Source of the DNA: Hericium rajendrae | Lineage: Eukaryota; Basidiomycota; Agaricomycetes; Russulales; Hericiaceae | NCBI GenBank assembly: GCA_033439255.1 | Contig: CM065888.1 | Coordinates: forward strand, 1,426,001-1,490,000 | Length of the DNA stretch: 64,000 bases | Direction of reading: 5' to 3' | In this document: in pieces, positions 1 through 64,000 of the stretch | How the letters are laid out: every line of letters starts with the position of its first letter | Position numbering within the stretch: the stretch's first letter is position 1 | Translations under genes and position numbers: made by a program | Notes under the pieces: model-generated | The model's database searches: none | Told to the model about the DNA's origin: nothing | Seen by the model: the letters and a program-made list of their open reading frames with translations, nothing else

Positions 1-163
1 ATCCAAAGCATTGCGAAATCGTGAGATCATTGCCCGCGGACAGGCCTCGAGCACAACCAGAATAAGAACATAGAATGTCCATGTGCGGCTCCGCGCACAG
101 CTGTACGTTACAATCCATCGCGTCAAGCTTTCAATGAAGTAGATGGCCATTAGGGTAAGTGGT

Positions 164-2004
164 TCAGAACCGCTTGAAGTTCATGGCCTTTTTCAACGAA
201 GTCCATTTCGAGCCGGGCGCCTTCCCAGGAGCGAAGAAATCCCATCTGCCGAGGGCACTCGTCAGTGGTGTTCATGCTATCCAACGACATGCTACACACC
301 TGATCAACAGATCTCCGTGCTCGACGATCTTGCCGCCTTTCGTGACTGGCATCCCCTTACCCCGCACCCTCGTCCCATTCGTCGCCTCCACAAGCGTTTC
401 AGGCAGAGGCACATAGACCTCCTCTCCACCAAGACCCGAGAACGAAATCGACCCTCCATTCATCTGCAGATCATCCATACCCGACCACGGCAGCTCCACG
501 CACATCAGCAGATCGTCGCCCACCCGTCGGTAGTACGTGTGCGGCACCTCCTTGATCTCAAACGACACGCCAGGCAATGCTTGGATGCGCGCGCCCGGCT
601 GTGTTCCCGCGGGGATAATGATCGTAACCGTCCGCGTGGGCGACTGACTCCGCCCGTCCGTGCGCGAGGGCTGTCTGATGCGGAAGCGCTGCGACGTGCC
701 GTGGTAGAGGTCTTCCAGCGTCAACTCCAGCGGGAACACCCAGTCCTTGGACTCTGACCGGTGGCCCTCAGATCGAGAACGGTGTGTCTCGCGGGGAGGT
801 ATTGGGTGGAGTGGCTTGCCCAGAGGGACGTCGTGCCGGTCGATCTCGACGTAATCCGAGAAGTCTTCTGGATCCTGGCCTTTGGAATAGTCGCGAGTCA
901 TGCGTGGTGCGTGTGCGGATTTACTATGCAAGAGGTCAGTCGTGCTTATTATGCGAGTGTCTTTGACTCACTGATGGTGGTCGCGACCTCGTGCATGACC
1001 GGGGTCAGACCGCGCGTAGGACGTTTTGGAGTGTGATGAAGAATGGGAGCAGGACGGCGTTGTTGGAGGAGGTGGCGCTTTCGGGACACTGGTATCTGAG
1101 TGGCGACGCGGTGCTGAGTGTCGCGTATGCTTCGTCTTTTCGTGCGAAGACGAAGCGTGCGTTCTGGGGTCATCGGCGAACGTCGCATGCTTCGGGCCAG
1201 GAGACTTTCTCGGAGGAGACTCATCCGGCATGGTAGCAAACCTCGCGCCCGGAGATTTCTTCGACGAATACTCATCGGGCATGGCAGCATATCGAGGACC
1301 GGGAGATTTCCTTGTCGAGTGCTCGTCAGGCATCGCAGCGTGCCGTGGACTTGGAGATTTCTTGGGCAGGTGCTCATCCGACATGGCAGCGTATCGCGGA
1401 CCTGGCGACTTCTTCGGAATGTGCTCTTCCGGCATCGTCGCATATCTGGCCCCAGGCGACTTCTTCGGGAACGACTCATCGGGCATCGTCGCGTAGCGTG
1501 TCCCGGGCGATTTTGGCGGCGGGCGCTCATGCTCGTCAGGCGCCTTCTCGTGACGCCGCGGCGGTGATTCGTCTGGCATCCTGCGATGGTTTTGAGATGG
1601 CGTCTGCTTTGACGAAGGCTCCTCCGACATCGGAGTATGTCGTGGGCCGGGCGACTTCTTTCCATGGTGGCGGTCGGGCGCAGCCAGTTCGGGCGTCGTC
1701 AACGCCCGGTACGCATCATGAATCTGCATTCGTGACGCAAAGTCGACATGTGGGCAAAGTCACAAGCGCGGACTGTACGCACCTCAATGAATCTCTGCGT
1801 CGCCCTGTCCTTATCGTGCAAATGCCGATCTGGATGCCATTTCAAGGCCTGCAGTCCGATGAGCATTCGACGTGGTGAAGCAGACTTGGCAGTACGCACC
1901 ATTTTCTTATACGCGATTTTGATTTCCTCGTCGGACGCATCGTGCCTCACGCCGAGCGTCGAGTAGGCGTCGTTTTTGGTGGTGGTAAATACAGGGACGG
2001 GCAT
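164..2004 (-). CDS. Type II DnaJ/HSP40 co-chaperone with KSPG-repeat linker
   Basis: A J-domain protein that should stimulate Hsp70 ATPase and deliver clients. The first exon gives the start of the J domain (DAYSTLGVRHDASDEEIKIA). A short intron (about 1845-1900) splits it before the diagnostic HPD, seen as LKWHPDRH. A second intron (about 1735-1792) joins to IHDAYRALTTPE. The third exon is a long basic linker with about seven tandem 15-residue repeats, core KKSPGPRYAAMPDEH. The DnaJ C-terminal substrate-binding region follows (ELTLEDLYHGTSQRFRI, then GDDLLMCVELPW). No CxxCxGxG zinc repeats are seen, so it is type II (Sis1/DNAJB-like). A last intron (about 233-286) joins LLIR to WDFFAPGKAPGSKW and the stop at 164. 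Start taken at MPVPVFTTTKND, the only ATG in frame ahead of the J domain. The linker replaces the usual G/F region and is unusual for the family. Confidence 0.88.
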
Positions 2005-3732
2005 GGTAGTTGTGACAAGATGTGTTACAGGAATGAGCGTGATCCTGGGGTATGAACCAAAAGGACAACGGAGGGTGGGGAGGAGAAGAAAAGGAGAAAG
2101 ACGACAAGCGATATGTGCCGTAAAATAAGCGGAGGGAACGAGGCAGGCTCCGAGGCGGTTGGCCAGTCGCCACAGATGCTCGCGGTCAGATCTGACTTAC
2201 TCGAACGCACAGATTACGGCCGCGGTCTAGCTCGTCCGGATGGATCCTGATACACAGGGTTGGCTTCTCCGTCATAGCCAGCCCTCAGCATGGCCTACAC
2301 GTTTCTCGTGCGTCTGTTCCCTTCGAGGTGGGGCCCATCAAAAGAATTCACCGACATGCTGAATGCGGCAGGCGCCCGCTCCGCAGCTTCCCAACAAACG
2401 CGCACTGTCTGCCTTCCGACTGGTGTATCGCCCGCCTGCCAATGAGGACGTCGTATGGAACCCTTGCTCCCGGCGACAAGGTTTTATGCGGCCTAATGTC
2501 GTAGCGGCTGAGCTGTGTTTGGTGCGCGTTTCGCATCTCGCAAACATGCACGCTTCCCTCATTTGGACGGGTCCCGAGTCTGCTGTTTTGCCAGCGCGTC
2601 ACCTACCGACACCTGTAGGTATCTGATGCTGTGTATGCTGTTCTAATAGGCTACAGGGTGTTGTCTGGATTCCTGCTGCGCCATCTCGGACGATTTCTTT
2701 TGATAGCATCGATGAACTGGAGGTCTTTACGCGGGATGGATTTTACGCGTCATTTCCGAAATTGTGAGTCTTTCGATCCTGCATGCACTGTGAATTCCGA
2801 CTCCTGATGTTTATCATCTCTAATCCACAGGATCAACGGACGCTATTCATATTGATCTTGCGCAACAACGCTCATAACTTCCGGTGTCCTTGACGTAAAA
2901 TCGACGTTTCGGTTCTAATACTTTCATGTCGACCAGAACTTCGACCGATATGCTACAGGGCAGAGTTGTCCATCTGCCCTTTGCGACAAGTTATCGTCTC
3001 GATCATGAAAATCCATTTCGGCATGTTTCGCTTATTCTGACACGTTTTGCGGCTTCTCTAATGAATGAATAGATAGGGGCATCCAAGGGCTACAATGGTT
3101 TTGACCTGTGATTTCGAAGTGCAGAAGACAGGACGACAGTCGACGCTATTCACATTCACAGCTTGATCAGGACCCCTATGCGTTCTCAATGAAGCGTGAT
3201 TCGAACCTGTCACAACAAAGTTTGCCAACTTCCTTTGTCTCGGGGGCAGTGAATGTTCAGCGAACCGCCTCGCGACAAAGGATCACAGTTGGCGGATATG
3301 TGTGGGCGGAATCCCGATATGAAGTCGTGTGGATGATTAGATGTCCGGATAACGTTTCTCTCTGACGCATCGAGATCGCTGATATGGCCACGAACTATCA
3401 GACCTTCGCCGCCCTAGGACACCGCCATCCTAGGACGGTCGTCATCGGTACCTTTCCACGGTGGTTCTGAAGCAGCGAGACGCCTATCTGCCTCGGAGAC
3501 GTAGGGCTCGCCACGGTGCTGAGATCATGGGCGTCAGGACGGGCGATCAACTGGCTGCGCGGACGTTCGGCCTTCCGTTCATGCGCGGAGTGGCGCCCCC
3601 TGTCAAAGGTTGCTGTCTTATCGTGTCTCCCTTTGGCACCCTCATCCACGTTTTGGACGACATGCTACCTCCCGTACAAGGTCTTTTCCATGTGTGGCTC
3701 CGTTTTGACCTAAGCTCGTGGTCGCAGAATGT
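2005..3732. other. Intergenic stretch, no supported gene
   Basis: Only short ORFs without splice support or family resemblance are visible. The 100-200 bases before about 3730 resemble the stretch before 7280 (shared GTTTTGGACGA followed later by GCAGAATGTAT), which marks the upstream edge of the duplication that made the two following orphan genes. A shorter similarity links about 2430-2470 with 6870-6900. Confidence 0.4.
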
Positions 3733-5183
3733 ATGAGGCACGACTTCTCGCACTACATCTTTCATCTTACCTTCTTCGTCTATCTCGATATCTCGTCAGG
3801 TACCTCACAGGCTGTAGCACCTACGGATGAAATCGCCGCTATGGAGAGCCGGCCTCTCGCAGCCACAGATCTAATGTTCTCTCGTTCAGCTGAAGACGCG
3901 GCTCTTCTCGAGGAGATTGTCATACTTCCACAGTTTTCCGAAAGTCCACGAAGAGCGACACCTCCGCAATCGCTCGTTCTCACGGAGAAATCTCATCCCG
4001 ACCCTAGATTCGTCGGCGCTTTTCGCAGGCAAACAACTTCTCCAATGCATGCAGAGATGTTCAATTCTGAGCTGGGTCGGAACTAACAGGCTTTGCTAAT
4101 GGCTCTTCCGCATGGCCACACACTGGCCAGCACGTCGACCGTGGAGCCCGGCAGGGATGCTGAGTGCGGCTTTTCGCATGAGGAGAAAAGGAAATGGAAG
4201 AGGGAGGACGATGGAGAGGAACGCACTGTTGTCTTCAACTCGCACGATGATTCAGAAGCGACGAAACCGGATATCGTCAAATGTCCTGAATCAACAGTCT
4301 TGCTGGCGAGTGCCATATTTCTGTTGCATGTGCAGTCTTCTGATTTTTGCGAACAGTGTCATTCTACTGCTGAGTGGAGTGAAGGTACAGAGAAACTCCT
4401 CGCCAAATATGCAGACGAACACGTATCACCGTCACTTGTTCGCAAGCTTGATGTTACCGTATGCTTATACTGTACGGTGCGTTCCATGCATTTTACTTAT
4501 TTCTTTTTGTTGCAGTATCAGGAACTCTCGCAATTTATCCGAGCAGCGCTACAGATGCTTACATACGGTGCCAAAAGCAAGCAGCAACGAGATGCCGCAT
4601 GTGCACGGGTTGCAGAGGAGCTGGACATGTCGATAAGCACGATTGCGGATCTGGAACGTCTTCGCGGAGTGCCCATAGAGCATGACAGTGAAGTCCTTTC
4701 GGTGAGCACCATTTCCGGACATGGCAGATTTGCTGTCATTCGATAAGGCCATGTTGACCAAAGCTTTCACCGTAGCTTCTGACCGTCAGACTCATTGTAG
4801 ACAGTTTCTACGAAGCGCAGGCGCATCTCGTAGATCAAATGAACCAGCATGCGGAAGACAACAGGAAGGAACATCGCGATGCCTTCTTGACACTTGCGGA
4901 TTTCGCGATTGAGTATGGTACGCTACGCCCTGTTCCGTCGTGTCGCTTCATCACAGATGATGACCTTCGTGTGTAACGCATGTCTTTCCAGAGATGACTA
5001 TTCGTCACGAGCTGCCCTTTCGTGCGGCGGTGAAGACTTCGGTGAAGGACAGTCATAAATCTGCAGGTGAGATCTTCGATCGACATGGTCGTCTGATGAC
5101 TGCTTATATCCGTCGCTTCGGCAATATCAGAGACGACAGTCGAGCCCTCAGTGAAACAAGATCTACCTGAGCATGATCAATAG
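3733..5183 (+). CDS. Orphan protein, rearranged tandem copy A
   Basis: No recognised family. The N-terminal part (TDEIAAMESRPLAATD, DAALLEEIVILPQFSESP, FRRQTTSP) aligns by eye with the start of the next gene downstream (IDEVTTVESGSLEATT, DAALFKEFCIFPSS, FRRTTDSE), so the two are tandem duplicates. A middle block absent from that copy follows: a charged stretch, then a helical, probably coiled-coil part (YQELSQFIRAALQML, SFYEAQAHLVDQMNQHAEDN, ADFAIEYG), with introns near 4457-4515, 4684-4796, 4917-4989 and 5069-5127. The spliced frame closes at TAG 5181-5183 after SVKQDLPEHDQ. The join between about 4010 and 4140 is unsettled, because the first ORF stops at 4086 and the best donor is weak. It may be a pseudogene or use a non-obvious splice. 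Start at the ATG at 3733 is tentative; 3841 (MESRPL) is an alternative. Confidence 0.45.
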
Positions 5184-5689
5184 GAAACGCAAAGCTAGCA
5201 GCGAGCTGGAGACGGTGCCAAGTACTGATCATGTTTCTATGCAGTCGATAGGGACCGCGCGCGACAAGCAACTCGATATAAACCGTCAATGAGAATAACT
5301 AACTATCACTCTTCTTATGCTACAAACACCACGTCGACGGTCGCTAGCACCAGCCATCAGATATCCGGGATCTGAGTGGAGCACCTAACATAGGGATGCT
5401 CCAACCACCTCTGAAGACTGGTATTACGAGCGCTCCTGAAAAACTTCAATACACCAATGGATACGGACCGTTCGACACCAATCTCGATACCTTCACTGCC
5501 ACCTATCTTTCATGAAAGGCTAGATCTCGGACTTGGAACCGGCTTTCTACGCAAGTGCTGCGTCGCGTAGACCTGTTCATTTGCCTGCCCTCCAGACCCC
5601 GAGTCAGAGCTCGGATTTGCCTCGCTCTCTCCCCAAGGAAAGGCGACCACCACCTTACAGGAGGCACTTTCTTTCTTCCCGTTCTTCTT

Positions 5690-6218
5690 GGATCTACGCT
5701 TACTTTTGGGTCCTCGAGCGTTCCCATGGAAGAGCTTTTCTTTTCCCGTACCGGAGCCTTCTGCCGCACACATCAACAATGCTCTTTCTGGGTGTTTGTC
5801 ATCTGCTGTTGACTGGTCTGTGGACACCGCGCGATCGGCGACGCTTTCGATCCCCTTACGTCCAGGCCCCTTGAACGCGACGCCTGCTCCGAGCTCTAGA
5901 CCCCCACAACAGGGAACGAAGTCTCCCTCGATGCGGGTTATGTCACGGCAGCCTCAGCTCGCTCCTCCCACGAGGCATGGCACCGCAGCGCACGTAAACT
6001 CCGGCGAACCTGGCTTGTCGCGTCAAGTCGCTGTTCCAGCTGCTTCTCTTGATCGGTCTCATGATGTGCTTCAGACAAAGTCGTCTGCATGCGCATCAAA
6101 GGCTGTCGATCAGCCTCTTACAATAGGACGTAGTGCGGCAGCTCAGGGATCGGACAAGCGTATAATGGCCGCAAGTGGGTCGCTTGATGTATCACGGAGC
6201 ATGATCCTGGCAAAGTGA
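5690..6218 (+). pseudogene. Detached C-terminal segment of the copy A/B orphan family
   Basis: This stretch reads SIPLRPGPLNATPAPSSRP, PQLAPPTRHGTAAHVNSG and then IGRSAAAQGSDKRIMAASG. It matches the C-terminal half of the following gene (SIPLRAGPSNATPALRSRP, PQLAPPTKRRTTSHVNSGQ, IGPSAAAQGANEHVVVAG), but that gene continues about 100 residues further. Here it is separated from the N-terminal part by an in-frame stop at 5181-5183 and roughly 500 bases without a clear exon. It is either a broken end of copy A or an alternative terminal exon. A long minus-strand ORF over 5510-5827 is not used because it overlaps this homologous segment. Confidence 0.45.
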
Positions 6219-7282
6219 TCTCCCTCTCAAGTGAGTTGCCTTCTAAACGCTGTACTTGATGCTGTCTGCGTATTTCTTCGAGTCGAAGAAGCCCTCGAGC
6301 GAAACGTCTTCGGCTCTGGCATATACTGTGCGGCTTAGAGCAGGGCGGAACCGCATCAAACGACTATACAATCAGTGACTGCGCGACTACAAGCACCTTT
6401 ACGATGATGCCGAAATGCGAAGAAGAGGAAAATGAATGACTGGCCTGCATGAAGCGCCGCAACGAGATTCGTGATCCTGCCGACTTGCTGCCGACCTACT
6501 GTTCTGCAGATGAGCCATCGTCCTGTCTGGCTCTTTTTAGATGTTTATGTGTATATACATATACTCGTATCCTTTTGCGTTGGGACGTATTTATCACTAG
6601 TTATCTTACCTCCCGTCCGAAAATTTTAACGTTGAACGTTGAACGTTGGGCATCCTCGGGCATCTCGGACAGGACGCTGTCGTGTGACATTAGATTCAAT
6701 TGATTGACCGTGACGCGGCCGTCGTCTCGTCTTGCCAACCTGCACCTCCCATGATTTCGTTGTTCGCTATCTTTGAAACAGTCTTTCTCTTATATTGAAA
6801 ACAAGTCAGGCTTTATCTCCTCTTCCCCAACAAGTGCGAGCACAATGGCTTCCGACTGCTGTATACCTTGTATTGCTAATGAAGACATTGTACGCAACCC
6901 GGGGCACTGCAGTCCTATGGGACACTCGCTAATCGTTCCAAGGAAGTCCTGAAGGTTTCGGCACGATACTGAGGGAGTCGGCGTCGGAATAGTCAATTCA
7001 TTGGCTGCGCAGATTTTTGGGCTCAACATCCTTTCATACGCAAAGTGGTGGCCCGCCATTAATGGCTGAAGGTTTGATTATTAGCTGTCTCTCCCGGCCT
7101 TCTCCCTTTCCCCCTCTCATTTGCGTTTTGGACGATGCACAAAAACTTTTCACGCGTTATTTAATACCTCCTGTGGCATCTTGTCACTGCAGAATGTATA
7201 TAGCACGATATTCTGCTTATTCCCATCTCTCGCTTCCCTTCGTCGTCCGTCCCGATATCATTCGAAGCGATTAACAGGCAGA
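6219..7282. other. Spacer between the duplicated orphan genes
   Basis: No gene supported. It holds a short direct repeat (GTTGAAC three times near 6627-6650) and, after about 7060, the duplicated promoter-side sequence shared with the region before 3733. Confidence 0.4.
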
Positions 7283-8774
7283 ATGGTGCGTGCTCCTTGA
7301 TCTGTTCGGAATAAGTACTCATTGCACATGTCAGATTGCTTCAAATGCCGCGGCACTTATAGATGAGGTCACTACTGTGGAGAGCGGGTCTCTCGAAGCC
7401 ACAACTTCCTCATCGCATCCCTCGAAAACCTTCGAAGCAGATGCAGCTCTGTTCAAGGAATTCTGCATCTTTCCATCGTCTTGTACACCGTCTCCTGAAC
7501 GCCGACAGACGGCGACATGCCCACAGTCGCCTATCCCGACCGGCGCTTTTCACTTCGACTTCAGAGCTGATGCCTTTTTCAGGCGGACGACCGATTCGGA
7601 GATATTACAGTGCATAGCGTCTCCCAGCTACACGAGAACACGTAGAAGGACGGTCAGTGCTGAGCATGCCCCTCACGTCCTTCCCAGTCTTGCGGGCATC
7701 CAGGCTTCTGTGCAGAATAGTGACAGATCTTCAGGTATGATTCTCGAGTAATATGATCGTCTGACACATGCTTATTCCCGCCGATCTTCAAAAGCAGCCG
7801 AGAGACTCGCAGGACGAGGGCCACAAACAAGCAGGCCTGGTCCAGAGCCGAAGTCTACTATACCGGAGAAACGGAAACGGGCGCGGAAGGATGAAGGGCA
7901 AAGCATGGATATGTCTCATATAAGTATCCCCACGTCAAAGCCAGTCGTAGGCACACCCACAAGTATGGCAAGTATAGGTAACAGCAGTGCTCTTCCGAGG
8001 CATCCATTGCCGGTGCATGTGGTTTACACACACCAGACAATCTCGATTCCCTTGCGTGCAGGACCCTCGAATGCGACGCCTGCTCTGAGGTCTAGACCCG
8101 CCTCGCAAGAGTCAAGGAAGCCTCCCTCGAAGCCCATCGTATTATACCAGCCGCAACTCGCTCCTCCCACGAAGCGTCGCACCACATCCCACGTAAACTC
8201 CGGTCAAGCTGGCCTTACTGAGTCGACGCGCCCGTCCTGTCAGGCTAATGCTGTAGTAGCTGGTTCAATTGTTTCCCCTGCTTCGTCTTATGACGCGTTT
8301 TGGGCTAAATTGGCTACAAATATGCCACAGCCGCCTGTCAATACTTCTAACACTAGCTCTGGTTCATCTGGCGGACAGGACGATCCTTCGAATGCGGGCG
8401 ATCAATCTCGTGGAATAGGTCCTAGTGCGGCAGCGCAGGGAGCGAATGAGCATGTGGTGGTCGCAGGTACGTTGCTTGATGTAACGACAAGACTGGCCGC
8501 TGACCTAGGCCAAAACGTACCTGCAGCGAGTCATCTCCCGAGTTCTACGCTTGATGCTGCAAATCTCTCTCTTTCCTTGGAGTTAGAGAATACCTTGCCC
8601 GAGTTCCTGGCCACGACGTCTTCTGCTCAGGAAAATACAGCTCAGAGCCAGGCGACTACGCAAAGACGACCACAGCCTTTACAACCGCACCTACCAGTCA
8701 AGCCCCGACAAGTACAGCCACCCCGAAGCCAAACACGACGAAGCCAAAGACTCATCGAACGCAATGGATTGTGA
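7283..8774 (+). CDS. Orphan Ser/Pro-rich protein with basic NLS-like motif, tandem copy B
   Basis: No recognised domain. The start codon at 7283 is followed at once by an intron (donor GTGCGT, acceptor CAG at about 7331) that joins ATG to IASNAAALIDEVTTVESG. A second intron (about 7736-7797) joins DRSS to AERLAGRGPQTSRPG. The third exon runs open to 8774. The protein is about 450 residues, low in hydrophobics and rich in Ser, Pro, Thr and Gln. PEKRKRARKDEG is a plausible nuclear localisation signal. The C-terminus is basic (QTRRSQRLIERNGL). The intron after DRSS is homologous in sequence and position to the one at 5069-5127 in copy A, confirming a duplication of the gene with its introns. Function unknown; a disordered nuclear protein is the mildest inference. 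Confidence 0.65.
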
Positions 8775-9278
8775 AATTGTAGTCGAGCTTCATCTTGTAC
8801 TGGTCCGATGATGATATATGTATAAGTGACGTCTACTTATATTCTTGCTTAATGGTCAAAATTTCCCGATCGCTACTGAATAACCTTAGTTCACGAGATT
8901 TATGAGACCGCATAACATGTATCGTTGAATCTTTCTGCTTGCAAAACACTGACCGGAAGTCGACTAGGTTGACTAGCGGTGTCGGGGATCTCGGACAAGA
9001 TACAAACGCGTGACATCATAGCACATGTCCGTGGGAAGAACGCGAACTCGCGCCAATATCGAGTCTTAGTCTACTCAACTTCCAGCGACTTGCATTACGC
9101 CAACGTGTATCCCATCTCTTTCACGTCTACAACCCGTATCTCGTGCTGAAAGCGTCGTAATTGAAGCCTGCGAATGCGTAAACAGCGCTGAGCATCAAAT
9201 TCAAGTTCTCGCGGACGTTCTGACCCGACTTCGTCAAACCCGCACTTCGTTGAACTCGCGAGGTCTTATACTTCAACA
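8775..9278. other. Intergenic, AT-richer spacer before XPF
   Basis: Contains the 3' flank of the orphan gene and the promoter of the repair nuclease gene. No gene or clear motif is seen. Confidence 0.4.
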
Positions 9279-12200
9279 ATGTCCGCGCTTGAGCTGCTGC
9301 CATTTCATCGTACAATCTTGGAGGATATCCACGATCCTGCCACCAGCGATCTTGTGATTCTAGCGCGTGGCCTCGGTCTGCGGAGGATCCTCTGCACTCT
9401 TATGCAAATATATGATTCTCCACAGAACCTCGTCCTTCTGGTAAATGCGACGCCTGAAGAAGAATGGGAAATAGGCGAGGAGCTTTGTATCATGGGATCC
9501 AGGAGACCGGGTATGCGTGTGGTAGGGTACGAGACAGGGAAAAAGGAGAGGTAAGTATTCTGTAGTTGCTGCAAGTATCGAAGGCTCATTTACGTTAGAC
9601 AGGATTTGTACAAGAAAGGCGGTCTGGTCTCTGTTACCTCCCGAATCCTTGTCGTCGATATGCTGCAGGCTGACATACCTACTGAGCTCATCACTGGCAT
9701 TCTCGTGCTGCATGCCGAAAAGTACGTCTGTGAACTTTACTTTACTTTACTTTAGCCTGATGGTGGATTATAGAGTCACTGCACTGTCTCTGGAGGCGTT
9801 CATCGTCAGACTCTACCGCGAGAAGAACAGGGCTGGGTTTCTGAAGGCCTTCACAGACCAGCCGGAGCATATCAAGTCTGGACTTTCACCTCTGCGGAAC
9901 ATCATGAAAGAAATGCAACTGCGCACTGTTCATATCTATCCCAGGTTAGCTTCAATCCCCTGCATTTCTGATGTAGTGTGCGTATACATAAATCTGCACA
10001 GGTTTCACGTCGCGATAAAAGAGTCGCTGGAGCGTAAACGTGCAGATGTCGTTGAGCTGCATCAACCGATGACAAACTCAATGAAAGAGATACACAGTGC
10101 CATCGTGCAGTGTATGACGACGACCCTCTCCGAGCTGAAACGCGCCAATACGACTGTACGTTTGCCATCTACTTCCATGGACTAATACTTACCGCTATAC
10201 GCCCATTCAGCTCGAACTCGACGACCTCAACGTCGAGAACGCTTATTTTCGGTCTTTTGATGCTATTGTCCGCCGCCAGTTGGATCCAGTATGGCACAAG
10301 GTCGGCCCACGGACGAAGCAACTCGTCAGTGACCTCGCAACGCTTCGCCGTCTCCTGATGTACGTTCTTGACCATTGGTACAGATCGCCATTGACGCTGT
10401 GATGCAGGTATCTCCTTACATACGACCCTCTCGCCTTCCATGCATATCTGGAGACGATAATCGCCTCGAGCTCCGTCACCACCTCCGTAGCAAGACAACA
10501 CCAATCGCCATGGATGCTAACCGATGCCGCCCACATCATCTTCCACGTCGCAAAGCGGAGATGCTACACCGTCAGCGCTGCACCCACAGCGCCGCGTGTG
10601 ATCGACGCGGTTGACGACGAGGACGCCTGGGAGGCCTTGGACGAGCTCGAGGGGCGCATCCCTGCGAAAGACAAAGGCAAAGGGAAGGAGACGGACAAAC
10701 CCACACGGCCTGCGTGGCTCCCGCACAATATCGAGCCGGTGCTCGAGGAGCTGCCGAAGTGGAGCCTGCTGGGCGAGGTGCTGAAGGAGATCGAGGAGGA
10801 AATCATGCGGTATGAGATGCAGCCACGACGTGCGTACGATCCTCTGCATATCACAGGGTGAAGCTAATTGTTATGCCGGGTACAGCGATGAAGGGCAGCA
10901 ACAGGGTACTTGTGATGACGTCCTCTACGCGGACCTCTGCGGTCCTTACCGAGTTCCTTTCCTCGATGGACGCGTCGGCGCCTCCGGGACAGCAGGGGCG
11001 AAAGATGCTGGAAGAGAAGCTGCGGACGTATCTCTGGTGGAAGTCGAGACTCAGTGATGGAAAGGACGACGGTCCGCGCAGGGCGTATCCGCTTCCGGAG
11101 AGCAGAAGTCGGGACGGCCCGCCTGATGGGGAGATCAGCGAGGCGCTCAGAAAGAAGGACCGGGAGAGGAGGGACCGTGCTGCGAGTCGGCGACGGGTGA
11201 GGGGTGGTGCCCCGGCGGCGGCTGATAATGGGAGGAGCAAGGAGAGGGAACGGAATCCTAATATAACATTTGAGGAGGAAATAATGCTAGACGAATCTGA
11301 GAGCATTGCGAAGTTGTGAGTACTGCTCCCCACCGGTATTTTGTCAACATGTGCTGATTAGTCGTAGCCTATCTACGCAGAAATCCTCCGGTGGAAGCGG
11401 TGAAGGCACAAATCTCCTGACAAGTAGCATGAGCGACCTCCCAACCTCCTTCGATGCCGACCTCGCATTATCTCTTTCTCTTGCGGAAAGCGCCATCACC
11501 TTCGAATCCGAGTTTGATAACTACTATGGGCTTGTGCCCGCGGAAGAGACGGTTGTCGTGCGCGCCTATTCGGATGACACCGATGACCGTATGTTGTCCG
11601 AACTACAGCCACGCTTCATCGTCATGTTTGAGCCAAGTCAGGATTTCATTCGACGTGTCGAGGTTCGTAATTTGTCGACTCGACGGCTTTGCTTCTCATT
11701 TCGTGTTAGGTCTATAAGAACTCAAATCCGGGTTTGGGGGTGCGTGTCTACTTCATGCTTTATCAAACGAGCTGTGAGGAGCACAAATACCTTGCGGGAC
11801 TGAGGAAGGAGAAAGATGCATTTGAGAGCTTGATCAAGGAGCGCGGCGTAAGTGTAGCACTTGTGGTGGATTGTTCTCCACGGCTTATGTTTCATGGTAG
11901 GTCATGCTGCCCATCCTGGAAGCTGAGAGTACCGCGGCCGCAACCGGGAGTGATGCTATTATCAAGACAATCAGCACGCGGATAGCGGGAGGGAGGAAGG
12001 AGGTCTCGACCGAGCCATCTCGAGTAAGTGTATTCTTCTTTTCGGCCGTCTCCAGCTATGATCTAACTGCCATGTTCAGGTCATCGTCGACATGCGAGAG
12101 TTTCGGTCAACATTACCTTCTCTTTTGCATGCATCGAAGTTGTTGGTGATCCCCGCGACGCTCACCGTTGGCGATTACATATTGACTCCCGAAATCTGCG

Positions 12201-12924
12201 TGGAGCGTAAGAGTATCCCCGATCTTGTGTCGAGTTTTAACAGCGGGCGACTGTGAGTCTAAACTACTTAGCCCCAGCTCGATAGTCTTGTTGATCCATC
12301 ACAGGTATACCCAATGCGAGTTGATGTCGGTCCACTACAAGCAACCCATCCTCCTCATTGAGTTCGAAGAGCACAAGTCTTTCTCCCTGGAGGTAGGCGC
12401 CTCGTCTCTCGATTGATGGCGAGGATCTCACCACAGATCAGATCATACAAGACATGAAATCGTACGTCAAGCCTAACGGGAAATACCCCGCGAAGAAACC
12501 GACAGGACCCGGCGGACGCGACGAGCCCTCCGCTCCGCCCTCCATCCAACAAAAGCTCGTTCTTCTGACGCTCACCTTCCCACGCGTCCGCATCATCTGG
12601 TCCTCCTCTCCCTACGCGACCGCAGAGATCTTCAAGGACCTCAAAGCCAACGCGCACGAGCCAGATTACAAGACCGCGGTGGGCATCGGCGCAGAAGAGG
12701 ACCCCGAGGCAGGCGCGGGCGTCAATATGGCCGCGGAGGAGCTCCTGCGGTCCTTCCCCGGTGTCACGGCGAAGAACGTCAAGTACGTGATGAGCCGTGT
12801 GAACAGCGTCCGGGCTCTGTGCGAGCTCTCGCTGGGCGAGGTGCAGGACATCCTTGGGAACGAGCCGGGGAAGACGTGTTATGAGTTTTTGCACTGGGGT
12901 GAGGACCAAGTCACACGACGTTGA
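9279..12924 (+). CDS. XPF/RAD1: DNA repair endonuclease XPF/Rad1 catalytic subunit
   Basis: Structure-specific endonuclease subunit that pairs with ERCC1/Rad10 to cut 5' of bulky lesions in nucleotide-excision repair and in crosslink and recombination repair; nuclear. The N-terminus has the inactive SF2 helicase-like region ([41 protein letters not shown]). A long middle follows, with [28 protein letters not shown] and [15 protein letters not shown]. The ERCC4 nuclease core is intact: [37 protein letters not shown] then PDL, which holds the GDYxxxxxxxxERKxxxD active site, then [21 protein letters not shown] helix-hairpin-helix tandem closes the protein ([33 protein letters not shown]). About ten short introns are needed, for example at about 9552-9601, 10196-10209, 12242-12305 and 12393-12435. 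About 1000 residues, normal for the family. Start at [13 protein letters not shown] fits other XPF N-termini. Confidence 0.95.
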
Positions 12925-13603
12925 TTTGAACGGTATCCGGTGTGTTGCAAATCGGTCAGTGGAAATATACTCGAAGTCTTGTGGACAGCTCAGTTGAAAA
13001 TCTATATGGACAGGTCAGTGAAAATTCCGCTGATCACGGGAATGATCTGATCATCAGCGACATGAGCTGCAGGGTCACTCGTATTTGCCGATTACTTGTC
13101 GCAGTGGTAAGTGCGCACCTGTGGGTTTAGTGTCGCGGGGGCATGATCGACACTGACCAGGGTATGTATATCCCTGCGCTATATGTATAGGTTACGATCT
13201 GGAGCTGTGTTCTGCTTTCAAGCTAATTGAAGTCGTTGACGCCTTATGTCGCCCATCAAGGCTCGTTGATGCGATGTGCGGGCCCGAGGGGCGACTGAAG
13301 CTCGAAAATCTGGATGCATGGGGTTTTGATCGGGATCATAAATGAAGGCGGTGTTGTCTCGGCTGGTTCCCGCAGATAGCATAAGACCTCGAAGCAACAA
13401 GCATGACGGAATCGAGGGCTGTCCAGCCTCGTTTCACTCCGTTGCAACGCCCTTTCAGCTTATAGACGTGGTCGCGACCGGTCGCTGTCCACTAATTGCT
13501 TCCTTTCTCACTGTCTTCGTTCCTGCAGGCCTGCTGTAATTCACTCACTTGAACCAGCCTTTATAATCATTCCAGTCATTCCAGTATATTCATCCATTTC
13601 TAA
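12925..13603. other. Intergenic spacer
   Basis: No coding signal; short ORFs on both strands lack splice sites or composition bias. It holds the XPF terminator side and the promoter side of the next gene. Confidence 0.4.
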
Positions 13604-14899
13604 ATGATGTCAAGACCGGACTCCTCTGCCACGGAACCCTCGCCCTCAAGTCTGCTCAGCGAACGACAGCGGGCACGGCTTCTCAAATCGAGCCGCAAGC
13701 TCGCGAAAGTCTTGGGCACGACCCCCCTCGTCGAGCTCACCCCACCATCCCCTGGTCCCGGGCAAACGACGTTCAGCGACTCGAGGCGCACCCGGACAGG
13801 GAGCCACAGCATAGACGTCGTCCGACCCGAAAGCCATCACAGTTCAATAGGCCGGTCGTCTTCCTTCAAGCTAAGCCCAGCTCCTGCGGCCAGATCGACG
13901 AAGCACGCGGAATCCGCCCCGCCGACGGGCATGTATCCCACGCGCTCGTGGCCGCCGGAGGACATCGAGCTCACGCGGCCCGACGCTGCGAAGGTGCCCG
14001 TGTACCGCTACAAAGTCAGGCGGTCGCGTACCCCGAGCAGCTTCGACCTGTCCGCCTCCCCGCCAGGCGCCAGATCCGCAGCGTCAACAACGCTATTCTC
14101 CCCCCTACTATCCCCCTGCCCCTCCGAGCTGAGCATCGACACGCTGGCATCAGCCGTGTCCCCGGCAGAAAGTGCGCATCGAAAGAAGAAGAGAATAAGG
14201 GCGAGAGAGGAGGGCGCACGGGACATGGAGAACCGGCGGCGAAAGATGGACAAACTCGCGCGGCACCTCGGCGAGACGCCGCCCACCGATCTCGTCTTCC
14301 AGGCCAGTCAGCGCAGCCCCCGGCGCCACCGTCCGCATGCGCGCCGCAGCCGCTCGCTCTCGGTTCTCGTCCCGAGCGCCGCGTCCGCCGGCGCTAGCAC
14401 CGACTCGCTGCGCGCGGAGACGGCCACCGCCGCGCTCCAGCAGAATATCTCTGTGGCGATAAGGACGGAGTACGTCGTCGTCGAGTCGCCGCCGCCTATG
14501 GAGAGGAAAAACAACGTCGAGGGCGAGACGCCGGCTCCTCCGCCGAAGGACGAGCTCGCCGTGTTGCTGCCCGCGCGCGTCGGCACCGTCCCCGGCCCAC
14601 CGCGGCGCGCACACCTGCGCTCACGCAGCCACATCCCCGCCGCGCCCCGGATTGCGTCGGTGTTCAACCGGGACTCGCGCTTTGAAAAGGAGGGGCAACG
14701 GCGGAGCTTACGAGAGGAGGACGAAGATGATGATGACGACACCGACGAGCCGCGCATGGCGAATAAGTTGTTGAAGAGCGTGCCGCAGGTGCAGCATTTG
14801 GTGGTGGCGCATCGGAGCGAGCGACGGCAGGGCTGGAGCGGGGAGTGGAATGCGGAGAGCGTGCAGGATGTAATTGAGAAGCTGCGGAATCTGAAGTAA
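13604..14899 (+). CDS. Arg/Ser-rich disordered orphan protein, single exon
   Basis: A 431-residue intronless ORF with strong GC3 bias, so probably real, but no family is recognised. The N-terminal half is Ser/Pro/Arg-rich. Two segments repeat a theme: SRKLAKVLGTTPLVELTPP near residue 25 and MDKLARHLGETPPTDLVFQ near residue 210. Both have the form (K)LA(K/R)xLG(T/E)TPPxxLVx and suggest an internal duplication of a short helical motif. A basic helix precedes the second copy (AHRKKKRIRAREEGARDMEN). An acidic run (EEDEDDDDDTDEP) is followed by a conserved-looking C-terminal end (RQGWSGEWNAESVQDVIEKL). The duplicated motif is the only clue to a binding function. Start is the first ATG, with no upstream in-frame ATG. 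Confidence 0.7.
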   Translation: MMSRPDSSATEPSPSSLLSERQRARLLKSSRKLAKVLGTTPLVELTPPSPGPGQTTFSDSRRTRTGSHSIDVVRPESHHSSIGRSSSFKLSPAPAARSTKHAESAPPTGMYPTRSWPPEDIELTRPDAAKVPVYRYKVRRSRTPSSFDLSASPPGARSAASTTLFSPLLSPCPSELSIDTLASAVSPAESAHRKKKRIRAREEGARDMENRRRKMDKLARHLGETPPTDLVFQASQRSPRRHRPHARRSRSLSVLVPSAASAGASTDSLRAETATAALQQNISVAIRTEYVVVESPPPMERKNNVEGETPAPPPKDELAVLLPARVGTVPGPPRRAHLRSRSHIPAAPRIASVFNRDSRFEKEGQRRSLREEDEDDDDDTDEPRMANKLLKSVPQVQHLVVAHRSERRQGWSGEWNAESVQDVIEKLRNLK

Positions 14900-15179
14900 C
14901 GACAGAATGGATGGTGTGGATGCGGGCTGCATGAATTGCGCGCTCATGCATCGGTTACTCACCGCACATCGATGGATTCTGTTTCCATCATCTGTACGAT
15001 TTATTTATCATTGCCAGGCCCGGCTTACCAGTCGGGTTGTAATATTCAGCTGTGACAATCATACTGTAAGCACTAGATGCGTCCCGAGTGACAGCTGTCA
15101 GCATTCGTCCAAAATTCATGCGTAAAGCCCAAGATCTCTATGGTTATCCCATCTAGGTGTCTACGATCGCACGGCAATC
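14900..15179. other. Convergent intergenic region
   Basis: Short spacer between two convergent genes; nothing beyond presumed 3' ends is visible. Confidence 0.4.
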
Positions 15180-16224
15180 TCATGCCTTCGCCGGTTGGCT
15201 AAGGAGATCCTCGGCTGCAGCCTTGGGCTGCAGGGCAGGCGGCATTCCCATCGCCTTGTGGATCGTCGAGGTGCTCAGCATCTTGGCATATTTCGGCTGC
15301 ACGAAGAGAGCGCTGGATGGACAAACGTCGTGAGCCCGAGAAACTAACTAGAAAGTAATGGGGAACGTACGAAGCCTCGACGAGGTGCGTGCCGTTCAGA
15401 TCCTCTACGTCGCCCTCGACGCGTACTTTGCGACCCTTGACCTCGACAAGGCGGGTCTTGATCACGATGAACTGCGAACTTAATGAGTAAAGGCAACGTG
15501 GGCAGCGCGAAGCAGACATACCTGGTCCGCGCGGGTGGGAGCCTTGTAATTGATGCTCAGGTTCGCGGTAACACCGATCTTGTCCGGCAGATTCATGAGA
15601 GCCTGCACGAGTGCATCAGCCTTGCCAACAACGTCATACCGCACAAATACGCACCGTCCGCGCGAGTCCCTCATCGAGCAGCGTCGCGAGCAGCCCGCCA
15701 TGTATGATTCCATCATGCCCGCACAGCCCGCGCCCGACATGGACAAATATCCAGCCCTCGGACTCATCCCTCCGCGCGCGCACGAGCGCAGGCAGCGCCA
15801 AGCGCCCTGGACCACGCAGCGCGCCCGCGGTGAGGTTATTCGCGCGGCGCTCCTCGGGCAGCGTCATGTGCGGCCGCGTCTCGTACCACTCGTCGGGATT
15901 GGTGGCCTTGCGATGCTCGACGAGCAGCGGGAGCGAGTGCAGCTCCTCTTCGAGGGCGGCGACATACGCTTTGGAATCGGGGTGGTCAGGGTCGGGCGGG
16001 GGCGGCGCGATGCGCGGGGAGAATAATGTGAAGTGTGGATGGGGGTATAGGGCGCCGATGGTGTAGGCTGAGGCGACGACGGCCGTTCCGAGGCTTAGGT
16101 TCCGCACGAGACGGAAAGAGGATGAGCGTGATGGTGGTGGGGTGGTGGTTGTAAAGAAACGGGTGCTGCGTCTGCAACCCCGAGCAGAAGTCGTAAGAAG
16201 GCGTCGCAAAGTTTCTCCAGACAT
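15180..16224 (-). CDS. HGG-motif acyl-CoA thioesterase (4HBT superfamily), probably mitochondrial
   Basis: Hotdog-fold thioesterase predicted to hydrolyse acyl-CoA. The N-terminus is basic, Ser/Thr-rich and lacks acids (MSGETLRRLLTTSARGCRRS), followed by a hydrophobic segment (NLSLGTAVVASAYTIGALY), which suggests a mitochondrial presequence with a membrane anchor. The catalytic signature GHDGIIHGGLLATLLDEGLA is complete. Introns join LART to ALMNLPDKIGVTANLSINYK (about 15598-15661), then APTRADQ to FIVIKTRLVEVKGRKVRVEG, then GTHLVEAS to ALFVQPKYAKML. The stop is at 15180-15182 after LLSQPAKA. Upstream, 16245-16557 shows further well-formed splice signals that could add an N-terminal extension (see findings). 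The start used here is the ATG that directly opens the presequence-like segment. Closest named relatives are THEM4/THEM5-type and fungal HGG-motif thioesterases. Confidence 0.85.
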
Positions 16225-16557
16225 GGCCGATTTTGTTGCTAGGAGTGGAAGGTTAGTGGCATATCCGGTACTAGTCTTTAAACAACATACCGTGTTCTAG
16301 CTCTAGCAATGCTAAGACGTAAGATATGTGTACGGGTTCCTTGAATATACTGAGCATCCTCGCATGCCGTCTCATTTACTGACATGCTTACCTTTGCGCA
16401 GACGTCCTTCAGGTCGAGAACACGTGTGTAGATAACCTGGTATATAGCCACCTGGACGAAAATGCCTCACATTAGTTGCACATACGCGCTCTCTAGTCTC
16501 TACATCACTTACCTCGTTACTTGAGCGGGGGTCGGAGATGGTGGTGGGCAGAGACAA

Positions 16558-17069
16558 GCTCAGCTAGAGAATATTACGAATGCAGACGGGGACGGTGTAT
16601 AGCCGGCCCGGAGATGGTCTCCGAAGTCACCGGCGCTGAAATGATTCATTGATTATTCACAATCGATCAGTCGAACGGCAGCGCCCATCATTTTTTTGTC
16701 AGAACGTACGAAACAGGCTGACAAGAAGACGGACCTAGGCTCCTGTTAACACAGTTAATTTTACTGTGAAAGAAGATCACTTGTCGACTAAAAGGCATCC
16801 AACCGAAGCAGAACCAGTCGAAGCAAATTGTGAATGGATTACAAGAAGTACTTAATGTACAACATAGACATACTAGGCTAACGAGACAAATAAACAATTT
16901 GCATAGGGAATCATAAAACATGTGGTGCTTATACAAGAGCGAGCATAAACGAGGTACATAAGAAATTATATGGTTCAGATAATGCGAAGCAGTAAAGACT
17001 GAGAGGCAGGAGGAAACAAGGCTACTCAGGAAGACGGACATACCGAGCAGGGAGTCGCATCAACTGTGA
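16558..17069. other. Spacer between thioesterase and F-box gene
   Basis: No gene supported. The AT-rich part (16690-17040) has only shadow ORFs and is probably 3' flank of the F-box gene. Confidence 0.35.
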
Positions 17070-18731
17070 TCAAAGCTGATAGGTCCCCAGCTCAAGATTC
17101 TCGAGAATGTACGCCTCATCTTCGACAAGGTACTCATCGTCCGACTCTTCATCCTCGTCATCGGACTCCATCTCATCGGCCCAGTGCATCCAATCCACGG
17201 ACAATGAAGTAGCGTCCGCCCCCTGATATCCCTGCCCGATTGTTACCACGTCCGCGAATCGCTCCAACGCGACTCGCGCCTGCTGAGGTGATAGATCGGC
17301 AGGCCACTCGGCGTCGTATACTGTCACTGAAGCTAGGCGGCTCGTCAGACCAGGTGTAGTCTCTGCCACCAGGGCGCGCCACTGCAGCACGGGAACCACG
17401 ATGCAGGCTTCCATGCTGACGAAAGTGAGATCCTGGAGCAGAGGGCAGGTCAGAGTGGGGACGGTTTCGGGATTGTGGTCGAGGAAGGGAGTCTGCGGCA
17501 CGAGCGCCAGCGCTGCGATAAAGCTGTGCGAAGCGTCCTTGACGACAAGAGATTGCAGAAGGGGGAAGGAGAGAAGGAAGTGGAGGGGTAAAAGCGAGAT
17601 CGGCTGGGTGTAGATACCGTCGAGGGTGAGTTGCTCGACAGATGGAATCGTGGTGTCGTGGAGACAAAGCGTCTCTAGCACCAGGCTAGCGTTATACGTG
17701 GAAGGGTCTTGCGCGCAGGGTAGAGCGAGACTCCGGCGGATATCGCGGAGGGTAAGCGCCTTCAAGGCGGGGTAGCGGAAGAGCGTGATCATGAGCACGG
17801 CCTCCGCCGGCTCGACATAGCCGAGGACGAGCTCTTTCAACCTCGGAAGAGGTACGCGAGTCTTAGATGGGATCGGCGGGGACCAGCCGCGACCTTCATG
17901 GTCCCTCATGATGGGAGCGGCCCCTTGGATCTCCAGATACTCCAAGGTATGGACGCAGGATCCGATAGCGGCGCGGAGCTGGTCTATGGAAGGACGGTCC
18001 TCGTGAGGGAGGTAGGAAATTGTGAGCCGCACGAGATTGGTTGACGTCCATCGCCGCCAGTCAACATAGGCACCCAACAGTGACATGGACTGGAGCTGGT
18101 TTCCCGGAACGGTCCCGGCCTCCTCCAATGACGGCACAGGGCGGACAAAACGGATAGGGAAAAACTCGTCCGACGTGGTGTAGAGACGGCTGGCCCGTTC
18201 GACCCGCAAACACTCTAGACGAGGCATGGGCTGAGTTTGCAGCAACTGCAAGGTGAAGTGAATGGGACAGGAGTTGTCAGCGAGGACGGTGAAGCTGCGG
18301 ATGCGCTTGAGGTGCTGCTGCAGGACGTAGAACATGCGTTTGACGGCGCGCGAGTCAACAGGGTGGGCTTCCTCGTTCTCGTACTTCCATCCAGGGACAC
18401 GCAAATCGAGATACACCGTGAGGGAGCAATCTTGGGACAGGCGAAGACGCTGACGATCGAGATGGAAGTTGGGAATGGGGCTGGAGTCCTTGAGGGTGAT
18501 CAAAGTCCACAGAGTGGGCGTCGCCCTAGAAAGGGCCCACCAAGCGCGGCAGACATGGGAGACGAGCAGTGGAAATGCCAGACTGTCGGTGAATTCACCG
18601 GTGCTCCATGTGCCCATCTCAAAAATATACTGCATGACATCTTGGGAAAGGCGTCCAAGAAACGTCTGTTCATATGGCAATGCCTGCATCGCAGATGAAA
18701 CAGAGACAGCACTGATGTTGTTGGAAGACAT
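17070..18731 (-). CDS. F-box protein with leucine-rich region and acidic tail
   Basis: Predicted substrate-recognition subunit of an SCF (Skp1-cullin-F-box) ubiquitin ligase, of the type hugely expanded in agaricomycetes. Single exon, 553 residues. The F-box lies near residues 20-70 (LGRLSQDVMQYIFEMGTW, FPLLVSHVCRAWWALSRATP, LWTLITL). Irregular leucine-rich repeats follow (PLPRLKELVLGYVEPAEAVL, FRYPALKALTLRDIRRSLAL, LSFPLLQSLVVKDASHSF). The C-terminus is strongly acidic (DEMESDDEDEESDDEYLVED). Start chosen at MSSNNISAVSVSSAMQALPY, which leaves a short leader before the F-box. Substrate unknown. Confidence 0.85.
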   Translation of the reverse strand: MSSNNISAVSVSSAMQALPYEQTFLGRLSQDVMQYIFEMGTWSTGEFTDSLAFPLLVSHVCRAWWALSRATPTLWTLITLKDSSPIPNFHLDRQRLRLSQDCSLTVYLDLRVPGWKYENEEAHPVDSRAVKRMFYVLQQHLKRIRSFTVLADNSCPIHFTLQLLQTQPMPRLECLRVERASRLYTTSDEFFPIRFVRPVPSLEEAGTVPGNQLQSMSLLGAYVDWRRWTSTNLVRLTISYLPHEDRPSIDQLRAAIGSCVHTLEYLEIQGAAPIMRDHEGRGWSPPIPSKTRVPLPRLKELVLGYVEPAEAVLMITLFRYPALKALTLRDIRRSLALPCAQDPSTYNASLVLETLCLHDTTIPSVEQLTLDGIYTQPISLLPLHFLLSFPLLQSLVVKDASHSFIAALALVPQTPFLDHNPETVPTLTCPLLQDLTFVSMEACIVVPVLQWRALVAETTPGLTSRLASVTVYDAEWPADLSPQQARVALERFADVVTIGQGYQGADATSLSVDWMHWADEMESDDEDEESDDEYLVEDEAYILENLELGTYQL

Positions 18732-19770
18732 TTCTGAGGGTATGTTAGCATTTGACTATGCCACGAAATATAAGATTAAACTTACCTCAGAAATGCAAAG
18801 TATCGTATGGACGATTAGAGACGGATGCAGGGGGAGAAGTAAAATTTAATAGAGATAGAAGATGGAACTCGCTCGCCTTTAAACACATCACCAAAAGAGA
18901 ATCGGGTAAAGACATTCACAGCGGTTGCAAGGTCGGCAACGATACGGTAGGCAACGCGCAAAATGTGCCGACTATTGTAGAAAGTCCACCGCCGGTGAGC
19001 GCAAATGCCACTCACCATCCGTTCTGCCTGTAGCCTTGGCAAAGCAAGGTAAGGTTGCATAGCGGTGGCGAGGCAAAAGAACAATGCGATGACGATGCGA
19101 GCGACGCGTCGGCCATTGTAGAGTCCATGGACAATACACGTAAATGCCACTCCCGCCCGCTTTATCGGTGGTCTTGAAGACTCACGGCACATTGAGTAGT
19201 GAGGCACCTGCGAGACCAAAGATCAATCCCGACAGACAATACCCGAGGCTAGCAATAGGGAAACGCTAAACAATATATCCAGCGACGCCGCGCACATGTC
19301 AACATTTCTCTTTTCATAAAATACTGACAGAGCAGTCCTTTGAAGTCCGATGGAGCGTGCCTTAAGCTATGCAGCCACCAAAACATTGGGAAGGTGTACT
19401 AGCAGGTACTAGCCATGAGACGCCGATCAACCTAGCATAAATTCGAACTTACGTTGGACTGACACCATTGTTGCCGCTCTTAAAGATACCTATTGTAGAA
19501 GATAATACTAGTTGAATTATTCTGAAACTGCGAGATACGTTGCGAAGTTATTGTAATACTGAGCACAAAGGTTGGTTGAACGTTCGGATTCGTCGCTAAG
19601 GTGGAAGTTCCTGGTCCCGTAAGGGAACAGGTCTTGTTTCTGAGGTTTCTACCATAAAAGGAAGCGTCAAGTGGGAAAAAATTACGTAACATGCGCCGGA
19701 AACTCCCGAACGCGGACATTGAGCGCACTGTGCGCTCATAGTTGAAGGTGAAAGCCTCTTCCTTCTCGAA
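18732..19770. other. Spacer with a degenerate tandem repeat, left flank of the Helitron
   Basis: About 18915-19030 and 19050-19170 are related copies (shared GGCCATTGTAGAGTCCA/GACTATTGTAGAAAGTCCA, then AAATGCCACTC). No gene is supported. The left end of the Helitron should lie here, but no convincing A|TC terminus could be fixed. Confidence 0.4.
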
Positions 19771-22700
19771 ATGTCGTCTCTGAAGAGAAAGTCGGGTATC
19801 CTTCCCTGCTCTTCAGCGAAGAGGTTGAATACAACGTCTACTCCACCAGAACTGGACATAGAACACGAAAACCGAATACTTGAGCCAGGGGCCAATGCCC
19901 GCAGTCGGACTCCTTTCCTTGCTTCGGAGTCAGCGATGACTGGAGCGATTGATAGTATGTCGGAAATTTTGTTACACATGGGGTGACATTTAATTTTTCG
20001 CCATGACAGCTATGCCATCTTCGTCTGGGAGATGGAACGCGACGGTAGAAGATGATGTCGATGACGAAACCGTCGTTGATGTTTCTACGTCTAATCCCCC
20101 CTTTACTGGAAGAGGCACAAAGGCTGCCAATGCGCAGGCCATAGCCTCGAATTCATCTGGCTTTATCTTGCCTGAAGAGCATTCGTACAGTCCGGCGGGG
20201 GAACGAGGTTTTAGTGCAGCAGTCGGCGGCATGTCCGACGATGGCAATGCTTCGAGACGTTCAGACGCAGGTCCGTGATAATCATAATGGATTTTTCTGT
20301 TGGCTAAATATTTTCTCTTATACTACTTTTTTCCCCTTCAATTGTTGCCCGTTCTCTCGTTCTTCGTTGGCTGGATGTGTCGTAATTCGGTGTTTATGAT
20401 GGTCCTCGGTCGCTCGGTCTTACGTTCATTGGTCATTCGTTCTTATGGTCCCCGTTGCGTACCGATCCTGGTCTTGATTGTTCCATTGCGCGCTTTAGAG
20501 CATGTGTCAAATAACTATTACACTCTTTTTCGAGATGAACTTGCGTCTCATGGAGCTGGAGTTGCAAAAGTTTTGCAGTCCCACTTGCATCAATGGTATC
20601 GTTTTATCGAGCCACTTAATTCGGCAGAAGAGCGATCGGATGGAGGTATTTATGTCCGGTCACCTTCTATTGAATTGTTATTATCATCTCTCAATAAAGT
20701 CAGCGCAGTGCAAATGCTTTCCATTGCGAAAGCTCACAATGTGTCTGTTCGGCGGGGAGCCAAAAAAAAGGAAGTATACGAGCTGCTGTGTCAAGATCAT
20801 GATTGTAGTCCACAATGTGCAGAGATATTGTACTTGTTTGCACCTAGAATACACGAGTCTAGGGGGCCTCAATCTTATCCACAGCGACGCGTCACAAATA
20901 CTTCAGTCTTTCGACACTATGAACCTCGTACTAGGCTATTTGCAGAGGACACGTCAGCATCTGCGCCGACTTTGCATTCGACGGAAATCCCAACGGTCGG
21001 ACAAGATACCTTTCCTATGATGTGCGGCAGTGGTCGAAAGCATGAAATCATTCGAGAATGGCAGAATCATTTTGCTGACGAAAAGTGGGAGATTAAGCCT
21101 TGTTCAGTCTGTGGGCAAGGAAAGCCAGCACAAGACATTGTAGTGAAAGACGCGTCAGAGCTTCCATTGCGTTTGTTAAGAAATGATCATATTCCTTGCG
21201 ACTTTTGGCCGAAAGATTATGATTTTCATTTGTATCAACGCGCTTTTCTATATCAACCTGGGATCGGAAGTCCTTATCATTTGGGAAAGATGGCAGTGTG
21301 TACATCCTGTATAACAGCACTGAATCGTCAAGAGCAGCCACCGGACTCGATAGCTAACCATCAATATTACGCCCACGGAGCATTAACCGAAGAAGTGCGA
21401 AACGCCTTTCGAACGGCTAGTGTACATGAGTTACAATTGGTTTCGGCTTGTCGAGCAACTAAGGTATCTTATGTTTATAAGCGCGGCGCGGGGTCAGCTC
21501 TTGCACCACAAAGATACTGTCGAGGAAACGTGGCCATCATCCCTCAAGATGTCGCAGCCGTACATCGGGTTTTGCCTCCATCTCCAGAAGATTTGTGTAA
21601 ATGCATATCAGTGTTATTTGTAGGAGGCAGCAAAAAACCTACTAGAGAGGATCTGCAAAAGCTTGGGCCTGTTTTGGTTTCCAAGAAACGTGTCAGGATT
21701 ATGCTGGATTTTTTGATCGCTAACAATCCATTTTACAAAACTGAAGAAATTCAGTTCAGTCAGGAGAATCTTGATCAACTAGTCGATGTTGGACATATAG
21801 AAGAAGACGTAGGTATCAGTAACGCGGTTGAGATTTGTCATGTTGAGCGAGAAGATGCGACGGTCAATGCGACATCGTCAGGATATGTTGACCGTTTTTC
21901 GAACGCCTTGGAAATTCCTATGGACGAGACACTTATGGAAGTTGTGGGGTACGGCAGTGGTTCTGAAGGAGGAATAGCGCATGACTCCAATAAAATCGAG
22001 GCCTTGCGTTTGTCATTGACGAATGCTTACCTATTAGTGCGTGCGGGAGATCAATTGTTCCCCGATAGAGACCCCCGTCTGTTAAGTTTTGTTTTCCCAC
22101 ATTTAGATCCCTGTGGCTTGGGTGCATTTAACCATCCGTTGCGTCAAGGGAAACAAAGGATTACCTTTGAGCGTCAACTCAGGAATTTGACTATGAGACA
22201 CGAGAGGATTTTTGAGCGCGATCCGAACTTGGCTTATGTTGGCTGGAATATCATTCAAAAACACGATGCTTCGAGTCAGATGGTGTTTCGTGTGAAAGAT
22301 ACACAATATAGAGATGTTTGTACTCAACTTTTACAATCTACGGATTTGCTTGAAGAGATGAATGTTAAGTATAAGGAAAACCCTTCGTCTGAACCATCAA
22401 ACAGAGAAGAAAAGAAAATGCTTGCATTATTGAACAAAATGAAGGTTATGGCTAAAGACTTGCGCGGTTCTAATGGTCATAGGTTGCATCTTCGCAACGA
22501 AATACGTTCCATGCTCAAAACTCATGGATGTCCTGCTTTTTTCGTAACGTTAAATCCAGCGGACATTCATAATAAATTATTGCACATACTGGCTGGTGGG
22601 AACGCGACAAGCTTCGAAGGAATGGATGCCTTCGCAAGGGCAAAAGAGGTATCCGAGAATCCGAGGGCCGCAGCCCAGTTCTTCGACCATATGATACAAG

Positions 22701-25700
22701 CCTTCATAAAGATTATTCTTCGCCATGATGATCCACGGGGCGGAGTCTTTGGTCAGTCGAAGGCATATTACGGAACAGTCGAGGCACAAGGACGAGGAAC
22801 CTTACATTGTCATATGTTAATATGGATACGAGGAAATTTGTCTCCGCAAAAATTACGAGATCGTATGGCAGTGGATTTAATTTTTAAAGAGTCTATGTTT
22901 TCCTGGGTCGAGTCTATCATTAAATGTGAACTTCCTGATATGAGAGAAGCCTTACCATCAGATCATCGAGGTCGATGTAAAAAGCCAAGTCGAGAAGATC
23001 GTCCGGATGTAAGAACGACTGACGCACCATTTCTCAGAGACGACGCTTCCGAGGACGAGCTACGGTTGTTCGAAACCAACTTCCAGGAATTTGTGAAGGC
23101 TCTAGCCATCGAATGTAACTGGCATGAACATAGAGATACTTGCTGGAAACATCTGAGAGAAGGAGAGCCTAGAGATGATGCTCACTGTCGGATGCGCGTA
23201 GATGGCAAAACTCGGACAATTACTGAATTGGACCAAGAAACATGGAATATCCTCTTGCGGCGTTTGCATCCATGGATTAACAATTTTAATGATCTTGTTT
23301 TGTTTTTAATGAAATGCAACATGGACATAAAATTTATAGGTTCTGGTGAAGCCGCGAAAGCGTTAGTCTATTATGTGACAGATTATATCACAAAGGCATC
23401 CCTACCGGCGCATCTTGGACTATCAGCTTTGTGTTATGCTATTCGTGCGAATAAAAAGAAATACGCCAACGATCATGATGCTGTGCAATCGGTGGTTTAT
23501 CGCAGCCTTGTGATTAAAATCGTGAACGCAATGATGGCGCGACTGGAACTGTCCCAGCAACAAGTTATGAGCTACTTACTAGGGAATGGAGACCGCTACA
23601 CCAGCGATGTTTTCCGTACACTATATTATGGAGAATTAGATCGGTTTATTGAAGTATGTGAGAATACTCCCGAGCGACCTGAAGATTTAGATAATCCAGA
23701 TGATTTTGCGCTAATCGAGTCCAACGAGGAAATCGAAGATGAGCCTGATGCTGAAGAGATTGTGGCCGAGGTGGATGCGGCTGATGAAGTAGAAGATGGT
23801 TTACGGGAGCAGGCAAGTCAATCTGCAGGTATGGACATTGCAGCCGACCGTGATTCGATCACTGAAGAAAGAACTATGAGTCTTCGCATCAGTCCTAAGG
23901 GAATCACAGCATCAAGTTTGCTCAAGGACTATCGTTATCGAAGTACGAGCCTCCCTTTTGAAAACCTTAGTGTGTGGGAGCATGCCTCGCTCGTAGAAAA
24001 GGTCACTGCTTCATCTGAACAGCAACGTGTCGAAAACGACCGAAATAGAAGGGTTCGAGGACCTTGGAGAGCGGATCGCGTCAGGTTTTGTGATGAAGCA
24101 CATCCACAATATAAGACGCACTTCAGTTATTTACGGCGCACGCCTAGTACTCCGCTGTATCTCGGTTCTGCGATTCCTAGAGGAGATCGTGGGTACGATG
24201 AGCGAGAACGTTATTGTAGGGCTATGCTGATTCTATTCAAACCGTGGAGATGTCTGAAAGACTTGAAAGATAATGATGAAGAATGGGGAACTGCGTTTCA
24301 ACGCACTACATTCTCGCCAGGTATGATCCAAATTATGGAGAATATTGCTGCAGAAAATGAATGCAAAGACGCTCGAGAAGAGTATGATTGCGCACGACGT
24401 CGAGGCCAAGCAGATGGACTATTACAGGATGGGGAGTCGGCAACGTCTCGTGGCTTCTATGACCAGCTTGAAGAATCTGCGATTGCTGATCAAGATTTAG
24501 ATTTCTTCCCCATAGCATCAACTGTGGAGGGTGAAACTGACGCACCTAATGGGCTCGACCCAACAGCGTTGGCGTGTAACATGATTGATGCTCGTGTATC
24601 CCATTCAGTCGACGTTCTCGACCGTGCCGGCATGTTCAAGATGTCCGAATTCGTGAGCACCAGTGATAGTAGATCTTACTCCGTTACGCCGGCACAGCTA
24701 AAGGAACAACAAAAATTAATGAAAAAGTACAAGACCAATCGAAGGCCGAGAGTTAGACGCTCACCTGAAGAGCTTTCCAATAACGAGCAGCGCTCTAATA
24801 ACCAACAACCATCTATTTTTATTGGCATGTTATCTGATGAAGAGCGGCCGATCGTCAATTCTCCTACGACGAGTGACCATAATGAAGGAAAAAATTTAAC
24901 TGTGCAAGGCGTCATAAATGACATGAATATTTCCGGCAATGTTGAGCAAGAACGTGCCGTGCGTATTGTAGCCAATCACGTCAACAATCATGCTGCCGAC
25001 CAGTTGTTGATGTACATTGCAGGTGTAGGTGGGACGGGGAAAAGCCACGTTATAAAGACAATAGTCGAGCTGTTTAGGCGTCTAGAACGTTCAAATAAAT
25101 TAATGCTAAGCGCACCAACAGGAATCGCTGCTGTATTGATCGAAGGTTATACTATTCATGCCTTAACATTTCTGCCTAAATCGAAACATAAAAGTAAAAC
25201 TGAAGAGTTAATGAACGTATGGAAGGATGTACAGTACCTTGTTATTGATGAAATTTCAATGGTTTCCGCACTATTTCTTAGTCAGATATCGAACAGGATA
25301 GCCGAAGCGAAAGGCTGGCAGCCTGGAATGTGCGACTTACCTTTTGGCGGTGTTAATGTCATATTTACGGGAGATTTTGGACAATTGCGCCCTGTGCAGG
25401 CCAAAACGCTGTTTGCGCATGACCTTGTATCAAATATTGGTTCCAATCAGGCTCAGAGTCCAACTGGACAAGGCGCGCTGTTTGGGGCTCACCTTTGGAG
25501 ACAAGTGAACACGGTCGTTGAGCTGAATACTAATATGAGGCAAAAGGACGATAAGGCATATGCGGAGCTGGTAGGACGTGTAAGAGTGGGACAAGCAACT
25601 AACGCCGGACAATCAAATTCTACTTGCGCATCAGATTACGAGACGTTAACTGGCCGACTGATGAACGTACTGCAGGACAAAGACCCCCAAGACTTGAAAA

Positions 25701-26452
25701 ATTTTGAACGCGCGCCGATAATAGTGGCTGATAAACGAATTCGAGATGCTGTGAATATGAATAAAGCTAAATGTAGTGCCACAGAGTACGGCAAAACGTG
25801 CAAAATATATCATTCGATTGACAGAACAAAAAGGAAGCCTATAACTGGAGCATTAGCTAGCAAACTAAGAAAGGTGAGATCATCTGTCACGAAAGACGCA
25901 CTAGGAGAGCTTCCACTGTTCGTCGGTATGCCCGTTATGGTTACTGAAAACGTTGACATCTCGCATGGCATCGTAAATGGGAGTGAAGGTACGGTAGAAC
26001 ATATAATTCCCCATTGTTCATCCGACGGTTCTACTTCTGTGGACTGCGTATATGTTAAAATCCCCGGGAGCAATATTCATTTACCAGGGTTAGAACTTGA
26101 CGTCGCACCTATATTTCCGGCTGATAAGTCCTTCAAATACAAAGCAAACAGATCTACGTACTTCAGCATATCCAGACGTCAAGTTCCTCTTCTGCCTGCA
26201 TATTCTTATACGGACTATAAAAGTCAAGGTCGTTCGCTAGAACACGCGATACTGGACCTTGCCGGATGCCGCTCGCTCCAAAGTCTATATGTTATGTTGT
26301 CAAGAGTGAAAACGTTAAAAGGCGTCGCTATTCTCCGGTGGTTCCCGCCAGGCAAAATCACGCAAGCCCTTTCGCACGAATATAGAGACGAGTTTTCTCG
26401 GTTGCGTGCATTAGCATTTGACACAAAATTAAAGTATCCGTCCTCACCGTAA
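19771..26452 (+). CDS. Helitron Rep-helicase (RepHel)
   Basis: Three exons by eye: 19771-19954, 20010-20270 and 20499-26452, phases matching, about 2132 residues. The two small exons encode a polar Ser-rich leader. Exon 3 opens with DAEHVSNNYYTLFRDELASH, then a region with KVSAVQMLSIAKAHNVSVRR and a cysteine-containing part of DUF6570 type (KPCSVCGQGKPAQ, MAVCTSCITAL). The Helitron Rep domain follows (PAFFVTLNPADIH). Its HUH metal site is at residues 918-920 (GRGTLHCHMLIW). Motif-3 tyrosines are at about 1106, 1107 and 1111 (YYVTDYITKAS). The PIF1-like SF1 helicase follows: Walker A GVGGTGKSH near 1657, Walker B VIDEIS near 1730, and GDFGQLRPVQAKT. The end has the PIF1 motif VI region (YTDYKSQGRSLEHAILDL). 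No internal stops and all catalytic residues in place suggest recent activity. Confidence 0.9.
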
Positions 26453-26741
26453 AGGAATCTCTCTTCAGCTGAATGAATATAAGACCATGGCAGTGAGTTG
26501 CAAGTGAAAAGGACAAGCCACGTAGATGACAGACAGTTGCTGCACGAGGCCCATAGACGCCGACTTGAACGCGCTCGCAGGACGATGAGTCGCATTGGCC
26601 GAACTGCCTTCTTGTTAAAGTAATGACTCCAACAAGAGTTAAAGAAAAGATGCAAAGTGTCCGAGCACAAGAACGAGGTAAAACCAGGGTACAAAGTGGT
26701 CGTTGCGTCAGAAACAAACACTGGAGGTGAAGTGGGACCGG

Positions 26742-26800
26742 CCGGCTCGGCATATGCCGGACCAACTAGAATAGTGGGCCTGAAGGCCGACTTTTACTAG
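26742..26800 (+). repeat. Helitron 3' terminal hairpins and CTAG ends
   Basis: Two stem-loops each followed by CTAG: CCGGC-loop-GCCGG (26742-26760) then CTAG at 26766-26769, and GGCC-TGAA-GGCC (26777-26788) then CTAG at 26797-26800. Helitron right ends need a hairpin about 5-12 bases before CTRR; both qualify. Confidence 0.55.
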
Positions 26801-27275
26801 CGTGTCACACCACCCCGCTTGTAAAGCGCGAATACTTGCGGGCCAGCTAAACGTTCGCACCATCGGCGAAGAACATTAACACACAAATGAGCAGCCCGCT
26901 GTGTGGGGCGCAGGCCGGGGTGTTTCTCATAGATTCAGAGACCACCGCTCAAACTCAACAGGACCCTGTAGCTCGCCTTGGTCTGATACAATTTCTGCGG
27001 TTATTCATGCGTCCCTCGAGAGGCACGTCAAGGTAGACAGCTTCATTGCCCTGAACCCATACCAGAGCCATAGGCGGAATACGGCCCGGCGCGAAGGCGA
27101 GACGTGCGCCAGCCATCAAAAAAGTCAGCGAAGCCTTACTTTTGGTAGTCGATCCATTCTTGGAAGCAAGAAAACTTATTAAACAAAACGCGCCTTCGCA
27201 GCAAACAAGTTTTATATCAAGACTCTCAACAAAGTCATGACGAACGCACAGACAATCCCGATACAGAATTTTTCC
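26801..27275. other. Right flank of the Helitron, no supported gene
   Basis: GC-richer than the element. No gene is supported. Another stem (CGCTT-GTA-AAGCG near 26817) is present. Confidence 0.35.
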
Positions 27276-28508
27276 CTAACCCTCCACAACTCCGGGCCCT
27301 TCCTCTGCATTCTCATACCCTTCGTTCAACTCTTGAAAATCCTCTTCAGCCTCATCGATGCCGCCCGGTAAAGACCCATTCAAATCTTCCTCGTAGTTCC
27401 CAAGATCAACAGCATGTTCGTCGATCACGAGAGCAGTGTCAAGGAACTCCATAGTTTGAACTTGCGGAGGTTGAGGAGTATCGGGAGATGCAAATACCTA
27501 TGAAGACGCGGTTAGAACTTATTCAAAGGAAAGAGAAACACGTACATTGCCAACTTCAGACGCCGGACAAAGCTGTACAATTTGTTCGGGGCATAGATGC
27601 ACAGCATTGAAAGTGGTTCCGTCCTGATGGTGAATGGTAGCGACATCGAACGAGAAAAGGACGCTGATGAGGTCCCCTTGACCGAAAATAAGGCGGTTCG
27701 CCGGTCCGACAGACCCATCGGCCATACGAATTCCAAATGATATAGAACTCGTAACCCTCCATCGATCTGAGATGGCAGCGGCAGCCTGGCCCGGATCGTC
27801 TGCAATGGTAAGAACTGACGCAGGTTTAGGATCCATACCAGCGACCTGAATGAACTCAGCATCGACAGAACATCAAATATATTCCTACTCTACCTTAGTG
27901 AATGCGCGCCGGCGAAGATAAAGCGAATCGGCAGCGCCCATAAAATCATCAGGATTGTCCGGCCCTCCAGCGTACGTGTATCGGTGAACAAGTTTCCGGA
28001 TATTGGCAACAGCAACGCGTAGCGCGTGGAACTGCTCAGGCAGACATCCTGGTAACAAGCGGAGGAAGACGCTCGCCCGACAGGCATTGGCTGGTGTACT
28101 ACCAAGCATTAGACTGGAATAGAAATAGAAATAACTGATGACCTACCCATCCCACTTGCCTGGAAGACTAAGGTTGTGTTGACCTAAGAACGCTATAGTC
28201 CGGATGCTAGCCCTGACCATACGCGTCTCGCCCGTAATCGGATAATGGAAGAGTGTATGCTGACGTGACAAGTCTGCAGCGTTGACCTTCGAAGCTATAT
28301 AGACCCAATCAAGCAGATCTTCATATGTTAAACGCACTATCTTCCGATACTCCAGATCGACGAATTCCTGTGTGTCTTGGGCAAAGCGCCCCAAGCTGGC
28401 AGGAAGAGTATCGCGCATGAGTCCACTGCCATCGGGCACTTGACTGGCCGTTAGCACCGCAGCCACTCGCACTGAAAATACGCACTTTGGACGAACGACA
28501 TGATCCAC
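27276..28508 (-). CDS. Orphan multi-exon protein with acidic C-terminal tail
   Basis: No recognised family. Four exons can be joined: one starting MDHVVRPKCVFSVRVAAVLT and running to the block ASIRTIAFLGQHNLSLPGKW; ANACRASVFLRLLPGCLPEQ to YLRRRAFTK; MDPKPASVLTIADD to ANRLIFGQGDLISVLFSFDV; and the last from VFASPDTPQPPQVQTMEF to an acidic end closing at TAG 27276-27278. The third exon has GDLISVLFSFDVATI and, about 20 residues later, HLCPEQIVQL, which faintly recalls the DIVLLE...LQxVVLL signature of the neighbouring small-gene family. That link is inference only. It diverges from the next gene at about 28510-28830. Start at 28508 is tentative because an upstream exon cannot be excluded. Confidence 0.6.
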
Positions 28509-28832
28509 TGAAGGGGAAAGAGGCTCACGCAGACCTCAATGTTCAAAAGCCTCCAGACTTAAATGCCACTTTCCTGCGGTCAGAACAGTTCTGCGGATGC
28601 TTCAGAGTACCGAAACCCGGGGATCAGACTCACCGCATATGCTTCCGCTCTTTTTCTCCGCGATTATTCACGTCATTTCCGCGGCGATTTTTGATGTCTC
28701 GCCGGGATCACCGATGCGATCGAATATAGGAGTCGCAGATAAAAGTATATGGACTATTAGTGTGGGGAGAGACGCTGGAGATTACTTGAACTCAACTTCT
28801 CCTTCGTCGACATCTACGGATTTCTGCTCAAC

Positions 28833-30057
28833 ATGTCGAGTTCCCGTCGCAAGCTCAGTGACATCACTGGCTCTGAAGGCAAACCTGCCGGCAATGTTGG
28901 AAAGAAACAACGGTACGCACAGTCTCGTACTCCTTTCCGCTATCTTATATGCCTATTAGAACCAATCCTACCCGTGGTGGTGAGAACTCACCAAGCGAAC
29001 ATCCACTCTCGCAAGTCTATGGTCGAACCGTCGCGAATTCTTTAGCTGACATGCTTTGGTAACGCAGGGCGGATGGTAGTGATGCCGTTACAGTTGCGTC
29101 CAACGGTGAGGGACAGTCGCCTGGCTCGAGTGAGTTCCAACCAGCTTTACCGTCGTGTACCGCTTATCATAACATAGCCAAACAAACCCTCCCAGGCTCA
29201 ACAGAAGTCGTGAATGGGCAGAGCCTTCGTGCAGAGCTCGTAGATCAGTTCCCTTGGCTGGACAAGCAAGCTGAGTGAGTATTCTGTTTTTAATTTTGAC
29301 TTATTTGCTCATAAAAGTATCAGTCGCCTTGTCAAGTTTCTGACCTATGCCAACGACGATCAGCAGTACTACGCCCTTCTCCGTCTCCCGCCGACTCTTG
29401 TTTGGGAGAAAATGGTAGACGGAAAAGGCGCAGTCTGCAACACGCTGCATAGTCCCTTGTCTTCTAAGCCGGTCATCATTTGGATAGTGGGCCAAGTCTC
29501 CAAGCGGTACTTCTACAACAAGAATGGTGAAGCTTTTAACCAGGCGGCAATCCACGTCCAACCGCTGGTGAAATCATCCTTTAAGGCTGCGCGCCTCCTC
29601 ATGAACCGTCTCGGCGCTCCTCAAGGGACATTGGACGACGCATCCCAAGAGCTTAGGGCTTCATGTTTCCGCAGTCGGCAAGCTCGTGGAGACCGGACAG
29701 CTTCGGTCTGCCCGTTTACTTCATTCTTCGATATTTTTGACTTATAAACTCTTTCAGACGGCCGAATTTGATGACGTCTATGATGCGCGTGGAGAGTTCC
29801 GGTCGAAGAGCGGCAAGAATCCCATGCCTTCCCTTGACGCCTCTGATCTTCAAGATGGTGACATTGTCCTTGTTGAGGCCACCACTATCAGATACGACAA
29901 AAACTACAGTGCGAAAGACGGGAACAAAGGCAAAGACAAAAAGGCCGACTCCCCCGATTGGCGATACCTGTTCCAGCTGCAGAGCATTGCCCTCCTCTTC
30001 GCGCCGTCAGATAGCCCCCAAGTTGAAGATGCGCGCCCGTTCAGCGGCTCTTTGTAG
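28833..30057 (+). CDS. Small lineage-specific protein, divergent founder-like member of the DIVLLE family
   Basis: Exons join as MSSSRRKLSDITGSEGKPAG..., then a short exon with VTVASNGEGQSPGS, then STEVVNGQSLRAELVDQFPW, then the main exon starting DISRLVKFLTYAN. The main exon carries VIIWIVGQVSKRYFYNKNGE. The last exon carries DLQDGDIVLVEATTIRYDK and WRYLFQLQSIALLFAP. These two blocks correspond to the paired blocks in the four genes at 32883-37130 (for example IWVVGRISKADFF and DIVLLELEVVKY...WFELQHVVLL). No known domain is recognised. Alternating short hydrophobic strands around a central Gly-Val would fit a small beta-barrel, but that is inference. The join near 29700-29758 is uncertain. 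Confidence 0.65.
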
Positions 30058-30346
30058 TGGACTACTAGTCACCGTGCATATGTAACCGTACCAAAGCTGT
30101 TGAGCGCTGGAACAATAAATCCGTTTGCTGCGAAATCTCTGCCTATTCTCACCGGCCCCCATCAACGTCTGGCCTCAGTCGCCTCCTACGATTACGTCTT
30201 CAACAATGACGTATCGCCGCCGCTGCGGAAGCAAGCGGTGAGGCCGTTTATAACATTCTGCGTCATGAACAGTGGCCGTCCGCATGCTCTTTTTTTTTTC
30301 GGTCCCCTCCTCATTTTACCGCGGACCTACTACACCTAATATTCAC

Positions 30347-30849
30347 ATGGCATCCAAGGTATGTGACGAGCTCTATACTTCTAGAGCTGTTTACATGATG
30401 TTGTAGAGTAACGTACGTGCGATGTACGCGGGCCGCGATGAAATGTACAAATGGGTCTCCATCGACACCGTGCACTCCCACTTCGATCGACGGCCATCTA
30501 TTCCATTCCTCGACGTCTGGTTTCAAGCTTCAACAGGCATTCACAAGTCTGACCTGTCCATAACAGACGCAAAGGGTCTTTCCAGACCATTTGTGATCTA
30601 TTGGCGCCACCATAACGGACGTTTGCCCATCTCTCGCGCCATCAGACGCTGGTCCCATGGACGCCGTTGGCACGGCGAGCTCATTATCTTCCGTCGCGCC
30701 ATTCATAGCGATCGCTTGGTCAACATGCGTGCAAAAGAGCAAGCTCAGGCCTGGATTGCTGTGGATAAGTGGGTAGCACAGCTAAACTGTATTTTCTGTC
30801 TGACATACTTTACAGATTCATGCGCTATCAAAGCCACCTCTTCCGCTGA
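30347..30849 (+). CDS. Small orphan protein, about 135 residues
   Basis: Start ATG-GCA-TCC-AAG then an intron (donor GTATGT at 30359, acceptor TTGTAG) joins MASK to SNVRAMYAGRDEMYKWVSID. The body has FLDVWFQASTGIHKSDLSI, VIYWRHHNGRLPIS and RRWHGELIIFRRA. A second intron (30769-30815 or so) joins AVDK to FMRYQSHLFR and stop. Family unknown. Neighbouring genes on the same strand are of similar size and likewise unrecognised. Confidence 0.55.
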
Positions 30850-30983
30850 AAAAAATTTCCCTGAATTATTTAAATAATGTATCATGTTTCGCCCTAGTTC
30901 TATAAATATAAGTTTCGCTTTTTCCGCTTCCGATGAGTTACATTTATAGTGTAAAATTGGTCAGAGATCCAACTCGAGCTGAA

Positions 30984-31554
30984 ATGCCCATCTTTTCACG
31001 ACCAGTGCAAGACATTGCGCACGTACGTTCTCCATTACTGGCAAATTCTTTTGCTGATTTTCAGACAGAATGCCCTTATCATCCACCCTAAAAAAGGGTG
31101 TCAGCGCCCTCTGGCGACCAGAGACATCCTGTTTCAACACATCGACTCGTGTCACATGGACATACAAGCTGATGGGCAAGTCGTCCCAGATAATTTGGAC
31201 TTGGTACTTGGCGTAGGGCCCAAAATTACCGTCGCCAAATTATACAGCCATGACCCTGCCATCGTCGACTGGTACTACACTCTCATCGCCACACATCCAG
31301 ACTTCTGCTCCAACAAACCTCATAATCCTATTGCGTCCGCGATTCGGAAACCCAGCCTTCCCTATATCAGAGGTGCCGTTGTAGTGGTCAAGGATGGTCC
31401 TGCAGAAGGTCGGTGGACTCCGCACGATGCTCTGCAGTGCGCCGATTTAGGGAAAACGTTATGGTGGTATCATCAAGGAGGCTTAGATGTTAACAATGTT
31501 TTCGGCGAAAGGGAGTTTCGCCGATACCTGTCTCGGCTTGATGTTCCGGACTAG
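30984..31554 (+). CDS. Small orphan protein, about 175 residues
   Basis: ATG at 30984 begins MPIFSRPVQDIAH. A 46-nt intron (31023-31068) joins it in phase to NALIIHPKKGCQRPLATRD. The exon continues open with LDLVLGVGPKITVAKLYSHD, IVDWYYTLIATHPDF, YIRGAVVVVKDGPAEGRW and ends REFRRYLSRLDVPD. No family is recognised. The acceptor used is the second AG of CAGACAG, because the first gives an early stop. Confidence 0.55.
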
Positions 31555-31658
31555 ACAGCCGATTCTCATTGGCGGGTGCTTCCCAGTTGTAATCTCCGTT
31601 ATAATGAACTGCTCTATTTTTTTTTTCTCCCGTTCACACCATACGTCCTTCTTCCGAC

Positions 31659-32579
31659 ATGGAGCTCACTACTGTCGACCCTATGAACTCCACCATTCTC
31701 AATGATGACAACCACTTCCTTCTTTTCGAGCTCATGGACATGCAAGAGTTAATCAACTTTCGTAACGTTAACCAACGTGCCAGACGATTGGTCGATGAAT
31801 ACATCCTACACCTCTGGAGCATGGCCCTTGGCCGGTTCGTTGATGATGTTGATGCTTTTCGCACCGTACTTCGCCGCCTTTTGGCGATCGTGTCCGGGTC
31901 GCTTGCATTGTGGCTCGCTCTTCACGCCACAAGATTTCGCACCTTCACTCCACAAGACATGGATGTGTACTGCACGAGCACGAACTCCGCCGATCTCGTG
32001 GCAGCCCTCCGCGATACATTTGGATACAGGACGCTCTCCGACACGCCAGACCTATCCACGGCCTATCCCGGAGATCATAACAGCTCTCTCGCAGTCGTAA
32101 CTCGACTTCATCACCCCATCCGTGACACATATATAAACGTCATTTCCAGCATTCGGCCTTTCGCCCAATTCCCTATCCCTTCTTTCTGGGGCACGTTGAT
32201 GATGAACTGGTTCTCTGCAGATCAGTTCTGCATCGCCTATCCGCAATGGACATTGAATGGAATTGGTCTCATCCGTCCTGGCGAGGAAAGCAAGGCTCGC
32301 AGCCTGGCTTGCGTACAGAAGTACCGTGCGCGCGGCTTCCATATTACGCCATTCTACGACTGCATCTCTCTTCATCCCGGTTCAGACACGACCGGAGGGT
32401 ACTGCGCACAAGCCTACAGGTTTTTCAATGATCCCACTTCCTTGTCGTTGAAATTCACAACCAGTCAAGTTCCTTCAACCACCGAGAGCGCTGCTAGGGA
32501 CGTCGAGTGGTTGTTCGGAGGTCCCGCTTGTCAGCGGTGTAGCCGCACTTTCCCTACCCTCCATGGCCTTCTTAGATAA
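31659..32579 (+). CDS. Orphan with degenerate F-box-like start and nucleotidyltransferase-like motif
   Basis: Single exon, 306 residues. The N-terminus (LLFELMDMQELINFRNVNQR, ARRLVDEYIL) resembles an F-box followed by SGSLALWLAL and, 15 residues on, FTPQDMDVYC. Many agaricomycete proteins carry a comparable GSxAL...(D/N)DLD(I/V)(Y/F) pair after an F-box-like helix. The GS...DxD arrangement recalls the nucleotidyltransferase fold, but the second acidic residues needed for catalysis are not evident. The C-terminus has a CxxC pair (ACQRCSRTFP). It may be a non-catalytic sensor or an RNA/nucleotide-binding protein; this is inference. Confidence 0.6.
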   Translation: MELTTVDPMNSTILNDDNHFLLFELMDMQELINFRNVNQRARRLVDEYILHLWSMALGRFVDDVDAFRTVLRRLLAIVSGSLALWLALHATRFRTFTPQDMDVYCTSTNSADLVAALRDTFGYRTLSDTPDLSTAYPGDHNSSLAVVTRLHHPIRDTYINVISSIRPFAQFPIPSFWGTLMMNWFSADQFCIAYPQWTLNGIGLIRPGEESKARSLACVQKYRARGFHITPFYDCISLHPGSDTTGGYCAQAYRFFNDPTSLSLKFTTSQVPSTTESAARDVEWLFGGPACQRCSRTFPTLHGLLR

Positions 32580-32882
32580 CTATTCGTACCTTCGATAGGC
32601 CTAATAATGAAATCCTTCCGCCAATGTGTCTTCACATATGTACTGCAGACCTCGACTAATCCTCAACCACAAACTGCCTGAATTCTAGCATATAAATTGA
32701 AATAAGTCCGAGCTCCGCGGAGTTAACGACATAGATCCCGCCCAATGAACACGTCAACTCGGTTTCCCCAACTGTCACGTGCAGCTTGCTTTTTAGTTCC
32801 GCCTATGACCTTTACCTTCGCCGCGGAACCATAAGATTTTCCCTCCACCCCGCACCTATCTTAATTTCCACTTGAGCATGAC
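32580..32882. other. Spacer before the alternating gene array
   Basis: Presumed 3' and 5' flanks; no gene seen. Confidence 0.35.
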
Positions 32883-33719
32883 ATGCCAAATTCGCTCAGC
32901 GACACCGACAAGTGGCAGAGGTCGGTTGCCAATCTGTATTCTGATTCCAAGAACGGCTTCTGACACTCAATAAGGCGTGTACACGACATCCAAACGTACA
33001 AGAATCTGGATTTAGGCATCTATGCCATTCGAAAAATACCTTCAATCCTGATATGGGATTCACCACCGAACGAGCCTGCCCGTCTCACCATTCCTTCCAC
33101 CGGCAATCCTCTCACAATATGGGTCGTAGGCAGAATCTCTAAGGCTGACTTTTTCACTCGAATGGGACAACCTCGCGACCACGTCCACATCAACGTCAAA
33201 CCTGCCTCTGCAGGAGACCGCGTAAAAGCGAGAGAACTCTTGCAGCGCACTTCGAAACACTCTGGTAATGTTGCATCAATCTCCTAAATAATTTTCGCCT
33301 TCACGATTCTATCAGCCCAACCCATCACCGCGTCTATCGCTGCTAGCGTCTCTCAAAAATTCCACGTTCCGGGAAGTCAGAATAGCGTGGTGCGTTAGCT
33401 TACACTCTCGATGCTCTTCACTTACATGGACAAGCAGTTTCGTCCCTTCGACTGCGCTTGGGATGGACGAGATCGTATTCGCAGTAAAGACCAAATGTCC
33501 CATTACGACCCCAACTTTCTTAAGCCTTTTGATATCGTCCTCCTCGAGCTCGAAGTCGTCAAATACAGGCCGACGTTTGGCAGCGGCTTCGACTCATTCG
33601 AGGAAGCGTACAAAGCATGGTTTGAGCTTCAACACGTCATTCTCCTTCGCTCAATGCCTGTCCACTTCCCGACTGCCCCCCCACTCCGACCGGCTGATGA
33701 CACAGACGTCGTCATCTGA
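32883..33719 (+). CDS. DIVLLE-family small protein, type I, copy 1
   Basis: ATG at 32883 begins MPNSLSDTDKWQR. An intron (about 32921-32967) joins in phase to RVHDIQTYKNLDLGIYAIRK. Blocks in order: ILIWDSPPNEPARLT, IWVVGRISKADFFTRMGQ, VHINVKPASAGDR, KFHVPGSQN, FRPFDCAWDGRDRI, IVLLELEVVKYRPTF, AWFELQHVILLRS, and an end RPADDTDVVI. The gene at 35025 matches block for block, including intron places. No known domain. It sits 0.2 kb upstream of a type II member and forms a two-gene unit with it. Confidence 0.7.
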
Positions 33720-33924
33720 TCGCGGATATTACTTCATTCGATTCTGCTTAAAAAGCTTGCGTCATGATACGACCTTCGATCGACTCTGCAGTGCTTACGT
33801 TGGCCGCCCGAACATATATTGGTCGCCTCCTTGTGCTTACATCGGGCGCTCCTACAGCATGTTTATAGCACCTTCCCTCACCCTCCACGAAGCTTTTGCT
33901 GTTCGAGTCCAGTTTATCTGAGCA

Positions 33925-34763
33925 ATGTCTGAACCGCCCACCGCCGATAACGAACATGATGAATACATTGAGAAGCTAGTCTCGTATGTATCCATTCTTA
34001 AGCTGTTTCCTATATCTCACCCCACGTAGGCGCGTTGAATATTTGCTTGACCATCATGATCATGACCGCTCAACTTACGGTCTACTCAATCTGCCGAAAA
34101 ACCTTCATTGGTTCGGCCTCAACCCCAACGGGCCGCAACACCTACACGCGCACAACGAGAAACCACCCGCTACAATCTGGCTAACTGGAATCCTCAGGGA
34201 CGTCAACTTCCAGACCCCTGAAGGCGTTGACTTGTCAACCATCAACATGACTGTCAACCTACTCGGCAGCGACCACGCCCGAATTGCCCTCGATCTTTTA
34301 GGACGTCAAGGGTCACATCCACGTAAGCCCTACTTAAATATGCCACCTATACGCTAACAGTCTATTCAGGACATATGGACATGACAGACGATTTGGTAGC
34401 GGTCTCTCGATCACAACCACCTCGTCTTGTCGGCGACAACTGCTTCTCCGTAAAATTAATTTCCTTTTGCCGTTGAAAATATTGTAACTAATCTGCCCTC
34501 AGCGCCGTCCGTTTCTAAACATCTGGGATGGAACTCAAACTTTCCAGAAAAAAACTCTCATGAAACATTGGACTGATACGCTCCAGCCTATGGATTTTGT
34601 CTTGCTCGAGGTCGAAGCTAGTCGAAAGCGACTCGGAGGCGTTACGGATTGGGGACCGGGCTGGTTCGAGCTGCAGCACGTCGTCGTTCTCCGCAAGGGC
34701 CATGGTCATCACATATTTAACGAGTCAGCCCGCCGCGCAGACAGGTTCCCTGCAATATTATAA
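33925..34763 (+). CDS. DIVLLE-family small protein, type II, copy 1
   Basis: ATG at 33925 begins MSEPPTADNEHDEYIEKLVS. An intron joins to RVEYLLDHHDHDRSTYGLLN. Blocks: ATIWLTGILRDVNFQTPEGV, INMTVNLLGSDHARIALDLL, a short exon with HMDMTDDLVAVS, FLNIWDGTQTFQKKTLMKHW, FVLLEVEASRKR, WFELQHVVVLRKGHGHH, and the end RRADRFPAIL. The type II copy at 36230 matches in the same order. It shares the WDG...VLLE...LQHVVxL core with type I but has its own C-terminal end and a distinct middle. Function unknown. Confidence 0.7.
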
Positions 34764-35024
34764 TCTCGGCTTATCCTTTGCGACGTGAGAACGACTAACA
34801 ATAACCAGACTTGCAAGTGAGTATCTAAGAATTCTAGACCACACGTCCGCATGCTCATGTAATCCTCGATCTCGCCCTGATGGTTTCTACATCGCTTCCA
34901 CTGCCGTCTGCCGCAATGACGCACTAAAAAGTTCATGACAGATATCCGAGACACTGAAAACATTCAAAATCTTCAACATCTCGCGCGACTCCCGAGTTAC
35001 CCTTGCCTTCCATTGAGCTTCACT

Positions 35025-35871
35025 ATGCAGTCCGACACTGTTGAGCTCGACTGGGGAAGGTCAGCCTTGACAACATGCTCTTGTCCTGTCCACTAACATT
35101 CTGCAGGAGGCTCTATGATATCCGCGAGTACAAAAATCCTACACTCGGGATTTATCCCATCGCAGACGTGCCGCTCAATGTCGCCTGGAACTCACCTGAC
35201 AACGAGCCTGCCCACCTCTCAGTCGCGGCCACAATGCCCTCTCAGACGCAACCTCTCACTGTTTGGGTCTTGGGGGGCGTTATCAATGCCAGATTCGCGA
35301 CGTCTAAGAAGAATCACAGGCACTCAGTCCATATCGACATCATGCCGCTCATGGAAGAAGATAAACATGAAGCATCCCGACTGATCCAATGCGTCTCCCC
35401 TGGACCAGGTACGCTCCTTCTTTCTCGGCTGTATATTCATCGCTAACTATCTTATCTCCATACAGTCTCGGCGATGTCTTCATCGCTAGCCGCTGGGCGC
35501 TCCCAACGTTTCCATGTTCCCGGCAGTCGCATGCCTGTCGTAAGCACTTACAACATCAAATCGGTTCTCCGCCTAATAATCTATCATAGTTCCACCCTTT
35601 CGACTGCGTATGGGATGGCCGTACCGCTCTCACGGCGAAAGACACAATGACGCGCATCGACGCTCGAAACTTGAAGACCGATGACATCGTTCTACTCGAG
35701 CTAGAAGTGGTCAAGTACAATCGCTTCATCAACAGACCATTCGCTGCCTTCTCAGAAGGAAAACGTGCGTGGTTTGAGCTCCAACACGTCGTGCTACTCA
35801 AATCCTCGCCTTCCTCGGCGCCTCTGGCGCCTTCTGTACGCCCCGCGGACAATATTTCGATTTCCGTCTAA
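35025..35871 (+). CDS. DIVLLE-family small protein, type I, copy 2
   Basis: Start ATG at 35025 (MQSDTVELDWGR) is preferred to an upstream ATG at 34935 because it reproduces the length and phase of the 32883 gene. The intron joins to RLYDIREYKNPTLGIYPIAD, parallel to RVHDIQTYKNLDLGIYAIRK. Later blocks: VWVLGGVINARFATSKKN, RFHVPGSRMPV, FDCVWDGRTALTAKDTM, IVLLELEVVKYNRF, AWFELQHVVLLKS, end RPADNISISV. No known domain. Confidence 0.7.
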
Positions 35872-36229
35872 TCGCCGCGTTTTCACGCCCACACCTGCAA
35901 AACGCATGTCTGCCGTCTTCCTTAAAATTTCCAATTTTTCTCTCTCTTCTTCGCCACTGAAAAATTAAAATTAATCCCAGTCTTCGTTCCTTGTCTTTTG
36001 ATCGCAACTGTAAAATACATAAAATCCTTCGTTATTTACTCTGAATCTATCTTCTGTTCGTGCGTCCACGTCTTGTACTCCATCTTCCCCCCCAACATCC
36101 GCCTCCCGTCGGTGGTCATCGTCACATCCGCCAGAACCCGCGTGAATTCCATTTTTTTATCCGCAATTGTGACACATCTTTGGCATATATAACTCCTAGA
36201 ATCCATCTACAGCCATACCCTTTTCCGCC
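35872..36229. other. Spacer inside the alternating array
   Basis: T-rich 3' flank and promoter of the next family member; no gene seen. Confidence 0.35.
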
Positions 36230-37130
36230 ATGCCCGCCAATCGCTCTAACGATGACTTCGAACCTGAAGGCGCTGTCGCCCATGTTCACGATGGCAACAA
36301 TCTCGACTCCAATGTCCTCGTCAAGTATGAATTTAACCTCCCACATCTTACTTCTGTCTAATTATACACAGACGCGTACGAGACATGATGACCCACTGTG
36401 ACAAAAATCGCGGAATCTTCGGAGTCTCTAGCATTCCCGATGTCCTTCTCTGGGATACGCCAACCAATGCATCTGGAGTCAGAATGCCCCGCGGACCTCA
36501 GCGCCTCTACCATCCCGATCTTTCCCATCCAGTCACGTTTTGGTTGCCGGGTATCTTGAAAGATGTTAACCTGCATAACCCAGATGATGAAGACTTGCCG
36601 ACTATCTGTGTCTCGGCTGTCTTGTTTGGAAAAGATAGTGCTTCCGAGGCCCGTTCACTGCTAGGCAACGACGGCGCTCATCCAGGTTCGTCGTTGCTTT
36701 TCTCCCTTTTTCTTTCTCCTGATTAACTTGCAAATAGTACATATTTGCCGAAGGGCCCCCTTGATCGGCGCATGGAACCATCAGCGACTTCAAGCTATGG
36801 GCGATAGCGGCTATGAGGTACGCCCCACGTTGACTTACCCCTGAACTTCTGCTTACCTTTCCATCTTAGCGAGAGAAATTCGAAAATATCTGGGATGGCA
36901 CGTCAGCACTCACAGCCAAAGCGAACATGACACGTTGGGTAGACAGCCTCAAGCCCAACGACGTCGTTTTGCTCGAGGTTGAAGCCATCAGGTATCGCAA
37001 TGGTGGACGCGCCATTTGGGGTCCCGCCTCTTTCGATTTGAAGCACATCGTTTTGCTCTACTCAGGCTGTGGACATCGGTCTTGCACCGGACTTCACCGC
37101 CGTGCTGACGCACTACCCGTCATTCTCTGA
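36230..37130 (+). CDS. DIVLLE-family small protein, type II, copy 2
   Basis: ATG at 36230 begins MPANRSNDDFEPEGAVAH. An intron (about 36326-36370) joins NVLVK to RVRDMMTHCDKNRGIFGVSS. Blocks: VTFWLPGILKDVNLHNPDDE, ICVSAVLFGKDSASEARSLL, ENIWDGTSALTAKANMTRW, VVLLEVEAIRYRNGG, SFDLKHIVLLYSGCGHR, end RRADALPVIL. It is clearly the partner of the gene at 33925. Function unknown. Confidence 0.7.
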
Positions 37131-37459
37131 TTTGTTGTACTCTACTCGTGCTGCGCTATTCTCTAATTTACCGTACTCTAATTGTGCTTCGCTACGTGTC
37201 GTCTCCGTTCTGTACGAATAAAACTTGCCTGTGTTGTTCCCAGAGCAACGGGACCAGGAAATGCCCGGAGGGCCGTGCTATACTTAGGCGCCTGTAGGCG
37301 CGCCCCAATTACTTACTCGAGTTAGAGTCTAGACGCCCGGCCATTGATTCGGAGGCGGCCGAGCGGAGATTGAAACTACAACTTAGAGCTGTTGCGTCGC
37401 ATCAACGACGTACTCACCCAAGCCGTCCATCCCCCTCAAGAACAAGATCAACGTCAACA
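37131..37459. other. Intergenic region with RPL8 promoter
   Basis: Contains the terminator side of the small-gene array and the promoter of the ribosomal protein gene; no gene seen. Confidence 0.35.
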
Positions 37460-38779
37460 ATGGTGAGCCCAAATCCTGTCTATATACCTGCAGGACATCG
37501 TGCGGTGGTCGAGGAGCTCGGGTGATGCAGTCAGACGTCGATAAATCGGTGATATCATGATGGATGGTACGTGAATTTTCCGGATGACATCCCGTGCGCA
37601 ATGCTAACTTCGTGTCCAGTCTGCATCACTCTGCTGCAGAATGACACGAAAGTGTTTATTCTCTTTGCCGAGCCATTTGGCGATGAAGCATATGCTGGGC
37701 TCGACTTGGTCAAACGAGTCGAGCACTAGAGCTCCGGGGTGCCCTCACGATGTCGAGGCATACTTGCCCTAGACCGTGACTGACGTGCCTCGTCTCAATG
37801 ACCAGCCTCCCAAGGGAAAAGCCGGATCCACTAAGAAGCCCGCTGCCGCGCCTTTCGGTGCGAGCAAGCCCACGAAGGTCGTCAAGAACCCTCTCTTCGA
37901 GTCCCGCCCCAAAAACTTCGGTATTGGTACGTCACGCATCCCTCCAGGATGGTGTTCTGTGCGTTAACGCTTATGTGTGCAGGCCAGGACATCCAGCACA
38001 AGACCGACCTCACCCGCTTCGTGAAGTGGCCCGAGTATGTCCGCCTCCAGCGCCAGAAGGTTATCCTCAGCCAGCGCTTGAAGGTGCCCCCTGCCATCGC
38101 GCAGTTCACACACACTCTGGATAAGAACACCGCCACCCAGCTGTTCAAGGTCCTTGACAAGTATCGCCCCGAGACGAAGCAGGAGAAGAAGGCTCGTCTC
38201 GATGCCGTCGCCAAGGCCACCGCTGCGGGTGAGGAGCAGAAGGTTCGTTTGATTTCGTGTCCGCAATCTTCAATTGAGTTCTGACTGTATGCCTATAGGA
38301 GACCAAGAAGCCCCACTTCGTGAAGTACGGTCTCAACCACTGTGTTGCGCTCGTTGAGGCTAAGAAGGCGTCACTCGTCGTGATCGCCCATGACGTCGAC
38401 CCCATTGAGCTCGTCGTCTTCCTGCCTGCTCTCTGCCGCAAGATGGGTGTCCCCTACGTCATCGTCAAGGGCAAGGCTCGTCTCGGTACGGTCGTTCACA
38501 AGAAGACCGCCGCTGTCGTCACCCTCCAGGATGTCCGCAGCGAGGACGAGCGTGAGCTCGCCACCCTCGTCCAGGCCTCGAAGGCCAACTTGTACGTCCT
38601 TTTGTATTGAGTCACATGACCGTCAGACTTATCACGTCGTCTGTAGCTCCGACAAATACGAGGAGCAGCGCCGCCAGTGGGGTGGAGGTCTCCGTGGCAA
38701 CAAATCGAAGGAGATGCTCCGGAAGCGTGCCAAGGCTTCCGGCCAGACCCTGTCTGCTGTCACCGTCGGAAAGCTCTAA
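37460..38779 (+). CDS. RPL8: 60S ribosomal protein L8 (eL8, L7Ae/L30e/S12e/Gadd45 family)
   Basis: Cytosolic large-subunit protein (yeast Rpl8, human RPL7A) that binds 25S rRNA. Exon 1 is just the ATG at 37460-37462. A 343-nt intron (37463-37805) joins it to [20 protein letters not shown]. Next come [53 protein letters not shown], then the L7Ae core ([60 protein letters not shown]) and [20 protein letters not shown]. Four introns in all (the others about 37928-37982, 38242-38298 and 38590-38646). Length about 270 residues, normal. The start rests on family N-termini and the clean ATG|GTGAGC donor; GTG at 37776 is not a plausible eukaryotic start. Confidence 0.96.
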
Positions 38780-39264
38780 GCTTTCCCGGCGGATACCATT
38801 CATTGGACAAAATGACCTTGGTCTTGGGTCACTGTTACTATGCATTTGTCGCGTTGGGTTGTCGTATGTGATTATGTTATGCATTAGGCCGATATCAATC
38901 GCATTGTTGTGAGACTACCTAATTTACGCCATTTGCGGATACTGGAAGACGTGTATGATAGTGTACGGTGATAATGGATGCTGAGATAGTGTTCTTCAAT
39001 AACATGAGAACGCAGCGAATATGGCTTGCGATGGCTTTCGGTTGACTTGCAAGCGATTACATCACCACCAAATATCCTGGAGATTTGCAGGCGAACGCTG
39101 TTTTCTGCCTTGTTCATAACTTCATACGCAACGTATGCGTTGACTGGTGTGATCGAAGCGTTGTATACCCGATCCTTATGTCCACGATATTGTGGACAGC
39201 GGTTATAAGGTCAACTCTACGTCTTGTCCACACCCACAATGTCTTGAGGTGCGTGGCCGAACCA
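38780..39264. other. Spacer downstream of RPL8
   Basis: AT-richer 3' flank of RPL8 and promoter of the UPF0029 gene. Possible start codons between 39020 and 39190 are in ORFs without further support. Confidence 0.35.
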
Positions 39265-39816
39265 ATGTCGACCAAAGCAGGTGAGCATCGAAACATCCTT
39301 CCCTGTTCCTTTGAGCGCTCAAATGGCAACGATCTGCGTGTAGAATCAGCGGCGCCAAGCTGGCCGCATGAGATTACCGCGTCCTCCTACGTGGAGTCGC
39401 AGAAGTCTACGTTCGTGGCACACTGCTCCCGTCTGACCGCTGCATCCGATCTCCCAGCCCTCATCTCGCACCTGGAGCGCTCATCGTCGCGCATGAAACG
39501 TGCTACGCACTGCATGTGGGCGTATCGTCTCACCGGCACTGGTGGCACGTCCAGCAGTGTCATCAGTGGACAGGACGACGGCGGCGAGGACGGCGCGGGG
39601 TCGATGCTCGCGGGCGTGCTGGAGAAGGGCGAGTGCATGGATGTAGCGGTGATTGTGTGGCGGTGGTATGGCGGTGTCAAGATGGGCGGGGAGAGGTGGA
39701 GGGTCATTGGGCGGGTGGCGAGGGAGGCGTTGCGGGAGGCCGGGTTCTTGAAGGAGGGGAAAGAGGCGAAGGGGGCGGGCGGGAAGACGAAAGCGAAGGG
39801 TCGCCGGTCGAAATGA
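39265..39816 (+). CDS. UPF0029/IMPACT-domain protein
   Basis: A small protein made almost entirely of the IMPACT N-terminal (UPF0029) fold found in YIH1/IMPACT and bacterial YigZ. ATG at 39265 gives MSTKA; a 63-nt intron (39281-39343) joins to ESAAPSWPHEITASSYVESQ. The family core is clear: KSTFVAHCSRL, RATHCMWAYRL, a DDGGEDGAG turn, VAVIVWRWYGGVKMGGERW. The C-terminus is a Lys/Gly tail ([16 protein letters not shown]). It lacks the RWD domain of YIH1, so it is a single-domain relative. A role in translational control is known for YIH1 but is not shown for such short forms. Confidence 0.85.
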   Translation: MSTKAGEHRNILPCSFERSNGNDLRVESAAPSWPHEITASSYVESQKSTFVAHCSRLTAASDLPALISHLERSSSRMKRATHCMWAYRLTGTGGTSSSVISGQDDGGEDGAGSMLAGVLEKGECMDVAVIVWRWYGGVKMGGERWRVIGRVAREALREAGFLKEGKEAKGAGGKTKAKGRRSK

Positions 39817-40340
39817 CCTACTCGTAAGAGTTTCTGGTAGTTTTGAGACGTTTATGGTTGTCTTCTAATGTTGAACCATATCTAGCGAGGACTGCTTATC
39901 CGCGAGACAATATTCGCTCTCGCGCGAGCCTTGCAGGCCCTCACTCTGATGCACTATTGCTTTCCCTCAAGATGCATCGGATTTATGTCCAAGGTGTCTC
40001 GACATCGAGCCCTTTGCCAATATCGCCTCACGCCTGAGAAGTTTGGTCAAGGACGTCGGAATACAGTGACCTCGCTCAGCTGACCCCTTCCTACTTTATA
40101 TGTAGTTGGGCGCTCTCACACTGATCGTTCACTTGCATTTAAACGGCTTCACTTTCACGTACATGGCTGAAAATATATTTCTGACCTTGAAGACGCAGAC
40201 ATCGCATCGCTGGCTGATGCTCACGAGGTGCGCCGCCCTTCGCTCTGCGGACTTTCGTCGGGAGACCGTATCATGCCAACTTTCCCTGTGGCCTTCATAA
40301 ATTCACGCCCAGGATGTCGAAGTCCTCTACGTGCTGAGAA
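39817..40340. other. Intergenic spacer
   Basis: No gene supported; promoter side of the esterase gene. Confidence 0.35.
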
Positions 40341-41612
40341 ATGTCTCTCCATCGAATGTCTTTGGTCCTCCTCGGCATTGCCTCGGTCGCAACTGCCAAG
40401 CTTACCTGGGGCGACACGAAATTCCTGTTTACCTTCGGCGACTCCTACACCACTGATGGCTTCAACATATCTGCGGGCGTAGACTCTCCCGTGCCAGGTG
40501 ATGTATGCAACTATGGCATCCATATGTCTCGAGCATTCTGATTCTGGTCGCAGACATCCTCGAATGGACCCAATTGGGTCGGCTTCTTAGGTCATTAGAC
40601 TGATCTGTGTCTTGTGGTATTGCAATTGACTTTCATTCCTTGTCGTGATAGGCGGGATATATAACGTGACGGACACGAAGGTGTTCAATCTGGCGTCGGG
40701 AGGTGCTACTATCGACGGCAAGCTCGTCACGCCATTCCAACCGACGGTCTTGTAAGTATGTCCACACTTCAAGGTTTGGGCCGTTCGATGACATTGTACG
40801 CAGGTCTATCGTCGACCAAGTTTCGCAGTTCAACCAATTCCTCGCATCGAAGCCGGCTGGTGCACAATGGAGCAGCGACAACAGCTTGTTCGCAATTTGG
40901 ATTGGGATAAACGATGTAGTGAGTGCAAGAATAACTGAGTGCTCTACAAGTTTCGGGATCTCATTCCATTTAACAGGGAGACTCGTTTTCGTGGGTTCGT
41001 ATCCAAGCTTTCGGCGCCCGGAAGCTCGCTCTGACGACACCTACAGACGAACGTTACGCAAGTCGGCTTCCATAAAGTACTCATGGCTAGGCTATTTGGT
41101 CAAGTACGCTGCGCTGTTCTTCACCAACTTATCAATCGATCTCAGCTGAAACCATGTAACAGATAGAAGACCTCTACGAAAAAGGCGCTCGATCTTTCCT
41201 CTTCCTGACCGTCCCGCCCACCAATCGCGCACCACTCATAATTGAACAAGGCCGCAACGCCAGCGCTCAAATCGCACTGGCACTCGCAGATTATAATTCG
41301 CAGCTGAGGGAGAATGTGCACGCGTTCCAGGCGAAGCACCATGACTTGGACCAGGTGACCCTATTCGACACGCAGCCGGTGTTCAATACACTGCTGGACA
41401 ATGCGGACACATTTGGGTTCGTGAATTCTACCGGGTTCTGTGAGGCGTACCAGAATGGGACGCCGGACGTGACGACGCAGGTGGCAGGGTGTGCGCCGGT
41501 GTCGAGTTATTTGTGAGTGAGGGTTGTCGGGCTGGCTGGCGCAGAGTTGCTGATAGCTAATTGTTTAAGCTGGTTGAACACACTGCATCCGCTCTTTACT
41601 GTGCATAAGTGA
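40341..41612 (+). CDS. Secreted GDSL-type esterase, carbohydrate esterase family 16-like
   Basis: Predicted secreted acetylesterase acting on plant polysaccharide fragments. The N-terminus is a signal peptide (MSLHRMSLVLLGIASVATAK). Block I is LFTFGDSYTTDGFN, with the catalytic Ser. Introns then join to GGIYNVTDTKVFNLASGGAT (block II Gly), FAIWIGINDV (block III Asn), and GDSFSW to TNVTQVGFHKVLMARLFGQ to IEDLYEKGARSFLFLTVPPT. The last exon gives FWLNTLHPLFTVHK with the catalytic His; the usual Asp two or three residues before HP is Asn here, as in several CE16 proteins. Length about 310-320 residues. Seven or so short introns; the exon TNVTQ...FGQ is only about 57 nt. Stop at 41610-41612. Confidence 0.85.
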
Positions 41613-41752
41613 GCAGGAATTTCACAGACTTACACCATGACCCAAGATTGATGTTGTTCTCTTCAGCATCCTTGCTCATGCCATCTCGACTGTACTCAGC
41701 GCATAATGTATAGTCTACTTCTATATATACATATAAGAAACTGCATTGACAT

Positions 41753-44347
41753 TCACAGCCGACTCCGCAACGGCTCTTCTGCCTCTGATCCCTGAAATAT
41801 CTCCAGTCCATCCACAAAGGCACGCCATCGCTCCCCGCTCACAATTGGCGCCTTGACATAGGGCTCAATGTGAATCGCCGCTAGCCATTCGTCAAGGCAC
41901 GGTAGCGCTGCAGTGACTGCCACATCCTCCGCCGCAGCTTGTGCCGCGCGACTGACTTCTGCACACTCACTATACCATGCGGCGTCAAGCTTCACGATAG
42001 ATGCGACGAAGAGATCCAGGATGCGTGAGTCAAGCCCAGCAGCGACAGCGGCATCGTACGCCATACGGTGCCCGATCGCGCTCACGATCTTCTCGCAGTT
42101 CGGCAGGAAGAGATTGGTGAAAGCCGCACTGCGGTGCGCGCCTCCGTGTTGTGCGAGCAGGGCTTTGTGCTCGGCGAGGAGGCCTTGTTCGTGCCGTGCG
42201 AGGAGACTACTGGTGTTTGTCGACGCGGGGAGGTCGTAGCGCTCCAGAAGAAGCTCCGAGGCGAGACCTGGCACGAATCAGCCATTAAGACTAGGAAAAC
42301 AGTCGGAAAGCTGGGGCCTACGAATTGAGATGACAAGCGTATCGCCTTCGGCGATGGTGATGCCTCTTATATTGGCCTGGTGGGATCAATGTATTTCAGG
42401 ATTCAGGGCGAGGGAAAATGCAGAGGGATGAAGCGCACATGCCCCAATGTAATCTGGTTGCGCGCAAATAGGCCCTGCGCGCCACACCGCTCCGACAGCG
42501 CCAGGTTGGCCGCCTGCACAATCTGCGTCGTCATCACCTTGAAAATCGTCGCGTATGCATGCAGCAGACGTGGGTCCAGCTCGGCCTCGCTAAACACGCG
42601 GGTACACATTCTCCAGAACTCGCGCAGCACGAAGCCCTGCGCGAGCGCGGAGAGGATGGGTGCATGCTGCGTGCGGAAGGAGATGATGGGCACGCCGCCT
42701 GCGACCATGCGCCGCTGGCTGTAGCGCGCGGTGATGTACGGCGAGATCTCGAGGCTGGGCACGGTCATGCCCGAGAGCGCGAGGGTGCCGACGGCGACGC
42801 GCCAGATGGAGTTCAGGAAGCCGAAGCGCGAGGTGTCGGATTCCAGCTCGCCGAGGAGGGCGTCTGCGGGCAGGTATACGTGGTTGAAGGACGTGAGGCA
42901 GTGATTGAGAGGTGTTGAGCCTTCGCGGGCGGGGAGGAGGCTGGCGACGCGAATGAGGACGGATGACAGTGAAGGCGTGGAGCACATACCGAGCTGTGAT
43001 CCCGGGACAGATCGTCCGGCCGTCATGAAGGTGGACGAGAAATGGACGCACGCCGTGATTCATTCCGACAACAACGAGCTTCGCAAAGACAATGGCGATG
43101 CATGGAATGCCGTGTGGATTGGTGGGTGGCATGTATCTATGTGTCCATGCAAATGTCGAAGGATGGTCAATCAGCACGAAGAACGGAGTGATGAGTCTCA
43201 CTTTGATGCGCCGAGATGGGGTGTATGAAGGGCAAAGCCGCCGTCCGGGAGCAAAGCTGCCGTCGTCTCGATGTTCGCAGCATCGAGACCATGGTTGACC
43301 TCTGTCAAGCAAAACTGACCCCTGAGATCGAAGAAATAAGTCCCGTCAGTTAGAGCCGTGATACATGCCATAGACGTTGTAGATATGAAAGGACGAACAT
43401 GATATCATAACTCAGAAGTCTGTGTATGAGCGGAAGAAGTGATGGTCGATCGTGCGCGTATCGAGCCAATGTTCCCGCCACGAGGTTTACCTGGATGGTG
43501 ACAAGGGTGCCCATAGCACCATCCAAATGCGCAATAGGATCGATGTGGAGATCCCAGAATTTCTGTGTGAGGGTATCAACATCCTCCACGGTGAGGCCTG
43601 CATACTATTTGTTGAACAGATTGAAAAGGACAGGGACAATTACTGACCATACAGGCGAACCACTTCTCTGGCGCGGCGTACAGACTGCAGCGTACTTTCC
43701 CTGTAGGACAAAGGTGATCCCAGAACCCAGCCCTCTGCAAGCCGAGACGACAGAGGGAGCTTCCTTGGAGAAGAAAACGTCATGAATCTGCGGAAATAGT
43801 CGGCGAGTTTTTTCACTTATCACCAAGCCTTTAAACACGGAGCGGCAGAACCTCGAGGTTGCTGCGAATCATAGTTTGCGATAAGAGCAAATAGCATATT
43901 TAAACCGTCTGCTTCCATTCAAGGGTGACATGAGAATCCCAGTGATGACCGTGCTGAGCTAGCGAACAGCGAGTTGAGGCTCGTTCCCACTTGCGTGATA
44001 CGCTGGATGTGGATATCATGATAACCGGGCACCGGTTGATTCCACTCTACCGTTCATAAACAAGATTCATGATTAACCAAGTGGTACTCACCACTTGGGG
44101 CGACGAGAGGAAACGAAATTTACGTTTAACGTAAGGGCTGAAGAATGGAAGCATGAGCGATAGTTAAACGTGAGGACAAACAGTTGAACGCCTACATACC
44201 TCACATATGTACGGCACGTCGGGATGGCTCGTCGCTGCTTGGGCGGGACATCAGATTACCAAGATCAGTCCGGAAAGGCTGCGTACCAAGAATTTGCATC
44301 GCGCGCGCGATCTGTAGTCCGTCACGGAATGAGTGTGTTGACGGGAC
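41753..44347 (-). CDS. Peroxisomal acyl-CoA oxidase (5' end not resolved)
   Basis: Flavin enzyme of the first step of peroxisomal beta-oxidation. The most upstream exon recognised (44287-44347) ends LQIARAMQILG. A 689-nt intron joins it in phase to LTVEDVDTLTQKFWDLHIDP (43597). The FAD/substrate block GQFCLTEVNHGLDAANIETT follows, then GIPCIAIVFAKLVVVGMNHG, LPAREGSTPLNHCLTSFNHV, SISPYITARYSQRR-type sequence, GHANIRGITIAEGDTLVISI, and a C-terminal helical part. The protein ends LRSRL; SRL fits a type 1 peroxisomal targeting signal. The first 40-60 residues expected of the family were not assigned. An ORF segment near 44380-44520 (RDLELRDPTLEGHIDGLRPG) may belong to it. Convergent with the esterase gene 140 bases away. 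Confidence 0.88.
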
Positions 44348-47300
44348 CTGTGCTTTGCATCATGCAGGATCCTCGAGACCTGTGACCCAGTAGAAAGATT
44401 AGGTAACCACACGGCGACGCAGAGATAGAAGCTGCCCGGGCGTAAGCCGTCAATATGTCCCTCCAGAGTGGGGTCACGAAGCTCAAGATCCCGCAGGAGC
44501 GGCCTTAAAGTTTAGGACTTTGCCTTCGACCTGACGGCACGGAAATGCATTCCGACGACCCTCGGATGGTATTGCGAGAATGGCAGCATGATAGCGCTGA
44601 CGCTGTTCGTTGCCTCGGAAATTGACCTGCCTGCCTATCTCATGATACACGGGAACAGTCCTCATTTTTGGACAATGCTGCAATACCTGTGAAAACCGAT
44701 TGATTAACATACAATATTGCGCATGATATATCAAGCATTTACGAATTATGGAAGTGCATACGAGGTGTGTATCACCGGAGAAAACTGATCGCGATAGTCC
44801 GGACTTGAGAAATCGTGGTGCGACGCTTGCTTAAACAATGAGGGGAATGAGGAATGACATGCCATAGCGACAGCGGTGTTAGATTGTAGAGAGGATGGCG
44901 TGAAACGTTAATAATAGGCCCAATGCCGAAGTGACGGCGTGAACGTCCCGTGTCCCTTGCATTCGGCGCTGTTCTCATGAATCAATGTTATCTGATGCCC
45001 AATCAGCGCCAAATATTGAAACAGCAATCTCCTGCTGAGTCCAGTATTTTTCTCCAGCCCAGGCCAAGACACGATGTGCTGACAGCGGATGCAGCGAATC
45101 ACTCGCCAATTTTTCACATTGTTTCGCAACGTTGTGAGATAAAATAGCGCCCTGCCGTCCGATTCAGCGAGTAAGACATACGCACGTCATAGAGTTGATT
45201 ACTTACTTACGGCGGCCTAGTACGCAACGTTTGCGACATCCACGCAGACGCAAATGACAGGCGAGTCAACTGTCAACTATGCACAGTTTTAACGTCAGCA
45301 GGCTGATCTTCAGAGTACCGGTGGAGCTTGTCGCGTAAGACGAATGGAATCTTCCACGATAGTCCACGCCGATGTCGGAACAATTATGTCCTAATCCCTA
45401 ATACACGACTGTAGCCTCAACCCAAAATTGAAGGAGTGTTTTCAGGGTCTGCTTGGAGACTAGTCCTAATCGTACGCACTTATACCTCGAGAAAGAGACG
45501 GACTGGTAAGTGCACAAAGTAGCGGTCTCCGGTCGGCTTGATGAGCTTCCTCCCGCACTCGTCTGAGTCGTCATTACTCGTCCTGCCATTCAGGACTCTC
45601 AGATATCATGCTGGAATTCGATACCGCGCCTGTGATCATGACCATTCAAAAGAGCGCGATCGATGGGTGTGGTGAGTGTGTATATCGCGTTTCTGAGTAC
45701 AACAGGTCTCCTGACCAGTTTGCAGAGGGAAATAGGCTGCGGAAAACTAGATTCCTGGAACATGTCAGTGAGAGGGCCCAAGCTCCGATGACGTGAATTG
45801 GGAGATAGAGACAATGTGACATACATACTCTACGTCGTCAGGAGTCGAGACGGTGTTTCGGAAAATAAATACGAGTTCTGCCATCCCCATAAGTATCCCG
45901 GTTCTTGCAATGGTGGGTGGTTCCTCGTAGGTGACCCACTCTGGCCCACCAAAGGAAGTCAAAAATGACTCGAATTGCGAACCCTGACCTTGACATCCTA
46001 ATGGACAATGCCATGGCATTTTCTTCATCGGAGCCCTGGCCAAAAAGGGCGACGTAACCTGCGGCTATAGACCAATATTGCAGCAGATGGAGCAGACTTC
46101 GCACGCATGGATGAGTATTTACCTGTGTGCATTCAAGCTAAATGTTGAACCATGGTGTGTGCGAGCTTTGTCCCAGTGCAGATGATAAAGTTGCAAGTCA
46201 ACTTGTGTGAGAGTCCTCGGAGGAGGGCTGCGAGACGAAATTCCCACGCATCCTCGAACTGATCATAATTGAAAGCGGCAAATTCAAGTTTTCACCGGCT
46301 TTTTTCCAATTTCTCTCCCACTTTTCAATGCTGCTATCGCATAATCTTGAGACCAGCTAGACATTGAAGCTTGATGAGTCAGGTTATCCCTGAGATTTGA
46401 GGCTGAGAGGTAGCTGGTATCAAGGCGATCAGTACGTCTTTCCATGATTTTGTGGCCGCCTTTTCTGCTCCCTAGTTGTGCGAATTGTAGCCGGAGATCG
46501 TCGCTGTGCCTCTTCCTTCCTTTGTAGAAAAACTTGGTTCTACGCAATTGCGTGCTTTAGCTTTGCGCTTTGATTCTCGCTGTCGAGGCACTAGTAAATG
46601 GTGCTCGTACACGTCTGCCGATGCCCCAGCCAACTCTGCAGATGGCTTCAAAACTACCAACTGTACTTCCTTCCTTCTGGACAAGATGGTAAGGCCAATC
46701 CGGGCGCAGCTTGAAGACTGATTGATATCTGCATTTAGGCTCGTTTGGCGTGCACCAGTGCTGGACTTCCATATTACAAGCTGGAGCCAAATACCTGTAC
46801 CGACTCTGTACCGTTTTGTCGGTCGATCATTCTCATGTCTCTCTGGTTCAAAGAAGGAGAGGTCGAACAATATGCCGAAAGTAACTGCGCTAATCCACGA
46901 AGATGTAGGATTACGTTGGCTCGATGGCATCCTCCCCTAGAGAGCAGTGGTAAATTACTCAGAGGCAGCCTGGACGTCGGCCAATCTCTTTGTTCAAGAA
47001 GTGAAAGAAAGGTCTGATGCTGTCGAGATCTGGCCACAGATCTGTCAAAGCTGGTTGGATTAGGATCGGTACATCCGGAAGGGGGGAGATACATTGACCT
47101 GCAGATTCGTTCGCGCACGAAAAGAACAATAGCTGAAGACAAGCCCCTGCTCAGACGTAATTGGGGGTCAGAACAATAGAAACGCAACGTGATGGCATGA
47201 CGCTTTGTAACTGTGGACTTGCGGCGTGCCCTGCCACTTACGAGCTCAGCCCTCGCAATATAAGGTCTATCATCCGCTCTTCCTCTCATCAGTATTGCCG

Positions 47301-47423
47301 CTTGTCCTCCTTGGTCTCTACATTTTGACCTCTTTATAACCGGAAATCGTATCTCACACCTTTCCTGAATCTTACAATACGCAATCGGGATCTTCGTTAC
47401 GTCTGGAGCTCCGGTCAGACGAA
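44348..47423. other. Long gene-poor stretch
   Basis: About 3 kb with only short or overlapping ORFs on both strands. The part up to about 44520 may hold the missing 5' exons of the acyl-CoA oxidase gene. The largest ORF (46774-47289, minus, 171 residues) has no family resemblance and irregular composition. No tRNA, rRNA or transposon ends were recognised. The segment 47230-47420 should be the promoter of the F-box gene. Confidence 0.4.
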
Positions 47424-49212
47424 ATGGTTTATACGTGAGTCTACTCCCCTCTGTCTCAACAATATTCTATAGGATGACTGATCACTGGTTTCTACCGCTC
47501 AGTTCTCAACAAGCATACCCGCTATCTCCTTCACATACTATACTGCGCAGAAAATCGTCTTCCGCCGCCGCCGTTTCCATGCCGGGTCGTCAGGCGCTTC
47601 GAGCCGTGCAGAACTTCGAATTTGGCGGTTCGTTCGTTCTCGATCAGCGATGTCTGTGCTATATTGACGAGATTTGACCTCGCCAGATGCCGTCCCATCG
47701 TCAAAACCTCCAGTATCTCCGGAGGGTGTGAATGCCACCAGCGTTACGGACGCATTGGTCCAGGGACGTTTGAGCGGCGCTATACAATACCGTCTCCCAA
47801 CGGAGCTCTGGCGCATCGTCTTCTCTTGTATTGCCGGTCGCCCCAAGATTGCTTGGAGCCATTTTTTCAGGTCGTCAGAAACTACGTCAAGATGTCCCTG
47901 GACCCAAATGGCGCGTGCCCTAGTCCTCGTATGCAGATCATGGCATGCGATGGCGATCGACCTTCTATACGGCGATGTCGCATTAACGTCCCTGCCGCGC
48001 GCCTGCTTTTTCCATCTTACGCTGTCCAACTCCCCGCAGAAATATGGCCGCCTAATCAAGAGAATCTCAATCAGTTACATCAGCGAATACGCTGACACCG
48101 ACGGCATGTTCTTCAACTGCATGTCCGAAATCGTGTCACATTGCCCCCGTCTACAAAGCATTACAATGGGCCGGAACCATTTCAAGCCGATCCATGATTG
48201 GGAGGAAATTATGTCTAACGCTGCATCAAACATCATAGAGTTGCATTTGGACGACCACAATCATAAACGTAACGATTGGGGCCTTACTCTCTCTTCTAAA
48301 GACCTAGCGGCCTTATCGAGCTTTTCCAACCTCGAATCCTTGACGGTCCCTTGGCCAATGGATGCCATCTACCGTCAGGATCTTACCATGCCCCGCCTTC
48401 GCGATCTGACATTGTGCATAGTCAACAACGTCTGTCCAGGCCTCCCCCCACTGTCGTTGCCGAGTCTGCAAAATCTGACCTTCAGCTTGCAATATAAATG
48501 TTTCCTGACAACAGAGTGGACCGTGCCCGAAGGCGATTTGCACAGGATCTTCACGACCGTACTTGCGGCCTATGGGCCCCAGTTGCGACGCCTTCATCTC
48601 AACCCCGTGGACTGGGACGAGGGTTGGGGCGATCTCGTCATTCACAACCAGCTTCTTCTCGATTACTGCCCCTCTCTGGAGCACTTCATCACATACGCGG
48701 CAGGTGCTTCGAAACCGTCCCATCATGCGACGCTGCGCTGGGTCGATATGTGGACACTGCTCGCGGATTACAGCGAATCTGACTCGTTCATCAGCGAGGA
48801 TGCCATGACGGCTTGTGTCCAGGATCCAGCAAAGTTCCCCGCATTGCGGGGCTGTCGCTGTCTCAACATCTTCCTCAGCCCCCTTACGGATCTGCCTATC
48901 CTCATATCTCCCGAAGACCCTCTTCCTCGCGAGGATTTCGCTGTGGGATGGACGATACCACCGTTCCGCATTTCTCAGTTCAGTGATCAGATCAATTGGG
49001 AGGATCCTTACGAATACGACAGCGACTCGGACAGCTCTTTCAGGCTCTCGCCCTCGTCGGAGGACGATCTCGACGACTCCGAGTCTGACTCCGACTACGA
49101 AGAGTTTTCGGACGACGACGATACCACCCCCGAGCCAATTCGGTTGTCAGATGCGGAACCTCGCTTTGATATCGACCGATTGGCAGCAGGCATAGTGTTT
49201 TCTGTCCCATGA
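47424..49212 (+). CDS. F-box protein with leucine-rich region and acidic tail
   Basis: Three exons. ATG at 47424 (MVYT) is followed by a short intron ending at TATAG about 47474. The second exon has MTDHWFLPLSSQQAYPL and ends at NFEFG; a 56-nt intron joins to DAVPSSKPPVSPEGVNAT. The F-box is near RLPTELWRIVFSCIAG with the continuation LVLVCRSWHAMAIDLLYGDV. Leucine-rich segments follow (FSNLESLTVPWPMDAIY, LTMPRLRDLTLCIVNN, LPSLQNLTFSLQY). The tail is Asp/Ser-rich (DSDSDSSFRLSPSSEDDL). Predicted SCF ligase receptor; substrate unknown. It shares only the general plan, not close identity, with the F-box gene at 17-18.7 kb. The TTG at 47674 is not the start, because the frame is reached through the intron. 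Confidence 0.85.
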
Positions 49213-49589
49213 ATGGACTTTCTGTATTGATGTCTGTCATTGCGCTCGAGTACTGTTTACTTCTCGTATTCCGCACATTCCTCTACTTCAACGCTTTACG
49301 GTTATTTTATCTCATCCAGATACATCTCCCTCGCTTGCTGATATATTTTAAGTAGATAGTTCGACTATATTCTATACAAAAATATCCCAAGTATCTGTTC
49401 TTTATTTTGTGTGCCTCGAATCCTCTCACTACGTGGACCTCCTGGTACTACAGCACTATCCATGATACGCGAGGAGGAATGACGCAAGTACGCAAATAGA
49501 CTAGGGCCCAAAGGATCCCTCGTTGCAGTCGCGTATATCATCGACAGTCTCACATATAGCTCAACGTGAAGCACCAGTAGCCATCTTTC

Positions 49590-49770
49590 AAAACGAAGCA
49601 GCTTATGCCGACCGCTATGTCCCTCGCATTCATACCGTTTTCGCAGTTTGGTAGGAAGAGGTGGTGAAGGGGAAGCCGCATTGTGCGCCGCCATGGGCTG
49701 CAAGCAGGGTCTTAAGAGTTCTTGCATCGTGGGAGGAGACTGGTATGACTCGAGGGTGTAGTTACGACCC
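49590..49770 (-). pseudogene. Relic of an acyl-CoA oxidase gene (C-terminal exon)
   Basis: The plus-strand run CGCAGTTTGGTAGGAAGAGG at about 49637 and the next 100 bases line up with 42095-42215 inside the last exon of the acyl-CoA oxidase gene (CGCAGTTCGGCAGGAAGAGA), including the shared GAGGAGACTggta/GAGGAGACTactg end. Insertions and substitutions break the frame. No catalytic part of the gene is recognisable around it, so it is a decayed fragment of a duplicated copy. Confidence 0.5.
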
Positions 49771-50316
49771 CAGGTCTGTAATAGGCACCTGGGCCGCCGC
49801 CGGGCAGCGACAAACGGTCCGTGGTGGCTGCGAAGATGGCCGCTTCAAGGCAAGCTACGACACTACCGTGAAGACGGGCTCATGAGGTTTGAGACAAAAG
49901 ATATGTATAAAGTCATGTCCGTGACAGTTTTGGACCATAAGGTCGACTTCAAGTTCATAAGCATAGGAACATATGAACAACATTTTGATCTTCGGTTCTG
50001 TGGATCTTCTAACGATACGAGTGGTCAAACTCCTTCTGCCAGGTCAAAGAACGCACTGACTGTTTAAACCAGACTTCATCTTTGGAGGCGACAGACGTCC
50101 TGGCGCTGCACTTTGCAAAGTTTAACGCAATTTATACAGAAACACACCTCTATTTTCGCGGACCATACAGACGTTGCAAGGTGCCCATCGAGGCGACAGC
50201 ATCACGACACAGGCCTGTATCTCTGAACCCACACGAGAGCCGTGCGCAGACGAATCATGAAAGCATCACATCGCATCAGAGCAACATCACAAGGGCCCTA
50301 TTTCCTCTAATGCTCC
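49771..50316. other. Intergenic, possible further relic sequence
   Basis: No gene supported; it might hold further unrecognisable parts of the acyl-CoA oxidase relic. Confidence 0.3.
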
Positions 50317-50693
50317 CTAACTGAGTAGTTGAGACACCTTGGACGCCACGTCCGCTGATGACAGACCGTCCAGCTCGACATGCTTCTCCACGCCGCGCTC
50401 TACGCATATCGGTAAATGTCGAGAAGCACACGAGATGTACCGACGCACCAAAGCGCGCAAACGCGCGTGCAGGTGTGCCTGTTGCCTCACGAATGAGGAA
50501 GGGCAGGTCTGGGTTATGGTGCTTGATGACGGGGTAGGTCGACTGGATGAATTGCCTGGACACGCTGCTCGTGAGCACTCGTCTGTTTGAAGCAGAAATT
50601 TGCATACCGTGTACCAGCAGAAGCGGGGCCCGTTTGCGAGCACAAGATGCGGACTTCGCGCAGGGCGGGGGCGAATGCACGGGCGAACGACAT
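50317..50693 (-). CDS. NDUFA2: NADH:ubiquinone oxidoreductase subunit NDUFA2 (B8)
   Basis: Accessory subunit of mitochondrial complex I with a thioredoxin-like L51/S25/CI-B8 fold. Three exons: MSFARAFAPALREVRILCSQ through ASAGTR; a 51-nt intron; QFIQSTYPVIKHHNPDLPFL, IREATGTPARAFARF; a 49-nt intron; then ERGVEKHVELDGLSSADVAS and KVSQLLS. About 91 residues, as expected for the family. The NPDLPFLIRE block matches NPDLPILIRE of animal NDUFA2. Start ATG at 50693 gives the family's short basic N-terminus. Confidence 0.92.
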
Positions 50694-51052
50694 GGTGATG
50701 GTGTTGAAGCTGAAGTTCGCGCAGGATTGACGCGCCGGCGTCGGGTGAGGGGTGTGACTTCGTGTCACGCTGCTGTGGAAGTCTGTGGGTCCAAAAATCC
50801 CTAGAAACCAGAAATCAAATTCTTTGAGGTCTGAAAGCTCTTGAGAATATATCTCCTTTTTATTTCTTAGTAACCTTTCATACAAATGATTCGCAATCCA
50901 TGCTTGAACCATGCATCCAGTACACCTGTCACACGGGCGAGGATGTGACAGAAAGGCTGCAATGAGTGGCTTATGTCAGCATTTGTTCGTTGACAACATA
51001 CGTTGTGCTCGTGTTCACCGTTGACCTCATCGTGCTCGACGTTGCCGACACC

Positions 51053-52397
51053 ATGGATCCCGACCAGCAACAGGAAGATTGGGCAGCAAGCCGAAAGAAC
51101 CGTCTGCCGTCGTTCACGGAGGTGTTGCAGAGGCGGACACGGCCACCCGTCGATCTGTTCATGTTTTAGTACGTCGCGACCCCGCTCCCACACGATCATG
51201 ATGCTAACGTCGAGCGCTGTTTCTTGGAATATAGTTTGTTCTTGCAGAGAGAAGGTGCAGAGGACATCCTCGATTTCTGGCTCGACGTGCAGCAGCACGA
51301 GAACCTCTGTCGGGCGTACTTCAAGGATGTCCGCAAGTCGGGGCGCACCATCAAGGAGGACTGGCCGCAATACTGGGACTACGCACGGCGGCGTGGCTCC
51401 ATCTACGGCACTATTGTCGGAATGAGCCAGCCAAACATGGGCACGAAGCGCAGCACCGCGAGCACGGGCGAGATGCTCAGCGACCAGGAGAAGCAGCACC
51501 TCGTCGCCGACGGGGGACACTCGCGCCCGACCTCGCCCGGCGTCGACCCGCGCCTGCTCGCGTCAACCTCGCCTGCGACAGCCGTCGGCACCGACGAAGT
51601 GCCCCCGCGCTCCTCGACGCCGTTTTCGCTATCCGGCCGCACGCCCACGCTGTTCCACAAGCGCGCATCGCGCGCACCGACAATCATCCCACGCAGCGCC
51701 GCCATCTCGCGGATGGACCTCATCGCGTCGGCGGAGCGCATCTTCCTGCGGTACCTCTCGCCCGCGGGCGCGGCGCCCGGCGGCGGCGAGAGCCACGAGA
51801 TCTACCTCCCGCCGTCGCTGCGCGTGCACACGTTCCCGCTGAGCAGCACGCAGGAGCCGCGGTCGCAGAACGACCTGTCGCTGATGGCGCAGGTGCCGGA
51901 CATGTTCCATGCGCAGAAGGAGTACTGCTTCCGCGCGATGGAGCAGGACGCGTTCCCGCGGTTCTTGCGCGCGAAGGCGTTTGGGAACCTGACGCCGGTG
52001 TCGGCGCTCGTGCGGCTGGTCGCGGGGCTGATCGTCCTGTGGATCGGGCTCGCGGTCGGGTTCTCGCTGATCTTCCTGGACGTGCATCCCAAGTCAAAGC
52101 GCTTCTTCGTACGTGATATTGTTCCTGGTGGTGATAATCTAATATTCATGTCGTTCGCAGCTCTTCATCCCGTTCACCTTCGCCATCCTCTTCCTCATCT
52201 CGCACCAGTACGAGCTGGACCCGCTGCTCATTTTCTTCGGCCAATCCGAGACGACGCCCTTCCGCACGCTCACGATCCGCGAGCCGTACGTGAAGAAGCT
52301 GCTCCTCGGCCGCGCGGTCTGGGTGTCCATCCTCGTCGCGGCATGCACGACCGCGCTCTCTCTCATCTTCTGGGCCGTGCCTGGACACCGCCTGTAG
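51053..52397 (+). CDS. RAX1: RGS-domain membrane protein, RAX1-like
   Basis: Fungal RGS-like protein with C-terminal membrane segments, the architecture of yeast Rax1 (polar growth and bud-site choice). ATG at 51053 gives MDPDQQQEDWAASRKNRLPS. An intron (about 51168-51232) joins LFMFY to LFLQREGAEDILDFWLDVQQ, the start of the split RGS domain. A long Ser/Pro-rich insert lies inside it. The RGS half resumes at MDLIASAERIFLRYLS and ends ...MEQDAFPRFLRAKAFGNLTP. Three membrane spans follow: VRLVAGLIVLWIGLAVGFSL, FIPFTFAILFLISHQYEL (after an intron at about 52110-52159) and VSILVAACTTALSLIFWAV. About 425 residues. The identification rests on this domain order. Confidence 0.85.
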
Positions 52398-52816
52398 ACT
52401 ATTATGCCCCGCTTACGATTTCTTGCTGGCGGCGTCCAGTCCGATGACCACGATATGTATGGGATACCTGCGCAGAGGAAAGAAGAGGGCCGCTGCTAAC
52501 ATCCTACTTAATCCACCGTTCCCTTTCGCCGTCCGTACATTGTGTTTTCGTCCCCTTTCATACCCTACTTTATACCCTCGCCGGCCGCTCGTTTATCTAT
52601 CTGTCGTTCGCCCGTCTCGCATATTCCATTGCACTCTGGTTTGATATTTGAGTTATTATTTTATGGATCGTCTATGCGGATCTCATGCGTGAATGTGGGA
52701 TTGCGCCGCCATGGGTCGTAAGGTACAGGAAGTGACCACGATGGCGCTGCCGATTGTAACCTCTATGATGCGTACACTAGCCTACACGTCCTGGTCCTAC
52801 AATTGACGCGATGCGG
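52398..52816. other. Convergent intergenic region
   Basis: 3' flanks of two convergent genes; pyrimidine-rich, no gene. Confidence 0.35.
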
Positions 52817-54293
52817 TTACTGCTGCGGCTTCGCGAGCGGCGCCGTGGGCGCAGCGACGTGGTCGACGGCACCAGAGTCCCACTTGACAGTAACGCTGCC
52901 GTCCTGGTTGCCAAAGTACGCGGCCTTGGCCATGTGGCAGAACAGCCCGACCTCGACGACGCCGGTGAGCATCTTGATCTTGGCGAGGAGGGTGTAGGGG
53001 TCGCGCATGTGCACGGGATCGAAGGGGGCGTCGATGACGAAGTTGCCGTTGTCGGTGACGACGGGGCCGGCCTTGGCGGCGTGGGCCATGCGGAGGGCGG
53101 CGCGCGGGGAGCCGAGGGCGTGCACGTTCTGCAGGAGCTTGGCGTAGGCGAAGGGCGCGACTTCGATGGGGACGCCTTGCGTGTACTGTGCGGGCGTGAG
53201 TGGTCAGTCTGGGTGGGGTCAGGCGGGCACGCACGTTTGTACCGAGGACTTCGGAGTCCTTCCGGTAATCGGCGACGACGATGAAGGTGACGGCAGCTTC
53301 GGCGAGGACTTTTTCGCGCAGGTGGCATGCGCCGCCGCCTTTGATGCAGTTCAGGTCACGGTCGACCTCGTCTGCGCCGTCGATGGTCACGTCAAGCGTG
53401 GGGTATTGGTCGACGTCGCCTAGGAGCAGGCCGCCCTGGACGATGAGTTCTTTTGATTGGAAGCCTGCGAGAGCGGGTCAGATGGCCGTGAAGTGCGCGC
53501 GCGAGGGGAACTTACCGGTTGGGATGAACACGCGCTCACTGTTCACCTCCTGGCCCTGCGAGATGATGCGCTCAATGACGTAGGGGACAGTTGATCCTGT
53601 GGGTGAATCAGCATCACTCCTCTGGGTATTTCAGTCCCTTGCATGAAGGATGCATTCGCGCGGCCCGTGCGCTTCAGAGAGCGTCAATCTGATTGCGCTG
53701 AGCAGGCACGAGCTCAAGCATATCCAGATTCAAGCGCACGCGTCTGTCGTCGAAGGAACCTGTCGCCATGCCTGATGCGGAGTCGGCTTGCCCGATGCAG
53801 AACGCAGATCCGAATGGGACCAAAATACACGGCGTGTGCGGTGGGTTCAGCGAGATGCTAGCCGGTTTGGCGCACGCCTCACGAGGATCCACACCACACA
53901 GGCCCGTGCGACTAGCACCAATCTCTACATAAAGTGAAAGCCCAACTCACCTGAACCAATGCCAATGACCTGTAAAGTGACCAGACTGATCAGTAACGGC
54001 CGAGCGAGAGAGACGAAGCGTAACGAACCTTGTGCTCAGGCAGGACATGCTTGTCGACCGCTGTCCATGCCGCTAACCGCTTCGACGACTCGATCGCGCT
54101 CAGCTTGTGTGTCGCTTCCAGTTCAGAGTTATGAGCATGTCCGCAAATCTGCACGAACGAGAGCACACATACCGGCGTCGATGGTCGCCTGTGCATGGGT
54201 CAAAAGCGTGGAAAGAGTGTTGTCTGCGGTCGGACGCATGGGAGTCGTGTTTACGGGCGTGCTTTGGGTGAGTACAGGAGGCATGGGGGGCAT
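52817..54293 (-). CDS. RKI1: Ribose-5-phosphate isomerase (RpiA type)
   Basis: Interconverts ribose-5-phosphate and ribulose-5-phosphate in the non-oxidative pentose phosphate pathway; cytosolic. Exons: an N-terminal Thr/Pro leader ([20 protein letters not shown]), then [20 protein letters not shown], then [17 protein letters not shown], which holds the GIGSGST substrate loop. Next [40 protein letters not shown] with the DGADE motif, [17 protein letters not shown] with the KGGG motif, then [14 protein letters not shown] and a last exon to the stop at 52817 ([20 protein letters not shown]). About 290-300 residues. The start at 54293 is the first ATG; 54283 is nearly equivalent. Confidence 0.93.
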
Positions 54294-54759
54294 CGTAGGC
54301 GTCGTGGGATGCGAAGACGGTGTATCGATGGGCGACGGGCGGTTGATATAGGGTAATCAGGGCAACGAAAATTGAGTCAAATGAAGCATGTCCGTGGAGC
54401 GCTGCTCACGCATTTCGGGGCAAAACTGGGAACGGCATCTTTGCCGTCAGAAATCTGCTTCGGGTGGGAGTCCGACAGCGGTAAAAGGTAGAACAGATGC
54501 CAGGGTGCGTGGATGTTCGGGGACGAAGTGTGTGCATTTGGTGCGCATTGGTGCAGTAGTCCGATACTCGGAGGCGCAGGCATTGGGAGAGGATGAGGGC
54601 CGTCGAGGAAGAGGACGCGTCAGATCGACGACGCGCCATTGGTCCATATGGGTCCATGTTTGGCCACGGGCGCCTGTTCGACTTGCGCGTTGCCCACCAA
54701 TGGCCTGCGGCGATTTCGTTCGAACATACCGAGGGCAATGGTGAGACTTAGCACATTCT
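54294..54759. other. Promoter-side spacer of RKI1
   Basis: No gene supported; short ORFs overlap on both strands. Confidence 0.3.
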
Positions 54760-55409
54760 CTATTCTCTAAAGACACGGCCCTTGGACGCCACAGCATGCC
54801 AGTCTGTGGAGTTCAATTCTCGCTTAGCGCGCTCGGTCTCGCGCTTGACTCGTTTCACGGCCTGTTCAGGTCCAAGTCGTAGTTTACTGATCTGCTTTTT
54901 ACAGATTCTAACCGGGAAGTACGGCGCGCGACTGAAACAGCCGAAAACGCGTGAATCAGGTGTGTAGAAGTTGACTTCGCCGTCCGCGACGCCCTCCGAC
55001 ACTATTCGAGCAGGAGACCCACCCATTCCAGCGTCGCAACCTGGCGATAACGCGCCCCTCCTCGATGCGCGAGACGTCGAAAAGAACCCGCCGCTGCCGC
55101 CAACACTCCGCTGCTGAAGAAACTCCGCCAGATTTCCACGTCCGGACGCAGAATGCAGTCGCCGCGGGAACCTGCTGCACCCGTCGTCACGGCGGGCGAT
55201 GTGAAAGAGCTCGGACGTGCGATGCCCCAAAACACCCAACACCGTGAAGCCGCTGCCGGCGCGCAACCACACGAACTTCAAGGCGCTCGTCATGACGAAG
55301 ATGACGCGGAATGCGCGCCTAGGCTGCCCCACCGCACGTCGAACTTGACGATGACGCCCTCGCGGCGGATGCCTGGGACTCCGGACGGGGAATGCGGCGG
55401 AACGGGAGG
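54760..55409 (-). CDS. Possible terminal exon of a transcript crossing the repeat array
   Basis: An open stretch that follows the last intron-like cassette (55410-55464) on the minus strand and ends with a charged C-terminus (EQAVKRVKRETERAKRELNS, TDWHAVASKGRVFRE). PDSRVFGCFSRAPYFPVRI precedes it. No family is recognised. It starts within the repeated GGGCGTCATCGTCAAG element, so it could be the unique end of a repeated-exon gene or merely an ORF in GC-rich DNA. Confidence 0.3.
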
Positions 55410-58400
55410 CTACCCATCATCAAAGGTGAGTTTGCGCGCAACTCGGAATATCTCGCAGACTTACCGATTCGCAGCTGCAGACGTCGCCGCCATGTCCACC
55501 GACGGACGCTCCGACGCCCGAACCGCTGTCGTCGCATCGTACTTGACGATGACGCCCGCGGTGCTCGACGGACGTCCGGGCGCCCTGTGAGACCCCGCAA
55601 AGACAACCGGAATCGCGCCGTCCGCACCTACTTGACGATGACGCCCTGAGATGCCCGACATGGTGGAATGGAAGCCTGTATATTATCATAGGTGAGTTTG
55701 TGCCGCCGTTGGTACATATGGCGGACTTACCCGTCCCTGCCCAGTCCGCCAACGGAAGCCGCGACGCCGCAATCGCTCCATCGCGGCGTACTTGACGATG
55801 ACACCCCTGACGCTCGACAGGCTTCTGCGCGCGAGTTGAGATGGCGGAGGGACGTATCTGGGTGGTGGATGGTGCCGTGAAGTCCCGCGGCGCTTCAACC
55901 GGAATCGCGCCGACCGCACGTACTTGACGATGACACCCTCGGGAGTCAGGACGCAGCGCAGTGCCTTAGAGCCTGCGCGACGCGTCAGTTTCTGCGCCGC
56001 CTCGCATATCTCACCAGCTTCCAGCAGCCTTGTACGATGAGGAATGCCCTTGGAGTCCGCCGACGGAGCCGACGGCCACGGTCTCGAACAAGAGCGCCCC
56101 GCGTGCGCTGAAGCCAGTCCCATCGCGCGTTGAACTTGACGATGACGCCCTTGTGGCATCGCGCAGGCTCTGGCGGAACTCGGAGGGATGGAAGCCTGTC
56201 GGAGAGCGCGCGGAAGCGGCGAGCGCTGTGAAGCACGAAAAGTGAGTATGCGTGCGCGATTCTGTACATCTCGGAGGCTTACCTGGACATAGTCTCGCAG
56301 GCGATCGCCGTTCAGCGTGCGCCGGAGTCAGAGACTGCGATGATCGCCTGACCGAAGGCAGGGGCAGGTCCCGCGGGCGACGTCGTCTGGTGGGGATAGC
56401 ACTGTCCGGAATGCCGTGATCGGCGACGACGGGTAGCGAGAAGGGCGACCGCAAAAAGGCGGGACACAGACGCGGAAGTGGGCGTACAGACACCATGACT
56501 CGTTCGGCGATGCATGCGCCGGCTGAAATATGAGTGAACGGGCCCCTGCACATCCTGGAGAGCAGACAAGTATCTGCAGCCTCGAACTTGACGATGACGC
56601 CCTTTGGCGTCACGAGATGTTCGCGAGGCGCGGCGAGACGACTCTATCTGAGTCTCCGATGCGTGGGGGTGATGTCCGATTGTCGACAGCAGGGTCAGCA
56701 GAAACCTGCCGACTTCGACTACTCCACCTTCGAGCAGCCCGCGCCACTCGCCGCGGGGCCTGATGCCCATGATTCCATGCCAGAAAACGCGTTGTCTGCG
56801 AGTCCAGGTAAGCACAAGGTCGTTGTCTCAGCAGAAAGCTCGACATGAACTTACACCATGATGCAGTTCTTGCGAGCGCAGCCCATCGCTCGCAGACAAA
56901 TTCCGAGTCGGCGGCGGCCCGTTTGCGCGAATGGGCCTCTGCACGTCGTGGGAACAGACAGGTGTCTGCGGCCTCGGACTTGACGATGACGTCCTCCGGT
57001 GCTAGGGAAAGTTCGGGAGCCTCTGCGAGACGACCCGTGCGAGTCTCCGTGCTTAGGCGGGCGATATCCAATCGTCGAGAACAGGCTCGACGGAGACCCG
57101 CCGACTTCGTATGGCCCTTCCAGCAGCCCGCGTCGCTCACCGCGGGGCCTGAAGCCCAGATGTTCCGGCTGCAAAATTTGCTGTCGCGAGTCCAGGTAAG
57201 TACAAGATCGTCTTAGCTAATATGTCGATATGAACTTACACTGTAATATGGTGCTCGCGATGGGCTGCGCCCATCACTCGCAAACGACATCGGCGGCGGC
57301 TCGCTTGTACTAACACTCCGTTTGTTATCTCCTTCGAGCACGCCCGCCGCTCGGCGCGGGCCTCGAAATTTTAGAACTTTCAGCAAACAATGGCTGTCTA
57401 TTGAAGGCCTGGTGAGTCCTACTTTGACTCGGCTAATATCACGGTGAAATACTCACGTTGTCGCGCAGAGCTCGCCCGGGGCTACGCCCCGCGCTCGCGG
57501 AGAACGTCAGCGGGCTTCCGCTGACGTTGACTTCGCAGGTGACTCTGCCCTTCGAACCCGGTCGCCGCTCGGCGCGGGCCTTTGGATCTCGGAGTATTCG
57601 GCGCAAAAAAAGCATTATCTGGATGTCCAGGTAAGTATCGATTTATTTCGGCTAGTTGCAATCGAGAGCGACGTACCAGGACACGCAACTCCCCCAGAAC
57701 CGTGCCATGCACACGCAAAGGCGTCCGGCGGGCTTCACCCGCCTCCTGCGAAGTGCAGCGTGAGCGTCGAAGTGACGCTCACATCGTAGGTTCTGTTGTA
57801 TGGACCAGTAGGCCGCTCGGCGCGGGCCACTGGATTCTGGAATCTTGGAGCCAAAATAACGTGTTTCTGTGCATTCAAGTAAGTACCAAACGGCCTCGGC
57901 TAATAGTAAACGAAAGCGACTCACAGGGATGCAGAAACACATCTGTAGACCCGGAGAGCCCGTGCATTCGATGGGTGAACACATACGGCGGGCTGCGCCC
58001 GCCTTCCGCCAAGCGCGACGTGAGCGTCGCTCCGATGCTCACTCCGAAGGTCTTATCCTATGGATCAGTAGGCCGCTCGGCGCGGGCCACTAGATTCTAC
58101 AATGTTGGAGCTGGAATAACGTGTTTCTGTGCACTCAAGTAAGTACCAAATGGCCTCGGCTAATGCTAACTAAAATTAACTCATAGGGGTGCAAAAATAT
58201 ACCTAAAGGCCCGGAAGGCCCATGCCTTCCATGCGTGAACGCGAACGGCGGGCTGCGCCCGCCTCCCGCCAAGCACGACGTGAGCGTCGCTCCCACACTC
58301 ACTCCGACGACTTTGTCCCATGGTCCAGTAGGCCGCTCGGCGCGGGCCTTTGGAATTTGGAATTTCGGGCACAAAACGCGATATCTGGATGTTCATGTAA

Positions 58401-59212
58401 GTCTCAATCTGCCTCGGCTCATTGCAATCCAGCGCGACGTACTACGACACGAGAAACGCCCTGGGATTTGCCCAATGCGCACCCAAGGACATTCGGCGGG
58501 CTTCGCCCGCCTCGTGCGAAGTACAGCGTCAGCGTCGAAGCGACGCTCACGTCGTAGGCTTTGTTCTATGGACCAGTAGGCCGCAAGCCGCGGGCCGCTG
58601 GATTCTGGAGATTTGGGGCCAAAATGGCATGTTTCTGTGCACCCAAGTGAGCACGAAACGGTCTCGGCTAATAGCAACCGAAAACGACCCACAGGGACGC
58701 AAGAATACACCTATAGGCCCGGAGAGCCTGTGCTTTCGATGCGAGAGCGTGTACGGCAGGCTGCGCCCGCCTTCCGCCAAGCACAACGTGAGCGTCGCTC
58801 TGACGCTCACTCCGACAACATTGCCCTATGGACTAGTAGGCCGCTCGGCACGGGCCACCGGATTCTAGGATTCCGGGGACGGAGAAGGTCTTTCTGGGCA
58901 TCTAGGTGAGTACGAGTGGATCTCAGCAAACCATGATTGAAACCAGCTCACAGGGATGTAAAGTGATGTTCCCCACACCCGCAGAACCCGCCTCCCACAT
59001 GCGAACCCATTGGGCGGGCTACGCCCGCCCCTTGCAAAGCACCATGTGAGCGTCGCGCTGACGCTCACTCGGTAGACTTCATTCTATAGATCAGTAGGCT
59101 GCTCGGCGCAGGCCACTGAATCTTGGGATTCCGGAGGCAAAAAAAGCGACCTTTCTGTATGTCGAGGTGAGCACGCAAATGTCTCGGCCAGGAATGACTT
59201 AGAATGGCTTAC
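55330..59212. repeat. Degenerate tandem array of hairpin block plus intron-like cassette units
   Basis: A run of related units that changes along its length. From 57400 to 59212 the units are 248-262 nt. Each has a GC-rich hairpin (typical GGCGGGC-TGC-GCCCGCC), a second hairpin (typical GTGAGCGTC...GACGCTCAC), the box TAGGCCGCTCGGCGCGGGCC, and a cassette with splice-like ends. From 56500 to 57200 the units are about 390 nt and carry an extra segment with ACTTGACGATGACG. From 55340 to 56150 that segment recurs at irregular spacing (55344, 55543, 55631, 55791, 55923, 56135, then 56588 and 56980). Copies differ by many substitutions, so the array is not young, yet cassette length barely varies. 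Neither strand keeps one reading frame through all units. Confidence 0.85.
57619..59212 (-). other. Seven intron-like cassettes of exactly 58 nt
   Basis: Read on the minus strand, the segments 57619-57676, 57867-57924, 58127-58184, 58385-58442, 58635-58692, 58894-58951 and 59155-59212 each run from a GTRNGY-type donor to a CAG acceptor, with CTTAC or CTCAC 10-18 bases before the AG. One copy (58127-58184) has ATGAGT in place of the donor. The intervening pieces vary between 190 and 203 nt. Read on the plus strand, nearly the same segments run from GTAAGT/GTGAGY to CACAG-type acceptors, 48 nt long, though one copy (near 58440) lacks the plus-strand AG. Confidence 0.7.
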
Positions 59213-59215
59213 AGG

Positions 59216-59482
59216 GACATGGGACAACATCGCCGCGGTCAGTCTAGATTCATGCCTGATGCACAGCGGGATGCCTGTGCAACGGCGAACTCAAATATCG
59301 AGGCGCTGCTACAGCGGGCCGAGCAAGAGATGTTCACGGGCAACAGGCCGTTGAAAAAAAATGGTTGGTGAGTCGACGGATGCAATTTGAAAAATTTAGA
59401 TACCTACAGTCTACCGGACGAGGTGCGCAATGAGGCCCTCGTCAGGCAGTCGTCACTGGGATGGCTAGCCATGACAACATAG
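59216..59482 (+). CDS. Possible plus-strand terminal exons after the array
   Basis: Directly after the last cassette an open frame reads MGQHRRGQSRFMPDAQRDAC, NSNIEALLQRAEQEMFTGN. A 42-nt intron (donor GTGAGT, acceptor CTACAG) then leads to LPDEVRNEALVRQSSLGWLA and a stop at 59480-59482. The composition is more protein-like than the array itself and the intron is well formed. It could be the 3' end of a plus-strand gene whose upstream exons have been duplicated into the array. No family is recognised. Confidence 0.35.
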
Positions 59483-60690
59483 TAGGTGTCGAATGGGCAT
59501 TGTTCTCAGCATGCGCACCTGGCTGTCGATTCTGGACGAGGGTCATGGTCACGGGCATCGGGGGAGCAAATTTAGAGGGGGACACAGAAGGCAGAGGGAG
59601 TGAGGCCAATCCCAGGGGACCGGTATATATGCCCCGATCATGCGCGGAGGATCACCTTTTCCTCCGCTGATGTGTGGACCCTGGGAATGGAGGCGGCAGC
59701 CAAAACCAAAACCAACAGAGTACCGGGGGGTGCGAGGGGACCAAGTATCTCAAGAGGGGAGCGCCGAGACGTGTAGCTGACGGGTGATCGTACTACGGGT
59801 AGGGGAGCAAGGCCGCGGAGGGCGAGCTTGCTGCGCGCGGGCGACTTCCGACGCGGCTCTGCTAGGGACGATGACGGTACGACAAGACTCACGGGTCTTA
59901 GGTGATACGGCTTGTAGATAACGGCGCGGCGACGAGTACGACGAATACAATGAGCGACACGAGAAAGTGAGAAGAGCTACGTCTGAGACGTGCTTAGAGG
60001 CTGGGGTGAGAACGTCAAACGGCGGGCTTTGTGAGATCTGAGCTCTGAGGGGAAAAGGCAGATTCCGTTCTGATTCTCTAAGTCAGTAGCTACGGTACAA
60101 ATGGGCAAGGCCGCCTCAGGCGGCCCGGCGCGACTTCCTACGACAACCTCCCGCTGACCGACCCAATCTCCAATTCCTTCCTGATCCTGCCTGCTCCGGG
60201 TCCCTTGGCGAGTGGAGTCGTTGCGGCTCGGCCCGTGCAGGGCAGAGGGCGTGCGCGTGGTACGAACGAATCAAAGGTGCCGCCTTACAACGTCGCCCGG
60301 GGCGTGCGTCGGGAACGGCGGGCGCGTCGAGCTGGAATGGCTGGGATGACATCAGTAGCGCACTGTCGCGGGCGCCGCTCGTGATCCGGGGGCGTGTGGG
60401 CGTTCGAGGGCGCGTTGATTGAGCCGGCTGGTTCTCTGGGCGCGCTTCTGTTCCTGTGCCGCTGACTCGTCCGGCCGGTTGATCTCCGGCCCGTTCGGTG
60501 CATCGGACCACGGGACACCGGCTTTAGTCCGACCCGGTCGGTCCCGAACCCGTGGGGGCGCTTGTCCTGTGCAGGGAGCAACGTCGCGGTGGGCGGACTT
60601 GGTGCGGCTGAGGTGAAGTGAAGCGGGACGGGCAAGGAGGCGGGGAGTGGGCAATGCCGTTGCAAGGTGCGCTAAAGGGCGCATCATTCT
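59483..60690 (-). mobile_element. Likely LTR-retroelement remnant (LTR and flank)
   Basis: The segment ends at a purine-rich tract (minus-strand TTAGGGGGAGAATGATG at about 60690), which resembles the polypurine tract beside the Ty3/gypsy element at 61820. What follows on the minus strand would be the LTR, but its other boundary was not found and it does not resemble the LTR candidate of the second element. Old and incomplete; family assignment is weak. Confidence 0.3.
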
Positions 60691-60812
60691 CCCCCTAACT
60701 GAAAATTTAGACTCTCCGTAGTCTAATCTGGAGCCCCACGAGGGATTTGGGCGCGGGCATGCGTGAAGCCGATTGTGCGACGGCGCCCTGGGTGGGTGTG
60801 CTGCAGCGAGCC

Positions 60813-60820
60813 TATAAAAG
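60813..60820 (+). promoter_or_regulatory. TATA box
   Basis: A TATAAAAG sequence 71 bases upstream of the ATG at 60884, in a GC-rich setting. The distance leaves room for a start site about 30 bases downstream and a short leader. Confidence 0.55.
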
Positions 60821-60883
60821 GCATCTACGCCCCGGGAGGGCACTCAACTCCGAGCCATCTTCGCGCCTGGCAGTCTTGTCCCG

Positions 60884-61597
60884 ATGAACACCTTCCTTGA
60901 TCAAGTCTTCCGCCAGAAAGTGACCTGGCTCCTTGCGGAGCGCTCGTGGACCCCGCTCGATGCGTCCACGCTGTCCAAGCGCGACACAGTCATCCGGGAA
61001 CGCGAGATCTGGGGTCGAGACCTCATGGTCGCCGTAGTACGTCCAAGCTCGCTTGTGGCATTGTTGCGTACCTGCTAATTCTCGGGACTCCAGAAGGACT
61101 ACCAGCGCTACGCTGGCGCCATCGACGTGGGTCTGCAGGATGACATCACGCAGATGTCGGACCACTTACTGTCCGAGGCCGCCCGCGCGTCCGGGAAAGT
61201 CCGCCGTTGGCTCGACTGGGGTTGGTACCTCATGCCGTCGCTGAAGCGCGAGTGGCTCGATTCCCTGGAGCACCATCAGGTAGATGCCGCGGACCGCCTG
61301 TCCGTGGCCGAGTCCGAGCTGTGGGAGACGCGCCGCGCGGTGGCCCTGGAGGAAATCGATATCACCTGCCGCAAGTACCAGTATGACGTCATAGACGCGG
61401 AGGCCTGCAAGCGGGCTCTGGAGCCGTTGTTCGCCAGGCTGCATCAAGCGGTCTCCGCGCCGGAGTTGCTGTGGGAGTTGTCGCATATGTTTTGTGTTGC
61501 CCGGGCCTTAGGCCTGGCTTTTTACTATAGGTCGCTCGTAATCGGGACGCCGAGTCCTACTGTATCGTTGCTCCTGCCGAATGGGAGCCCATCTTGA
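60884..61597 (+). CDS. Orphan protein with TATA promoter, 3' end abutting a retroelement
   Basis: ATG at 60884 gives MNTFLDQVFRQKVTWLLAER. A 60-nt intron joins RDLMVA to KDYQRYAGAIDVGLQDDITQ. The protein is helical and charged (VRRWLDWGWYLMPSLKREWL, VDAADRLSVAESELWETRRA, EACKRALEPLFARLHQAV), about 215 residues, with no recognised domain. The last 35 or so residues (ALGLAFYYRSLVIGTPSP) differ in character and lie where the LTR of the adjoining element may begin, so the native C-terminus may have been replaced. The clean TATA box and intron argue for a real transcript. It is transcribed toward the retroelement on the opposite strand. Confidence 0.5.
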
Positions 61598-64000
61598 AGT
61601 CTGAACCTGTGTGAATCTAAAGGGGAAAACCAGGAAGAAACAAAGTCACCCCAGGCGATCTTGTCAGGGCCTATATGATTGGTGAAGGTAAAATCTGAGT
61701 GGTGGATGGTATGAAGATCGCCCAAGGCGAGTTTGTCGAAATGCAAGTAACAATAGATTTATTTCGTGCGTGTGGGTATTGGTGGGGCGTCCAAGGTCGT
61801 CGACACGCTTGACTGACAGCCTCTACTCCCCCTAACTGAAAAATGGACTGCCCTCAGTCCTCCTCACTAGTCGAGTGGTCAGAGGACGCTGCGGGCGAAC
61901 TTGGTCGGGACCTGTCGAATTCGCCGAGGTCGCTGCCGGCGGTTTCGTCATCCGGGTCTGTGACGGTGGAGGCGAGTAAACGTTCAAACTGCTCGATGCC
62001 GACATCGAGGAAATCTTCCAATGGCGGGTGATCGAGGATGGTACGGGCGAAATATGGGACAACGCGGTAGGCTGCGGTGGGCCGGTCGAATAACGTACCA
62101 TCGAGCTCACACAAGAGGTAAGCACGCCCCTTGTTGCGGCCGAGGACAAGGTACGGGCCTAGGTAGCACGGTTTGGTCTTCCGGGAATGGCTGGTGCTGT
62201 ACGCGGAATTGCGGACAAGTACCAGTTCGCCATGGCGAAAGTCAAAGTCGCGGATCGTGCGTTCATGTTCCAGTTCAAATTTTCGTGCTGCCTGGAGGCG
62301 GGCCTCGTAGACGCGGCTGTGAAGTCGCTGAAGGTCCTTTTGACGCTTCTGCAGGGCAAGAGCGCGGGAGGCGATCAGGTCGGTAGAGGACAAGATCGCC
62401 TCGGGCGGCGGTAGCAGGTAGGTGGCTTCAGCGATATCGAGCGGCATCAGGGGGTGCGTACCGGTTACCGCGAAGTATGGGGAACAGCCCATGCGCCGGC
62501 GGATGGTGATACGTTCCGACCAGAACACGGAGTGGGCTGAGTAGCTCCAATTCTTCTCCACGCCGTCGGCGGCCTTGATCAGGGCTTGGCGTACGTCAAA
62601 GTGTGCACGCTCAGCGATGCCGTTGGCTCTCGAGTTATAGCCCGAGATGCGGATATGCCGGACGTGGTACTTCTTTTCCAGCTGCGTCAAGGCTTTAACG
62701 AACGGGCCGCCGTTGTCGGACACGATTTCGGTGAGCATACCCCAGCGGCACAAGATGTCTTGGTAAATCCAATCAGCAATGTGCTCGCTGCGTTCTTTGC
62801 GCAGCATGCGCCATTCGGGAAAGTGGGACACAGAGCAGCGCCCTTGGACCAGGTATTGCATATTGTTGGATTTCGGCAGGTGCATGGTATCCATGTACAT
62901 TTTCGCAAATAAAGGCGCGGGCACCGCAACCGTTGGCGGGATAAGAACTTTGCGGATCTGGAACGCTTGGCAAATATGGCACGAACGGACGAACCAAGCG
63001 ACATCCGAGCCCATAAAAGGCCACCGGAAACGGACCGCGAGCAGGAGGGCGGTTGCGGCGACGCCACGGTGTCCCGCGGACTCGTGAGTCTCAACGAGAG
63101 CAGCCCAGCGGCCGGTCGGCGGGAGCACTAGTTTGTGCGCATTTGTCTTGTCGCGCTTCCAGAGGCGGCCACCTTTCATGAAGAAGTCGCGGCAATAACG
63201 CAGGAAGCGAGCGTACTCCCGGTCCGTCAATCCGTCAGGGCGGATCAGATGGAGCAGGAAGTTGGTGACGGCGCGCAGTCGGGCATCCGTGAGGAGGGAT
63301 TTTTCGGACCTTGGAACGTCTGCGTAGGACGCCAAGTGGTCTTGCGGAGGAGGCGCGACAAAATCGCCAGCAGCGACATTGGTCGAGATGAGCTGTTGTG
63401 CCAGCTGAGGGCGGTCGTGGCCGATCCGAGGCACATTTATTATGTGTACAAAGCCATAAGCACGGTCGACCCAGTCGTCGAAGTCGTCGTCGGGTTCGGG
63501 CGCATCATCGTCCTGGGGGCGGCGCCGGGAGAGGCCATCCGGCCCATGCTTCTCGCCGGGGACGTGGACCAGGGTAAATTGAAACATGAGGATGCCGACG
63601 ATCCACCGGTTCATGGACGCACTAGGGGCGAGATCGGGATTATTCAGCATGCCGGATATATAACGGGCGTCGACTTCGATAATCAGGTTGCAAACGCCAA
63701 TGAGCCAGAGTTTGAGTGCGCGAAGGCTCCGGTATAGGCCATATAATTCCAGCTTTGGTTGGGAGAAGCACGCCTCACGGTCGTTCAGGGCGATAGAGCC
63801 GAAGCGGGCATACCGGCGAACTTTGGGGTCGTCCACATCCTGTTGACAGAGTAGGTAACCGATGGCAATATAGGAGGTGTCGACGCCCAGGATCACTGAG
63901 GCGGGAGACTCGTAATCTATCGCGCGCAGGGCGGGTGATGCGAGTAGCGCTTGCTTAAGGTCTTCCTGCGCAGCCAACTGGTCTGGGCCGAACTCGAATG
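61300..64000 (-). mobile_element. Ty3/gypsy LTR retrotransposon, 3' part, running off the window
   Basis: The pol region at 61854-63977 and beyond shows, in order, RNase H, a zinc-binding HHCC region, an integrase core and a C-terminal integrase domain. A purine-rich tract at about 61820-61835 lies just after the coding part, and a TGTCAG start of a candidate LTR follows; the LTR's far end was not fixed (the coordinate 61300 is a guess). The part seen is open and looks whole, which suggests a fairly young copy. Its gag, protease and reverse transcriptase would be beyond the right edge. Confidence 0.75.
61854..64000 (-). CDS. Ty3/gypsy pol polyprotein, RNase H-integrase part (partial)
   Basis: The reading frame is open to near the window edge. 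It shows the RNase H region, including the stretch ending VPGEKHGPDGLSRR, the HHCC zinc-binding region (HESAGHRGV through SCHICQAF), the integrase core around VSDNGGPF and a C-terminal domain (LVLVRNSAYS, YLGPYLVLGRNKG). The order of parts is that of Ty3/gypsy elements. Upstream parts lie outside the window. Age probably recent, since the visible part is uninterrupted. Confidence 0.85.
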   Translation of the reverse strand, partial: FEFGPDQLAAQEDLKQALLASPALRAIDYESPASVILGVDTSYIAIGYLLCQQDVDDPKVRRYARFGSIALNDREACFSQPKLELYGLYRSLRALKLWLIGVCNLIIEVDARYISGMLNNPDLAPSASMNRWIVGILMFQFTLVHVPGEKHGPDGLSRRRPQDDDAPEPDDDFDDWVDRAYGFVHIINVPRIGHDRPQLAQQLISTNVAAGDFVAPPPQDHLASYADVPRSEKSLLTDARLRAVTNFLLHLIRPDGLTDREYARFLRYCRDFFMKGGRLWKRDKTNAHKLVLPPTGRWAALVETHESAGHRGVAATALLLAVRFRWPFMGSDVAWFVRSCHICQAFQIRKVLIPPTVAVPAPLFAKMYMDTMHLPKSNNMQYLVQGRCSVSHFPEWRMLRKERSEHIADWIYQDILCRWGMLTEIVSDNGGPFVKALTQLEKKYHVRHIRISGYNSRANGIAERAHFDVRQALIKAADGVEKNWSYSAHSVFWSERITIRRRMGCSPYFAVTGTHPLMPLDIAEATYLLPPPEAILSSTDLIASRALALQKRQKDLQRLHSRVYEARLQAARKFELEHERTIRDFDFRHGELVLVRNSAYSTSHSRKTKPCYLGPYLVLGRNKGRAYLLCELDGTLFDRPTAAYRVVPYFARTILDHPPLEDFLDVGIEQFERLLASTVTDPDDETAGSDLGEFDRSRPSSPAASSDHSTSEED

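Follow-up and report, generated by a model that had tools for sequence, protein, structure and literature searches.

The closest described systems are repeat-bearing long noncoding RNAs (lncRNAs), multiplying introns and a group of fungal transposons. Firre-type lncRNAs of mammals carry one repeat that recurs in many exons, and this exonic repeat serves as a nuclear retention signal (PMC4820808); the tandem repeats of Xist-type lncRNAs are RNA domains (PMC6316617). Introner-like elements of fungi are invasive introns that have multiplied into different genes (PMC4457414), and the fungal KDZ (Kyakuja-Dileera-Zisupton) transposons are described, in the accessible part of their account, without mention of an intron array (PMC12730594).

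The window, by which we mean the whole 64,000-nucleotide stretch of Hericium rajendrae DNA analysed here, holds an array whose family resembles each of these in part. As in Firre, one repeat recurs per predicted exon, between predicted introns; unlike the single Firre locus, whose introns are long, the family occupies about 27 loci and combines short introns and a common promoter pattern with a distinct array of 15-mers. Near-identical fungal introns have multiplied, as in introner-like elements, but here intron and exon multiply as one unit in apparently noncoding DNA; identity with introner-like elements was rejected because the exon flanks are homologous between units rather than unrelated exons. 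A diverged array of the family is contained in an element that bears inverted repeats and a KDZ transposase match, whereas the window array has no such match nearby among the matches listed. Tandem repeats in the proposed RNA recall Xist-type lncRNAs, whose repeats are not known to be interrupted by introns. A literature search, with subscription journals mostly outside it, found no description of such an array family. The window array appears to belong to a dispersed and so far undescribed family of noncoding RNA genes, often found a little upstream of ordinary genes. Were the RNA produced, the fungus would possess long noncoding genes in many copies, each assembled from duplicated exon–intron units, and splicing constraint would be legible from the paralogues of one genome, a rare case for testing intron need in noncoding RNA.

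Intron-like cassettes in the window and across the genome

Thirteen intron-like cassettes were read from the window sequence on the minus strand, between positions 55,410 and 59,212 (Table 1). Seven are 58 nt long and lie consecutively (57,619–59,212), and the others measure 59 nt (three), 57 nt, 55 nt and 55 nt. An earlier note on this DNA had described at least thirteen related cassettes in one array, seven consecutive ones of exactly 58 nt and most others of 55–59 nt, and in these respects it was right; the possible 42-nt cassette that it mentioned was not found in the window, a single 42-nt value occurring among 71 scored family units. The spacers, which it had put at 190 to about 240 nt and beyond, span a wider range of 158–513 nt (203, 201, 192, 200, 202, 190, 162, 158, 326, 513, 495 and 211 nt). 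All 13 cassettes contain a branch-like CTYAC and a CAG or TAG, and 12 of the 13 open with a GT donor, the exception at 58,127–58,184 reading ATGAGT.

Table 1. Positions of the array and of neighbouring features in the window
Feature	Positions	Strand	Basis or description
Putative TATA promoter	59624..59666	-	CGGAGGA-N-TCCTCCG then TATATA; pattern search
Cassette 1	59155..59212	-	58 nt, GTAAGC..CTCAC..CAG
Cassette 2	58894..58951	-	58 nt, intron-like
Cassette 3	58635..58692	-	58 nt, intron-like
Cassette 4	58385..58442	-	58 nt, intron-like
Cassette 5	58127..58184	-	58 nt, intron-like; donor ATGAGT
Cassette 6	57867..57924	-	58 nt, intron-like
Cassette 7	57619..57676	-	58 nt, intron-like
Cassette 8	57398..57456	-	59 nt, intron-like
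Cassette 9	57181..57239	-	59 nt, intron-like
Cassette 10	56796..56854	-	59 nt, intron-like
Cassette 11	56226..56282	-	57 nt, intron-like
Cassette 12	55676..55730	-	55 nt, intron-like
Cassette 13	55410..55464	-	55 nt, intron-like
Six repeated exons between cassettes 1–7	57677..59154	-	190–203 nt; in 41-exon alignment
15-mer GGCGTCATCGTCAAG, eight copies	55344..56993	-	≤2 mismatches, minus sense
Conserved gene-proximal element, CTAAGTCTCACC..GCCCTCGGTATGTTCGAACG	54697..54839	-	Match range and alignment
Ribose-5-phosphate isomerase, downstream gene	52800..54085	-	Rib_5-P_isom_A match; approximate ends

On the minus strand of the array a loose intron regular expression gave 12 matches, where 500 mononucleotide shuffles averaged 0.14 with a maximum of 3; the plus strand gave 7. 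A plain satellite with an intron look acquired by chance would account for the tandem units, but with 12 matches where 0.14 are expected, and a dispersed, diverged family whose splice signals are near-invariant, we consider that explanation extremely improbable. Rfam at gathering thresholds gave no match within the 64-kb window.

Related units recur on 11 contigs at the loci counted above, so that the array family is dispersed rather than local. A set of 82 non-redundant units was compiled by leaving out units shorter than 150 nt or at least 85% identical to a retained unit. The GT donor is kept in 81 of these 82, the sole exception reading AT, and its context (purine at +3 in 82/82, G at +5 in 81/82, pyrimidine at +6 in 82/82) fits GTRNGY; the branch motif CTNAY is found in 75 units and YAG in 72, versus 42.3 in shuffles, with an uneven branch-to-AG spacing (9 nt in 36 of 72 units). 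Since the units are paralogues of common ancestry, agreement among 82 of them does not amount to 82 independent tests. With a profile made from the exon alone, the match fell on a splice donor in 58 of 63 cases (0–2 in shifted controls) and the branch motif was present at 53 of the 63 matches; in an exon-only control, YAG stood at 104 of 120 boundaries versus 23–82 in shifted windows. Predicted introns of host genes in this genome are similar, for example those of 49 and 51 nt with CTCAC and CTGAC in the isomerase region.

Selection for splicing had been argued in the earlier note from length changes falling almost wholly outside the cassettes. That contrast proved weak, with 12.8 indel events per 1,000 unit-columns in the intron versus 17.2 in the flanking exon (82 units), and intron length ranges from 42 to 66 nt across the 71 scored units, 58 nt being the commonest; near-constant cassette length is thus a trait of the window array more than of the family. 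The conserved signals, namely the donors of the 82 units and the exon-only matches, do support the proposal that splice signals in the array family are under selection.

The cassettes were also considered as introns of the plus strand, where GT occurs in 75/82 units and YAG in 61/82 (48.9 ± 4.3 in shuffles). This orientation was set aside: the minus strand is favoured because the plus-strand acceptor is modestly above chance and has no strongly preferred place. Points against the main reading are the one broken window donor, the uneven branch-to-AG spacing and the partly intron-like plus strand.

Codon signal and hairpins in the repeated exons

A 54-exon set was drawn up from which exons outside 120–280 nt, or sharing at least 60% of their 8-mers with a retained exon, were left out, and introns lacking GT or YAG yielded no exon; a 41-exon alignment combined 39 hand-chosen members of this set with the two window exons that flank the broken donor. 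Exon substitutions are distributed over the codon phases without bias (2423/2581/2414), the wobble position is not freer, and 306 of 1,578 exon indels are multiples of three. A repeated-exon protein gene, live or decaying, would have in its favour the open frames of 34 of the 54 exons (17.9 in mononucleotide shuffles); the antisense count, at 33, is about equal, and the excess is therefore likely compositional. Since a codon phase is lacking, the indels do not come in threes and the single 3'-part ORF scanned (54,763–55,332) gave no Pfam match, such a gene is very improbable. Coding exons and a coding 'GVIVK' motif were likewise rejected: among motif copies with at most two mismatches the third codon position is almost invariant, some copies are followed by stops, and the reading frame changes.

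Hairpins of the types GTGAGCGTC/GACGCTCAC and GGCGGGC/GCCCGCC recur in the exons. Across the 41 aligned exons there are 20 hairpin pairs, 10 of them changed on both sides, a level reached by none of 500 shuffles. Our analysis supports noncoding array exons, in line with the noncoding transcript that the earlier note had offered as one option; its other option, a repeated-exon gene in decay, is not supported in view of a wobble position that is not freer, the covarying hairpins and the retained donor and branch signals.

Promoter pattern, 15-mer motif and neighbouring genes

The usual order at arrays is promoter pattern, array and 15-mer motif. The palindrome–TATA pattern was derived from four loci that it later recovered; it occurs at 14 distinct places in 46.8 Mb, against none for the reversed-pattern control, and 12 of the 14 lie 0.5–1.6 kb 5' of the nearest unit match on the right strand, five of these array-linked places falling in two tandem groups. 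The 15-mer has 263 exact copies genome-wide (control 0). In seven mapped stretches most of its copies, collected with at most two mismatches, follow the array on its 3' side and share its strand, the exceptions being copies 5' of or inside arrays (6466 and 6622 in the C4 stretch, 6210 in C9 and 16321 in C1) or on the opposite strand. In the window, copies lie at 55344, 55542, 55631, 55791, 55923, 56135, 56587 and 56979 and interleave with cassettes 10–13. Placement of the 15-mer in a hairpin loop was tried and rejected (10.59 bridging pairs versus 10.55 with exchanged flanks, 110 sites).

Palindromes and 15-mers might instead act as protein-binding sites in DNA, with transcription incidental. 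Hairpin pairs would be kept as DNA palindromes too, the flanks of the 15-mer form no stem around it, and its opposite strand holds TGACGATGACG, which we take to be two bZIP-type half-sites; because this explanation does not account for the positionally fixed constraints on donor, branch and acceptor, we hold it to be quite improbable.

The gene downstream of the window array was recognised from a Rib_5-P_isom_A match (E 4.2e-26 on 52,800–53,477), its N-terminal motif at 54,085 being judged by eye. Sense genes just downstream of arrays encode isomerase, squalene epoxidase, protein kinase, fungalysin propeptide, DEAD helicase, PAH/Sin3 and AA9; squalene epoxidase is present in both of two tandem array copies (the second by eye), and AA9 was recognised in one copy out of six, the copies lying 12.3–12.9 kb apart. 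Domain scans of ORFs gave matches for 2 of 10 in one set and 7 of 9 in another, while a set of eight ORFs gave one F-box-like match just under the cut-off and two coiled-coil-type matches below it. No sense gene start was recognised within 4.5 kb at 5 of 14 loci (L057, L058, L060, L061 and L063), a 15th, undecided locus (L064) being left out of this count; convergent genes were seen by eye at two of the five.

A conserved element was considered as the end of the RNA and rejected; it adjoins gene starts and is for that reason treated as gene-proximal. It occupies 10 places in the genome, the window included, and its regular expression found no match at the five loci just named or at the gene loci L059 and L065. 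In the window, CCAAT-type boxes lie at 54,701–54,551. The array could be pictured as a 5' leader with many introns in the mRNA of the downstream gene itself, spliced through this element into the coding exons rather than forming an RNA of its own: the recognised gene runs in the array direction at 9 of 11 loci, and GTATGT follows CTCG in five of six aligned element copies. The sixth copy, however, reads GTACAT, the L062 copy reads GTGTCG, and the C2 copy was left out of the alignment when its anchor was not found. Such a leader is also at odds with the CCAAT-type boxes after the element, which suggest a separate gene promoter, with the five loci that have an array but no recognised sense gene start, and with an acceptor for which no fixed place was established; we regard it as unlikely.

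A spliced noncoding RNA made from the array is, by contrast, probable. That the array is a cis-regulatory module of the downstream gene is a tentative suggestion, and towards the two taken loosely together we lean somewhat. The window array would be a minus-strand, Pol II-type noncoding unit whose palindrome-plus-TATA promoter (59,624–59,666) starts an RNA of about 5 kb. The 5' half of this RNA would consist of duplicated units, each a structured exon of about 200 nt with a spliceosomal intron of 55–59 nt; the 3' half would carry the repeated 15-nt sequence, and the RNA would end near the conserved CCAAT-box element, about 0.6 kb upstream of the isomerase gene on the same strand. Multiple introns and repeated hairpins may keep the module transcribed and nuclear. 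Units, splice signals, absence of a codon signal, hairpins, promoter–array–motif order and a site 5' of unrelated genes are given by the sequence itself; that the RNA is produced and spliced, and that the transcribed module serves to regulate the adjacent gene from upstream, is what we infer. Should the modules drive transcription of the genes that follow them, they would illustrate in detail how a shared promoter can be copied in front of unrelated genes.

An array inside a KDZ-transposase element

A diverged array of like build sits in a KDZ-transposase element of about 32 kb, present in 17 copies that are 98–99% identical and carry inverted repeats (334 nt in the C2 and C10 copies). Inside it lie three array units, with E values from 8e-16 to 4e-11, and three copies of the 15-mer motif. 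A KDZ transposase match stands 5' of the segment in all 17 copies, at 9,420–9,432 nt in 10 cases and at about 12–24 kb in the other 7 (distances by subtraction). These observations speak for a reading in which the array forms the intron-containing, noncoding section of a transposon family, KDZ or a relative; active copies would need the splice signals, and the copy in the window would be an old remnant that no longer moves. Among the matches listed, a KDZ match falls within 30 kb of at least 5 of the 27 array places (C2 4.11 and 4.51 Mb, C5 69 kb, C7 2.77 Mb and C8 365 kb), but this is close to the random expectation of about 20%, a rough estimate with 172 randomly placed KDZ matches. Among the matches listed, moreover, none lies within 50 kb of the C1 4.9-Mb, C4 3.15-Mb and C4 0.52-Mb arrays or of the window array, for which the empty distance on C11 extends to about 350 kb. 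Old, unlinked copies of about 70% identity are conserved, which argues for selection in place, and the element's own array is short and diverged, as expected of captured cargo; the transposon explanation is on balance doubtful. A transposon match, which the earlier note had named as telling against its reading, was thus found for a diverged array in a recently multiplied element and, among the matches listed, not for the window.

Under the spliced-RNA reading, tandem duplication would have multiplied the copies, and on at least one occasion a giant KDZ-transposase element would have carried them along as cargo. A bolder version would see a mobile 5-kb promoter module, comprising a TATA-driven, many-intron structured RNA and a CCAAT element, copied before unrelated genes (isomerase, squalene epoxidase, AA9, kinase, helicase and protease), partly as KDZ cargo and at some sites amplified with the gene; this we consider decidedly unlikely.

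Splice signals in the array and its relatives

The 13 intron-like cassettes of the window array read, 5' to 3', as seven consecutive stretches of 58 nt followed by 59, 59, 59, 57, 55 and 55 nt, separated by spacers of 158 to 513 nt. An intron regular expression recovered 12 matches in this array, against 0.14 expected from mononucleotide shuffles. The window corresponds to C11:1,426,001-1,490,000 in a genome of 46.8 Mb and 19 contigs, which its KDZ transposases, AA9 gene and short introns suggest to be that of a basidiomycete. Using DNA searches of this genome, we grouped its relatives into about 27 places on 11 contigs, counts that are lower bounds and that for a few places rest on a single weak match. 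Six array copies lie at C1 4.93-4.99 Mb, spaced 12.3-12.9 kb apart.

An nhmmer search of the fetched loci yielded 117 distinct units (cassette plus flanking repeated exon) of at least 150 nt, and the 82 below 85% identity were used for counting; because the units are paralogues, the following counts do not represent independent events. The donor carried GT in 81 units, a purine at +3 in 82, G at +5 in 81 and a pyrimidine at +6 in 82, the branch motif CTNAY was found in 75/82, and a YAG within 24 nt in 72/82, versus 42.3 in shuffles. As a control against the profile favouring the motif built into it, it was rebuilt with the exon alone: 58 of 63 exon matches ran into GTRNGY, and 53 showed the branch motif as well, whereas five shifted windows gave 0-2 donors. 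For the acceptor, this control gave 104/120 versus 23-82 in shifted windows, and support is weaker here than for the donor. The earlier note held that length changes fall almost only outside the cassettes; the contrast proved mild, at 12.8 indels (intron) versus 17.2 (exon) per 1,000 unit-columns, with exon counted only over about 90 nt per side.

Features of the window and of related loci (L, locus fetched from the genome; C, contig)
Feature	Location	Strand	Remarks
13 cassettes	window 59,212 down to 55,410	minus	donor, CTYAC and YAG in each, bar one donor
Sole cassette without GT donor	window 58,127-58,184		ATGAGT
Putative promoter	window 59,624-59,666	minus	palindrome-TATA pattern
Gene-proximal element	window 54,697-54,839		ten places in genome, a short distance upstream of gene starts
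Helitron ORF, large	window 20300-26452	plus	Helitron_like_N E 9e-34; PIF1 5e-25
Retroelement pol fragment	window 61854-63977	minus	RNase H and integrase zinc-binding domains; ~2.2 kb upstream of putative array promoter
51-nt tandem repeat (17 codons)	window 1193-1510		long ORFs overlap same stretch
Back-to-back arrays, opposite directions	L041 4637-5710 and 8451-9920		409-nt inverted arm, 91%
Recurrence of L041-type back-to-back arrays	C4 3.15-3.19 Mb		every 12.75-12.98 kb; adjoin P-type ATPase ORF with heavy-metal domain
AA9 polysaccharide monooxygenase ORF	L040 1806-2633		in one of six C1 4.93-4.99 Mb copies (one copy read)
Variant motif CTTGAAGATGCG[GT]ATGACGCC	L039 6860-7266		6 nt longer than main motif; adjoins further cassettes
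Second tandem repeat, 3' of genes	L041 2262-2981; L051 3897-5015; L039+L040 10689-11353		three loci

Promoter pattern, 3' motif and neighbouring genes

The arrays at C1, C4 and C9 share a conserved upstream stretch containing CGGAGGA-N-TCCTCCG and a TATA, whose palindrome we take to resemble a Gal4-type zinc-cluster site. A search with the pattern derived from these three and the window gave 14 distinct places in the genome, and the reversed pattern gave none. At twelve of the 14, the pattern sits on the same strand as the nearest unit match and 0.5-1.6 kb 5' of it, five of these twelve falling in two tandem groups; at the remaining two, C4:2,595,742 and C13:250,464, the genome searches for the array listed no unit.

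Promoter and array are followed by a 15-mer, GGCGTCATCGTCAAG, with 263 exact copies genome-wide (reversed control, 0) and eight in the window. Its 85 differing copies (up to two mismatches) agree across about 20 nt and little outside. Copies are mostly 3' of an array and on its strand; some lie 5', inside arrays or on the other strand. The second tandem repeat was not found in the window; where its length was measured, it came to about 294 nt.

A same-strand gene start followed the array at nine of the 14 loci whose downstream side was examined, a tally that leaves out L064. Sense genes with domain support encode the ribose-5-phosphate isomerase, a protein kinase, a fungalysin propeptide, a DEAD helicase, PAH/Sin3 and AA9, together with squalene epoxidase, whose tandem pair enters the count as one; a metacaspase-like gene (one fragment, L052, scanned without Pfam match) and a ferredoxin-reductase-like gene at L065 were recognized by eye only. 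The other five (L057, L058, L060, L061, L063) had no sense start within 4.5 kb, and two of them showed convergent genes by eye. The gene-proximal element was present at 7/9 loci with a sense gene (L062 only via a weak regular-expression match) and at 0/5 without a sense start. An orientation bias of arrays toward sense genes is only suggestive, because the downstream side alone was examined.

Exon structure and a proposed mechanism

Across 54 predicted exons, substitutions by phase numbered 2423/2581/2414 (224 pairs), and 306 of 1,578 indels were multiples of three. Open frames numbered 34, versus 17.9 in mononucleotide shuffles; the antisense strand gave 33, and composition is therefore the likely cause of the excess. 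Three named helices placed on 41 aligned exons had 92.9% paired cells, a measure favoured by their having been drawn from one of the aligned sequences. Both sides had changed in 10 of 20 pairs (33 such cells), and none of 500 shuffles matched the paired cells, both-side pairs, both-side cells or covariation score; additional pair types in the helices were not above shuffles (306/500). Unaided, RNAalifold proposed 10 pairs, and its covariation term was weak (-0.24). DNA palindromes would be expected to give the same pairing signal. Judged from their sequence, the exons are predicted to be noncoding and structured.

An economical reading would be a TATA-driven noncoding RNA built of duplicated exon-intron units, with transcription running toward a gene. 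The repeated introns could plausibly keep transcription productive, and the repeated hairpins could plausibly make the RNA multivalent and perhaps nuclear-retained. The likeness is to Firre, in which an exonic repeat is described as the nuclear retention signal (PMC4820808). Repeat-exon lncRNAs are a kind already known; a literature search found no description of such a family, and the multicopy, short-intron form sharing a promoter appears new.

A KDZ-type element as one probable carrier

Fixed spacings between copies of the 15-mer pointed to a 17-copy element of 98-99% identity (12 copies spanning the whole query, five partial or split), within which lie three diverged units along with three copies of the motif. 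Fourteen other copies have the same right end (query 2062-2064); one stops at query position 2069 and another at 1182. Close to the ends of the element, a 334-nt stretch is inverted (97.6%), and the C10 copy measures about 32 kb. On their 5' side, 17/17 element segments have a match to the KDZ transposase (PF18758, matched 172 times genome-wide); by our subtraction, the distance is 9,420-9,432 nt for ten segments and about 12-24 kb for the other seven. PMC12730594 describes the two Laccaria Kyakuja families characterised there as lacking terminal inverted repeats and Zisupton as having them. Among the matches listed, a KDZ match fell within 30 kb of 5/27 array places, about the chance expectation, and none within about 350 kb of the window; accordingly, we view the transposon as one carrier of arrays rather than as what defines them. 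The element, read at L066, L067, L068 and L069, bears an F-box-like ORF (E 2.8e-5, just under the cut-off).
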